Part shown: positions 1 to 64,000 of the stretch, piece by piece
Layout of the letters: each line of letters begins with the position of its first letter
How positions within the stretch are numbered: position 1 is the stretch's first letter
From: Siphonodentalium dalli
Taxonomy: Eukaryota; Mollusca; Scaphopoda; Gadilida; Siphonodentaliidae
Assembly: GCA_032622095.1 (NCBI GenBank)
Contig: CP136063.1
Location: forward strand, 42,012,106-42,076,105
Direction: 5' to 3'
DNA length: 64,000 nt
The notes under the pieces: model-generated
What the model was told of the DNA's origin: nothing
What the model saw: only the letters and a program-made list of their open reading frames with translations
Database searches by the model: none
Translations under genes and position numbers: made by a program

Positions 1-2763
1 CAAAATCACTCGTTCTCATCTACATGTCAATATTAACATCCATGACAAATTTCATGATGATCAGACTAACAGTACGACCTGTAGCCTGTGCTAATGGATT
101 GAATTTTGAAATCAAAGATGGCTGCTGGCGGCCATGTTTTTTGTCGAAATGACCCCAAAATGACTCGTTCCCATCTACATGCCATTGTTAACATCCATGA
201 CAAATTTTATAATTATCAGACTAAAGGTACGAACTGTAGCCCGTGCTAAAGGATTTAGTCATACAAAGAGTAAAATCCAAGATGGCTGCTGGCGGCCATG
301 TTTTTCGGCCAAATGACCCTAAAATGACTCGTTCCCATCTACATGTCATTGTTAACATTCATGACAAATTTTATGATGATCAGACTAAAGGTACGACCTG
401 TAGCCCGTGCTAAAGAATTTAGTGATACAAAGAGTAAAATTCAAGATGGCTGCTGGTGGCCATGTTTTTCGCCCGAATGACCCCAAGATGACTCGTTTCC
501 CATCTACATGTCATTGTTAACATTCATGACAAATTTTATGATGATCAGACTAAAGGTATGACCTGTAGCCCGTGCTAAAGAATTTAGTCATACAAAGAGT
601 AAAATCCAAGATGGCTGCTGCCGGCCATGTTTTTTGGCCGAATGACCCCAAAATCACTCGTTCCCTTCTACATGTCAATATTAACATCCATGCCAAATTT
701 CATGATAATCAGACGAACAGTACGACCTGTGGCCCGTGCTAATGAATTAAATTTTGAAATCAAAGATGGCTGCTGGCGGCCATGTTTTTTGTCGGAATGA
801 CCCCAAAATGACTCGTTCCCATCTACATGCCATTGTTAACATCCATGACAAATTTCATGATGATCAGACTAAAGGTACGAACTGTAGCCCGTGCTAAAGC
901 ATTTAGTCATACAAAGAGTAAAATCCAAGATGGCTGCTGGCGGCCATGTTTTTTGGCCGAATGACCCCAAAATGACTCGTTCCCATCTACATGTCATTGT
1001 TAACATCCATGACAAATTTTATGATGATCTGACCAAAGGTACGACCTGAAGCCCGTGCTAAAGGATTTAGTCATGCAAAGAGTAAAATCTAAGATGGCTG
1101 CCGGCGGCCATGTTTTTTGGCCAAATGACCCCAAAATTACTTGTTCCCATCTACATGTCTATATTAACATCCATGACAAATTTCATGACAATAAGACAAA
1201 CGGTACGGCCTGTAGCCCGTGCTAATGGATTGAATTTTGAAATCCAAGATGGCCACTGGCGGCCATGTTTTTTTTCGGAATGACCCCAAAATGACTCGTT
1301 CCCATCTACATGTCAATGTCAACATCCATGACAAATTTCATAATGAAAGTGTCAATGACACTGTAGCTCAACTTGGAAAGGGAATAATTTAATGTATTAC
1401 AGTCAATGGAGCGATTAGGAATGTGGAAAGTTGAATGTCTAATACTAGTTTATAGACATGAAGAGAAAAGTAAAATCCAAGATGGCTGCTGGTGGTCATG
1501 TTTTTGGCCGAATGACCCCAAAATGAGTCGTTCCCATCCACATGTCATCGTTAACATCCATGACAAATTTTATGACGATCAGACTAAAGGTACGACCTGT
1601 AGCCTATGCTAAAGAATTTAGTCATACAAAGAGTAAAATCCAAGATGGCTGCTGGCGGCCATGTTTTTTGGCCGAATGACCCCAAAATGACAAGTTGCCA
1701 TCTACATGTCAATATTAACATTCATGACAAATTTTATGATGATCAGAGTAAATGTACGAGCTGTAGCCCATGCTAAAGAATTTAGTCATACAAAGAGTAA
1801 AATCCAAGATGGCTGCTGGCGGCCATGTTTTTTGGCCGAATGACCCCAAAATTACTCGTTCCCATCTATATGTCAATATTAATATCCATGACAAATTTCA
1901 TGATGATCAGACGAACAGTACGACATGTGGCCTGTGATAATGGATTAAATTTTGAAATCCAAGATGGCCACTGGCGGCCATGTTTTTTACTCAAATGACC
2001 CCAAAACGACTCGTTCCCATCTATATTCCAATTTCAACAGCCATGACAAATTTTATGATGATCAGACTAAAGGTACGACATGTAGCCCGTGCTAAAGGAT
2101 TTAGTCATACAAAGAGTAAAATCAAAGATGGCTGCTGGCGGCCATGTTTTTTGGCCGAATGACCCCAAAACGACTCGTTCCGATCTGCATGTCATTATTA
2201 ACATTCATGACAAATTTTATGATGATCAGACAAAATGTACGACATGTAGCCCGTGCTAAAGGATTTAGTCATACAAAGAGTAAAATCCAAGATGGCTGCT
2301 GGCGACCATGTTTTTTGGCCGAATGACCCCAAAATTACTCGTTCTCATCTACATGTCAATATTAACATCCATGACAAATTTTATGATGATCAGACTAAAG
2401 GTACGACCTGCAGCCCGTGCTAAAGAATTTAGTCATACAAAGAGTAAAATCCAAGATGGCTGCTGGAGGCCATGTTTTTTGGCCGAATAACCCCAAAATT
2501 ACCCGTTCACATCTACATGTCAATATTATCATCCATGACAAATTTCATGATGATCAGACGAACAGTACGACCTGTGGCCCGTGCTAATGGATTAAATTTT
2601 TAAATCCAAGATGGCCGCTGGCGGCCATGTTTTTTGTCCGAGTGACCCCAAAATGACTCGTTCCCATCTACATTCCAATTTCAACAGCCATGACAAATTT
2701 TATGATGATCAGACTAAAGGTACGACCTGTAGCCCGTGCTAAAGGATTTAGTCATACAAAGAG
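1..2763 (+). repeat. 164/155-bp satellite array, block 1
   Basis: About 16 tandem units. Starts of the ATGGCTGCTGGCGGCCATG core fall at 118, 282, 446, 611, 766 and 930, so most units are 164 bp and a second class is 155 bp. The long class joins units through a segment containing TTTAGTCATACAAAGAG; the short class through AAATTTTGAAATC. The classes are interspersed rather than blocked. Each unit carries a short palindromic core (ATGGC...GCCAT) preceded by CAAGATGGC, which resembles a YY1 site; that functional reading is inference. The ~60-codon open frames inside are by-products of the repeat. The block ends exactly where a Helentron-like element starts at 2764. Confidence 0.95.
1345..1465. 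other. non-satellite interruption of the array
   Basis: About 120 bp unrelated to the 164-bp unit replaces the second half of one unit. Satellite sequence breaks after TTTCATAATGA and resumes at GAGAAAAGTAAAATCC. I see no terminal repeats, so it could be a small insertion or a rearrangement junction. The short open frame starting at 1406 spans it and is not a credible gene. Confidence 0.6.
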
Positions 2764-3809
2764 TACGAGAGGCCGATCACGATCGGCAGATGTTAACCCA
2801 TCCCTTGGCGATAAAAATTTAATATGATCGGATAAATGAGAGTTTTGGTGTTCAATTATAGAGTATACTGTTATGTACTATTATAGACAAATGTACATAA
2901 CACAAATTATTGGAATTTATGAGTCACTGGCATTTATATAAGAGAATGCACTGGTACAGAATCTGTAATGCTAAACCGCCACAGCCAGCAAGCCCATGGG
3001 TTAAATGTGTAGGTGTGACCTGAACATGGAATACTTGGGTTAAGAGAGTCCAATTTAAGTTTACAATAATAAAGTGTCCTAGTATACAGATAAGCAACCT
3101 CACCACTGACCCATTAATATCAATTATATAGCAGCACAGATGTCCATGTCTACTGTTAATAGCATGTGATGTTTATTGTTGAATCTTTATTTTAAATTAG
3201 ATGCCATAGCCTTATGTATCAGATTATTTGCACATTGGCATAAGTCCAAAGGCAATTGGTGAATTGGATTTAATGTTGCTCCAAACAGATTTACCAGTAC
3301 ATAACACAAGATTTTGGACCGATTTAATCAAATTTGGTGTGGTGATTCGGGGTACCCTTGGCAGAGTTATAATGGTGTTAGTTTTTCAATTTTTTTTAAC
3401 TTATTTAAAAAAATTAAAGGGACACATTGGAAATCTTTTTATCATAATCATCAATATCTAAATAAAAACAAAAGACAATGTCAATGACATTTTTTTTATT
3501 ATTATTATAAAAGTTAAAAATAAATTAAAAAAAAAAAATCGATTCAATTTTTCAATTTTTTTTCGAAAAAGGGTCATAACTCCTTTAAAATTAATCGGAT
3601 CAAACCCAAATTCGAACTCGATCCGTATTTTGGGCTAATAAACCCATATACAAAATTTGGTTTCGATCGGATAGAAAATGTTTGAGTTATCGCATTACTC
3701 GTAAAGTGTCTACGGACAGACGGACAGACAGACAGACAGACGGACGAACGACGAGTGGTCAATCCGGGCAACGACACTATGTTTACCATACTATGGTATG
3801 GGTAAACAT
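2764..3809 (+). mobile_element. Helentron/pearl-like non-autonomous element, short copy
   Basis: The left end has a palindrome (GCCGATC-AC-GATCGGC). The right end has the run TCATAACTCC, a GACAGACAGACGG microsatellite, the phrase ACGAGTGGTCAATCCGG, and a terminal hairpin GTTTACCATAC...GTATGGGTAAAC. The same two ends bound the 59694-62152 element, whose insertion is proven by an empty site, so this copy can be delimited with fair confidence. The interior is shorter and diverged, with about one ~150-bp core unit (3565-3690). No coding capacity. The palindromic ends, internal tandem repeat and microsatellite are the layout of Helentron/DINE or bivalve 'pearl' elements; that family assignment is from memory. 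Confidence 0.65.
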
Positions 3810-3819
3810 TAAAAAAGGG

Positions 3820-4410
3820 GGGTATACTGTTTAGCACCTGTCCGTCCGTGCGTCCACCCATACGTCCGTCCAATGTCTGTTCATGTCATAACTTGAACAG
3901 TAAAACTTGATCTCAATGAAATTAGATATGGATGTTCACTACTATGAGGACATTAAATAGAGCGTTCCATCGTTTTGTTTGGATTTTCCATTCTAGAGTG
4001 TTTCATCTTTGTTTATCTGGAAATGTTGGCATTTTGGTCTGTCTGGGGTCTGTTCATGTCATAACTTTTTTGAACAGTTGTGCTGCGATCTCAATGAAAA
4101 TTGGTATGGATGTTCACTACTATGAGGACATTAAAAAGAGGGTTCCCTCGTTTTGTTCGAATTTTCCATTCTAGACTTGTACATCTTTGTTTATCTGGAA
4201 ATATTGGCTGTTTGGACCATCCGACATCTGTTTTGAGGTCATAACTTAAACAGTAATGCTCAGATCTCAATGAAATTTTGTATGGATGTTCACCACTGAG
4301 GACATTTAATGGCACATTCAACTGTTTTGTTTTGGTTTTTTGTTTTATAGTTATTCATCTTTGTTTACATGAAAATGCTGATTTTTTGGGTCCATCTGTC
4401 TGAGTATAGC
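3820..4410 (-). repeat. ~172-bp tandem repeat next to a GTCC microsatellite
   Basis: Three diverged units. CTGTTCATGTCATAACTT recurs near 3877 and 4049, with a looser copy near 4225. Each unit contains GATCTCAATGAAA, ATGGATGTTCACTAC and TTCATCTTTGTTTA. The block is preceded by GTCCGTCCGTGCGTCC, so it has the same 'microsatellite plus tandem core' plan as the pearl-like elements, but in the opposite orientation and with an unrelated core. Probably a second mobile family; its ends are not clear. Confidence 0.7.
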
Positions 4411-4951
4411 AATCATAAGTTATAGATATGCCCACATCAGGCGGTATGCGTTAAGAGGGTATGCACCGGACAACAGTCAATCTCTTGTTTTATATGTATG
4501 GATTGGAAATGCCAAGGCCTAAAGAAAAAAATATGTTTGTTTCCGCTAACCCGACCGACCCTAAACTTTTTATTGCCATTGCAAAAAAAAAAATTGGACC
4601 AAACAAACAAACAAAACAAACATTTATTTAAATTAATATATGTTATTTATTTATTCATATTCATTTTTTTTGGGTTAAATTGAGCAAGGTATTCAATCTA
4701 AACAAATGTTTCTGTTTATTTTTTGAGTGAATATATTTTTTCAAAAAAGTAGCGAGATTAGACGGTTGTGGCGTCTAAATAACTACTTGAATGCGTCAAT
4801 ACATCGTTACTAATTGATATCGCAGAAAATACGCAATAATATATTACAACTGAAGTAAAATAGTGGACCGGTCCAGCAACACCCGCTCTGGTCCAGTGAC
4901 AGCCGGTCCGGTCCACATGGCGGTCCACCCCTGGATTGCACCGGTCCAAAG

Positions 4952-6168
4952 TAGTGCTGAAACGGTTGACCTATTTTTGTAGCCGGTTAACCGCGACGTG
5001 CAACCGGATCATAACCGGTTATCCGCTATTTTCAACCTATGACTTTAAACTGATTATTTACACCATAATATGTACCAATATATCAGTATAATTTGATTTA
5101 TTAACTGTATGGCAAACTCGCGTAATGTTTACACAGACATAGCTTCTATTAAACGAATGTAAATCACCAAACACGAACGTCGCAAAGCCACGTGTTGACA
5201 ACTTGGCAGATGACACAGTGAACTAAAACTCAGTTTTTATAAATAGACGTGTCATCTTTGACCTGTTTGTACTGCAGTTGCGACTGCTACCTGACTTGTT
5301 ATCGTTCTCATCTTGGGAAGAATATTGTGTGACCTATATACATGTTCGTACATGCAAATATCAGCAGTGTTTTTTTTATTGCCATTATAGCGTTTGCGGG
5401 ACTGGCCAATTATTAGGTCATGTGACTCAGGTATTCTAACTGCTGGGTGTTCTTTGGCAATTTGAGATTGATAGGATCATGACTGACATCGATAAACACA
5501 ATTATGAAGATTGTGAACTTTATGTAGTTAACAAATGAAAATAAAAAAATCAGCTGAAAACAGTGTTTTCTGTATAAGACAATCAAATGCTGAGAATTTA
5601 TATTCATTAGTAGGATGCAAATAAGTCCGACTGCACGAGAACACCACTTGAGTGATTCGAGTTCATTTGAACTTCATCGACTGAGATTATTCAAACTCAG
5701 TAATGTTAGAAGTATAGACCGAGCGTATGTAAATAGGGTTGGTTCTCAAGAGTTTGCATTCTGCCAATTTCTCTTTGAAATGTGCCCAGGCATCTGATTT
5801 ACTCATATCCATGATACTGCAAGTAGTGAGTCGGAGAGTAGACGTCAAATGATCACGCCGTACGTACTGCAGTGAAAACGATTGTATTGATCTTTGCCGA
5901 TGACCAGGTGGCGTCAGTGCACGTGTTTTACCGGACATCGGAATATCAAAGATGACGTCATGCATCTTTGATGTTTAGCCGCCAATGCCAGACTATGTAA
6001 TCTACCATTCATGGAAGACTTTTGATCTGAAGGACCTGAACACGATAATTTTTATCAGTGGCATTGCATGTGTGTATTACATAGCGGTTAACCGGTTGAT
6101 CGTAGTTCAACCGGTTGCCGACGGTAGCCGGTTGCCAACCGGTTATCCGGATATCCGTTTCAGCACTA
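4952..6168. mobile_element. hAT-like non-autonomous transposon with 8-bp TSD
   Basis: Terminal inverted repeats start TAGTGCTGAAACGG and end with its reverse complement. The copy is flanked by the 8-bp direct repeat GTCCAAAG at 4944-4951 and 6169-6176. An 8-bp duplication with a TIR of the type YAGNGCTGAAACG is the hAT signature. Both ends carry several CCGGTT/AACCGG subterminal motifs, the usual arrangement of hAT transposase-binding sites. The ~1.2-kb interior has no long open frame, so the element is non-autonomous. It sits inside a GGTCCA-rich stretch (4862-4951 and 6177-6195) that may be part of an older repeat. A related end fragment lies at 40100-40190. Confidence 0.88.
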
Positions 6169-6176
6169 GTCCAAAG

Positions 6177-7809
6177 CGGTCCAGTCCACATCACTATACG
6201 ATATGCAGGGCCCAATAGTTATAATTAGTCACTTATTTTCATAGGAAATCAGTTTTATTTGATGAATTCCATAACCACCTGTCCCATGAAACATTCACCG
6301 GTTGAAAACTAGGACCAAAAGGTGAAAAACATGTTCAATATTTTGACATAAAAGCAACACATTTCTAGTGATGAACACATTAACTCAAACAGCACTTGGC
6401 CTATATTTTCGTTTATAATCGGCATTAAATAAATCCTGTCGCTATGATGGAGCTATGGTCATTAATACGGTGAATATGTGTTAAAATGTAACCATACATT
6501 TGGATGACTTTATAAATTTATAAAGTATGTACGGTGTTCAGTAAAATTGGAAATTACGTAATTGGCACTCAATTAACTGGCCAACATATCAATATGGAAA
6601 ACCAAAGTGTGTCTTAACGACAAATTATGTAGAACCCACATACACAGGGATGGATCCAGGGATTTTTTGGGGACACCTGTTTTGGAACCATAATATGCCT
6701 TCACGGCCGTAGGCCCGAGATGGAGGTAGGTGCAGCATTAAAGATCCCGCATAAGAAAATGCACTGGCTTACAAGGTCAAGATAAAGACCAATGTATTAT
6801 CTTATATATGCGAGGCTCCTTAGATGGGAGACTCTCATTTATATAAGAGAATGCATTGGCACAGGATTTTTGCAAAATTTCAAGAAGCCCCAGTCATGAA
6901 GGTGATATAGAGCCTTTATTTGCTTATTAATCAACTATATATTGATGATTTGCATTGCATGTTGTTGAATTATAATAGAATATTTCCTTCAAAATATAGA
7001 AAATTCAGTTTTAATAAAAATTTCCACTTGCAATTTGGGGACATTTAGGCCACCAGGGTTTGGGCACCCAAACCTGTAACAGGTATCAAAAGAGACATGG
7101 ATCCTTCCTTCCCTGCATATACATATGAATTTTCATAGCTGTATCATTCTTAATTATCAAATATAATCTCGTTTTTATATCCATAGATTATGAGACCACA
7201 TGCAGCTAATATATTTCCATCCAGTAATGAATTACACCCAAAATCATATTTAGCTGTCTGCTAAAAGATAATTTTTGTTCATGATCTGATTAACCATACT
7301 CACAAATCAATGAACATGACACAGCTTACTTCTCTGGACTCCAAGCAAAAATTATACCAACTGATACCGTATAGGAAAATCGTAAGCATCCATACTGTAT
7401 GTCATTTGATTGATGACAAAATTGCCGAGTGATGAGTGTTTACCTCATTTTAAAGCATTTTGTTTTCTAACCATGAATTGTATCTGTTAATAACAATACA
7501 AATTGTCAACAGTAACTGAGATTCACAATCACGTTGAACAAATATTTATTTATAAACTACTAGCTGAGGGCATAAGTCATATATGTCAGAAGGAGTGTGA
7601 AACCCCGTTAATCGCTCACGCACAACTAACGCCATTAGCACATCCACCGGGATACCTTTAGTCATCATACCAAATCTGATTGAAATCGATTGTGCTGTCT
7701 GAGATAAAAACGTGAATAAGCATACATGTACATTATATAGACCCTTCTTTTTTCTATGGGAGCATCTGTTTATTTTGGAATCTCAACAAAGGTATTATTC
7801 TACTTTCAG
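6177..7809. other. no gene recognised; old repeat remnants
   Basis: A partial copy of the AATGCATTCTC foldback lies at 6789-6862. Two diverged GGATGGATCC/GGATCCATG segments around 6650 and 7100 could be worn inverted ends of an old element. The rest is AT-rich sequence without convincing coding or repeat structure. Confidence 0.4.
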
Positions 7810-7938
7810 ATGTCATTGCGAGAAGAAATTGCACCGGATATGGATGTGGTGAACACATTCACAAATGTCATGACCATAAACATCCACGAAATTTCAATGA
7901 AACATTTCAGAGTGGACGTTAAAGGCACAATGCTATCT
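7810..7938 (+). CDS. candidate internal exon, unrecognised gene (a)
   Basis: Open through 43 codons between a good acceptor (pyrimidine-rich TTATTCTACTTTCAG) and a consensus donor (GTAAGT), phase 0 on both sides. The peptide begins MSLREEIAPDMDVVNTF and contains the acidic and amphipathic stretch NIHEISMKHFRVDVKG. I do not recognise the family. The next candidate exon that keeps the phase is 9868-9989. Splice sites and composition argue for coding, but without a homologue this remains a prediction. Confidence 0.4.
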
Positions 7939-8397
7939 GTAAGTATCTGCAGGAAGAAATCATTGTTTACCATTACAACTATGAATCAAACACGTGGGAA
8001 GAAATAATTGATTACCACTACAACTAATATGATCATACGTAAAAGTAATTTGCATCTGCTTGTCACTGTTCATTTGATTATCGGATAAAATTTTAGCTTT
8101 AGACGGATTTGATGATAAACCGTAACAGGACAAAAGAAAATCATATACATGTATACCGGGTTTAAATAATCACATACATCTATAACGCAAATGTGGATGT
8201 TCATCCTGCCAGTGTAATATGGGTCTCCACTGTCTTGTCATCAACGCAGTCCTGTCTGCAATTGTTGTCAGACGGATGGACGGACGACTAACCACGACTG
8301 ATGACTATAGCTCCACCGGAGACTTAGTCTCAGTTGAGCTAAAAACTATTATATCAGTATTTGTAAATATCATGAACTGGCTGGAAATTAATCAAAT

Positions 8398-8960
8398 GTT
8401 GCATTATGGCTTAACATTATGGCTTAACATTATGGCTTAACATTATGGCTTAACATTATGGCTTAACATTTAAGTAACGGTTGCATTATGGCTTCACATT
8501 TAAGTAACGGTTGCATTATGGCTTAACATTTAAGTAATGGTTGACATGGCTTAACATTTAAGTAACGGTTGCATTATGGCTTAACATTTAAGTAACAGTT
8601 GCATTATGGCTTAACATTTAAGTAACGGTTGCATTATGGCTTAACATTTAAGTAACGGTTGCATTATGGCTTAACATTTAAGTAACGGTTGCATTATGGC
8701 TTAACATTTAAGTAACGGTTGCATTATGGCTTAACATTTAAGTAACGGTTGCATTATGGCTTAACATTTAAGTAACGGTTGCATTATGGCTTAACATTTA
8801 AGTAACGGTTGCATTATGGCTTAACATTTAAGTAACGGTTGCATTATGGCTTAACATTTAAGTAACGGTTGCATTATGGCTTAACATTTAAGTAACGGTT
8901 GCATTATGGCTTAACATTTAAGTAACGGTTGCATTATGGCTTAACATTTAAGTAACGGTT
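8398..8960 (+). repeat. 30-bp minisatellite grown out of a 13-bp repeat
   Basis: About 17 near-identical copies of a 30-bp unit containing ATGGCTTAACATTTAAGTAA. The first ~65 bp are instead a pure 13-bp repeat (CATTATGGCTTAA, about 5 copies), so both the seed and the expanded unit are visible. Most 30-bp units are identical, which suggests recent expansion. The unit is a multiple of 3 but contains TAA stops in the forward frames, so it is not coding. Confidence 0.97.
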
Positions 8961-9867
8961 GACAAATTTATCATACTCTGAACAAAACGGACTGAAATAT
9001 GGTCATAATATATATATCTTGTACATGTCTATATACATACCTAAAGTATATGAACATGCATATTTTTAAGTATTAATATTAACTTTATATGTATAATATT
9101 TCACAATATAGAGAACTAGTTATTTGTAAAAAAAACTCATGGGTTATCTCATACATTACATTTTGTCTTGTAAAATATCACTATGTTCACTAGCGATCAA
9201 CCTCCATCAGATGAAACTCATTGTGGTGACAAACGACTTCGTCCGTGCTTTGACCTTGAATTGACCATTTTGAAGGTCAGGGTAGCGATTTGACCTGTCG
9301 AAAACACTCCCTCGATAAAATTATCCGTAGCTATCACATTTCATCGAAATCCGTTAATTTTTTAATTTAATTTAATTCTGCCTTTTTAATTAAGAGACAT
9401 GATGGTGCCCGTCCAGTGATGATACCCGTCCCTAAAAGAGGTACGTTTGTGGGTACCTGTTTCAAGGTGAAGATCACCTCTGAGGGAAAGACCCAAGTAC
9501 GTCATGCAACAAGCTCATGTCTGGATACAGTCTTACACGCACACGCCCAAACCCAGACAAAATGATCACATTACACACATACACTCTTTATCGACGACAT
9601 CACTGCGGATACGAACGCTCTTTAACTATCAATGCGATTAACCCCACCGTGCCAACGGCGATAATTTTTGTGACTGGGAGTGTTGCTCTGACGTTCTCAG
9701 AAGCGGTGCGATGCCACTTCATCTGGGATTTTACCCTTAGATAGAAAATTTGGTCTCAATCCTTCCGGCAGTTTTAGAGTTCATCGCGATCACACACACC
9801 GCACAGATCTTCCAAAATATACAATAGATATATATATATATATAAATCATTTTGTTTTATTTGCCAG

Positions 9868-9989
9868 GCTAAAGAATTGGGAAAATCGCAATATCATATA
9901 TTCAAACTATGCGATACAGAGAACGAGGACTCCAAGATAGATGTCATATGGTGGATTCCAAATATCGCGCAAATTCCAATTTACCATCA
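9868..9989 (+). CDS. candidate internal exon, unrecognised gene (b)
   Basis: A 122-nt open stretch between TTTATTTGCCAG and donor GTGAGT, entering in phase 0 (matching the donor at 7938) and leaving in phase 2. The 40 residues include KELGKSQYHIFKLCDTEN and the hydrophobic segment VIWWIPNIAQIPIYH. No family recognised. It sits between a TA microsatellite (about 9829-9844) and a Helentron-like element, so the intron downstream has been filled with repeats. Confidence 0.4.
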
Positions 9990-10046
9990 GTGAGTAGAAT
10001 ATATAATACTAGAAGGTGACCCGACTTCGTCAGGGCTATTGAACGA

Positions 10047-11743
10047 GGAATCATAATCGTTTAATGTTGAATTATAGAGTATACTGTTATGATCTAAAGT
10101 AGTATATGACAAATGTACATAATAACCAGTAATAATACAAATTATTGGAATGTATGAGTCAATATAGAAGGGTTAATATAACATCTAAACTCTAGAGCCT
10201 GTCACCACTACTATAGTGTAAGCAGTTCTATTCATGTTGTTGAAAATTGCCATGTGAGATATCAAAATAATATAATTATTTATTTAATGGAAAAGGTTAA
10301 AAGACATGGAATGGATAAAAGGGGTTAAATCACCTATCTCTGCCCTGTTTGATCCAATGTAGTCCAATCATCCAAGGACTTAGAGAGCTCCATTGGTCTA
10401 GTTAAATAAATTCACATGGCTAAGTTGTGGTTAAAAAGATAGCTAAATCAATTTATCCAATAATTCACTTATCTGTGTCTTATACAGAGCTAACATATGA
10501 GGGCTATAAATAACTCTCAAAGCAATAAACTATATTGTCTTTTATCTTGCTCACAGAGAAGCAGGTATTCATTAATTGTAAGTTACTTGGGTTATAATCT
10601 GGATAATTCTTAGTTTAAAAAGGGCCATATCTCTGGTATAACAAATTGGATCTAACCCATATTCAAACTCGTTCTGTATTTTGAGTTGAGAAACTCACAT
10701 ACCAAATTTGGTTCCTATCAGATGAAAAACGGTTGATTTATCAAAGTACATGTATGTGTGAATTATATGTCAAAGGACCATAACTCCATTAAAAATCCGA
10801 TCAAACCCATATTCGAACTCAATCTGTATGTTGGTCTGAGAAACTCATACACCAAATTTGGTTCCAATCAGATAAAAAATGTTAGAGTTATGGCAGAATT
10901 AATGAATTCTAATTCGAAAAAGGGCCATAACTCCGTAAAAAAAACTCGGATCAAACCCATATTCGAACTCAATCTCTATTTTGGGCCGAGAAACTCACAT
11001 ACCAAATTTGGTTCCGATCAGATAAAAAAAATTGAGTTATGGCAGAATTCATGAATTCTAAGTCGAAAAAGGGCCATAACTCCGCAATAAAAAGTCGGTT
11101 CAAATCCATATTCGAACTCGATCTGTATTTTGGGCCGAGAAACTCACATACCAAATTTGGTTCCATTCAGATAAAAAAATGTTTGAGTTATGGCAGAATG
11201 CGTGAATTCTAAGTCGAAAAAGGGCCATAACTCCACAATAAAAAGTCGGATCAAACCCATATTCGAACTCGATCTGTATTTTGGGCCGTGAAACTCACAT
11301 ACCAAATTTGGTTCCGATCAGATAAAAAAAATTGAGTTATGGCAAAATTCATGAATTCTAAGTCGAAAAAGGGCCATAACTCCGCAATAAAAAGTCGGAT
11401 CAAACCCATATTCGAACTCGATCTGTATTTTGGGCCGAGAAACTCACATACCAAATTTGGTTCCATTCAGATAAAAAATGTTTGAGTTATGGCAGAATGC
11501 GTGAATTCTAAGTCGAAAAAGAGCCATAACTCTGTCAAAAAAAGTCGGATCAAACCCATATTCGAACTCGATCTGTATTTTGGGCTGAAAACCCCATATA
11601 CAAAATTTGGTTTTGATCAGGTAAAAAATGTTTGAGTTATCGCATTACACGTAAAGTGTCTACGGACGGACAGACAGACGGACGGACGGACGGACGCACG
11701 ACGAGTGGTCAATCCGGACAACGACACTATGTTTACCATACAT
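10047..11743 (+). mobile_element. Helentron/pearl-like element, 5'-truncated copy
   Basis: Aligned with 59755-62145 in copy B. It lacks the palindromic left end and stops at CCATACAT, before the right half of the terminal hairpin. The core is six ~150-bp units with GGGCCATAACTCC-type starts near 10780, 10922, 11071, 11222, 11371 and 11520, followed by the GGACGGACAGACGG microsatellite at 11664-11700. The minus-strand open frames here (for example 11251-11466) repeat with the unit and are not genes. The element abuts satellite block 2 directly. Confidence 0.75.
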
Positions 11744-12809
11744 AAAAATCAAAGATGGCTGCAGGCGGCCATGTTTTTTGGCCGAATGACCCCAAAATGA
11801 CTCGTTCCCATCTACATGTCATTATTAACATTCATGACAAATTTTATGTTGATCAGACTAAAGGTACGACCTGCAGCCCGTGCTAAAGAATTTAGTCATA
11901 CAAAGAGTAAAATCCAAGATGGCTGCTGGCGACCATGTTTTTTGGCCGAATGACCCCAAAATTACTCGTTCCCATCTACATGTCATTGTTAATATCCAGG
12001 ACAAATTTTGTGATGATCAGACTAAAGGTACGACCTGCAGCCCGTGCTAAAGAATTTAGTCATACAAAGAGTAAAATCCAAGATGGCTGCTGGCGGCCAT
12101 GATTTTTGGCCGAATGACCCCAAAATTACTCGTTCCCATCTACATGTCATTGTTAACATTCATGATAAATTTTATGATGATCAGACTAAAGGTATGACCT
12201 GTAGCCCGTGCTAAAGAATTTAGTCACACTAAGAGTAAAATCCAAGATGGCTGCTGGCGGCCATGTTTTTTGGCCAAATGACCCCAAAATGACTCGTTCC
12301 CATCTACATGTCAATATTAACATCCATGACAAATTTCATGATGATAAGACGAACAGTACGACCTGTGGGCCGTGCTAATGAATTAAATTTTGAAATCAAA
12401 GATGGCTGCTGGTGGCCATGTTTTTTGTCGGAATGACCCCAAAATGACTCGTTCCCATCTACATGCCATTGTTAACATCCATGACAAATTTTATAATTAT
12501 CAGACTAAAGGTACGAACTGCAGCCCGTGCTAAAGGATTTAGTCATACAAAGAGTAAAATCCAAGATGGCTGCTGGCGGCCATGTTTTTCGGCCGAATGA
12601 CCCCAAAATGACTCGTTCCCATCTACATGTCATTGTTAACATTCATGACAAATTTCATGACAATAAGACGAACAGTACGGCCTGTAGCCCGTGCTAATGG
12701 ATTGAATTTTGAAATCCAAGATGGCCAATGGCAGCCATGTTTTTTTTCCGAATGACCCCAAAATGACTCGTTCCCATCTACATGTCAATGTCAACATCCA
12801 TGACAAATT
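11744..12809 (+). repeat. 164/155-bp satellite array, block 2
   Basis: Six to seven units of the same satellite as block 1, with the same two length classes. It starts in mid-unit immediately after the truncated Helentron-like element (AAAAATCAAAGATGG) and ends in mid-unit at about 12809. No coding potential. Confidence 0.93.
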
Positions 12810-13399
12810 TCATAATAATCGGAAATAGTCGCCCTGTGTGGCCGCAAGTCTCCCTGAAATGACGTCAGGGAGAAGTGGATGTCTCCCTAAAAAAAAAAAA
12901 AAAATTTAATCTCCCTGAAGAATTGGTGACTGGATGATCTACTGCTCAGCTTAACACTTCCAGTTTATCCTCACACATGTAGAAAATCTGTTGTGGACAA
13001 TAATAACAGCTAAAACAATCAGTTCTAATGAATAGTTACTAGCGACAAATAGTCGCACTAACGCTCCACTTCTCCCTGGTAAGCCCTCACTTCTCCTTAT
13101 TTTTCCAAGAGGGAGAAGTCACTTCTCCCTATATTTTGACCCTAGGCTGGTCCCTGGACCAAAGGTACGAACTGTAGCCCATGCTAAAGGAAATTGTTGA
13201 CGCATCACACACGCACACACACACACGCACACACGGACGACGGATACCAAGCCATGGCAATAGCTCAAACTTTACAAAGTAAAGTTGAGCTAAAAAACTT
13301 TTGTCATATAATAATACCATCATCATATAAATCAGCACTGATGCTCCGATTTTAAAGGAATGGTCCGGCCAATAATCGACCTGAACATATTTTGTGCAG
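12810..13399. other. CTCCCT/AGGGAGA-rich repeat segment
   Basis: From 12838 to 13140 the motif CTCCCT or its complement recurs many times (AAGTCTCCCTGAAAT, CAGGGAGAAGTGGA, ACTTCTCCCTGG, GAGGGAGAAGTC). The same vocabulary occurs at 29806-29915 in duplication copy A (AGGGAGACTTCAGG, GGGAGAAGTGGAGACT), so this is probably an interspersed element with inverted subrepeats. A CA microsatellite lies at 13208-13236. The remainder shows nothing recognisable. Confidence 0.5.
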
Positions 13400-13716
13400 T
13401 TACAATTGAAACCATTACCCGAAAAAAAAATTCAAAATCCAACAACTCCAACCTAAGTTACATGTATGCTTGGTTGAATGTCCCAGTCAGATGGTATAGT
13501 GTAACGGAAGTGACATCACAATACGCATATAGTAAGTCGGTCGGGAAAAGATTAACAAAGAAGCAACTACAACCAAAACCCGAAAAGATATTGATGATCG
13601 CGCCTGGAGAAAATGTCGAATTGAAAAGCTTGAGTGGTAATTGCAAAGGGATTTTCATTCCGAGCCATTCAGAAATCTCCTCTCAAATAGCCACAAAGAA
13701 AATATACCATGACAAG
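13400..13716 (+). CDS. candidate exon, unrecognised gene (c)
   Basis: About 105 open codons between a TTTTGTGCAG acceptor (phase 1) and an AAG/GTAATG donor (phase 0). The peptide contains TIETITRKKNSKS, PVRWYSVTEVTSQYAYSKSV, the basic stretch GKRLTKKQLQPKPEK and IAPGENVELKSLSG. The alternation of Ser/Thr-rich and hydrophobic positions suggests a beta-rich domain, but I cannot name a family. The entry phase does not fit the donor at 9989, so if (a)-(c) are one gene at least one exon between them is missing or lost among the repeats. Confidence 0.42.
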
Positions 13717-14022
13717 GTAATGAATGCCCTGTGATGAGTTACCCGAAGAAAGTGCCGGTGTGACCCACTTCCAACGAGTTGTGACGTAAGTGATAAACGA
13801 TCTTCCTGAATCGAGGCAGCTACGTGATACGGAAAAATATGTGAGGTTCCCAGAAATATCATGGGGTTCGATGTTGACCATACAATATATCTTGTGTATC
13901 GATCGACCAATCAAATTGACGATTTTATCAATATTGGCGCTCCTCACACCATAATAGTCCCTATGTAATGGAGATGACTATATACTATACCTTTGGTGGA
14001 AATCGGCGGCTGAAAATCTGTT

Positions 14023-14259
14023 TTATCAATGATTTTTTAGGCCAATGCATTCTCTTATATATGCGAGGCGACCTATGGTCGACTCGCATATATAAGAGAA
14101 TACATTGGCACAGGGCATAACTGTAACCATCACAGTGTGGTCAATGAGCCGGTTCCAATGATATCCATAATTGTATGGTTTTATTGAGACAGACCCAAGA
14201 TAATTTAGGCTGTTGCAGCTTTATTTGGCCTTTTTTTGGCCGGTTTGTTGGGTAAAGGG
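14023..14259 (+). mobile_element. piggyBac-like MITE, 5'-truncated copy
   Basis: It matches the right two thirds of the 39249-39643 element: a ~70-bp foldback (CCAATGCATTCTC...GAATACATTGG), then the CACAGGGCATAACTGTAAC and AAGCCGGTTCC-type segment, ending TGTTGGGTAAAGGG. The expected TTAA after the end has changed to TTAT, and the left end is missing. Confidence 0.75.
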
Positions 14260-14267
14260 TTATACAA

Positions 14268-15460
14268 ATTCGTCCGGAAACTGGCCCATTCTTGGCATGT
14301 TTGATTCTGTTGATGCTGAACCTTTCATTATCACACTGTTTTCTGGTGGATGTAAACCAAAGAATGTTAACCCTTTACCCAACAAACCGGCCAAAACCAA
14401 AATAAACCGGCCAAATAAAGCTTCAACAGCGTAAAATATCTTCGGTCTGTCTCAATAAAACCATACAGATATGGATATCATTGGAACCGGCTCCTTGACC
14501 ACATTGTGATAGTTACAGTTATGACCTGTGCCAATGCATATATAAGAGAATGCATTGGCCTAAAAAAATCTTTTTTTAACACTTTTTACCATTTTTTCTT
14601 ACATTCTTTAACAATTTTATAATTTTAATTTGTTAAGCCAATGCATTCTCTTATATATAAGAGAATGCATTGGCACAGGGCCCTTCTGTTGGGTAAAGGG
14701 TTAAGAAATATCTTGTTGATTTTATTTCGAAATGTAATGAACTCTATTCTTCTAGCTGCACAATTAAATGGACAATTACAATGTATGCCATTCAAAATTT
14801 CTGCAGTTATTGCTGATGCCCCTGCAAGAGCACACATTAAGGGAGGTAAGTCTCATTGTGGTTACAGTGGGTGCGATAAATGTGAAGCACCTGGAGAAAT
14901 TATTGACAATTGCATCAGTACACACAGACACATTTTTCAAGGCAAGAAGTGATGACAAACACCATGTGTCAAGTTACCCTTTCTCTGGGCTGCCTGAGCT
15001 AGGGTCTGTAACACAATTCCCTCTTGACTATATGCATTTGCTGTGTTTTGGTGTAATGAGGAAGCTGATCAGTTTATGGACATCATGACCAAAAAGCAAA
15101 TACAGACAATCAACAAATGTGATGAGAGAAATATCTGATAAAACTGTTTCTTCAAAATCATTCATTCCTAGTGAATTTTCTAGAAAACCTTGGACATTGT
15201 CAGAGTGTGATCGTTGGTACCTGTCAGTTGTTCTCTTTTTCCAGTCTACAACCTAACCTGTATGAACATTTCCTGCAACTGTTTGTGGCAGTTCAAATTC
15301 TTATGAGCCCAGGCCTCTCGGCTAGCCATGACTATGTAAACATTACAAATGACATGTTGGTGAAGTTTGTGAAGGAGTTTGGCAAGTTATATGGTTCACA
15401 TAATGAGATTTACAATGTCCATTGCCTCATTTACCTAGCTGGACATCTTGACCTAGTGTC
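14268..15460 (+). pseudogene. decayed transposase-like gene fragment
   Basis: Pieces of one protein appear in different frames along the plus strand. In order they are WPILGMFDSV...PFIITLFSGG, then after the MITE VADAP-type IADAPARAHIKGG with HCGYSGCDKCEAPGE, then VTQFPLDYMHLLCFGVMRKL (from about 14999), SFIPSEFSRKPWTLSECDRW, and LYEHFLQLFVAVQILMS with NEIYNVHCLIYLAGH. This order, with the D-A-P-A, HxGYxxCxxC and DYMHLxCxGV motifs, is what I remember of the animal transposase-domain proteins related to CACTA/TNP2 transposases. Frameshifts, an in-frame stop and a MITE at 14371-14700 show it is dead. Family name is from memory; the decay is seen directly. Confidence 0.72.
14371..14700 (-). mobile_element. 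piggyBac-like MITE inserted in the transposase pseudogene
   Basis: Starts CCCTTTACCCAACA, ends TGTTGGGTAAAGGG, and is flanked by TTAA at 14367-14370 and 14701-14704. TTAA duplication with a CCC-start is the piggyBac signature. Removing it and one TTAA rejoins the transposase reading frame (GGCKPKNV to KKYLVDFISK), which proves the insertion. The interior holds the shared AATGCATTCTC foldback. No ORF. Confidence 0.9.
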
Positions 15461-16489
15461 GGCGTTTCCGTTTGTATTGCCCACCCAACTCTCCATCCCG
15501 CCAACCATAGTATCTTATGCGCCGTATGCACCCCTAGTGAGATCATTAGAGTATATTTGTATTGACCACCCACCACCCCATCCCGCCACCCATGGTATCA
15601 TATGCGCCGCAGGCGCTGTAGACTACTGCAACTGCCCACATAAATAATACAATATAATATATTATGCGCCGCAGGCGCCCCTACATCATTAGAGTATATT
15701 TGTATTGCCCACCCACCAAACCCATCCCACCACCCATAGTGCAGTCAACAAAAAATAAGTGAGAAAATCAGCTTATGGTCTTCAACAATAATAGAACATT
15801 TGAACAGCAAAGACTAACTCCAAAGCTTGTGCAGGGACCTAATCTACACATCAAGCTCTTTCTGCAAGGTTTCCTAAGCAAGGTGGTCAGAATAAGAAAG
15901 TGTTATATAAAAACTTTTTGTCCAATTCCAATGGTGATAACTGTTTATATTTGGGGAAAATATTGCTATTGTCAGAAACATTGTTGCTTGTAATGACGGT
16001 ACTTGTATTGTTTATAACAATTATCATTCTGGGAGTTTCTTCTCATCTACATGTTCAACTGCTTTAATATTTTTAAATTGTAAAATTTGAGTTCAAATTT
16101 TTAATATGTTAATATAACTCAGGTGGAGGCAAAGTTTGTTTTACTGCCTTGTAGGGGATATCATGTTGGTATGCCTATGCTTCAACATACCTGATCGATC
16201 AATGCACATCTGTACCAGTATCTATTGCTTAGGGCCAAACATTCTTGAATATGAGATACTGGTACAGTACACGTTCATGGAGATATTTAGATACTAGGCC
16301 CCTGTGCTGTGTAGGTACAATTCGATCTCATAGTTCATGCATGATTCATGCATATCAGTGCCCAATTCTCCATTGCTTTAACCAGAGAAGAACGGCGTAT
16401 CAGGTATGCTTACATATATATAAGCCCGATATTTTTAAACAACATGCATTCGATTCACGATTTCTATATGTCTGTCATCTCTGCTGCAA
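15461..16489. other. noncoding stretch with a GCGCCG repeat
   Basis: Between 15480 and 15745 a ~105-190 bp motif recurs in diverged form: CACCCAACTC/CACCCACCAAACCC, CATAGTATCTTATGCGCCG and ATTAGAGTATATTTGTATTG. The rest to 16489 is AT-rich and I see no gene in it. Confidence 0.45.
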
Positions 16490-16796
16490 ATTACACAGGA
16501 ATAAAGAATCAAATGCAATTCTCCCGCTCCGACAAGAGAAGAAATCGATGAAAAGTTCCACCAGTCAATCAACGAGAATTATTATAAAAACGAAGCTATG
16601 GTAAATTGCCAAACTGAACCAACCCACATCAGCAAAGAGAACATGAAGGAAAATGTTTGATAAGTGAGGAATTAATTCGACGGACTAATAGGAGAGATCC
16701 TAAAAAATTTACGAACGAAATTATGCAAATTCTTTACTCCAACGAGTATATGGCGACGCATACCATCACTGGAAGTGACCAGTATGGAAAACCAGG
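16490..16796 (+). pseudogene. BEN-domain fragment, probably processed
   Basis: From 16658 the frame reads SEELIRRTNRRDPKKFTNEI then MQILYSNEYMATHTITGSDQ. It is closely similar to the BEN exons at 18151 and 50788. In those copies an AG acceptor directly precedes ATAAATGAGG. Here the upstream sequence is instead open in another frame (SPAPTREEIDEKFHQSINEN, ending KENMKENV) and runs straight into the BEN segment with a one-base frame slip. That is what an intronless retrocopy followed by a frameshift would give. Homology is lost after GKPG at about 16796, so the C-terminal part of the domain is missing. Confidence 0.65.
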
Positions 16797-17220
16797 GGTG
16801 CCCCTCGCAACTTAGTTTCTGCCCTCGGCATAGGCCTATTTGTTTTCTATCCGAGAATACACTACACCCGGCGGCAATATATTGACCATACTCTGAAAGA
16901 AAGCGCTTCCATGGCGATCACACGATAAACGTCGTGCTGCAAGTATGACGAGAATTGTGTTGTAGAAATGATACGGAAGACCGATTGTCAAAAAACTCAA
17001 CATCAAAATACACAGGGCAAGACTTATCGATCCAAACTTTGGAGTGTGTTTTCGTTGTGTATTTTTCGCATATACCCATGGTTATATATAAACAGGCTAC
17101 GAGCATCTGACTGCAGATATTTTAAACTTGTAAATGACTTAATGTGATTATCAAACTTCATTTGGTTCATACCAGTTGTGTTTATATACTGCAATTATAA
17201 CGTGAAGAGTACACGCTTAA

Positions 17221-17424
17221 CCCTTTGAGTACCAGGTCGATTTTTGTATCAACACATATACCCTGTGCCAATGCATTCTCTTATATATGCGAGTCGACCG
17301 CATTGGCCTAACAATTTTTGATTTTATTTTTTTACAATTTTAATAATTTATTCTTATATTCTTTAACAGAACTTATATTTTGTAGGTTTAGGGCCGATGA
17401 GATCGGCCCCTGGCACTCAAAGGG
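17221..17424. mobile_element. TTAA-flanked MITE, second piggyBac-like family
   Basis: A 204-bp element beginning CCCTTTGAGTACCAGG and ending CCTGGCACTCAAAGGG, with TTAA at 17217-17220 and 17425-17428. The TIR differs from the CCCTTTACCCAACA family, yet the interior contains the same CTGTGCCAATGCATTCTC foldback arm (17267-17310). Near the right end GGGCCGATGAGATCGGCCC is a second palindrome. Confidence 0.85.
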
Positions 17425-17639
17425 TTAAGCCTATATAAAAGAATGCATGCGATTGGTAAAAATGTTCCAAAAAGTTGACCTGCATCCACCTGTAACAGAA
17501 GTCAAATAAATTGCATAATTTTCAGACCATTTGTCTGTTGATCTTGATTCACCATAACAAATACTGGTAGATATATAAATCTACTCTATTGGTAGTTAGA
17601 TTGCCTATCACTGGTACCATATAAATTAATATATAAATT

Positions 17640-17998
17640 GTTACATAATTGTTACATCCCATTTGAGCTTTTATACACACTTTTGTCCGCATGATTTTGA
17701 CTGAGTTATGCCCCTTTTTCGACTTACCTGATTTGCGGTTTCCTGACGATAACTTTAGATTTAATCAAGTGAACTGAACCAAGTTTCAAACGAATGAATT
17801 AAACCTTGGTCCACTCTACTCCAGAAAGGGCATATTATGCCCATGCCCCGACGGTGTGCTCTTGTTAAAATTTTGTTTTATTTATGGTATCAGGATGATA
17901 AATTCTGTTAATGTGAATAAGTTCTCAAATCTTTCTGAAATGCCATTTGAAACAAATTATACAGGCGTATTATGCCACCATGCCTGTGCTCATGTTTA
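17640..17998 (-). repeat. pearl-like core repeat, minus orientation
   Basis: The reverse complement contains GAGTCGAAAAAGGGGCATAA-like and CCGACGGGGCATGGGCATA-like sequence and matches the plus-strand copy at 41600-41870. Probably a fragment of a mollusc tandem-core element. It ends next to the left boundary of duplication copy A. Confidence 0.6.
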
Positions 17999-18150
17999 GA
18001 TATGCCAACACCCATTGCAATTGACATTTATCTTTTTTTCCATGGCATCACTTTAGAATTGCATACCAACTTTCGTGTTAATTTCCTGTCAACTTAAATC
18101 CTTATTTTGTTATTGTTACATCTATTTATTTAATTTCATCCTGTTTCCAG

Positions 18151-18328
18151 ATAAATGAGGAATTGATTAGACGGGCAAATAGGAGAGACCCAAAAAAGTT
18201 CACAAATGAGATTATGCAGATTCTATATTCAAATGAATACATGTCAAAACATTCTATAACTGGAATTGACCAGTACGGGAAACTGGGAAAGGAAGCAATG
18301 GATGCCAATGAAATGGATATGATCAAAG
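18151..18328 (+). CDS. BEN-domain exon, copy A
   Basis: A 178-nt exon with acceptor TTTCATCCTGTTTCCAG (phase 0) and donor GTAAAT (phase 1). It encodes about 59 residues: INEELIRRANRRDPKKFTNE, then IMQILYSNEYMSKHSITG, then GKLGKEAMDANEMDMIKG. The helix ending in the F/I-M-x-I-L-x-S-N/E-E-Y pattern, followed by S-I-T-G and a final A-N/D-E-M-x-x-I-K, is the C-terminal part of a BEN domain. BEN domains bind DNA and mediate chromatin repression. No neighbouring exon of the same gene is visible in copy A, and the 33-bp satellite begins 408 bp after the donor. It could be a functional exon of a gene starting upstream of the window or an orphan. Confidence 0.7.
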
Positions 18329-18736
18329 GTAAATTCATACAAGTATTCATTATTTGACACCATTTTCCCGTCTTTATAGCATAAATTTATGTTGTAAGCA
18401 GCTTATTGAATAAATACTGAAATTAGACTGTCCACGAAACTGGGCACAATATTTTGTGGAGCGATCATTTTGTTGAGTACGACTTAGTGATATTACCCCA
18501 CATTTCATTAAATTTTCTACTAATGAAAAACAATATACTTTTCATCCAAATGTGTATTTATTGTTGGGATATTTTGTCTCAATTATTTTCTCCCCTAACA
18601 ATTCCTTATCTCTCCACCAGAGTTTCCGCTACTATATCTACTATAAGTAAAATCACACACTGTACACTCAGATTTAGTAAAATCACACACTGTACACTCA
18701 GATTTAGTGCTGTTTGGTATTTTGATTGATTGTTGG

Positions 18737-21700
18737 CACAGTATTATACAATGGTTACGTCCAACACTGCACAGTATTATACAATGGTTACGTCCAACGC
18801 TGCACAGTATTATACAATGGTTATGTCCAACACTGCACAGTATTATACAATGGTTACGTCCAACGCTGCACAGTATTATACAATGGTTACGTCCAACGCT
18901 GCACAGTATTATACAATGGTTACGTCCAACACTGCACAGTATTATACAATGGTTACGTCCAACGCTGCACAGTATTATACAATGGTTATGTCCAACACTG
19001 CACAGTATTATACAATGGTTACGTCCAACGCTGCACAGTATTATACAATGGTTACGTCCAACGCTGCACAGTATTATACAATGGTTACGTCCAACACTGC
19101 ACAGTATTATACAATGGTTACGTCCAACGCTGCACAGTATTATACAATGGTTACGTCCAACACTGCACAGTATTATACAATGGTTACGTCCAACACTGCA
19201 CAGTATTATACAATGGTTATGTCCAACGCTGCACAGTATTATACAATGGTTATGTCCAACACTGCACAGTATTATACAATGGTTACGTCCAACACTGCAC
19301 AGTATTATACAATGGTTACGTCCAACACTGCACAGTATTATACAATGGTTACGTCCAACACTGCACAGTATTATACAATGGTTACGTCCAACACTGCACA
19401 GTATTATACAATGGTTATGTCCAACGCTGCACAGTATTATACAATGGTTACGTCCAACACTGCACAGTATTATACAATGGTTACGTCCAATGCTGCACAG
19501 TATTATACAATGGTTATGTCCAACACTGCACAGTATTATACAATGGTTATGTCCAACGCTGCACAGTATTATACAATGGTTACGTCCAACACTGCACAGT
19601 ATTATACAATGGTTACGTCCAACACTGCACAGTATTATACAATGGTTACGTCCAACACTGCACAGTATTATACAATGGTTACGTCCAACACTGCACAGTA
19701 TTATACAATGGTTACGTCCAACACTGCACAGTATTATACAATGGTTATGTCCAACGCTGCACAGTATTATACAATGGTTATGTCCAACGCTGCACAGTAT
19801 TATACAATGGTTACGTCCAACACTGCACAGTATTATACAATGGTTACGTCCAACACTGCACAGTATTATACAATGGTTATGTCCAACGCTGCACAGTATT
19901 ATACAATGGTTACGTCCAACACTGCACAGTATTATACAATGGTTATGTCCAACGCTGCACAGTATTATACAATGGTTACGTCCAACACTGCACAGTATTA
20001 TACGATGGTTACGTCCCACACTGCACAGTATTATACAATGGTTATGTCCAACGCTGCACAGTATTATACAATGGTTACGTCCAACACTGCACAGTATTAT
20101 ACAATGGTTACGTCCAATGCTGCACAGTATTATACAATGGTTACGTCCAATGCTGCACAGTATTATACAATGGTTACGTCCAACGCTGCACAGTATTATA
20201 CAATGGTTACGTCCAACGCTGCACAGTATTATACAATGGTTACGTCAAACGCTGCACAGTATTATACAATGGTTACGTCCAACACTGCACAGTATTATAC
20301 AATGATTACGTCCAACACTGCACAGTATTATACAATGGTTACGTCAAACACTGCACAGTATTATACAATGATTACGTCCAACACTGCACAGTATTATACA
20401 ATGGTTACGTGAAACACTGCACAGTATTATACAATGGTTACGTCCAACACTGCACAGTATTATACAATGATTACGTCCAACACTGCACAGTATTATACAA
20501 TGGTTACGTGAAACACTGCACAGTATTATACAATGGTTACGTCCAACACTGCACAGTATTATACGATGGTTACGTCCCACACTGCACAGTATTATACAAT
20601 GGTTATGTCCAACGCTGCACAGTATTATACAATGGTTACGTCCAACACTGCACAGTATTATACAATGGTTACGTCCAACACTGCACAGTATTATACAATG
20701 GTTATGTCCAACGCTGCACAGTATTATACAATGGTTACGTCCAACACTGCACAGTATTATACAATGGTTACGTCCAATGCTGCACAGTATTATACAATGG
20801 TTACGTCCAATGCTGCACAGTATTATACAATGGTTACGTCCAACGCTGCACAGTATTATACAATGGTTACGTCCAACGCTGCACAGTATTATACAATGGT
20901 TACGTCAAACGCTGCACAGTATTATACAATGGTTACGTCCAACACTGCACAGTATTATACAATGATTACGTCCAACACTGCACAGTATTATACAATGGTT
21001 ACGTCAAACACTGCACAGTATTATACAATGATTACGTCCAACACTGCACAGTATTATACAATGGTTACGTGAAACACTGCACAGTATTATACAATGGTTA
21101 CGTCCAACGCTGCACAGTATTATACAATGGTTACGTCAAACGCTGCACAGTATTATACAATGGTTACGTCAAACACTGCACAGTATTATACAATGGTTAC
21201 GTCCAACACTGCACAGTATTATACAATGGTTACGTCAAACGCTGCACAGTATTATACAATGGTTACGTCAAACGCTGCACAGTATTATACAATGGTTACG
21301 TCCAACACTGCACAGTATTATACAATGGTTACGTCAAACGCTGCACAGTATTATACAATGGTTACGTCCAACACTGCACAGTATTATACAATGGTTACGT
21401 CAAACGCTGCACAGTATTATACAATGGTTACGTCCAACGCTGCACAGTATTATACAATGGTTACGTCCAACACTGCACAGTATTATACAATGGTTACGTC
21501 AAACGCTGCACAGTATTATACAATGGTTACGTCAAACGCTGCACAGTATTATACAATGGTTACGTCCAACACTGCACAGTATTATACAATGGTTACGTCA
21601 AACGCTGCACAGTATTATACAATGGTTACGTCAAACGCTGCACAGTATTATACAATGGTTACGTCCAACACTGCACAGTATTATACAATGGTTACGTCCA

Positions 21701-24700
21701 ACGCTGCACAGTATTATACAATGGTTACGTCAAACACTGCACAGTATTATACAATGGTTACGTCCAACGCTGCACAGTATTATACAATGGTTACGTCCAA
21801 CACTGCACAGTATTATACAATGGTTACGTCAAACGCTGCACAGTATTATACAATGGTTACGTCCAACGCTGCACAGTATTATACAATGGTTACATCCAAC
21901 ACTGCACAGTATTATACAATGGTTACGTCCAACGCTGCACAGTATTATACAATGGTTACATCCAACACTGCACAGTATTATACAATGGTTACGTCCAACG
22001 CTGCACAGTATTATACAATGGTTACGTCCAACACTGCACAGTATTATACAATGGTTACGTCCAACGCTGCACAGTATTATACAATGGTTACGTCCAACGC
22101 TGCACAGTATTATACAATGGTTACGTCCAACGCTGCACAGTATTATACAATGGTTACGTCCAACGCTGCACAGTATTATACAATGGTTACGTCCAACGCT
22201 GCATAATGGTTACGTCCAACACTGCACAGTATTATACAATGGTTACGTCCAACACTGCACAGTATTATACAATGGTTACGTCCAACGCTGCACAGTATTA
22301 TACAATGGTTACGTCCAACGCTGCACAGTATTATACAATGGTTACGTCCAACACTGCACAGTATTATACAATGGTTACGTCCAACACTGCACAGTATTAT
22401 ACAATGGTTATGTCCAACGCTGCACAGTATTATACAATGGTTATGTCCAACGCTGCACAGTATTATACAATGGTTACGTCCAACACTGCACAGTATTATA
22501 CAATGGTTACGTCCAACACTGCACAGTATTATACAATGGTTATGTCCAACGCTGCACAGTATTATACAATGGTTACGTCCAACACTGCACAGTATTATAC
22601 AATGGTTATGTCCAACGCTGCACAGTATTATACAATGGTTACGTCCAACACTGCACAGTATTATACAATGGTTACGTCCAACACTGCACAGTATTATACA
22701 ATGGTTACGTCCAACACTGCACAGTATTATACAATGGTTATGTCCAACGCTGCACAGTATTATACAATGGTTACGTCCAACACTGCACAGTATTATACAA
22801 TGGTTACGTCCAATGCTGCACAGTATTATACAATGGTTACGTCCAATGCTGCACAGTATTATACAATGGTTACGTCCAACGCTGCACAGTATTATACAAT
22901 GGTTACGTCCAACGCTGCACAGTATTATACAATGGTTACGTCAAACGCTGCACAGTATTATACAATGGTTACGTCCAACACTGCACAGTATTATACAATG
23001 ATTACGTCCAACACTGCACAGTATTATACAATGGTTACGTCAAACACTGCACAGTATTATACAATGATTACGTCCAACACTGCACAGTATTATACAATGG
23101 TTACGTGAAACACTGCACAGTATTATACAATGGTTACGTCCAACGCTGCACAGTATTATACAATGGTTACGTCAAACGCTGCACAGTATTATACAATGGT
23201 TACGTCAAACACTGCACAGTATTATACAATGGTTACGTCCAACACTGCACAGTATTATACAATGGTTACGTCAAACGCTGCACAGTATTATACAATGGTT
23301 ACGTCAAACGCTGCACAGTATTATACAATGGTTACGTCCAACACTGCACAGTATTATACAATGGTTACGTCAAACGCTGCACAGTATTATACAATGGTTA
23401 CGTCCAACACTGCACAGTATTATACAATGGTTACGTCAAACGCTGCACAGTATTATACAATGGTTACGTCCAACGCTGCACAGTATTATACAATGGTTAC
23501 GTCCAACACTGCACAGTATTATACAATGGTTACGTCAAACGCTGCACAGTATTATACAATGGTTACGTCAAACGCTGCACAGTATTATACAATGGTTACG
23601 TCCAACACTGCACAGTATTATACAATGGTTACGTCAAACGCTGCACAGTATTATACAATGGTTACGTCAAACGCTGCACAGTATTATACAATGGTTACGT
23701 CCAACACTGCACAGTATTATACAATGGTTACGTCCAACGCTGCACAGTATTATACAATGGTTACGTCAAACACTGCACAGTATTATACAATGGTTACGTC
23801 CAACGCTGCACAGTATTATACAATGGTTACGTCCAACACTGCACAGTATTATACAATGGTTACGTCAAACGCTGCACAGTATTATACAATGGTTACGTCC
23901 AACGCTGCACAGTATTATACAATGGTTACATCCAACACTGCACAGTATTATACAATGGTTACGTCCAACGCTGCACAGTATTATACAATGGTTACATCCA
24001 ACACTGCACAGTATTATACAATGGTTACGTCCAACGCTGCACAGTATTATACAATGGTTACGTCCAACACTGCACAGTATTATACAATGGTTACGTCCAA
24101 CGCTGCACAGTATTATACAATGGTTACGTCCAACGCTGCACAGTATTATACAATGGTTACGTCCAACGCTGCACAGTATTATACAATGGTTACGTCCAAC
24201 GCTGCACAGTATTATACAATGGTTACGTCCAACGCTGCATAATGGTTACGTCCAACACTGCACAGTATTATACAATGGTTACGTCCAACACTGCACAGTA
24301 TTATACAATGGTTACGTCCAACGCTGCACAGTATTATACAATGGTTACGTCCAACGCTGCACAGTATTATACAATGGTTACGTCCAACACTGCACAGTAT
24401 TATACAATGGTTACGTCCAACGCTGCACAGTATTATACAATGGTTACGTCCAACGCTGCACAGTATTATACAATGGTTACGTCCAACGCTGCACAGTATT
24501 ATACAATGGTTACGTCCAACGCTGCACAGTATTATACAATGGTTACGTCCAACGCTGCACAGTATTATACAATGGTTACGTCCAACGCTGCACAGTATTA
24601 TACAATGGTTACGTCCAACACTGCACAGTATTATACAATGGTTACGTCCAACGCTGCACAGTATTATACAATGGTTACGTCCAACGCTGCACAGTATTAT

Positions 24701-27236
24701 ACAATGGTTACGTCCAACGCTGCACAGTATTATACAATGGTTACGTCCAACGCTGCACAGTATTATACAATGGTTACGTCCAACGCTGCACAGTATTATA
24801 CAATGGTTACGTCCAACGCTGCACAGTATTATACAATGGTTACGTCCAACGCTGCACAGTATTATACAATGGTTACGTCCAACGCTGCACAGTATTATAC
24901 AATGGTTACGTCCAACGCTGCACAGTATTATACAATGGTTACGTCCAACACTGCACAGTATTATACAATGGTTACGTCCAACGCTGCACAGTATTATACG
25001 ATGGTTACGTCCAACGCTGCACAGTATTATACGATGGTTACGTCCAACGCTGCACAGTATTATACGATGGTTACGTCCAACGCTGCACAGTATTATACGA
25101 TGGTTACGTCCAACGCTGCACAGTATTATACGATGGTTACGTCCAACGCTGCACAGTATTATACGATGGTTACGTCCAACGCTGCACAGTATTATACAAT
25201 GGTTACGTCCAACGCTGCACAGTATTATACGATGGTTACGTCCAACGCTGCACAGTATTATACGATGGTTACGTCCAACACTGCACAGTATTATACGATG
25301 GTTACGTCCAACGCTGCACAGTATTATACAATGGTTACGTCCAACGCTGCACAGTATTATACGATGGTTACGTCCAACACTGCACAGTATTATACGATGG
25401 TTACGTCCAACGCTGCACAGTATTATACAATGGTTACGTCCAACACTGCACAGTATTATACAATGGTTACGTCCAACGCTGCCCAGTATTATACGATGGT
25501 TACGTCCAACGCTGCACAGTATTATACAATGGTTACGTCCAACGCTGCACAGTATTATACAATGGTTACGTCCAACACTGCACAGTATTATACAATGGTT
25601 ACGTCCAACACTGCACAGTATTATACAATGGTTACGTCCAACGCTGCACAGTATTATACAATGGTTACGTCCAACGCTGCACAGTATTATACGATGGTTA
25701 CGTCCAACACTGCACAGTATTATACAATGGTTACGTCCAACACTGCACAGTATTATACAATGGTTACGTCCAACACTGCACAGTATTATACGATGGTTAC
25801 GTCCAACACTGCACAGTATTATACAATGGTTACGTCCAACGCTGCACAGTATTATACAATGGATACGTCCAACGCTGCACAGTATTATACAATGGTTACG
25901 TCCAACACTGCACAGTATTATACAATGGTTACGTCCAACGCTGCACAGTATTATACAATGGTTACGTCCAACACTGCACAGTATTATACGATGGTTACGT
26001 CCAACACAGCACAGTATTATACAATGGTTACGTCCAACGCTGCACAGTATTATACAATGGTTACGTCCAACGCTGCACAGTATTATACAATGGTTACGTC
26101 CAACGCTGCACAGTATTATACAATGGTTACGTCCAACGCTGCACAGTATTATACAATGGTTACGTCCAACGCTGCACAGTATTATACAATGGTTACGTCC
26201 AACACTGCACAGTATTATACAATGGTTACGTCCAACACTGCACAGTATTATACAATGGTTACGTCCAACGCTGCACAGTATTATACAATGGTTACGTCCA
26301 ACGCTGCACAGTATTATACAATGGTTACGTCCAACACTGCACAGTATTATACAATGGTTACGTCCAACACTGCACAGTATTATACAATGGTTACGTCCAA
26401 CACTGCACAGTATTATACAATGGTTACGTCCAACACTGCACAGTATTATACAATGGTTACGTCCAACACTGCACAGTATTATACAATGGTTACGTCCAAC
26501 ACTGCACAGTATTATACAATGGTTACGTCCAACACTGCACAGTATTATACAATGGTTACGTCCAACACTGCACAGTATTATACAATGGTTACGTCCATCA
26601 CTGCACAGTATTATACAATGGTTACGTCCAACACTGCACAGTATTATACAATGGTTACGTCCAACGCTGCATAATGGTTACGTCCAACACTGCACAGTAT
26701 TATACAATGGTTACGTCCAACACTGCACAGTATTACACAATGGTTACATCCAACACTGCACAGTATTATACAATGGTTACGTCCAACACTGCACAGTATT
26801 ATACAATGGTTACGTCCAACACTGCACAGTATTATACAATGGTTACGTCCAACACTGCACAGTATTATACAATGGTTACGTCCAACGCTGCATAATGGTT
26901 ACGTCCAACACTGCACAGTATTATACAATGGTTACGTCCAACGCTGCACAGTATTATACAATGGTTACGTCCAACGCTGCATAATGGTTACGTCCAACAC
27001 TGCACAGTATTATACAATGGTTACGTCCAACACTGCACAGTATTATACAATGGTTACATCCAACACTGCACAGTATTATACAATGGTTACGTCCAACACT
27101 GCACAGTATTATACAATGGTTACGTCCAACACTGCACAGTATTATACAATGGTTACGTCCAACACTGCACAGTATTATACAATGGTTACGTCCAACACTG
27201 CACAGTATTATACAATGGTTACGTCCAACACTGCAC
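18737..27236 (+). repeat. 33-bp satellite array, ~258 units
   Basis: About 8.5 kb of a 33-bp unit containing CACAGTATTATACAATGG and TTACGTCCAACACTG. Array-internal truncated units of 23 bp (GCTGCATAATGG junction) occur at about 22202, 24238, 26671, 26892 and 26983. Units differ mostly at three positions that are CG, TG or CA in different units. Higher-order repeats are present with shifts of 561 bp (17 units) and 2036 bp (61 units plus one 23-bp unit). Because 33 is divisible by 3 and the unit lacks stops in several frames, open frames of up to 1460 codons exist (11-residue repeat such as AQYYTMVTSNT). They have no splice signals or non-repeat domain and are best treated as artefacts of the repeat. 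Confidence 0.98.
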
Positions 27237-27252
27237 TAAGGTTACTTCTTAA

Positions 27253-27644
27253 CCCTTTACCCAACAATCCGGCCAAAACCGGCCAAATAAAGCTTCAACA
27301 GCCTAAAATATCTTGGGTCTGTCTCAATAAAACCATACAAATATGGATATCATTGGAACCGGCTCATTGGCCACATTGTGATGGTTATAGTTATGCCCTG
27401 TGCCAATGCATTCTCTTATATATGCGAGTCGACCATAGGTCGCCTCGCATATATAAGAGAATACATTGGCCTAAAAAAAAAAACAAATTAACACTTTTTA
27501 CCATTTTTTCTTACATTCTTTAACAATTTTATAATTTGTAATGTGTTAAGCCAATGCATTCTCTTATATATGCGAGGCGACCTATGGTCGACTCGCATAT
27601 ATAAGAGAATGCATTGGCACAGGGCCCTTCTGTTGGGTAAAGGG
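27253..27644 (-). mobile_element. piggyBac-like MITE present only in copy A
   Basis: A 392-bp element with ends CCCTTTACCCAACA and TGTTGGGTAAAGGG, flanked by TTAA at 27249-27252 and 27645-27648. Copy B has the clean empty site CTTCTTAAATACCGC (TTAA at 51529-51532), so this inserted after the duplication or was precisely excised from B. It carries two ~70-bp foldbacks (GCCAATGCATTCTC...GAGAATGCATTGGC) around an AT-rich centre. The terminal parts match the 39249-39643 element in reverse orientation. Confidence 0.95.
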
Positions 27645-28771
27645 TTAAATACCGCAGCAGCGGGGTTACACCACATTGCAAGCGGCACGGTTCACGATAT
27701 TGTGATTTTTCAGACAATATACTGAGCAGACTTCAAGTTATTTATTGCTATGCATACACACTTTTATGTGTGCCTAAGTTGATGAACCCAAAGGGTGATA
27801 CGATTTTCATGACTGGTTAACCATTAACCATGGTGGTTGCTTGTATGTAGGGCTACATTGACAAGTGGATGTCTATTATTCAGCACAAATGATTCAATTT
27901 AAATCAGTCAGACTGGCATGCTCAGATATAAATGGAAAGCAAACTCAGAAATTTTCCCTAATTTATGAACATTTCCGTACTGCATATGTCTAAACCCAAG
28001 AGTGGTTCCTATTCTCGTCCTTGCAGCATAATATACCATCCATGCATATTAGGGGACATCGATAAATGTCCTTATTTATAGCAGGCTGTATAGCTATCAA
28101 ATAGTGCACAAAAGTTAATTTAAAGTTATCACACAATCTTTTTTCTGATCACTATATTGGCCCAAATGTATAATATAGTTGTAAGTATATATGTTTAATA
28201 AAGTAATTTATAGTACGATATGCATATATATGTAGTATTGTACCGACATATGTGTGCATAACTTGCCAAGAAGATATGGGTCGGGTTGTATCAAATAATC
28301 TGCACTATGTATAAGATCAAGTCGCTATTGCATCACTGTCTAATTAAGTAACCTGAGGGGGTTTTAATTTTGTGTGAACGGGGATCCTACGTAACACATA
28401 CTTCAATTCAAACTTGGATACGGATAATAGACATGCAGCCTGTAAGAAGTTGCCCATGCATTTTCCAGTTTGCACGGACACCGAAATTGACACATAACAC
28501 TCATCATGTGACTCATGCTCTAGTCAAATGTCATGATGTTAAATACAATGTCACTAATATGTCGTAAAGATCAAAGAAGCCTGTTTCGGCCGATGATGTG
28601 CCTCTCAACTGATACCATGGGCAGATATATTGAGATATAACAGGAATTTTCTATCTGTCTTGTTTGCTTATAAAATAAATTAATTAAGAAATTGGCCAAG
28701 CATTCGTTCATCACTTGAAATATGAACGTTCTCATAGGTTGAGATTCACGTGTAGTCGGTCAAGTCACTTA

Positions 28772-29796
28772 CTGTTATGCCCAAAGTAAATGGCCCATCT
28801 AACTGAAGTGGCACCCCAGTTTAACTGCGTTCCGTTTTAACCTAAATGCGGTTATAAGATGCGTTTAAAACGCAAGAGAACCGAATAAATTGTGCGGTTA
28901 AAACGGATACGTCACGGTTAAACCGGTATATGTCGCTCTTAATGGAATAGATACCATATGGCGTGTCATGTTTTAGTTGCCATGCCATGGCTCGTTAACA
29001 TGCCAGTGTACATTTCAATATCAATATTTTTTGTTGTGGATCTTCTATTTATTTTGGATAAATAGAACAAACATTCATATACCAATATTTTATGTTTTGG
29101 GTAAACAGAAGATTGTGATGTATGGTGTGAAAAAATAAAAGTGTTTTTGTGTGTTTTATTTATTTTTGGATTTCTTTTTATTATAATGTTGTAAACGCGT
29201 TTAAAATGGAACAACCACAAAACGGAAAAAACGCATTCAAACGGATCAAATGGCCACTGAATTTCAAACGGATTCGAGTGGGGGTTAGAGTCCCACACAT
29301 GCACACACATGCATTTAAACGGAACAAACGCACTCTTCAAACGTCGGGCATTATTCGGATATCGGAAACCGATATTTAAGTTTTCCGATCTTGCATTCGT
29401 TGCTATATAATCATAATTAACTATAAACGTGACACGCCAGCTAGATTCGCGAATTGCGTATGTATTATTACTAGTATTAAATTCAGCTTCAAACATAAGC
29501 ATGTATTTTTTCTCAAGCCAAACAATGGAAGTATACTAGAACATTACGTCAAAATTATACAGTTTTCACCAAGTCAGGATTAAAACATAAAATATATCGT
29601 GTTGAGTACCGATGGTGATAACAAAAACATACAATCAACTCCTGGTCGATTATGAAGTTACCACTTTGCTGTGATCGCTAAAACACAAAACGATAACATA
29701 CATGTACACTGGTAGATGCATGGGTAGTACCCCTCTCTTTCCCATTAAATATTCAAATACCGGAAGGTTAACGTTTACGTGCGGTGTAACCGCAGT
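28772..29796. mobile_element. TA-flanked Tc1/mariner-like element, right end lost (copy A)
   Basis: The left end starts CTGTTATGCCCAAAG after TA (28770-28771). The sequence follows the complete copy B element (52676-53849) until GTAACCGCAGT at about 29796, where it switches to unrelated sequence, so the right TIR is missing. The interior has scattered TTTAAACG and ACGG motifs in both orientations. The ~178-codon minus frame within it has no recognisable domain. Confidence 0.75.
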
Positions 29797-30878
29797 CAGG
29801 CCTCAGCCTAGGGGTTCAGAACAGGGAGACTTGAAGTCTCCCTCCAGGAAATTTAGGGAGACTTCAGGAAATTTAGGGAGACTTCAGGGAGAAGTGGAGA
29901 CTACGGAAAATTGACAATTTTCAACTATCGCTTTATTTTATAACATCAATAAAAACATAAAATAAGAAATAAAACTAAAAAAATTTGACTTTATCTGAAA
30001 TTAGCCTAATTAATTGTTATTTTACATTTAAATTTTTTGGAAATGTTTTGTGTAGCTATCATTTAAGCAAGACAATTATCAAGTTACAGTAGTAGTTAAT
30101 TTTTTAACTAAATGGAAGAAGTATTATTTCCTAGACTGCAGCCTGGAAGATACGTTTGTAGTATTGACTATTGTCAGATTGTACAGTCTGAATCATGATG
30201 CATGTAAATTGTAAGTTGTAACTTTGAAAGTTTAATTTGGTCACGGCTGTAATGTGGGTGTCCGCTAAAATAAACAATAAGGATTAACTAACAAAGGAGT
30301 TACAAAAGCTTTTAGTTTTATTGCTAAAGCTTTTATTAATTAATGGCCTCCCTTAATTAATGCCAACATCAGTGTCATCACTGGTATAATCCGATTAAAG
30401 CAATAAACTTTTAAAAAGACATTTATTTATTTACGGAAGCGGTCTCTTCCGTCAAAAAGTGTGACGCGGTCTCTTCAAAAAGTGCAACGCGTTACCGAAA
30501 CGAACTTCCGAAGCGCCTGGTACATACTCTAATAATGTCGTATTTGTTTTATATCTGAAATGCGGGACAGCGGTCTTTTAAGTTAATTAAAACATTATTT
30601 GTGACACTCACGATGGTCAATAACAACACAGATGCTAAGTTGCTAACATCTCATCGTGTTTTCAGCGTGTCAAAACATTCGTGATTAACATTCATTGCCG
30701 CAAAGGGAACAACGGCGACTGAATAACAACACAAAATAATACGTCATATTTTATTTTAAACACTTGGGACTTTGTCTCTGCATCGTCCGTTTCTTTTTGG
30801 GATGGCCGCCACAATTCATCTATATACGGACATGTCTGGGGAAAAAACTAGAAAAAAAAAATTAAGACAAAAAAAAAA
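29797..30878. other. copy A-specific replacement segment
   Basis: This 1.08-kb stretch has no counterpart in copy B, where 53697-54262 occupies the place. It opens with the AGGGAGACTTCAGG repeats also seen at 12838-13140, then AT-rich sequence, then CGGTCTCTTCCG and CGGTCTCTTCAAAAAGTG around 30440-30480. It ends at a poly-A-rich junction just before TTGAGTTGTCAAAAAA. The event removed the right end of the mariner-like element and the first half of the exon at 54066-54462. Confidence 0.75.
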
Positions 30879-30879
30879 A

Positions 30880-31082
30880 ATTTGAGTTGTCAAAAAATAA
30901 CACAAATCAACGACCTCGAATCAAAAATACATGAATGTCGGGACTATCTGATAAAAACTAAAAAAAAAGGTACCTTGACATAACAAAACGATCTATCAGT
31001 TCCCCAGTACCGGCAGTAGCACCCAGGGCCTGGAACCTACGTCATAAAACAAAGTTTTGGCGGCTGCTCGGTGCGACTCGAA
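30880..31082 (+). pseudogene. truncated exon, copy A of the 54066-54462 exon
   Basis: It keeps only the downstream half of the copy B exon, including the stretch encoding ITQINDLESKIHEC and the donor GTGAGT at 31083. It has 9 A where copy B has 10 A in the KTKKK region, which shifts the frame relative to SSPVPAVAPRAWNLR. The upstream cysteine-containing half is absent. Non-functional as it stands. Confidence 0.6.
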
Positions 31083-31378
31083 GTGAGTATTTATCGTTTT
31101 TGCAAACTATGTACATAAACCACTAAAAAAATCATTGCTTATGAGCTGTAAAACATTGTTTGCTAGCTCACAGTCATATATACCGAGATATATATGTAAC
31201 GGTTGTAAAGATTATCGCGTTCAGGTGGTTTCCGTCACCAATTTTCGAGTCATGTTTCAGAGTTTTGAAATGGTAACGCCTACATTGGCTTTTTAAATTG
31301 GAATTGTGACATAAATGGTAACGCCTACATATAATCAACATTTGATTCCAAAATCGGCAATTTGGCTGAATTCTTTCT

Positions 31379-31597
31379 TCACTTGCCGAATATCAAAATT
31401 AGTTTTAGGACTAGTGAGTAGTGTATGCCTTCACAGTTAATGGAACTTATGGAAGCGTAAAAGTATAATTCTTCCCTTGCTAAGATCCCCCGAATATCGC
31501 CAAGGCGAATCGGTATGTACATCGGCTCAAAAGTAGACTGCTTCACTTGTGGCAGGCTAATTAATACGTTTTTCACAGAATTACTATCACAAGACAT
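31379..31597 (-). CDS. small minus-strand ORF, unrecognised, copy A
   Basis: A 72-codon frame with SLPQVKQSTFEPMYIPIRLG, then DIRGILAREELYFYASISSI. A diverged relative of the same coding segment lies on the plus strand at about 34405-34900 (HRGIL / AREELYYCYGSIKF), interrupted there by a transposon. Two related sequences that both preserve RGILAREELY suggest this was once protein-coding. I do not recognise the family. Copy B has the same frame at 54801-54983, ended early by a substitution. It could be one exon or a pseudogene. Confidence 0.4.
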   Translation of the reverse strand: MSCDSNSVKNVLISLPQVKQSTFEPMYIPIRLGDIRGILAREELYFYASISSINCEGIHYSLVLKLILIFGK

Positions 31598-32699
31598 AAA
31601 TGAATAAAATAATAAATAATTATATGACCTTTAGTTTATATATCAATATTATTATAGGGAATAAGAAAAAATGTCATTCTGGTTGATGCATCATATATAA
31701 TTATAGGCTAAAATAAACCAACGTTTGATACGGGGGGGTTGTGAGAAAATTTACACATACAGGGCCCAAAAAAACATTTACAGCCCTTTTTGTGCAAAAA
31801 ATTTATTTTTTTACGCCTGATTTTTTTGTACCCACCCCATAAAATAAGAAAAAATTCATTTTAAATCTATTCAAGACCAAATCAAACAGAATCAAAGGTA
31901 AGTTTTCAATTGGTCCGTTTATGGCAGATTCCAAGTGTTCAAACAATTGAAAAACTATCAACGGTTATGTTTTTTTCGACATTGAAAAATACATTTTGAA
32001 ATAAAAAGTGTTTTATTCTACAGTATGCACAGATATTGTGAGGTAATATTTATAGTGCGAATAAGCCAACATTGTGTTTAATTTTTACATAAATATTCCA
32101 GTTACTAATTAATGACTTCTTCACGGTTGTTCCCAAAAAGGTGCCACCAACCATCATATCAGAACACCTTATAGCCATACCGGCAATGACAGTTATATAG
32201 TATATAAGTATCACTCGTTGGAGCCAAATAAACAGGCTGGCATGTTTATTTTTTAATTTGAGGTATTTTGTTAGCCAGCACTCTGCAGCACTAGTATTAT
32301 TTGGTCATTAGACATGCCAGAGTGAAAATGCCAGCACTATCAGGCACTATTCAATATTAATTTGAGGTGAAATGCAAACCAGCACTCCTATTCAGTCATC
32401 ACTTTTATTTGGCACCAGAGAGTTCTTAAGGTATGTTTTTGGAAGATCTCCCCTGTATTACTTATATATTATACCTACCCTGTTCCTAAGTGTCTGTAAA
32501 GGCCATAACCTGCCTTAGAACACAATTATTAATGAATATATTTGAAAACAACTTAAAACAAGGGCAAAAATGTGAATAGAAAAATATTTGCACAAACTCA
32601 TTTTTTCGGGCCTCTTCGGACCCACCGACCCCGGCCCTGTATGATAACACTTTTGTGCGGCGACCCCCCCCCCACCCCCAGCGTTTGATAAATGAATAA

Positions 32700-32925
32700 A
32701 TATAGGTTATCACCACCATGTGTGTTTCTGAGATCCGTATTCAAGTCGAGCTGCCTTCTCTGGGCAGTCTATCGACGAGTCCGTATCCGTATTCAAGTCG
32801 AGCTGCCTTCTCTGGGCAGTCTATCGACGAGTCCGTAGGACGAGTCGATAGACAGCCCAGAGAAGGCAGCGAGACTTGAATACGGATCTCGGAAACACAC
32901 AGGGTGATGATAACCAATTTATCTT
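32700..32925. repeat. long foldback hairpin with duplicated arm, copy A
   Basis: The arms read GTGTGTTTCTGAGATCCGTA on the left and its near-perfect complement on the right, with GCTGCCTTCTCTGGGC in the stem. Pairing extends outward through GGTTATCA...TGATAACC. Compared with copy B (56089-56250), the left arm segment from ATCCGTATTCAAGTC to CGACGAGT is present twice, so the hairpin here has two left arms for one right arm. A foldback MITE is the simplest reading; no target duplication was resolved. Confidence 0.85.
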
Positions 32926-34443
32926 ACAATTCGTCCCATAAAAATGCAATAAAACTCAATTTAAAACAGAAACTATTTTATTACGCGCAACACACAACGT
33001 ACACAATATTCTCAGCACGCGACGTTGTGATAAGTCAAATTCTGAGAAATTCACGTCACTATTCAAATTCACTTTGGCTGGAATCCGATTCAATGAAGAG
33101 GCGACGATATTTTCGTTTCATATGTTCGACATAATTGTCACTTTTAACAGGATAATTGTATTATTTTATGGTGCAATCTCCTTGGATAGTGATAGTGTTG
33201 GCGAGAGGCATTGCCGGAGATGACTGTCCATTCAGAGTTTTGGTGAATTTTGAACTTTCCGACACTTCGACAATCGAGTTCTGACTCGCACTAAAATAAC
33301 CCATTAAACTTCATTTAGAGGAAATGCACTAAATAACGGACTTTTCGTAAGTATTGTGTTTTATATCCTTAACATAAGATAAAATTAATTTGATTTTCCA
33401 TTCTGTATTTTATCGAATAAAAAATGCGTTCAGTAGCTTTTGATCAAGAAGACCGTACTGAATTACGGGGAATTCCCTACTTCGCTAAAATAGAAATTGT
33501 CAAAATAGTCCGTATTCGTGCGCGCTGTTAACAATGTGTAAACTTCGTTACTTTTTCGATTTCCAAACATTTTTGGGTGGTTATTTTGAGCTTTTTGGGC
33601 CCTGTCTCCACATTTTGTCAACTTTATTGAACTAATTATTGATTATTTTACATTCGTAGCACACGAGTATATTATTTTACGACTTTTAGTTGGTTATTTA
33701 GACGTTTTGTTTTAAAAACAAGCCAGTTGTCGAAACGCACGTGCACCAGCTGTTGCCATCGAAGATATCCTTGTTGCCATCCAGGATACAAGATCGGAAA
33801 CCGCCTAGGCGTTTTCGCGTGTATTTGATGAAATATAGCTATATTGTAAGATAAATCGCAATATCGCCACTGCTTCAGTTGAACCAGGAAGGAGCTTTAA
33901 GTTGTATTCTAAAATTTGTGTTTCAAATTCAAATGTTTCTGAAATTGATAAAAGAAAAAACTTTTAATTAAAAGAAATGAATTAAAATCACAAGCTCGCA
34001 AAGTCGCACTCTCATGTACAGTAGTTACACTACATCATCAAACTGAAACACTTCACACAGTTTTTATGAACCCTACTCTAAAATAGTTTTTGAATGTCGT
34101 GGTGTTAGTCAGTAAATTCTAACTGATTTCCCCCAGAGACTAACACAACGTTATTCTAACGCCGTGTTCTTTTCTGTGCTGTTCAGGATATCCCTCCCTT
34201 TTCACATTTATACATGTTAAAATAAATATTTAAAACCCAGTTGTATTGGTAAGATCATCATATATATAAGGTTAAAATATGCAGGTAAAAGCTGTGTTGC
34301 GTTGAATTTAGAGTTATTTCTCCTGTATCTGGGATCTTAGCCAACCTGGTCCCGTTCGACTGTTTCCGGGGGATGTTAGAGGGAATCTTCGTGGTATCTT
34401 AATTAGCACCGATTGACGGTCGGGAATCATCGGGGGATCTTAG

Positions 34444-34832
34444 GAGGCCCCCACCCCCCTTTCGTACGCCGTATTCCATGCCCTGTTATGAGGTACGCCG
34501 TATTCCGGCCCCTCTGTTATATAGGAGGTATTCGGTATTCCAAAAATACCGGTATTCGTACGCCGACCTTCGACACCTTCCAAAAAATGATCATAATAAT
34601 AATAATATAAATGCATTTTTTGTCACAATAAATTCACGGTTTGACATACAGATCGTCGATCATCGTCATTTTAGATCATTTTAGACGTGGACACTGTGGG
34701 ATGACAGGCGTTCGTACGGCAATAGAAAATTTATCTGGAAAATTCCATATGGCTGTTAACTGGTATTCCGTATTCCTGCACCCTCTGTGTTAAGTGGTAT
34801 TCCGTATTCCAGGGGGGGTGGGTGGAGGCCTC
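34444..34832. mobile_element. short MITE inserted in a coding-derived segment, copy A
   Basis: Ends GAGGCCCCCACCC and GGGTGGAGGCCTC, with TCTTAG at 34438-34443 and 34833-34838. The interior is rich in GTATTCCG. Removing it and one TCTTAG gives CGGGGGATCTTAGCGAGGGAAG, which matches the reverse complement of 31466-31488, an uninterrupted copy. The same insertion is in copy B (57781-58167), so it predates the duplication. A 6-bp duplication does not by itself fix the superfamily. Confidence 0.78.
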
Positions 34833-37194
34833 TCTTAGCGAGGGAAGAATTATATTATTGCTATGGAAGCATTAAATTCACATGTGTTTAATTATTATTG
34901 AAATTTGTTTTGCCGGCAACCATTCATATACACGCTCGTTGATATTTGATAAGTAAATAGAACAACTTAAAACTAATTAAGGGGTACTGTACGCCATTCT
35001 CAATAAACTCACGATAATAACAACAATCTAATATCTATAATTTAATATTATATAAACAAATAAGTAATTTGAGTCGAAGGTGTACATTGTATTTTGTAAA
35101 CGATCAGGTTAATAGGTTATCCTAAAATCAAAGTTAAAGCTAATCAATCCTATTCGATGGTCCCCCATATCATCAGATTCCAACAACACATATTTTTTGA
35201 AATGCCCGCTTCAGTTATCAGAATCTGTTAAATAACCAAAACTAATGCTAGCCACAGTCAAATATAGTATCAAATTGACCTAAACCTGTTATTTATCAAC
35301 ATTTTGTCGGTTTGTCAAATATCTGACAAAAAAGCTACTTGATTTTCGAGTTAACCATCTTCATCCGCAAATTTGGTCCGAGGCAGTCTTCTCGTCGACT
35401 TTTACTGGGCCACTAAATATTCCAGGTGGTGAAAAATAATAGATTTTAAAAATCGATATCTGACCATTCTGAGCTTTGATTGGTGGGTTCCTCGACTCGA
35501 ATAAAATATTATTTACCCCCGAAGCCAAATAAATAGTAATTGATGAGTGCATAATCGGATTGAGTGCTTTAATAATTTGATACATATTTAATTTATGACT
35601 GGAGCCATAAAATAAGTTACGAATTTCCGTGTACAAGACGTAATCAAATTATTTCACGGATAGTGGATTGGGCAACGCGTGGCACCAATGATCGTGTACA
35701 CAATTATATTGATACGGGACGTAAACTCAAGCCACTTACTGAGTGGTGACTATACCATAACTTAAATTTATGAGTATATGTGAGTGGTATACATATAATT
35801 TAACATTTATTTGATACATTTGTTTGAAAACTACACAAATTATTCTACAACAACAATTTGGATTTTCGCATTCCGGCTAATCTGCCATCCATAACATTAC
35901 TTCGTACTCGAAATACTTTCAAGTAATGAAAATCTGGTTACCATATTCTACGACTCAGAGACTATAGAAACAGGCCAATAGTATGTGAGCGTTAACGCGA
36001 TGTGGGCGTTACCATTAATAGACAAATTCATAAAAATTATTTGTGTCTTAAGAAATTTACAAACAAACCACGGGAAAGTTAATTTTTTGTTATTGATTCA
36101 AATTTTAGCATTTATAATATCCCAAAACTCAATGTATACTGGTTTAAAATGAGTTTAGGGCGCGGAGAACATGAAATGTTGGCGTTAACACCTGCACGAA
36201 AATAGGAAATCGGACGCGATTTTGAATTGCGGACGCGAAATTCTCATTATAAGCAATTCTTTCCGATTTTCGGTTTCGGTATTTGTCTAGATTTGCAGGT
36301 GGCATAGCTCCTTTGCTTATAATACTACATCGAACTCGATTGTATTTATTTAAAAAACGATGTTGAAGTAGCGAGTCAAACTTTATTTACAGTTATTTTG
36401 ATGTAGGGTTACCCTTCCGGTGACGTAGGTTCCAGGCCCTGGCACCACCACAGGAAAAACGAACGAAGGGCAACACAATTCTACCACCAACGCCACCGAA
36501 ACCCATCCGACCTTACACAGCCATATTATTTATAGCTCCAAAGAAGGTACCAGTTGTACCTAAATTACAGTTGCCTGCAATCCACATACCGGTGATTTTA
36601 AACTTTCGACCGCTCGTCAACAATCTACTTTATTTGTCAATTTGTGATTTTCTCTTCCGGTATAACATGACGTCATGGATACTATTTTAATAACCTTTCG
36701 CCACACCTTCGGAATTTCCACACCAAGAGCATGTGACATGTTACTATGATGTTTCTGGTGGTTTAATTGGTTACTATTTGATTGGAATGATCGATTAAAT
36801 TGAGAACACGTTTATTGGAAACTTGGACGCTGACATATTGGTTTACATAATAATCCGGAATACCTGGTTCGCATGAAACGGAACATACTAAGAACATTAC
36901 AGTTACTAGTTTTTTATTGGGTTACACATTTCTTAGAGTTAAGTTTTGATTGGCGGTAATTACAAGGAATCTCAGGTTTGGAAAATGAAAAGGTCGTCGG
37001 ACCCACTATTTTTTATATGTGGGTATGTAGTTTAATCCAGACTGGCTTTAATCTACTTCGATATTTTGGAACTACAATGTATGTATTCGTCAATATTTTA
37101 CACATTTACCTTCATTTATTCACAAACAAATGTCTTGATGAATATACTAGTAAATAATTAAATTATTTACAACATCCTTTTGAATGGAAAACTA

Positions 37195-37369
37195 CAGTAA
37201 TGCTCTAATTAATCGTCTCTTTAACCACAGCAGAATTATGGGCGACTTTTCAGGATTTAGTTGGAAATATGGCTTGTTGCCATTCATCGGAAAGCTCTCG
37301 GTGAGAGCTTTCCGATAAGTCACACATAATTCGCTGTCGTTAAGAAGTCGATTGCTTAGAGCATTACTG
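37195..37369. mobile_element. TA-flanked palindromic MITE (solo copy)
   Basis: 175 bp, starts CAGTAATGCTCTAA and ends TTAGAGCATTACTG, with TA on both sides (37193-37194, 37370-37371). The interior contains GGATTTAGTTGGAAATATGG and GCCATTCATCGGAAAGC, matching the split copy at 39126-39673. TA target and CAGT ends fit the Tc1/mariner group. Confidence 0.85.
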
Positions 37370-37511
37370 TACATCACGTCAGAGTGGTCACTATGAGTTG
37401 GAAAATAACACAAAATCATTCAGACAAGAACATAAATGAAACAAAATGAAAAGGTAGCTAAGATGTATGTCTGTAATTATGGCATTTTCACTTTTAACTT
37501 TCCATTTTCAG

Positions 37512-37755
37512 CCAAGGTTCATTTCCTGTGTGTCGAATTCTACCCAGAGGGCGACACACGCTGGAGTAGTATAATCAGCAGCCAATGGATGTTTACAAAT
37601 AAGTCCAAACAATACACCTGGTGGCCGATAGACGGCAATAAGGCCAAACAATACACCTGGTGGCCAACAGACAGCAATGTGCAAACCCTTAAAAGGCATC
37701 AGAAACCAAGCTCAAACGGGAAAAGCACGCTGCGAAAGAAGGTGTTGTATGAAAC
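37512..37755 (+). CDS. N-terminal-module exon of the BEN-domain gene
   Basis: Acceptor CACTTTTAACTTTCCATTTTCAG, entry phase 1. The frame reads KVHFLCVEFYPEGDTRWSSI, a tandemly duplicated KQYTWWP motif (NKSKQYTWWPIDGNKAKQYTWWP in outline), a basic stretch, and ends near KKVLYET. The pattern 'V-E-F ... W ... WWP ... RVLYET' resembles, from memory, the N-terminal module of many invertebrate BEN and DUF4806-type proteins, normally followed by an exon starting near D-L-E-S as found at 38391. The usual GT donor after the codon for ET is not evident (GGAAAGGG follows), so this exon may have lost its splice site. An upstream frame to ATG at 37436 is open but is probably intronic. Confidence 0.5.
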
Positions 37756-38390
37756 TGGAAAGGGTTGTGCACATAAATACACGTAACTTTAGTTCTGGTA
37801 TATCATAAATACACGTAACTTTAGTTCTGGTATATCAAAAACAGTATGATTGCAGCATGTTTCATATTGATTTTGCTGAATTTTTATCACACATTTAAAA
37901 AAAAAAAGCTGTACATAACATTATTTTTCTATAAAGGCACAATAAACGTGTTTGTGACTGATGCACCTGAGTGTACCATGTTCATGTAATTCGGTATTAT
38001 GTATATTTGATGAATTTCGCACTGGCCAATCTCTCGATTCAAAATCTCTCCAGGCTAGGTTCAGTGGATATGGGAGTGGATTTATTACTCAAAAACCTGT
38101 ACACAACATTAATTTATATAAAATAATACAAACACATCTACAAGTGTGTAGCATCACAACATTTGTTCTGACCTTCAATTTTATTATGTTCACCCCAAAA
38201 TGCATGAAACTTTTAACAGTATCGTTAACTGCTGGTTTATATATTGGGTCACATAAAAACTGTTTATATAACTGTATATCAATCATAGCTGATACAAATA
38301 TTTGGTACCTGGTGACTATGTTTTGACAAAGTCTTTCAGAGGACTGCAGGAAGGCATATAAACAGTGAAAACGTTCAGAAAATAATTCAG

Positions 38391-38651
38391 ATCTGGAATC
38401 TGAAGTAGAAGATAACAGAAGACAACGAATGTACGTTATTATCGATCAGCCTCCCATCATGCATGAAGATAACAGAATACAACGAATGTACGTTATTATC
38501 GATCAGCCTCCCATCATGCATGAAGATAACAGAAGACAACGAAGGTACGTTATTATCGAACAGCCTCCCATCATGCATGACGATAACAGAAGACAACGAA
38601 TGTACGTTATTATTGATCAGCCTCCCATCTTGCATGAGCACTCAAGTGGGG
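38391..38651 (+). CDS. BEN-gene exon 2 with four 19-residue repeats
   Basis: It follows AAAATAATTCAG and enters in phase 1 as (G)DLESEVEDNRRQRMYVIID. The 57-bp unit EDNRRQRMYVIIDQPPIMH is repeated four times (38408-38635), all in frame. After HEHSSGEKCYK the donor is unclear. A diverged relative without the expansion lies at 39719-39858, and the sequences downstream of both also match, so this exon and its flank were once duplicated. Coding status rests on the in-frame 57-bp periodicity and the fit with the preceding module. Confidence 0.5.
38408..38635 (+). repeat. 57-bp coding-phase tandem repeat
   Basis: Four units starting at 38408, 38465, 38522 and 38579, each beginning with GAAGATAACAGAA or a one-base variant (CGATAACAGAA in the fourth). 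Substitutions are few, and every unit keeps the same reading frame. Confidence 0.95.
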
Positions 38652-38670
38652 AAAAATGTTACAAAGATAC

Positions 38671-38890
38671 GATTATCTCATACGATATAGTATAAATTAT
38701 TTACGTGTCTGGTAGATTATCTCATACGATATAGTATAAATTATTTACGTGTCTGGTAGATTATCTCATACGATATAGTATAAATTATTTACATGTCTGG
38801 TAGATTATCTCATACGATATAGTATAAATTATTTACGTGTCTGGTAGATTATCTCATACGATATAGTATAAATTATTTACGAATCTGGTA
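38671..38890 (+). repeat. 44-bp tandem repeat, 5 units
   Basis: Units start at 38671, 38715, 38759, 38803 and 38847 with GATTATCTCATACGATATAG. They are almost identical. The repeat lies just after the 57-bp coding repeat, so two unrelated minisatellites adjoin within 500 bp. Confidence 0.95.
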
Positions 38891-39125
38891 GATTCAATTT
38901 TGCTCTCGTTACTTAGAAATAGAGCTTGTGAGTTACTTCCCTTAATAATTGAAAACAAAAGTATAGGTCAACTTTATTTCGTCTCAATGGGTGTAAAATT
39001 TAGTTGTAAATAGTCAGTTTCTTGGATAATCATGATTCACTCATATGAAAAATCACAGCTCAATTCTACTGGATCGGTTCATCATGATTCACTCACAATT
39101 CTACTGGATGATGAATCTACTAGTA

Positions 39126-39673
39126 CAGTAATGCCCTAAGTAATCGACCTCTTAATCAAAGCAGAATTATGGTTAACTTTTAAGGATTTAGTCGGAAATA
39201 TGGCTTGTTGCCATTCATCGGAAAGAGACATAATTCTGCTTTGGTTAACCCTTTACCCAACAGAACGGCCCTGTGCCAATGCATTCTCTTATATATGCGA
39301 GTCGACCATAGGTCGCCTCGCATATATAAGAGAATGCATTGGCTTAACACATTAAAAATTATAAAATTGTTAAAGAATGTAAGAAAAATTGGTAAAAAGT
39401 GTTAAAAAAATATATTTTTTAGGCCAATGCATTCTCTTATATATGCGAGGCGACCTATGGTCGACTCGCATATATAAGAGAATGCATTGGCACAGGGCAT
39501 AACTACTGTAACTATCACAATGTGGTCAAGGAGCCGGTTCCAATGATATCCATATTTGTATGGTTCTATTGAGACAGACCGAAGATATTTTAGGCTGTTG
39601 AAGCTTTATTTGGCCGGTTTTGGTCGGTTTGTTGGGTAAAGGGTTAAGAGGTCGATTACTTCGGGCATTACTG
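39126..39673. mobile_element. TA-flanked MITE split by a piggyBac-like MITE
   Basis: Outer ends CAGTAATGCCCTAAG and CTTCGGGCATTACTG with TA at 39124-39125 and 39674-39675. The outer element is the same family as 37195-37369. It is interrupted at its internal TTAA by the element at 39249-39643; removing that restores TTTGGTTAAGAGGTCGATTA. Confidence 0.92.
39249..39643 (+). mobile_element. piggyBac-like MITE nested in a MITE
   Basis: 395 bp, CCCTTTACCCAACAGAACGG to GGTTTGTTGGGTAAAGGG, TTAA at 39245-39248 and 39644-39647. It contains two ~70-bp foldbacks (ATGCATTCTCTTATATATGC and partner) separated by ~105 bp of AT-rich sequence, then the GGAGCCGGTTCCAATGATA segment shared with the copies at 14023, 14371 and 27253. 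Confidence 0.95.
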
Positions 39674-39718
39674 TATCTCATCATGAAATTAAAAACACTA
39701 AGTTATGTTTTCTTACAG

Positions 39719-39858
39719 AACCTTAGAAGATGTCAGTACTCAGATTAACGCCGATCCATTTCTCTCACCTGTTTGTCCGGACAGAACACAACAAAGTTAT
39801 GTTATCATCGATTGCCTCCCGTCGTGCATGAGAAATCAAGTGGGAAAAAATGTTACAG
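39719..39858 (+). pseudogene. diverged duplicate of BEN-gene exon 2
   Basis: Acceptor ATGTTTTCTTACAG and donor ACAG/GTTTTG bracket an open frame TLEDVSTQINADPFLSPVCP...SYVIIDCLPSCM. Compared with exon 2, ATCGATCAGCCTCCC has become ATCGATTGCCTCCC, a one-base loss. After it the frame matching exon 2 (PPVVHEKSSGKKCY) continues in another phase. It is therefore either a frameshifted pseudo-exon or has acquired a new C-terminal frame. Confidence 0.5.
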
Positions 39859-40099
39859 GTTTTGATTATTGCTGTTCAAATTTTCGTATGATGTAGCAAT
39901 AATTATTTACAAGTCCGCTAATTCAATTTTGATCCATGATGTTGTTAATTAGAAATAGATGTGAGGTTTTCAGTTACATTGCGTTATGTTAGGAAACCAA
40001 ATAATTGAACCAACAACAACGTCTACAGACCAACTAAATCTTTAATATCTGTCAATGGATGTAAAATTTTGTTGTAAATGGTCAGTTTCTCAGTTAAAT

Positions 40100-40190
40100 T
40101 AGAGCTGAAACGGTTGACCCATTCTTCTAACCGGTTAACCATCGGGGTTAGCCGGATTTCAACTGGTTAACCACTAATTTCTCGCAGTCC
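40100..40190. mobile_element. solo hAT-like end
   Basis: TAGAGCTGAAACGGTTGACC followed by AACCGGTTAACC motifs, like the left end of 4952-6168 but without a partner end. It is flanked by the ~21-bp near-direct repeat GGTCAGTTTCTCAGTTAAAT / GGTCAGTTTCTCGGTTAAAT (from 40079 and 40195). Confidence 0.55.
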
Positions 40191-40582
40191 TATGGTCAGT
40201 TTCTCGGTTAAATGTGATTCACTAAGGCCAAAATAAAAAATAAAAAAAATGCTCGATTTACATACCCGTTTGTTTTTTTTAGCCACCCTGAACAATTTTA
40301 TTGCATATATTTTCATGGTAAGTAGTGAGCAAAATTCATCTCACCCGCAAAAATAATCTCTTCCCAAAACGCCCAAAGACGCCGTCCGGCAGTTGACGAT
40401 TTTAAGACCGGAACGTATACCTTTTCCAAAGGGGAGTAATCACGGAGTAGCTTCCGTTTTATATAAATTTTTAAATGTTACAAATTAAAATGTTTGTAAT
40501 ATTATCCATAATATCGGGGCCAAAACAAAGAAAGCCATGGTTTGGCCGCGAGGTCAACGACGAGGCGACTCTTGCAGATGTC

Positions 40583-40790
40583 TTTAATAGTTTGTCGACA
40601 CGGTCGTGTTTCTTGGGCCCTACATAAGATTTTCACTCGAAAGTGAATCTGGTGTTAATTCAAATTTGGAGTCCCATAAAACTGCAGCAACAAAAGATGC
40701 TTTTGCAATCTTGATGTCAGGTGACTCAACAAACCTGTTCATTTGCAAAAAACCTACAAATGACAAACCTGACAAGTGTTCGTGATAACT
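40583..40790 (+). pseudogene. coding remnant with an 'AFxxxMS' motif
   Basis: An ATG-less open frame reads VVFLGPYIRFSLESESGVNS then TAATKDAFAILMSGDSTNLF and stops after KPDKCS. The pattern K-T-x-x-x-x-A-F-x-x-x-M-S matches the ORF at 62468 (KKTLNAFDVMMSARS) in spacing. That looks like the same, to me unnamed, domain. Probably a fragment of an older gene or element. Confidence 0.4.
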
Positions 40791-41101
40791 CAAATGTGAA
40801 TAATAGTGATATGTCTGATGACGGAGTCGGTAGCAATAAGATAACGACATGTACTCCAAATGAGGGGGACATTGTTATAGAAACGGACACAAGTTTCTAT
40901 GAGAATCTACAGGCAAATGTCACGGATATGTCTGATGACGGGGTCGGTAGCAATAAGATAACGACATGTACTCTAAATGAGGGGGACATTGCGAAAGCAA
41001 CACAGGCAAATGACACAGATATGTCTGATGACGGGGTCGGTAGCAATTTGATAACGACATGTAAAATGCAAATGAATCGGGAGACGAGGACATTGCGATA
41101 G
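40721..41101 (+). CDS. repeat-bearing ORF, unrecognised
   Basis: A 126-codon frame with three tandem copies of DMSDDGVGSNKITTC followed by an acidic NEGDI segment (DNA units begin GATATGTCTGATGACGG at 40808, 40925 and 41018). In the third unit the sequence after TGTAAAATGCAAATG has an indel. The old frame continues out of phase as DEDIAIATDMSFHQTQYSN, so the ORF as called ends in a wrong-frame tail. It could be an exon of the surrounding BEN gene or an independent remnant; splice sites are not clear. Confidence 0.3.
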   Translation: MTQQTCSFAKNLQMTNLTSVRDNSNVNNSDMSDDGVGSNKITTCTPNEGDIVIETDTSFYENLQANVTDMSDDGVGSNKITTCTLNEGDIAKATQANDTDMSDDGVGSNLITTCKMQMNRETRTLR

Positions 41102-41189
41102 CAACTGATATGAGTTTTCACCAGACCCAGTATAGCAACGCTGAATTATTAATATCCTCCGTAACCCCCTCCGCACCCAATTGCCCTAG

Positions 41190-41480
41190 TCTGGTCGACT
41201 GTAACATCTATGGCAAAATGGAAAGTGACAGCAAGTGAAAGGACAAATACATGTGGAACTAACATGATAGATTTATTGCCGACTGATGCAAATATATTTT
41301 CCATTTTATTCTGTGGGGGGGGGGGGGGGGTGCAAATATCCAGACAACCATCTCCCCATCCCATTTCCCCTGGGTCTAGTCAACATCCCTGGCAAAATAA
41401 CAAGTGACAGCAGGTGGAAGTACAAGAATACATGTGGTAGTACCATGGGCAGGTATATTTATTCCCGACTGATGTGAATT
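41190..41480. repeat. two diverged copies with a G16 tract
   Basis: GTCTGGTCGACTGTAACATC... and GTCTAGTCAACATCCCTGGC... head two ~165-bp related copies sharing AAATACATGTGG and CCGACTGATGYAA. A run of 16 G (41315-41330) separates them and is likely length-variable. Confidence 0.5.
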
Positions 41481-41599
41481 TCTCTACCATTGTATTGTGG
41501 GGACCTATTTCCTATAGGTTATCTATAGGTTATATAGGTTATCTCAGTCCATAGAAAATAAAAAATAAAATTCGCCCCCCCCCCTCCCATTTTTTTAAA

Positions 41600-41880
41600 T
41601 AAGAGCACGCCGACGGGGCGTGGGCACAATACGCCCTTCCTGGAGTAAAGTGGGGCAATGTTTAATTCATTCATTTGAAACTTGGTTCAGTTCACTCGAT
41701 TCAATCTAAAGTTATTCTCTGGACACCGCATATCAGGTAAAATCTGAGTCGAAAAAGGGGCATGAATCAGTCAAAATCATGCGGACAAAACCCATATTCG
41801 AACTTGATCTGTATTTTGGGGTGGTAAACTAACATACCAAATTTGGTTCAGTTCCCATTGAGTCTTCAATCATATAACGA
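41600..41880 (+). repeat. pearl-like core repeat fragment
   Basis: Contains GAGCACGCCGACGGGGCGTG, GTCGAAAAAGGGGCATGAAT and CCCATATTCGAACTTGATCT. It is the same family as 17640-17998 in the other orientation and is related to the 150-bp core units at 10.8-11.6 and 60.5-61.9 kb. Confidence 0.65.
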
Positions 41881-42139
41881 TACATGTACTACCAGTGCTA
41901 TATTCATACAGTGTATTTATTATACCAATGCGACTAGAAATATCACATTTGCTTTAACCTTTCCATGAAATGGGCTTCCAGAAATTTTGCAAAAACCCTT
42001 TGCCAATGTGTTCTCTTATAAAGGTACCTGTATGCGAGTTTCCAATAGGCTGCCTCACATATACTAGTACAAGAGAGTACATTGTCCTAACAATATTTAC
42101 CTTAAACTTGTAATGCCGCGAGATACAGGCGAATCACAG

Positions 42140-42250
42140 TAGCACTACAGCATGTAACGAATGCTGGTAATGTGGTAAGCACTACAGCATGTAACGAATG
42201 CTGGTAATGTGGTAAGCACTACAGCATGTAACGAATGCTGGTAATGTGGT
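42140..42250 (+). repeat. 37-bp repeat at the start of the Gln-rich exon
   Basis: Three units with CATGTAACGAATGCTGG at 42151, 42188 and 42225. Each unit contains an ACTACAG acceptor-like site, 24 open bases and a GTAAGC donor-like site (the last copy reads GTAACA). Confidence 0.85.
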
Positions 42251-42690
42251 AACATCCACATCAATTGACCAACATGTAATAACCGAACCAAAAGCCACCA
42301 AGGAACAATCTCAACGCTTAGCCATGCTCACCGGATTTACAGAAATGATTAATGATAATTCACCACAGAATGAAAATGACAATGTTGCGAATTCACCTCA
42401 AACACCAGTGCAGATATCAAATCTCATCAAACAGTCCAATGACATCATACCACAGCAGCAAGTTCAGAACCAACAACAACAGCAAGTTCAGAACCAACAA
42501 CAGCAGCAAGTTCAGAATCAACAACAACAACAACAGCAGCAAGTTCAGAATCAACAACAACAACACATTCATGAGATTAATAATTTGAGCTACATAAATC
42601 AACAAATGCTGGAAAAAGACAAACTAATTTCAGAATTACAGAGTGAACTCGCAAAGAAAAACCAAGAAATAGAGGATTTGCATCAGAGAG
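42225..42690 (+). CDS. Gln-rich coiled-coil exon of the BEN gene
   Basis: The frame is open from 42216. The likely start is the ACTACAG site at 42224, although its pyrimidine tract is poor. The region encodes an ordinary N-terminal part (TEPKATKEQSQRLAMLTGFT), then four blocks of V-Q-N-Q(4-8) built from CAA/CAG repeats (42462-42567), then a heptad-like segment QQMLEKDKLISELQSELAKK that should form a coiled coil. The donor AGAG/GTTTGC at 42690 (phase 1) joins the exon at 43203 in frame. Gln tracts plus a coiled coil before a BEN domain is a common layout for dimeric chromatin proteins. Length of the Gln tract is likely polymorphic. Confidence 0.72.
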
Positions 42691-43202
42691 GTTTGCGAAA
42701 GATTGATTATACATGTACATATAGTTGTGAAAAATTAATGCTCAGTTCTTCTCAGTTCTGCTTTATAATACACATCCATATATTTTTGGCTTAGCAATTA
42801 CATTGTAGATAGGCCCTACATCTCAGTTTATATCTCAAATTCTCAAATTAATATTTAATTTAAATGTTTTCATTATTTTCTACTGTGAACACACATAGTC
42901 CTTTTAAGCTACAATCTTATAACTTTGATATTTGTACCTGTAGTTGGGATAGGGGGGCATTGGAATTTCAAACATACAAACTTCGCTTTAAAATTATAGT
43001 TTAAAAACTATTGAGGCTCATAGCCGCCTTTGCCATCAGCTCATTTGTTTTGTTCCCCCAAGATTAAAATGTTATAATTAATATCGCCCTGCCACTGCAC
43101 TCTGAAATATATACATGATACGTACTGCACATGAAACCATTTTTTGAAGTATGTTTCTTTTGAATATATGTCATAATAACTAAATATTCACTTCCTTTCC
43201 AG

Positions 43203-43283
43203 CTTCAAATTCAGTCATTTATCATCTTGAAGCAGCCCTCTCTTTGGCCAAAAAGAGTGAAGTTAATCAGTTGCCTTTACGAG
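43203..43283 (+). CDS. BEN gene, 81-nt exon
   Basis: Acceptor CACTTCCTTTCCAG, donor GTTAGT, phase 1 to 1. Encodes ASNSVIYHLEAALSLAKKSE then VNQLPLR, an amphipathic helix that extends the preceding coiled coil. Confidence 0.7.
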
Positions 43284-43696
43284 GTTAGTGTGAGATACTG
43301 AGATTATTGTCGGGATATGAGCGAGAAGATTAATGCTATTGTTTTAAAATATTTCAATGTATTTATGTGTTTTCTTGGAAATCTGAGCATCCACAAAAAT
43401 GTTCTATTCAGTACATTCTCAATCTGAGTTGCTTATCTGTTTTAATTATATACATATAAATTGCTGTTTTTGATAAATTTCTGCAATTCCAATTAGACAA
43501 TTTAAGTTATGGCTGAAGGATATTTGTTTCTTGAATTATATATCTTCATCCTTAGAAGAAACAAAATGTTAAATAAATAGTAGTATGGTATAAAAGTATG
43601 TTATGCCATGCAATTACATGTAGTTACACAGTATATTACATGCTACTGCTTTATAGTAAGAGAACAAGCTAAATTTATGATGCTATTCATTTTCAG

Positions 43697-43767
43697 AGTA
43701 TCACAACGATTACCAATATACCCAGACAATGATGGACAATTTCCAGAGTCAGTTGTATGAACAACAG
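43697..43767 (+). CDS. BEN gene, 71-nt exon
   Basis: Acceptor TTCATTTTCAG, donor GTGAGT, phase 1 to 0. Encodes EYHNDYQYTQTMMDNFQSQL then YEQQ, polar and Gln-rich. The phase-0 exit matters: it can join in frame either to 44068 or, skipping two exons, to 48063. Confidence 0.7.
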
Positions 43768-44067
43768 GTGAGTAAATATAATAGATATATATATATGATC
43801 AGATGTTTTAAGTCTTCCAAGAATTTTATGAGTAAGAGGAGAAATTATATTATTTGTAGATCAAGGCTTTTGAGGCTCATGACTGAGACATGTATGAGGT
43901 ACTGATTACACCCTGCAAGTGAATTTCCATATTATCTTTTCAATCTAGTGACTTGAAAATTAGTTTTAGAAATTTAGACTAAAATGTTGTCAAATGTAAT
44001 GGAAACATCTCTCATAGTTTCCTCTCGACATCAGTAGTAATTTAATAATCTGCAAATTTCTCCTCAG

Positions 44068-44146
44068 GGAATGCCAATCATACCAAGCAGTCAGGCGATG
44101 GCAGAGGCAGTGCACACTCCTTGCACACCTACCAGCAGCAAGTTTG
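44068..44146 (+). CDS. BEN gene, exon with MAEAVHTPCTPTSS
   Basis: Acceptor TTTCTCCTCAG, donor GTAAGT, phase 0 to 1. Encodes GMPIIPSSQAMAEAVHTPCT then PTSSKF. Its 3' half, donor and ~90 bp of intron are duplicated at 44973-45165. Confidence 0.68.
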
Positions 44147-44937
44147 GTAAGTTTCTATTTTGCCTGAGGACTCGATATGAATCTGGCATGTCTCCGCGCT
44201 GTTGACTTGATGTAAAGTATGTGCAAATGTGGGCATGCAGGATGTACCAGTATATCATATAAATTCATCTGAGTCGAACAGGACTGGCCGCAAAGCTATT
44301 TCCAGACTTGGGGATATACCAGGAAATTCCTTGTTTTGAAACCGTTAACCCCAATTGGCTAAACGATAACAGCTGCGCGTGTCCTGTAAAAATAGCTCAG
44401 GTGTCATAAAAAACATATTGTATATTGATATAAATTTAAGACATTTATTCATCGGTATAAAACTCGTTTTCGACGCTTTTAATAATCTCATCACAATAGG
44501 AAAATGAGTGTTACAGTGGACAAAGACCGAAACGATGTGTTATTGAAGTGTGTTTCGTCTATCTTGAAAGAGACAGTTATTTCAGAGTAGAAATCTGAAC
44601 AATTTCAACTGTTGTCGGCAATATTGACGCGCATAAATTATTCCTTATTTGGAATGTCTGCGAAATCAGTATGACGTCACAATATTGGGGAAGCCCATTG
44701 TTCTGGAAATGGGTTTTTACATGAATTCGTGTCGACGTAATATTATAATTATTACGGAGATGTTTATGTCGACTGCATTTATGCAGGCAGTAAATGACCA
44801 TATCTATGTTTTTTAAAGTTTTTATCAATTTAGGAAAATGGTTTCAAGCTACAAGTAAATGTTTTAATTAACTTGATGTGGCTAAAAAATTCACTATAAA
44901 TTTTACATTATATATTTATAATTATGTTTAATTTCAG

Positions 44938-45021
44938 AATGTTCTAGATCCAAAAACAATTCAACACCGATAATGACAGAGGCAGTGCACACTCCTTGCA
45001 CACCTACCAGCAGCAAATTTG
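44938..45021 (+). CDS. BEN gene, chimeric duplicated exon
   Basis: Acceptor TTTAATTTCAG, donor GTAAGT, phase 1 to 1. The first half (ECSRSKNNSTPI) matches the start of the exon at 48063; the second half (MTEAVHTPCTPTSSKF) matches the end of the exon at 44068. The junction at 44972/44973 is therefore the breakpoint of a tandem duplication that ran from the middle of one exon to the middle of the next. The result is a new in-frame exon of 28 codons with intact splice sites. Confidence 0.7.
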
Positions 45022-45288
45022 GTAAGTTTCTATTTTGCCTGAAGACTAGATATGGTAATTTTCAAATTCAAATGAATTAATGTTAAAACTTGTACAAGAA
45101 TCTGGCATGTCTCCGCGCTGTTGACTTGACGTAAATTATGTGCAAATATTGGCATGCAGGATGTAGCATTTATGCAGGCAATAAATGACCATATGTATGT
45201 TTTAAGTTTTTATCAATTTACGACAATGGCTTCAAGCTAAATTTTAAAATTAATTTGGCTAAAAAATTCACTTTAAATTTAACATTAT

Positions 45289-48031
45289 CACTGGGGGTAA
45301 GCTGCTCCGTGGGAAGTGGTTCGCTTGTGATAAAAGCTCCAGTGCGCATACGAGAAGCTCCAGTGCACATCCGGTCAGAAGAAGTTATTTTATTTACAAC
45401 ATTCAAAGAACACAGATTGAAGGTAAGGAATAGAAAAGAATTTCCACTGCTGCTCCCTTCTGCGATAACATCTATAACAAAACCAGGGACGTTTTGTCAC
45501 ATATTTTCTCACAATACCCGTTTAACATTGCTGAAAAAACATTCCCTATGCATTTACTATGGGAAAATAGCGAAAGTAACCGGGTGAATAGAGCGTATTT
45601 AAAAGCTTATTTGAGCGTGAACAATATTTAACAATAAAGCTAAAACGTCATCTAGTAATCCCCAATCAGTGTCGATGTATTCTGCTCGTTTACAACAATG
45701 CCAGAAAGCTTTCAAATCATGACAAAAAGCCCCAGTGCCATTGCGATAACAGGTTACACATCGAGTGCGCTTGTGATGAAATAAAGCGCCAGTGCGTAGG
45801 TGTCATGGAATCGTAATTGACTTATTTTTGGCAGGATAATCATCATTCTGACAACCGAAAACTACAGAAGGTGGTGTGCGCTTTCCTCAGAGTCATTTTC
45901 TTCAATTAGCTTGTGTTTTATGTTGTAATTAATATTATATATCATTTATATTATAAATATCCGAATACGAATGTAACTTTGACAATTAAGAATTTCGTAA
46001 TACAAATGATACGAATGTAATTACGATAATTAGACATTAGTATATATAATAATTATAATTACTATAATATAATAATCATATTCATATCATTTGCAGTGCA
46101 TTCTTCACAGAACCATACCACCATATATATAGTGGTGATATGGCTTCGTTAGTACGAATGTAATGATGATTATTAGACATTTGTTTTAGTTGGGAATACG
46201 TTGAACTCGTATCGATGTGTTGCTTCAGTAAAAGCAAACACTGTATTCATCACACCTTGATGCAGGATTGGGAGTTTCAGGGACGTGACTAGAGGTCTTG
46301 GTTTGGGTGGATGTCAAACTTCGAATTTCCAACTGTATCCCCCACTTTGGAGCACATTTTTTCTCAACTTAATACTTTCCTTTTGCACATTCTTGAGCTT
46401 GAATATTCTGACTGTTACCTGAAACAGGTCTGTAACTGGTTGGAACTCCAACGATATACCCCCATATATTTGAAAGTATCTGAAATATATGTTGTAAATA
46501 TGAATGTCTTTCAACTCCGGGTGGAGTGCAAATCACAGGGGTCCGGGAATATATATGATTTTAATTTATTATAGTATTTTGAGAAAATAATATGATAAAT
46601 TAAAACAAAAAATCCTGGACCCCTGCATTGCAAATTGCGTTGCCCAATATTTCCCACCCGCAATGAAGACACTCTACCCAGAATTATACCCGATTATCTT
46701 GCGTTTATTAATTATTATTTCATTATTGTCATTTCAGGTGTATGCGGGTATGGAAGGGTCGCTTATATCAATGGAGGATTCAATGATCCCCGTGGTTTCC
46801 CTGCCTTTTTCTAACACCAGCACCGCAAGTTCTTCAGATGGGTGCGCTTGCATGGTGTGCCGAATTGCACCGCGGCCATTTTCTTGTTTTTCTCGGCAGT
46901 GATAACACCTTGTTGTTTCTGAAAAGTTATAAAATGCATCCATAATTGCATGTATTTGGCATTATTTTTTGCAATTAGTTGATTATAATAACTAAAGCGT
47001 CTTTTGAGAAATGTTTTTGTTGTTGTTGGAATCTGATTATAAGAGGGCCACCTGATCAGATTGTCTGTCTTTAATAGGTCATGCATGCCGTTTTCGTGCC
47101 ATTTATATATAATGGCACATCCATATGATGTTATGACTTACACAAGCCGCATATCGACAATTATTTTTGCAAGATTAATTATTCGAATACATGTATGTAA
47201 TGGTCAATCTCTCACATCGTAATATGCATACATGATCAACCCACTATTCGAAATCAATTAGGCTGACAACAAACGAACAGTTTAAATATATCCGTACAAA
47301 TACTTGTGAATCACACAGGACTGCATGTACATTCAAATACATATCGATTGGAGTATATAATAGGATATACTATTGGTATATAACTGATAATTCACGGAAA
47401 CACCACACGATAATGGTCATGTTCTAGACTCCAATAATGCCAATGTGATTGAAATAATAAATACGAACTTGTTTCGAATCGTTTTCACCTCTACAATTCC
47501 CTAAATCTCTTTTTAAATGCGCACTGGAGCCCACCAATCCCGGCGGTCTACGCGCTGGCGCTTATGGAAATACGAACTGGAGCGTCCACGTGGTGGTGTT
47601 AAAATGCATTTTTCTCAGTATTTAATTGTTTGAGACACCAAAGCCAACAACAATCGCACGGCGGAGATGTTTGTTATAGCAATTGATACGGGACATTATT
47701 CAGATTATTTCATTTTCATACACAAAATATCATGTTATTAAGAATTTTCTAGTTACACAATCGGGTTTTGAAGTGATAAATCAGCTGCGTTTGCGTGGTA
47801 TGGAAATGTGTTATAATAAATGCGATATGTAAATCACAGTTGAAGCATGTTGGTCATTTGTGACCGACGTTCCATAGAATAATGTTGTTTATAGATATAA
47901 TACGTAGCATATTGAATACTTCAGTTTCCTTTTTCACAAAATAATCACAGACGCACCGTCGCATTGTAAACTGCGCACTGGAGCTTTTATCACAAGCGAA
48001 CCGCTTCCCATGGAGCAGCTTACCCCCAGTG
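45289..48031. mobile_element. CACTG-ended transposon in a BEN-gene intron
   Basis: 2743 bp with ~60-bp terminal inverted repeats starting CACTGGGGGTAAGCTGCTCC. Two mismatches were noticed. Flanks are ATTAT at 45284-45288 and 48032-48036. The paralogous intron at 44905-44920 reads CATTATATATTTATAATTA, an empty-site equivalent consistent with a 5-bp duplication. CAC-ends with a 5-bp duplication are known from the Transib/RAG group; CACTG-ends also occur in CACTA/EnSpm and Chapaev groups (different TSD lengths), so the superfamily is open. Internal CCAGTGCGCA-like motifs near both ends look like subterminal repeats. No transposase ORF seen. Confidence 0.85.
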
Positions 48032-48062
48032 ATTATATATTTATAATTACATTCAATTTCAG

Positions 48063-48167
48063 AATGTTCTACATCCAAAAACAATTCCAACACCGATGAT
48101 GACACCTAAGCAGACTCCAAAGCAGCACACACCAGGAAATCTATCCACACCAGGCAGAGGCAATGTG
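48063..48167 (+). CDS. BEN gene, Pro/Thr-rich exon with apparent frameshift
   Basis: Acceptor TTCAATTTCAG, donor GTATGT, 105 nt. Joined in phase 1 to the preceding exons it reads ECSTSKNNSNTDDDT and then a stop. The related exon at 44938 has CAATTCAACACCG where this one has CAATTCCAACACCG, an extra C at 48087-48088. Without that C the frame would run on into TPKQTPKQHTPGNLSTPGRG and leave in phase 0, as the next exon requires. In phase 0 the sequence as given is fully open (NVLHPKTIPTPMMTPKQTPK...), which a splice from 43767 would allow. Confidence 0.6.
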
Positions 48168-49173
48168 GTATGTTATTTTTATCACATGTAATATGAGACA
48201 GGTCATGGATGAAAGATAATATTCTAAATATGTTCTATCAAACTACTACAAAAGAAACCTTCTATATTACTATCATCCCTGAACATATGCACACAAAACA
48301 GCTTTGTCTGAACTGCGAATAAAAAGACAATATTGGTATTGGTAGGAGACAGCTAATCATATATTCTTTTTAAAGGACAAATGATAAAGCCGTTTACACC
48401 GTTTATGCCGGAATCGATGTTGAAAACGTTATACATGTAACTAATACAATATGTTCCGACTAGTCAACAGCAAAATTCAGAGTCGACGTTCTGACATTTT
48501 AGCATCGACTACAGCTAGTCGATTAATCGTTTCAATCCTAGATTAGTTTTAATTTATGTTCATGCACTATAATGAAGTTAATTAAATTTATGGATATCGG
48601 GGAATGCAGTTAATAAATTATAACACTCATAATGAGTATATGTTCATATGATGCATTACATATTTTTTCGGAATATTGCATCCCCAAAACAATCTTGCCG
48701 AGTGACACTGATGACAATTTGCTGCATAATTAGCAACATATCAAAGCACTCTAGTGGTCTATTAAACAGCAGTGCATCTATTTAATTGTTTTTTAAAAAG
48801 CTTCAATTGAAATCGAATAACTTGATTCACAACTTTAATGTCTACACACTGTCACGCTACTGATCCAGTGCTTTTAACATCACCACTCTCGATTACATAA
48901 TATTGGTGGCCATATTCGTGGACACAATAGACTCAGACTCCAATTCCTCGTTTTAAGATTGTCGACTCATATGGTATCATAGGAGGTTAATTAGCCACGG
49001 AAATAGCCTGACAACCAGTGGATATATTATCATATGTATTTATTTTTTGGCTTATTTATATGCGATAGTTATGGGACTTGGTCATTGTGTTAAAAAAGTT
49101 GTATTCATTAGGATCACAATCCTTTCTTATTATAGTAACAGTTATACCATACCACCATCTTTTTTATTTGCAG

Positions 49174-49447
49174 TCTGCTGGTGTCATGGTGCCACTGATT
49201 GTACACCCAAATGATCCAGATCTGTATTCCAATGTTTTGGTGGATAGCCATCTCTTAAGTAGAGCAAAACAACGGGCAATACAGACTGGATCAAAGAGGT
49301 CACCAGCAGTGGTACTTTTGAACAGCCTGCTCGATATAGTATTCTCGAAGGAAGAACTAAAAGCAGGGTGTGGCCGTGGGCTACGGAAAAACAAAGATGT
49401 GAAGAAAAGAAGTCCTTTGGACCCACACAGGATGTCAGCTATTCATG
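49174..49447 (+). CDS. BEN domain, main exon
   Basis: Acceptor CATCTTTTTTATTTGCAG (phase 0), donor GTAAGC (phase 1), 91 codons. It reads VMVPLIVHPNDPDLYSNVLV, then LSRAKQRAIQTGSKRS, the core LLNSLLDIVFSKEELKAGCG, a basic loop GLRKNKDVKKRS and LDPHRMSAIHG. The L-L-x-x-L-F-S/T-x-E-E-L and L-D-P-x-x-M-x-A-I motifs identify a BEN domain. BEN domains bind DNA and recruit repressors in the nucleus. Best-supported coding exon of the window. Confidence 0.85.
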
Positions 49448-50218
49448 GTAAGCTATACAGAGATTGATAATTTACTTTAAGTCTCCATTACATGAAATAT
49501 GGTTGGAGGGTGAGTGCATTCCCAACGATTCGACCATTTCGCTGAGGAAACAACCTCTTCCTTAAATAGAAACCATATGTGCCGGTCTAGTTCAATCTTG
49601 TGATTGACCATCTGCATTTTAACAGTAAATATGTCTTAGCCGGGAGACTCTTCTGCTAAACTTCAACTAATTATTACTATTTATCACTATTTAATGCATT
49701 ATCATGTCTGTTCCTGGCATGCAGTGAATAAATTCTACTCCATTCAGATCTATGCATCATCGAATCAAGGTCATCACCGTATTACCATCACCTTATATTG
49801 TAGCATTGCGCGAATATGGTTCCTATTTATGGAAGAGGTTATTTCCTCAGTGAAGCGAAAATTACCAAGTCGTTGAGAATGGGGCAGGCAGTGTGCGCCT
49901 GGTGTCTGCCACCTGTATGTCTGTCTATAGACACAATTTTGTCCGAGCTTTTATTGCTACATTTTTTCTGTCAATTTGTTTTAAACTTGGCACAGAAATT
50001 TAGTACCAAGGAAACCTGTACACCTGCGATTATGGGGTTCATCCAACTTTTTGTGTGGAGTTATCACCCTTTCTCACTATGGGGGTATACTTTAATAGTT
50101 CCATTGGGTCAGCCCATCTCTTGTTGCTAACAAACTTTATCTTGCCCATGAAAACTGTACCCATTACTTTGAAAATGGATGTCATTTAATAACTATAAAT
50201 ATTTTATTTCATTTTCAG

Positions 50219-50379
50219 AGTTTATTACGGCTTTTTGCAAAAAGCAGTCATGGGACATTCTGGACGAGAGCGAGTTTAACTCGAAAGTATGTTCTAAATG
50301 TACGAATGCGAGGAGTACATGCCGAACTAGCTTGTCCCTGACAGTGGGGGAGTCTGTTAATAACACAGAGCACATGTAA
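50219..50379 (+). CDS. BEN gene, terminal exon
   Basis: Acceptor TTTCATTTTCAG (phase 1) continues the previous exon as EFITAFCKKQSWDILDESEF then NSKVCSKCTNARSTCRTSLS and stops at TAA 50377-50379. The length and content suit the last helix of a BEN domain and a short tail. A GTAAGT overlapping the stop codon (50376-50381) could alternatively serve as a donor, but joining it to the exon at 50788 would give an immediate stop. Confidence 0.72.
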
Positions 50380-50787
50380 GTTGTAAATAGTGTCATTGCT
50401 GGCTATGTAATGACGTAGATTTTGACTACATGTATTCCATCACAAAAAGTAAAGCAATAATATTCATGGTTATTTCCAAGTTAATTCAAGTACATGCGTT
50501 TAAACGCTTAGATTAAGCGTTTAAACGCTAAGATTAACATTAGCTCATCCCATTCTTAGTATTTCATCTTAGCGTTTTTTGGCAAACAACGGAACGCTAG
50601 AAAAACGCTTAATAATGGCTTCTCATTTTGGTAATGATATGCCAACACCCATTGCAATTGACATTTATCTTTTTTTCCATGGCATCATTTTAGAATTGCA
50701 TACCAACTTTTGTGTTAATTTCCTGTCAACTTAATTATTTATTTTGTTATTGTTACATCTATTTATTTAATTTCATCCTGTTTCCAG

Positions 50788-50965
50788 ATAAATGAGGAAT
50801 TAATTAGACGGGCAAATAGGAGAGACCCAAAAAAGTTTACTAACGAGATTATGCAAATTCTATACTCAAATGAATATATGGCAAAACATACCATAACTGG
50901 AAGCGACCAGTACGGGAAACTGGGAAAAGAAGCAATGGATCCCAATGAAATGAATATGATCAAAG
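50788..50965 (+). CDS. BEN-domain exon, copy B
   Basis: Same length, splice sites and phases as 18151-18328. Encodes INEELIRRANRRDPKKFTNE, IMQILYSNEYMAKHTITG and GKLGKEAMDPNEMNMIKG. It differs from copy A at 15 of 178 bases (5 residues), against about 4 in 178 in the adjacent downstream intron. At most of those sites it agrees with the copy at 16658. It lies 409 bp after the end of the 37.5-50.4 kb BEN gene, on the same strand. It could be an extra exon of that gene in an alternative transcript, but no in-frame join from 50219-50376 exists. Confidence 0.68.
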
Positions 50966-51353
50966 GTAAATTCATACAAGTATTCATTATTTGACACCAT
51001 TTTCCCGTCTTTATAGCATACATTTATGTTTTAAGCAGCCTATTGAATAAATACTGAAATTAGACTGTCCACGAAACTGGGCACAATATTTTGTGGAGCG
51101 ATCATTTTGTTGAGTACGACTTGGTGATATTACCCCACATTTCATACAAATTTCCACAAATGAAAAAACGTGTACTGTATATTTTGTCTCAATTATTTTC
51201 TCCCCTAACAATTCCTTATCTCTCCACCAGAGTATCCGCTATTGGTTAGGGTTAAATTTCCAATATGCAACGGAAAGTGAATATCTACTATAAGTAAAAT
51301 CACACACTGTACACTCAGATTTAGTGTTGTTTGGTATTTTGATTGATTGTTGG

Positions 51354-51516
51354 CACAGTATTATACAATGGTTACGTCCAACACTGCACAGTATTATACA
51401 ATGGTTACGTCCAACACTGCACAGTATTATACAATGGTTACGTCCAACACTGCACAGTATTATACAATGGTTACGTCCAACACTGCACAGTATTATACAA
51501 TGGTCCAACACTGCAC
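51354..51516 (+). repeat. 33-bp satellite, short copy B array
   Basis: Four to five units, all of the ACGTCCAACACTG type, ending through a shortened unit (CAATGGTCCAACACTGCAC) in CTAAGGTTACTTCTTAAAT. It occupies the same place as the 8.5-kb array of copy A. Confidence 0.97.
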
Positions 51517-52675
51517 TAAGGTTACTTCTTAAATACCGCAGCAGCGGGGTTACACCACACTGCAAGAGGCACGGTTCACGATATTGTGATTTTTCAGACA
51601 ATATACTGAGCAGACTTCAAGTTATTTATTGCTATGCATACACACTTTTCTGTGTGCCTAAGTTGATGAACCCAAAGGGTGAAACGATTTTCATGACTGG
51701 TTAACCATTGGAATAGACCGAGGTTAAACGATTAACCATGGTTGCTTGTATGTAGGGCTACATTGACAAGTGGATGTCTATTATTCAGAACAAATGATTC
51801 AATTTAAATCAGTCAGACTGGCATGCTCAGATATAAATGGAAAGCAAACTCAGAAATTTTCCCTAATTTATGAACATTTCCATACTGCATATGTCCAAAC
51901 CCAAGGGGGGTTCCTATTCTCTTCCTTGCAGCGTAATACACCATCCATGGATATAAGGGGACATTGATAAATGTCTTTATTTATAGCAGGCTGTGTAGCT
52001 AGCAAATAGTGCACAAAAGTTAATTGAAAGTTATCACACAATCTTTTTCTGGTCACTATATTGGCCCAAATGTATAATATACTGGTAAGTATATATGTTT
52101 AATAAAGTAATTCATAGTACGATATGCATGTATATGTAGTATTGTACCGATATATGTGTGCATAACTTGCCAAGAAGATATGGGTCGGGTTGTATCAAAT
52201 AATCTGCACTATGTATAAGATCAAGTCGCTATTGCATCACTGTCTAATTAAGTAACCTGAGGGGGTTTTAATTTTGTGTGAACGGGGATCCTACGTAACA
52301 CATACTTCGATTCAAACTTGGATACGGATAATAGACATGCAGCCTGTAAGAAGTTGCCCATGCATTTTCCAGTTTGCACTGACACCGAAATTGACACATA
52401 ACACTCATCATGTGACTCATGCTCTAGTCAAATGTCATGATGTTAAATACAATGTCACTAATATGTCGTAAAGATCAAAGAAGCCTGTTTTGGCCGATGA
52501 TGTGCCTCTCAACTGATACCATGGGCAGATATATTGAGATATAACAGGAATTTTCTATCTGTCTTGTTTGCTTATAAAATAAATTAATTAAGAAATTGGC
52601 CAAGCATTCGTTCATCACTTGAAATATGAACGTTCTCATAGGTTGAGATTCACGTGTAGTCGGTCAAGTCACTTA

Positions 52676-53849
52676 CTGTTATGCCCAAAGTAAATGGCCC
52701 ATCTAACTGAAGTGGCACCCCAGTTTAATTGCGTTCCGTTTTAACCTAAATGCGGTTATAAGATGCGTTTAAAAAGCAAGAGAACCGAATAAATTGTGCG
52801 GTTAAAACGGATACGTCACGGTTAAACCGGTATATGTCGCTCTTAATGGAATAGATACCATATGGCGTGTCATGTTTTAGTTGCCATGCCATGGCTCGTT
52901 AACATGCCAGTGTACATTTCAATATCAATATTGTTTGTTGTGGATCTTCTATTTATTTTGGATAAATAGAACAAACATTCATATACCAATATTTTATGTT
53001 TTGGGTAAACAGAAGATTGTGATGTATGGTGTGAAAAAATAAAAGTGTTTTTGTGTGTTTTATTTATTTTTGGATTTCTTTTTATTATAATGTTGTAAAC
53101 GCGTTTAAAATGGAACAACCACAAAACGGAAAAAACGCATTCAAACGGATCAAATGGCCACTGAATTTCAAACGGATTCGAGTGGGGGTTAGAGTCCCAC
53201 ACATGCACACACATGCATTTAAACGGAACAACCGCACTCTTCAAACGTCGGGCATTATTCGGATATCGGAAACCGATATTTAAGTTTTCCGATCTTGCAT
53301 TCGTTGCTATATAATCATAATTAACTATAAACGTGACACGCCAGCTAGATTCGCGAATTGCGTATGTATTATTACTAGTATTAAATTCAGCTTCAAACAT
53401 AAGCATGTATTTTTTCTCAAGCCAAACAACGGAAGTATACTAGAACATATACGTCAAAATTATACAGTTTTCAACAAGTCAGGATTAAAACATAAAATAT
53501 ATCGTGTTGAGTACCGATGGTGATAACAAAAACATACAATCAACTCCTGGTCGATTATGAAGTTACCACTTTGCTGTGATCGCTAAAACACAAAACGATA
53601 ACATACATGTACACTGGTAGATGCATGGGTAGTACCCCTCTCTTTCCCATTAAATATTCAAATACCGGAAGGTTAACGTTTACGTGCGGTGTAACCGCAG
53701 TTAAGGGTTATTAACTGCGGTAACCTAACCGCATGCAACTGCGATGCCACCGCAGTTACGGCAAATAACTGCGGTGCGGTTACGGTTTAACCGCAGTTGT
53801 AAACAGATTATAACTGCAGTTAATGGGTCATTTACTTAGGGCATAACAG
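52676..53849. mobile_element. Tc1/mariner-like element, complete copy B
   Basis: 1174 bp. Left end CTGTTATGCCCAAAGTAAAT, right end (reverse complement) CTGTTATGCCCTAAGTAAAT, TA at 52674-52675 and 53850-53851. The right part (53690-53835) contains about eight copies of AACTGCGGT/ACCGCAGTT in both orientations, and the left part has related GCGGTTA motifs. The ends resemble those of the smaller TA-flanked MITE at 37195 (CAGTAATGCCCTAAGTAAT), so the two may be related families. No transposase. Confidence 0.85.
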
Positions 53850-54065
53850 TACGTACAGGGCGCTAAAATAGTTCGACCACATGCTTCAATCCAGTCTATG
53901 TAAACATACACTCAGATTCATACTGGCACTGAGTCTATTGCATTCCCATGAAATTAGATGTGATTGACAGGTGTAAACATGGTCACAACCGTCACATGCC
54001 AGTTCCGTCATGGCCACTTGAACCCCTGGGAAGCCGATTCTAAGAATCAGAATTAATAGTTGCAG

Positions 54066-54462
54066 GGTTTGTGACTTTTCGTCCGGCGGTTGTTTTACTG
54101 ACAATAAAGGGAAACAGCTTCCGGGATCCAAAATAAAATGTACAATAACTAAGACAGATCTTCTTGAAATTATAAAAAATATCAATTTATGTGGATTTCT
54201 TGGACTCAATCACTCAGAACGAATTATTTTTGAGATTGGCCAGGCGATTTGTCGCTCATGTTGAGTTGTCAAAAAATAACACAAATCAACGACCTCGAAT
54301 CAAAAATACATGAATGTCGGGACTATCTGATAAAAACTAAAAAAAAAAGGTACCTTGACATAACAAAACGATCTATCAGTTCCCCAGTACCGGCAGTAGC
54401 ACCCAGGGCCTGGAACCTACGTCATAAAACAAAGTTTTGGCGGCTGCTCGGTGCGACTCGAA
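54066..54462 (+). pseudogene. cysteine-containing N-terminal-type exon, frameshifted
   Basis: After TTGCAG the frame reads VCDFSSGGCFTDNKGKQLPG, then LLEIIKNINLCGFLGLNHSE and IIFEIGQAICRSC before a stop. Eight bases later the frame QKITQINDLESKIHECRDYL and SSPVPAVAPRAWNLRHKTKF continues to the donor GTGAGT. Removing the bases TGAGTTGT would join ...ICRSC to QKITQI. C-x(n)-C followed by C-x-x-C and an amphipathic helix resembles the zinc-binding N-terminal modules of many invertebrate DNA-binding proteins (from memory). Whether it is dead or the split is a short intron or assembly error is open. Copy A keeps only the second half. Confidence 0.5.
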
Positions 54463-54800
54463 GTGAGTATTTATCGTTTTTGCAAACTATGTACATGTAC
54501 ATAAACCACTAAAAAAATCATTGCTTATGAGCTGTAAAACATTGTTTGCTAGCTCACAGTCATATATACCGAGATATATATGTAACGGTTGTAAAGATTA
54601 TCGCGTTCAGGTGGTTTCCGTCACCAATTTTCGAGTCATGTTTCAGAGTTTTGAAATGGTATCGCCTACATTGGCTTTTAAAATTGGAATTGTGACATAA
54701 ATGGTAACGCCTACATATAATCAACATTTGATTCCAAAATCGGCAATTTGGCTGAATTCTTTCTTCACTTGCCGAATATCAAAATTAGTTTTAGGACTAG

Positions 54801-54983
54801 TCAGTAGTGTATGCCTTCACAGTTAATGGAACTTATGGAAGCGTAAAAGTATAATTCTTCCCTTGCTAAGATCCCCCGAATATCGCCAAGGCGAATCGGT
54901 ATGTACATCGGCTCAAAAGTAGACTGCTTCACTTGTGGCAGGCTAATTAATACGTTTTTCACGGAATTACTATCACAAGACAT
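54801..54983 (-). CDS. small minus-strand ORF, copy B
   Basis: Counterpart of 31379-31597, beginning MSCDSNSVKNVLIS and containing GDIRGILAREEL. It stops after NCEGIHY because of a base change that copy A lacks. Confidence 0.35.
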   Translation of the reverse strand: MSCDSNSVKNVLISLPQVKQSTFEPMYIPIRLGDIRGILAREELYFYASISSINCEGIHY

Positions 54984-56088
54984 AAATGAATAAAATAATA
55001 AATAATTATATGACCTTTAGTTTATATATCAATATTATTATAGGGAATAAGAAAAAATGTCATTCTGGTTGATGCATCATATATAATTATAGGCTAAAAT
55101 AAACCAACGTTTGATACAGGGGGGTTGTGAGAAAATTTACACATACAGGGCCCAAAAAAACATTTACAGCCCTTTTTGTGCAAAAAAATTATTTTTTTAC
55201 GCCTGATTTTTTTGTAGCCACCCCATAAAATAAGAAAAAATTCATTTTAAATCTATTCAAGACCAAATCAAACAGAATCAAAGGTAAGTTTTCAATTGGT
55301 CCGTTTATGGCAGATTCCAAGTGTTCAAACAATTGAAAAACTATCAACGGTTATGATGTTTTTTTCGACATTGAAAAATACATTTTGAAATAAAAAGTGT
55401 TTTATTCTACAGTATGCACAGATATTGTGAGGTAATATTTATAGTGCGAATAAGCCAACATTGTGTTTAATTTTTACATAAATATTCCAGTTACTAATTA
55501 ATGACTTCTTCACGGTTGTTCCCAAAAAGGTGCCACCAACCATCATATCAGAACACCTTATAGCCATACCGGCAATGACAGTTATATAGTATATAAGTAT
55601 CACTCGTTGGAGCCAAATAAACAGGCTGGCATGTTTATTTTTTAATTTGAGGTATTTTGTTAGCCAGCACTCTGCAGCACTAGTATTATTTGGTCATTAG
55701 ACATGCCAGAGTGAAAATGCCAGCACTATCAGGCACTATTCAATATTAATTTGAGGTGAAATGCAAACCAGCACTCCTATTCAGTCATCACTTTTATTTG
55801 GCACCCGAGAGTTCTTAAGGTATGTTTTTGGAAGATCTCCCCTGTATTACTTATATATTATACCTACCCTGTTCCTAAGTGTCTGTAAAGGCCATAACCT
55901 GGCTTAGAACACAATTATTAATGAATATATTTGAAAACAACTTAAAACAAGGGCAAAAATGTGAATAGAAAAATATTTGCACAAACTCATTTTTTCGGGC
56001 CTCTTCGGACCCACCGACACCGGCCCTGAATGATAACACTTTTGTGCGACGACCCCCCCCCCCCCCCCAGCGTTTGATAAATGAATAA

Positions 56089-56250
56089 ATATAGGTTATC
56101 ACCACCATGTGTGTTTCTGAGATCCGTATTCAAGTCGAGCTGCCTTCTCTGGGCAGTCTATCGACGAGTCCGTAGGACGAGTCGATAGACAGCCCAGAGA
56201 AAGCAGCGAGACTTGAATACGGATCTCGGAAACACACAGGGTGATGATAA
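56089..56250. repeat. long foldback hairpin, copy B
   Basis: Simple version of the 32700-32925 hairpin, with one left and one right arm around CGACGAGTCCGTAGGACGAG. Likely the ancestral state. Confidence 0.85.
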
Positions 56251-57780
56251 CCAATTTATCTTACAATTCGTCCCATAAAAATGCAATAAAACTCAATTTA
56301 AAACAGAAACTATTTTATTACGCGCAACACACAACGTACACAATATTCTCAGCACGCGACGTTGTGATAAGTCAAATTCTGAGAAATTCACGTCACTATT
56401 CAAATTCACTTTGGCTGGAATCCGATTCAATGAAGAGGCGACGATATTTTCGTTTCATATGTTCGACATAATTGTCACTTTTAACAGGATAATTGTATTA
56501 TTTTATGGTGCAATCTCCTTGGATAGTGATAGTGTTGGCGAGAGGCATTGCCGGAGATGACTGTCCATTCAGAGTTTTGGTGAATTTTGAACTTTCCGAC
56601 ACTTCGACAATCGAGTTCTGACTCGCACTAAAATAACCCATTAAACTTCATTTAGAGGAAATGCACTAAATAACGGACTTTTCGTAAGTATTGTGTTTTA
56701 TATCCTTAACATAAGATAAAATTAATTTGATTTTCCATTCTGTATTTTATCGAATAAAAAATGCGTTCAGTAGCTTTTGATCAAGAAGACCGTACTGAAT
56801 TACGGGGAATTCCCTACTTCGCTAAAATAGAAATTGTCAAAATAGTCCGTATTCGTGCGCGCTGTTAACAATGTGTAAACTTCGTTACTTTTTCGATTTC
56901 CAAACATTTTTGGGTGGTTATTTTGAGCTTTTTGGGCCCTGTCTCCACATTTTGTCAACTTTATTGAACTAATTATTGATTATTTTACATTCGTAGCACA
57001 CGAGTATATTATTTTACGACTTTTAGTTGGTTATTTAGACGTTTTGTTTTAAAAACAAGCCAGTTGTCGAAACGCACGTGCACCAGCTGTTGCCATCGAA
57101 GATATCCTTGTTGCCATCCAGGATACAAGATCGGAAACCGCCTAGGCGTTTTCGCGTGTATTTGATGAAATATAGCTATATTGTAAGATAAATCGCAATA
57201 TCGCCACTGCTTCAGTTGAACCAGGAAGGAGCTTTAAGTTGTATTCTAAAATTTGTGTTTCAAATTCAAATGTTTCTGAAATTGATAAAAGAAAAAACTT
57301 TTAATTAAAAGAAATTAATTAAAATCACAAGCTCGCAAAGTCGCACTCTCATGTACAGTAGTTACACTACATCATCAAACTGAAACACTTCACACAGTTT
57401 TTATGAACCCTACTCTAAAATAGTTTTTGAATGTCGTGGTGTTAGTCAGTAAATTCTAACTGATTTCCCCCAGAGACTAACACAACGTTATTCTAACGCC
57501 GTGTTCTTTTCTGTGCTGTTCAGGATATCCCTCCCTTTTCACATTTATACATGTTAAAATAAATATTTAAAACCCAGTTGTATTGGTAAGATCATCATAT
57601 ATATAAGGTTAAAATATGCACGTAAAAGCTGTGTTGCGTTGAATTTAGAGTTATTTCTCCTGTATCTGGGATCTTAGCCAACCTGGTCCCGTTCGACTGT
57701 TTCCGGGGGATGTTAGAGGGAATCTTTGTGGTATCTTAATTAGCACCGATTGACGGTCGGGAATCATCGGGGGATCTTAG

Positions 57781-58167
57781 GAGGCCCCCACCCCCCTTTC
57801 GTACACCGTATTCCATGCCCTGTTATGAGGCACGCCGTATTCCGGCCCTCTGTTATATAGGAGGTATTCGGTATTCCAAAAATACCGGTATTCGTACGCC
57901 GACCTTCGACACCTGCCAAAAAATGATCATAATAATAATAATATAAATGCATTTTTTGTCACAATAAATTCACGGTTTGACATACAGATCGTCGATCATC
58001 GTCATTTTAGATCATTTTAGACGTGGACACTGTGGGATGACAGGCGTTCGTACGGCAATAGAAAATTTATCTGGAAAATTCCATATGGCTGTTAACTGGT
58101 ATTCCGTATTCCTGCACCCTCTGTGTTAAGTGGTATTCCGTATTCCAGGGGGATGGGTGGAGGCCTC
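57781..58167. mobile_element. short MITE, copy B of 34444-34832
   Basis: Same ends (GAGGCCCCCACCC / GGTGGAGGCCTC) and TCTTAG flanks at 57775-57780 and 58168-58173. Confidence 0.75.
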
Positions 58168-59693
58168 TCTTAGCGAGGGAAGAATTATATTATTGCTATG
58201 GAAGCATTAAATTCACATGTGTTTAATTATTATTGAAATTTGTTTTGCCGGCAACCATTCATATACACGCTCGTTGATATTTGATAAGTAAATAGAACAA
58301 CTTAAAACTAATTAAGGGGTACTGTACGCCATTCTCAATAAACTCACGATAATAACAACAATCTAATATCTATAATTTAATATTATATAAACAAATAAGT
58401 AATTTGAGTCGAAGGTGTACATTGTATTCTGTAAACGATCAGGTTAATAGGTTATCCTAAAATCAAAGTTAAAGCTAATCAATCCTATTCGATGGTCCCC
58501 CATATCATCAGATTCCAACAACACATATTTTTTTAAATGCCCGCTTCAGTTATCAGAATCGGTTAAATAACCAAAACTAATGCTAGCCACAGTCAAATAT
58601 AGTATCAAATTGACCTAAACCTGTTATTTATCAACATTTTGTCGGTTTGTCAAATATCTGACAAAAAAGCTACTTGATTTTCGAGTTAACCATCTTCATC
58701 CGCAAATTTGGTCCGAGGCAGTCTTCTCGTCGACTTTTACTGGGCCACTAAATATTCCAGGTGGTGAAAAATAATATATTTTAAAAATCGATATCTGACC
58801 ATTCTGAGCTTTGATTGGTGGGTTCCTCGACTCGAATAAAATATTATTTACCCCCGAAGCCAAATAAATAGTAATTGATGAGTGCATAATCGGATTGAGT
58901 GCTTTAATAATTTGATACATATTTAATTTATGACTGGAGCCATAAAATAAGTTACGAATTTCCGTGTACAAGACGTAATCAAATTATTTCACGGATAGTG
59001 GATTGGGCAACGCGTGGCACCAATGATCGTGTACACAATTATATTGATACGGGGCGTAAACTCAAGCCACTTACTGAGTGGTGACTATACCATAACTTAA
59101 ATTTATGAGTATATGTGAGTGGTATACATATAATTTAACATTTATTTGATACATTTGTTTGAAAACTACACAAATTATTCTACAACAACAATTTGGATTT
59201 TCGCATTCCGGCTAATCTGCCATCCATAACATTACTTCGTACTCGAAATACTTTCAAGTAATGAAAATCTGGTTACCATATTCTACGACTCCGAGACTAT
59301 AGAAACAGGCCAATAAATAGTATGTGAGCGTTAACGCGATGTGGGCGTTACCATTAATAGACAAATTCATAAAAATTATTTGTGTCATAAGAAATTTACA
59401 AACAAACCACGGGAAAGTTAATTTTTTGTTATTGATTCAAATTTTAGCATTTATAATATCCCAAAACTCAATGTATACGGGTTTAAAATGAGTTTAGGGC
59501 ACGGAGAACATGAAATGTTGGCGTTAACACCTGCCCGAAAATAGGAAATCGGACGCGATTTTGAATTGCGGACGCGAAATTCTCATTATAAGCAATTCTT
59601 TCCGATTTTCGGTTTCAGTATTTGTCTAGATTTGCAGGTGGCATAGCTCCTTTGCTTATAATACTACATCGAACTCGATTGTATTTATTTAAA

Positions 59694-62152
59694 CGAGAGG
59701 CCGATCACGATCGGCAGATGTTTAACCCATCCCTTGGCGATAGTAAATTGTTATGATCAGAATCATAATCTTTTAATGTTGAATTATAGAGTATACTGTT
59801 ATGATCTAAAGTAGTATATGACAAATGTACATAATAACCAGTAATAACACAAATTATTGGAATGTATGAGTCAATATAGAAGGGTTAATATAACATCTAA
59901 ACTCTAGAGCCTGTCACCACTATCATAGTGTAAGCAGTTCTATTCATGTTGTTGCAAATTGCCATGTGAGATATCAAAATATTATAATTATTTATTTAAT
60001 GGAAAAGGTTAAAAGACATGGAATGGGTAAAAGGGGTTAAATCACCTATCTCTGCCCTGTTTGATCCAATGTAGTCCCATCATCCAAGGACTTAGAGAGC
60101 TCCATTGGTCTAGTTAAATAAATTCACATGGCTAAGTTGTGGTTAAAAAGATAGCTAAATCAATTTATCCAATAATTCACTAATCTGTGTCTCTTATACA
60201 GAGCTACACGGTATAAATAACTCTCAAAGCAATAAACTATATTGTCTTTTATCTTGCTCACAGAGAAGCAGGTATTCATTAATTGTAAGTTACTTGGGTT
60301 ATAATCTGGATAATTCTTAGTTTAAAAAGGGCCATATCTCTGGTATAACAAATTGGATCTAACCCATATTCAAACTCGTTCTGTATTTTGAGTTGAGAAA
60401 CTCACATACCAAATTTGGTTCCTATCAGATGAAAAATGGTTGATTTATCGAAGTACATGTATGTGTGAATTATAGGTCAAAGGACCATAACTCCATTAAA
60501 AAAAATCCGATCAAACCCATATTCGAACTCAATCTGTATGTTGGTCTGAGAAACTCATACACCAAATTTGGTTCCAATCAGATAAAAAATGTTTGAGTTA
60601 TGGCAGAATTAATGAATTCTAAGTCGAAAAAGGGCCATAACTCCGTAAAAAAAACTCGGATCAAACCCATATTCGAACTCGATCTGTATTTTGGGCTGAG
60701 AAACTCACATACCAAATTTGGTTCCGATCAGATAAAAAAATGTTTGAGTTATGGCAGAATTCATGAATTCTAAGTCGAAAAAGGGCCATAACTCCGTAAA
60801 AAAAAGTCGGATCAAACCCATATTCGAACTCGATCTGTATTTTGGGCCGAGAAACTCACATACCAAATTTGGTTCCGATCAGATAAAAAATGTTTGAGTT
60901 ATGGCAGAATGCGTGAATTCTAAGTCGAAAAAGGGCCATAAAAGGGGTTAAATCACCTATCTCTGCCCTGTTTGATCCAATGTAGTCCCATCATCCAAGG
61001 ACTTAGAGAGCTCCATTGGTCTAGTTAAATAAATTCACATGGCTAAGTTGTGGTTAAAAAGATAGCTAAATCAATTTATCCAATAATTCACTAATCTGTG
61101 TCTCTTATACAGAGCTAACATATGAGGGCTACCCGGTATAAATAACTCTCAAAGCAATAAACTATATTGTCTTTTATCTTGCTCACAGAGAAGCAGGTAT
61201 TCATTAATTGTAAGTTACTTGGGTTATAATCTGGATAATTCTTAGTTTAAAAAGGGCCATATCTCTGGTATAACAAATTGGATCTAACCCATATTCAAAC
61301 TCGTTCTGTATTTTGAGTTGAGAAACTCACATACCAAATTTGGTTCCTATCAGATGAAAAATGGTTGATTTATCGAAGTACATGTATGTGTGAATTATAG
61401 GTCAAAGGACCATAACTCCATTAAAAAAAATCCGATCAAACCCATATTCGAACTCAATCTGTATGTTGGTCTGAGAAACTCATACACCAAATTTGGTTCC
61501 AATCAGATAAAAAATGTTTGAGTTATGGCAGAATTAATGAATTCTAAGTCGAAAAAGGGCCATAACTCCGTAAAAAAAACTCGGATCAAACCCATATTCG
61601 AACTCGATCTGTATTTTGGGCTGAGAAACTCACATACCAAATTTGGTTCCGATCAGATAAAAAAATGTTTGAGTTATGGCAGAATTCATGAATTCTAAGT
61701 CGAAAAAGGGCCATAACTCCGTAAAAAAAAGTCGGATCAAACCCATATTCGAACTCGATCTGTATTTTGGGCCGAGAAACTCACATACCAAATTTGGTTC
61801 CGATCAGATAAAAAATGTTTGAGTTATGGCAGAATGCGTGAATTCTAAGTCGAAAAAGGGCCATAACTCTGTACAAAAAAGTCGGATCAAACCCATATTC
61901 GAACTCGATCTGTATTTTGGGCTGAAAACCCCATATACAATATTTGGTTTTGATCAGGTAAAAAATGTTTGAGTTATCGCATTACACGTAAAGTGTCTAC
62001 GGACGGACAGACGGACGGACAGACGGACGGACAGACGGACGGACAGACGGACGGACGGACAGACGGACGGACAGACGGACGGACGGACGAACGACGAGTG
62101 GTCAATCCGGACAACGACACTATGTTTACCATACATGGTATGGGTAAACATA
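59694..62152 (+). mobile_element. Helentron/pearl-like element inserted in copy B
   Basis: About 2.46 kb absent from copy A, where TATTTAAAAAACGATG is uninterrupted (36348-36363). The insertion site is an A-run (3 A on the left, 5 A on the right, 6 A in the empty site). The left end is CGAGAGGCCGATCACGATCG; the right end is the GGACGGACAGACGG microsatellite (62001-62090), ACGAGTGGTCAATCCGG and the hairpin GTTTACCATAC-AT-GGTATGGGTAAAC. The centre has ~150-bp core units. There is no TIR, so it is not a classical cut-and-paste element. Palindromes at the ends, insertion into an A/T run and the tandem core suggest a Helentron-type (rolling-circle) element. No ORF. Confidence 0.88.
60033..61868 (+). 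repeat. ~0.92-kb tandem duplication inside the Helentron-like element
   Basis: GGGGTTAAATCACCTATCTC occurs at 60033 and 60944, and everything between is repeated, including the AGAAGCAGGTATTC segment and the core units. The junction AAGGGCCATAAAAGGGGTTA joins the middle of a core unit to the upstream part. The first copy has a small deletion (GAGCTACACGG against GAGCTAACATATGAGGGCTA). Confidence 0.9.
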
Positions 62153-62194
62153 AAAACGATGTCGAAGTAGCGAGTCAAACTTTATTTACAGTTA

Positions 62195-63565
62195 GGCCAG
62201 ACCAATTTAATTACTTGTTTTACGAACACCGCCGATAGCTTTTTCCGCCAAAACCGAATAAAAATAATACACTTTTCTTCCCAGAGAAAAAATTACGTTT
62301 TCCGGAGTTTAGTGATTTCGTTCCGCCTACGAGTTGTGTATTCCGGATTATAACGCTCCGTATTCCGGCCTTCCGAGTTATGCGTTCCGGTTCCGGTTCC
62401 GTGACCTTTTGTTTACATCTGTCAGCGTGCATAACTTCCGTTGTTAGTGAAACATGTCCGAAATAGAATGGCGACTGCAGATTACTTCAGCTTAAAAATA
62501 CTAACAGACACGCAACGGACGCTGAAGCAAAAGCTAGTTCAAATGAGTCTTTCTGATGTAGTATCCGTGACATTTAGTGAGGTGGGCGATGACTTTAAAG
62601 TGGATAAAATCACGGTTAAAAACGCTAGTCACTCAACTGATGGCCACGAAGTTCAGCCAAACACCCCCCTCAATATTGTTTCCCGATTTGGCGCATCATG
62701 CATCATTCTCCACGTCTCAAAGCTGTCAGTTGGTGATGGTGTGTCAGTTTCTAAGAAGACTTTGAATGCATTCGATGTAATGATGTCGGCACGAAGTGAC
62801 TCTTGTTACCCAGATAAAGTCGAATTCAAAATAAACAGAAGAGATTTTGATCTACACAACGATGTCAATTGTCATCGAACTGTTCAAACAAAAACACTAT
62901 TCATTTATACCTGAAAACGTCCACACCATAGGAAAACTTGTGATAAAAACTCTGGTGGATGTATTGTGGTGGATGACCCCACACCATGACAAACTCTTGT
63001 CCAGAAACATCAAAATCCCTGAGATGTTCCAACAGTTCACAGGTTATTATACGAGGATCGATGAGATATTGCCGATTTTATCATGGGTTTCAGATATGTC
63101 AATTAATACGAGCACATATTCTTCTATGGGTCTGATATGCAAGTGGTATCTATCAGTGTTTTTACCGTATCCAAACTCATTATCCACCATATAATGTACC
63201 CACCAACATGCATGTATTGTACAATATGGTAAACATCTTTCAGTAGCAAGTTACTAGCAACTTTCAGAACACCCACAGAACAAAACATATTAATTACCAA
63301 TTAACTCAGGTCTTCCCAAGTCACAGTACCACAAGCTAGAAGACATGGATAATTACATGTATATCTGTTTTGTTTTGAGTTATTTCTTATTGAATAAAGT
63401 TTGTTTACCTTATTCACTACTCAATACATTATTTAGAAGCTATGGGATGTATATCGGTCATTTCTGAATTTTTTTTAGGAATATTATTTTTTTTTTTATT
63501 CCCTCCTGCATCTACATATTTTTGTCCCAGTCGTTCGTAAAACAAGTAATTAAATTGGTCTGGCC
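62195..63565. mobile_element. TTA-flanked Harbinger-like element carrying an ORF, copy B only
   Basis: 1371 bp with ~33-bp terminal inverted repeats starting GGCCAGACCAATTTAATTAC, flanked by TTA at 62192-62194 and 63566-63568. Copy A has a single TTA at the empty site (36393-36395). A 3-bp TWA duplication points to PIF/Harbinger; the TIR sequence alone does not prove it. The interior holds the split ORF 62468-63194 instead of a recognisable transposase. Confidence 0.9.
62468..63194 (+). pseudogene. host-like ORF inside a transposon, one frameshift
   Basis: ATG 62468 (MATADYFSLKILTDTQRTLK) gives a frame running to 62914, with SCIILHVSKLSVGDGVSVSK and KKTLNAFDVMMSARSDSC. The sequence then makes better sense in the next frame from about 62850 (LFKQKHYSFIPENVHTIGKL, LVDVLWWMTPHHDKLLSRNI, IPEMFQQFTGYYTRIDE) to TAA 63192-63194. 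One indel between 62850 and 62914 would give a protein of about 240 residues. The motifs NAFxVxMS and LVDxLWxxxxHHxxL remind me of a recurrent invertebrate protein family of unknown function. No DDE or HTH motif seen, so it is probably a captured gene. The frameshift makes current function doubtful. Confidence 0.55.
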
Positions 63566-64000
63566 TTATTTTGATGTAGGGTTACCCTTCCGGTGACGTA
63601 GGTTCCAGGCCCTGGCACCACCACAGGAAAAACGAACGAAGGGCAACACAATTCTACCACCAACGCCACCGAAACCCATCCGACCTTACACAGCCATATT
63701 ATTTATAGCTCCAAAGATTGTACCAGTTGTACCTAAATTACAGTTGCCTGCAATCCACATACCGGTGATTTTAAACTTTCGACCGCTCGTCAACAATCTA
63801 CTTTATTTGTCAATTTGTGATTTTCTCTTCCGGTATAACATGACGTCATGGATACTATTTTAATAACCTTTCGCCACACCTTCGGAATTTCCACACCAAG
63901 AGCATGTGACATGTTACTATGATGTTTCTGGTGGTTTAATTGGTTACTATTTGATTGGAATGATCGATTAAATTGAGAACACGTTTATTGGAAACTTGGA

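Follow-up and report, generated by a model that had tools for sequence, protein, structure and literature searches.

How has one tandem repeat come to number about 259 units on one side of a local duplication and about five on the other, and how long has the difference had to arise? The question is posed by a 33-bp repeat in the scaphopod Siphonodentalium dalli. It lies in a window of 64,000 nucleotides (assembly GCA_032622095.1, contig CP136063.1, positions 42,012,106 to 42,076,105 of the forward strand), whose coordinates are used throughout. The copy of the duplication that carries the long array is referred to as copy A and its partner as copy B.

Two arrays of unequal size

The arrays and the features directly associated with them are:

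18736..27236, + strand: long 33-bp array of copy A, 259 units (TRF and monomer parse)
20615..24421, + strand: two perfect internal copies within the long array, 1,771 bp each (unit and nucleotide comparison)
27249..27648, + strand: high-copy element of ~400 bp, in copy A alone, with TTAA on both sides and ends CCCTTTACCC and GGGTAAAGGG (read directly)
51353..51512, + strand: short array of copy B, four full units and a shortened fifth (TRF to 51504; unit starts and end read)

In this one assembly, TRF assigns the copy A array a period of 33, 259.1 copies and 95% matches, and the copy B array (51353-51504) 4.6 copies and 100% matches. Parsing into monomers gives 259 units in copy A, 254 of them 33 bp and five 23 bp long, against four full units and one shortened unit in copy B, in agreement with the numbers of ~258 and ~5 proposed in a first-pass annotation of this DNA. 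The 33-bp units of copy A fall into 18 distinct types arranged in irregular order, the two commonest of which (86 and 76 units) form the bulk of the array; the mean pairwise difference among these units is 1.24 per unit, or 3.8% per site, and the GC content of the array is ~40%. Copy B holds the ACGTCCAACACT type throughout, as had been noted, with a deletion of 5 bp in its last unit, which ends at 51512. The final five units of array A all belong to this same type, an arrangement that allows copy B to be read either as seed or as remnant; the short array may thus be near its starting size or the product of a later collapse.

Array A carries a record of its own rearrangement. A run of 53 consecutive units reappears identically at an offset of 62 units, the two internal copies being 1,771 bp long, 2,036 bp apart (62 units) and without a single difference. 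This perfect pair is a recent block duplication of ~62 units, and array A has therefore truly grown. At the divergence of 0.59% found in the core of the duplication (see below), ~10 differences would be expected in 1,771 bp; since none is seen, the block duplication is younger than the core divergence.

The junctions of the two arrays correspond. Genome-wide, the left junction string has exactly two occurrences, one where each array starts, and the right-hand string is present at both array ends, so that both flank strings described earlier are confirmed. The right flank of copy A does not match as a whole, however, because it is split 16 bp past the array by the ~400-bp element, whereas the corresponding site in copy B is uninterrupted. 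The element has a TTAA target duplication, terminal inverted repeats and many copies, and may be piggyBac-like. Out of 1,164 candidate genome copies 40 were scored, and all 40 were near full-length matches; the best other copy among the scored candidates is 99% identical to the element beside the array. High-copy elements of ~400 bp that end in TTAA and contain an internal inverted repeat are found at 27249-27648, 39245-39652 and 14032-14704. The right flank has a weak resemblance to the repeat, with 74 of 2,000 shuffles scoring as well against the 23-bp unit and 236 of 2,000 against the 33-bp unit; the left flank has no resemblance to these units (1,908 and 1,560 of 2,000 shuffles score as well).

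Smaller differences of the same kind are found elsewhere in the duplication. Copies A and B contain, respectively, two and one units of a 30-bp array, two and one of a 52-bp array, and two and three of a 32-bp array, while a 39-bp array has two units in both. As three of these four short arrays differ between the copies, change in tandem repeats appears to be common here, the 33-bp array being the extreme case. The region has further repeats. A unit of ~164 bp forms fields at 1-2765, 11745-12838 and L001:1235-3127, the last of which sits in a part of copy B with no equivalent in copy A. In a compact minisatellite at 8402-8961, a 13-bp unit gives way to a 30-bp unit that has 17 copies at 97%.

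A minisatellite confined to one duplicated locus

A unit pattern spanning four unit types has 197 forward and no reverse exact matches in the 2.23-Gb assembly, and all 197 fall within the two arrays, 193 in A and four in B (counted over the window and the next 20 kb). A three-unit DNA query likewise returned at least 120 matches, each of those listed lying inside one of the two arrays. The pattern count is an exact one, from which strongly diverged units elsewhere would escape, and the DNA search may under-count; with that qualification, the array is specific to the duplicated locus.

The repeat is thus a locus-specific minisatellite, without genome-wide satellite spread. Minisatellites have been defined as head-to-tail tandem arrays of a unit of ~9-100 bp (PMC2599865), and a head-to-tail array of 259 copies of 33 bp falls within that range. 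Classical satellites form large arrays at many or heterochromatic sites, whereas this repeat was found at just two sites in 2.23 Gb; the label 'satellite' used in the first-pass annotation is therefore better replaced by single-locus minisatellite. Its interspersed variants (the 18 types) and internal block rearrangement are traits of hypervariable minisatellites. In occupying the same position in both duplicates, with matching junctions and unequal unit number, it also corresponds to the paralog minisatellites of PMC2812944.

A probable intron of a BEN-domain gene

Upstream of each array lies an exon-like stretch:

18151..18328, + strand: exon-like stretch of copy A, partial BEN domain, AG acceptor and GT donor (Pfam BEN; splice sites by eye)
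50788..50965, + strand: matching exon-like stretch of copy B (Pfam BEN, 29.3 bits, above the cut-off of 23.2)

The match in copy A (22.8 bits, E=0.00011) is just below the Pfam cut-off of 23.2, and in a genome-wide BEN scan the A and B stretches scored 22.3 and 28.5 bits among 89 matches listed (E up to 10). The frame is open in both copies. Array A begins ~400 bp downstream of the splice-donor-like site and, judged from this sequence context, probably lies in an intron of a BEN-domain gene; no following exon was found. The list of open frames took in those of 70 codons or more, and the Pfam scan covered ten stretches.

The two exon-like stretches differ at 15 of 180 positions, with a dS of 0.40 and a dN of 0.035 over 59 codons, and their silent change exceeds the change in the introns. 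Of the 11 informative sites, 10 group B with an upstream exon copy at 16659-16792; a relative on contig C4, which aligns with the left flank, disagrees at five of those 10. It seems probable from these patterns that exchange between exon copies has occurred. The left flank has probably been affected by further exchanges, and its divergence is thus not a clean clock. Each copy of the duplication has two BEN-like matches ~1.5 kb apart, at 16705-16794 and 18151-18328 in A and at 49318-49455 and 50788-50965 in B. The upstream matches of A and B gave no mutual DNA alignment at the settings used, and the upstream copy in A is closest to the downstream exon of B.

An unevenly diverged duplication

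Once the array is masked, copy A (17999 to ~39914) and copy B (50636 to ~67952, past the window end) align in six collinear blocks, interrupted by sequence found in one copy or the other. In copy A the principal parts are:

17999..18735, + strand: left flank in copy A, with 50636-51352 as its homologue, and left edge of the A/B homology (blastn, MAFFT)
27645..28623, + strand: right flank of the array, where divergence drops from 5.4% to 1.8% (alignment)
28624..36354, + strand: core of the duplication, 0.51-0.59% divergent where aligned (alignment; 29797-30881, which has no aligned partner, uncounted)
36393..39914, + strand: right part of the duplication, three blocks (compared with copy B 63566-67952, partly outside the window)

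Divergence was counted over ungapped aligned columns of the six homologous blocks, leaving out the regions between blocks and 18701-18735. One printed self-comparison omits matches shorter than 200 bp and near-diagonal ones in the first 13 kb; a second omits those below 180 bits, or below 93% identity in the first 13 kb; and some omit copy A matches that start in the first 13 kb.

The central ~8 kb differ between copies by 0.5-0.6%, while the sequence beside the array and the far right end differ by ~3-8%. Left of the array, the non-coding divergence is 13/342 (3.8%; 5/151 and 8/191 in two parts), and the bin at 18521-18700 has 27 differences in 150 columns, partly an alignment effect of indels and of a 30-bp repeat that has two copies in A and one in B. 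Successive bins to the right of the array give 26/479 (5.4%), 9/499 (1.8%) and 6/1,173 (0.5%), the first of which falls to 19/471 (4.0%) when an apparently misaligned patch of eight bases beside a 21-bp indel is removed. Divergence is 32/5,419 across 30882-36354 and rises again to 42/2,055 across 36393-39914, where the blocks give, towards the end, 20/1,503 (1.3%), 9/321 (2.8%) and 13/231 (5.6%). By odds ratio, divergence beside the array exceeds that of the core 7- to 10-fold (Fisher p 1e-14 for the near-right bin against the core at all sites, 1.9e-9 without the misaligned patch, and 7e-7 for the left non-coding sequence). Divergence reaches the same level at the far right end, which lies over 12 kb away from the array.

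The simplest reading of these alignments is that the duplication is older than its core suggests, that the core was homogenised later, probably by gene conversion, and that the array lies in the older part. Gene conversion is suggested because the middle looks younger than both ends. If the core was indeed homogenised later, the array would have had longer to change. These data alter two claims of the first-pass annotation. The description of the copies as otherwise nearly identical holds for the core, but not for the sequence on either side of the array. The proposed ~50-fold change in size since the duplication stands as regards the size gap, to which at least one 62-unit block in A has contributed; the recent timescale that it implied is not supported, because the near-identity belongs to the core and the array sits in a part that is several percent divergent.

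At the left limit of the A/B homology, copy A sequence shared with C4 (17949-18098) extends past that limit, and the left junction of copy B therefore looks derived. Copy B also has extra sequence at 60028-61866, in which a stretch of ~920 bp containing 150-bp repeats is doubled at 98% identity.

Age of the array

Growth from five units was simulated with 200 runs per setting, a rough exercise that incorporates our own assumption on block size. Under a clock set by the core, exponential growth yielded 6.5 types and a pairwise difference of 0.18, against the observed 18 and 1.24, whereas early growth yielded 24.8 types (18-32), a number compatible with 18, and a pairwise difference of 0.19. Under a clock set by the edges, exponential growth gave 44.4 types (5-95% range, 36-54) and a pairwise difference of 1.50, and early growth 145.8 types and 1.64. 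The observed pairwise difference was reached in none of the 200 core-clock runs, whether growth was exponential or early, but in 74% (exponential) or all (early) of the 200 edge-clock runs. No single simulated history matches both the number of types and the pairwise difference. Within the limits of this model, the pairwise value calls for the longer clock and the small number of types suggests later copying of blocks. The unit diversity of array A, at 3.8% per site, likewise fits the edge divergence better than that of the core. The array is thus read as sufficiently old to have diverged to the extent of the edges, and as having been reshaped afterwards.

Competing explanations

The account that we regard as probable is that a single-locus minisatellite, likely intronic, is present in both copies of an old duplication of ~20 kb and that array A grew by ordinary tandem-repeat turnover. 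Growth would have proceeded through unequal sister exchange, strand slippage or repair synthesis and would in part have involved large blocks, with at least one recent block duplication of ~62 units enlarging the array; homogenisation of the core by gene conversion would have followed the older duplication. Alternatively, the array may have been long and varied before the duplication, copy B then losing almost the whole of it through a single deletion or a small number of them and keeping the end units. This is possible, although appreciably less likely. Collapse would suit a copy B made solely of the type found in the last five units of A, the deletion present in its last unit, and a unit diversity in A above that obtained from five-unit growth under the core clock; however, a block duplication that postdates the core divergence gave A ~62 further units, so that A has also grown. 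The C4 relative has no unit that scores above shuffled sequence, its best match (18/33) being at the level of one shuffle (five rotations, one strand, 2.3 kb), in a searched stretch that reached ~1.7 kb past its homology; as that homology stops ~100 bp left of the array, C4 cannot polarise the size change. An artefact of assembly, in which one array has been over-expanded or the other collapsed, is unlikely. Human minisatellites can be understated in reference sequences, the perfect 1.77-kb internal repeat is of a structure prone to mis-assembly, and the array sizes are those of a single assembly. Yet an array of 8.5 kb is within current long-read length, the window contains no N, the unit types of array A follow an irregular order, and A and B have different flanks on a single contig, which means that the arrays are not two haplotypes of one place.

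The gradient of divergence to the right of the array (5.4, 1.8 and 0.5%) could also be expected if an expanded array raised the point-mutation rate of its flanks through repair or replication, and when the upstream exon copy is taken as outgroup, 10 of the 11 changes in the exon are assigned to A. Such an effect is very unlikely, and is rejected as the main cause: the far right end of the duplication is equally divergent, and with C4 as outgroup the 29 A/B differences at left-flank columns where all three sequences have a letter are balanced between the branches (11 assigned to A, 16 to B and two unresolved; binomial p 0.44). The 10/11 result is read instead as exchange between exon copies, which is not proven. 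Least credible of all is that the array is translated as a protein of 11-residue repeats or has a selected regulatory role. The unit does correspond to 11 codons, its consensus is open in four of six frames, half of the 14 single-site variants are synonymous in one open consensus frame, and the longest forward open frames within the array reach 1,275, 1,880 and 1,456 codons. Nevertheless, each of the three forward frames is interrupted by stops within the array (7, 6 and 3), the first and second frames each receiving a stop from a different unit type; the five 23-bp units shift the reading frame; and the single array frame that was scanned has no Pfam match above cut-off. On these grounds a coding array is rejected. 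One unit type carries two changes that jointly create a stop. Folding of either single strand is no better than that of most shuffles (z 0.93 and -0.32; 170/200 and 72/200 shuffles fold at least as well), and a hairpin-prone unit is thus unsupported.

Relation to known minisatellites

No account of this locus was found in the literature searched. The closest precedent is provided by the minisatellites of human segmental-duplication paralogs described in PMC2812944, in which unit number varies between recent paralogs, the average unit is 30 bp and change is attributed mainly to expansion. As at the present locus, unit number there is unequal between duplicates; the human cases described average ~4 units and 160 bp and lie in exons or at exon-intron borders, whereas the array described here has 259 units, extends over 8.5 kb and is apparently intronic. 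The human loci MSY1, MS32 and CEB1 are, in the account of PMC2599865, variant-unit arrays altered in size by duplication, deletion and conversion-like events, and the variety of unit types in array A resembles theirs. MS32 and CEB1 are described as GC-rich, unlike this array at ~40% GC, and human minisatellite mutation has been measured in sperm and blood (PMC2599865), whereas here a single assembly is available.

Among the disease-associated human minisatellites listed in PMC10502081 are a 30-mer of 100-3000 copies, an ABCA7 25-mer of more than 200 copies and a WDR7 69-mer. The first two resemble this array in unit length and copy number, but the variation described concerns one locus among people rather than a pair of paralogous loci within a single genome. 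STRs surround segmental duplications of the sea urchin Sp185/333 family and have been suggested to be involved in duplication (PMC5103432). That family likewise combines tandem repeats with local duplication of a gene region in an invertebrate; its repeats are, in that description, short STRs, and nothing at the present locus shows that the 33-bp array caused the duplication. The gap in size between the two arrays is ordinary minisatellite behaviour, large but of a known kind.

Significance

The main gain is the corrected view of how old the flanks are. The case also warns that a repeat may be wrongly dated if the identity of the best-matching part of a duplication is applied to it although it is sited elsewhere in that duplication. 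Paired paralogous sites that hold one minisatellite at very unequal sizes, with readable unit types, are also well suited to the counting of gains and losses. A further and rather doubtful proposal is that the size mismatch itself shielded its surroundings, conversion having kept the core at ~0.5% while halting before the ~8.3 kb of unpaired array. If this were true, a growing minisatellite would let neighbouring paralogous sequence, here an exon, diverge, and growth of the repeat would be linked to the escape of the duplicated exons from gene conversion.
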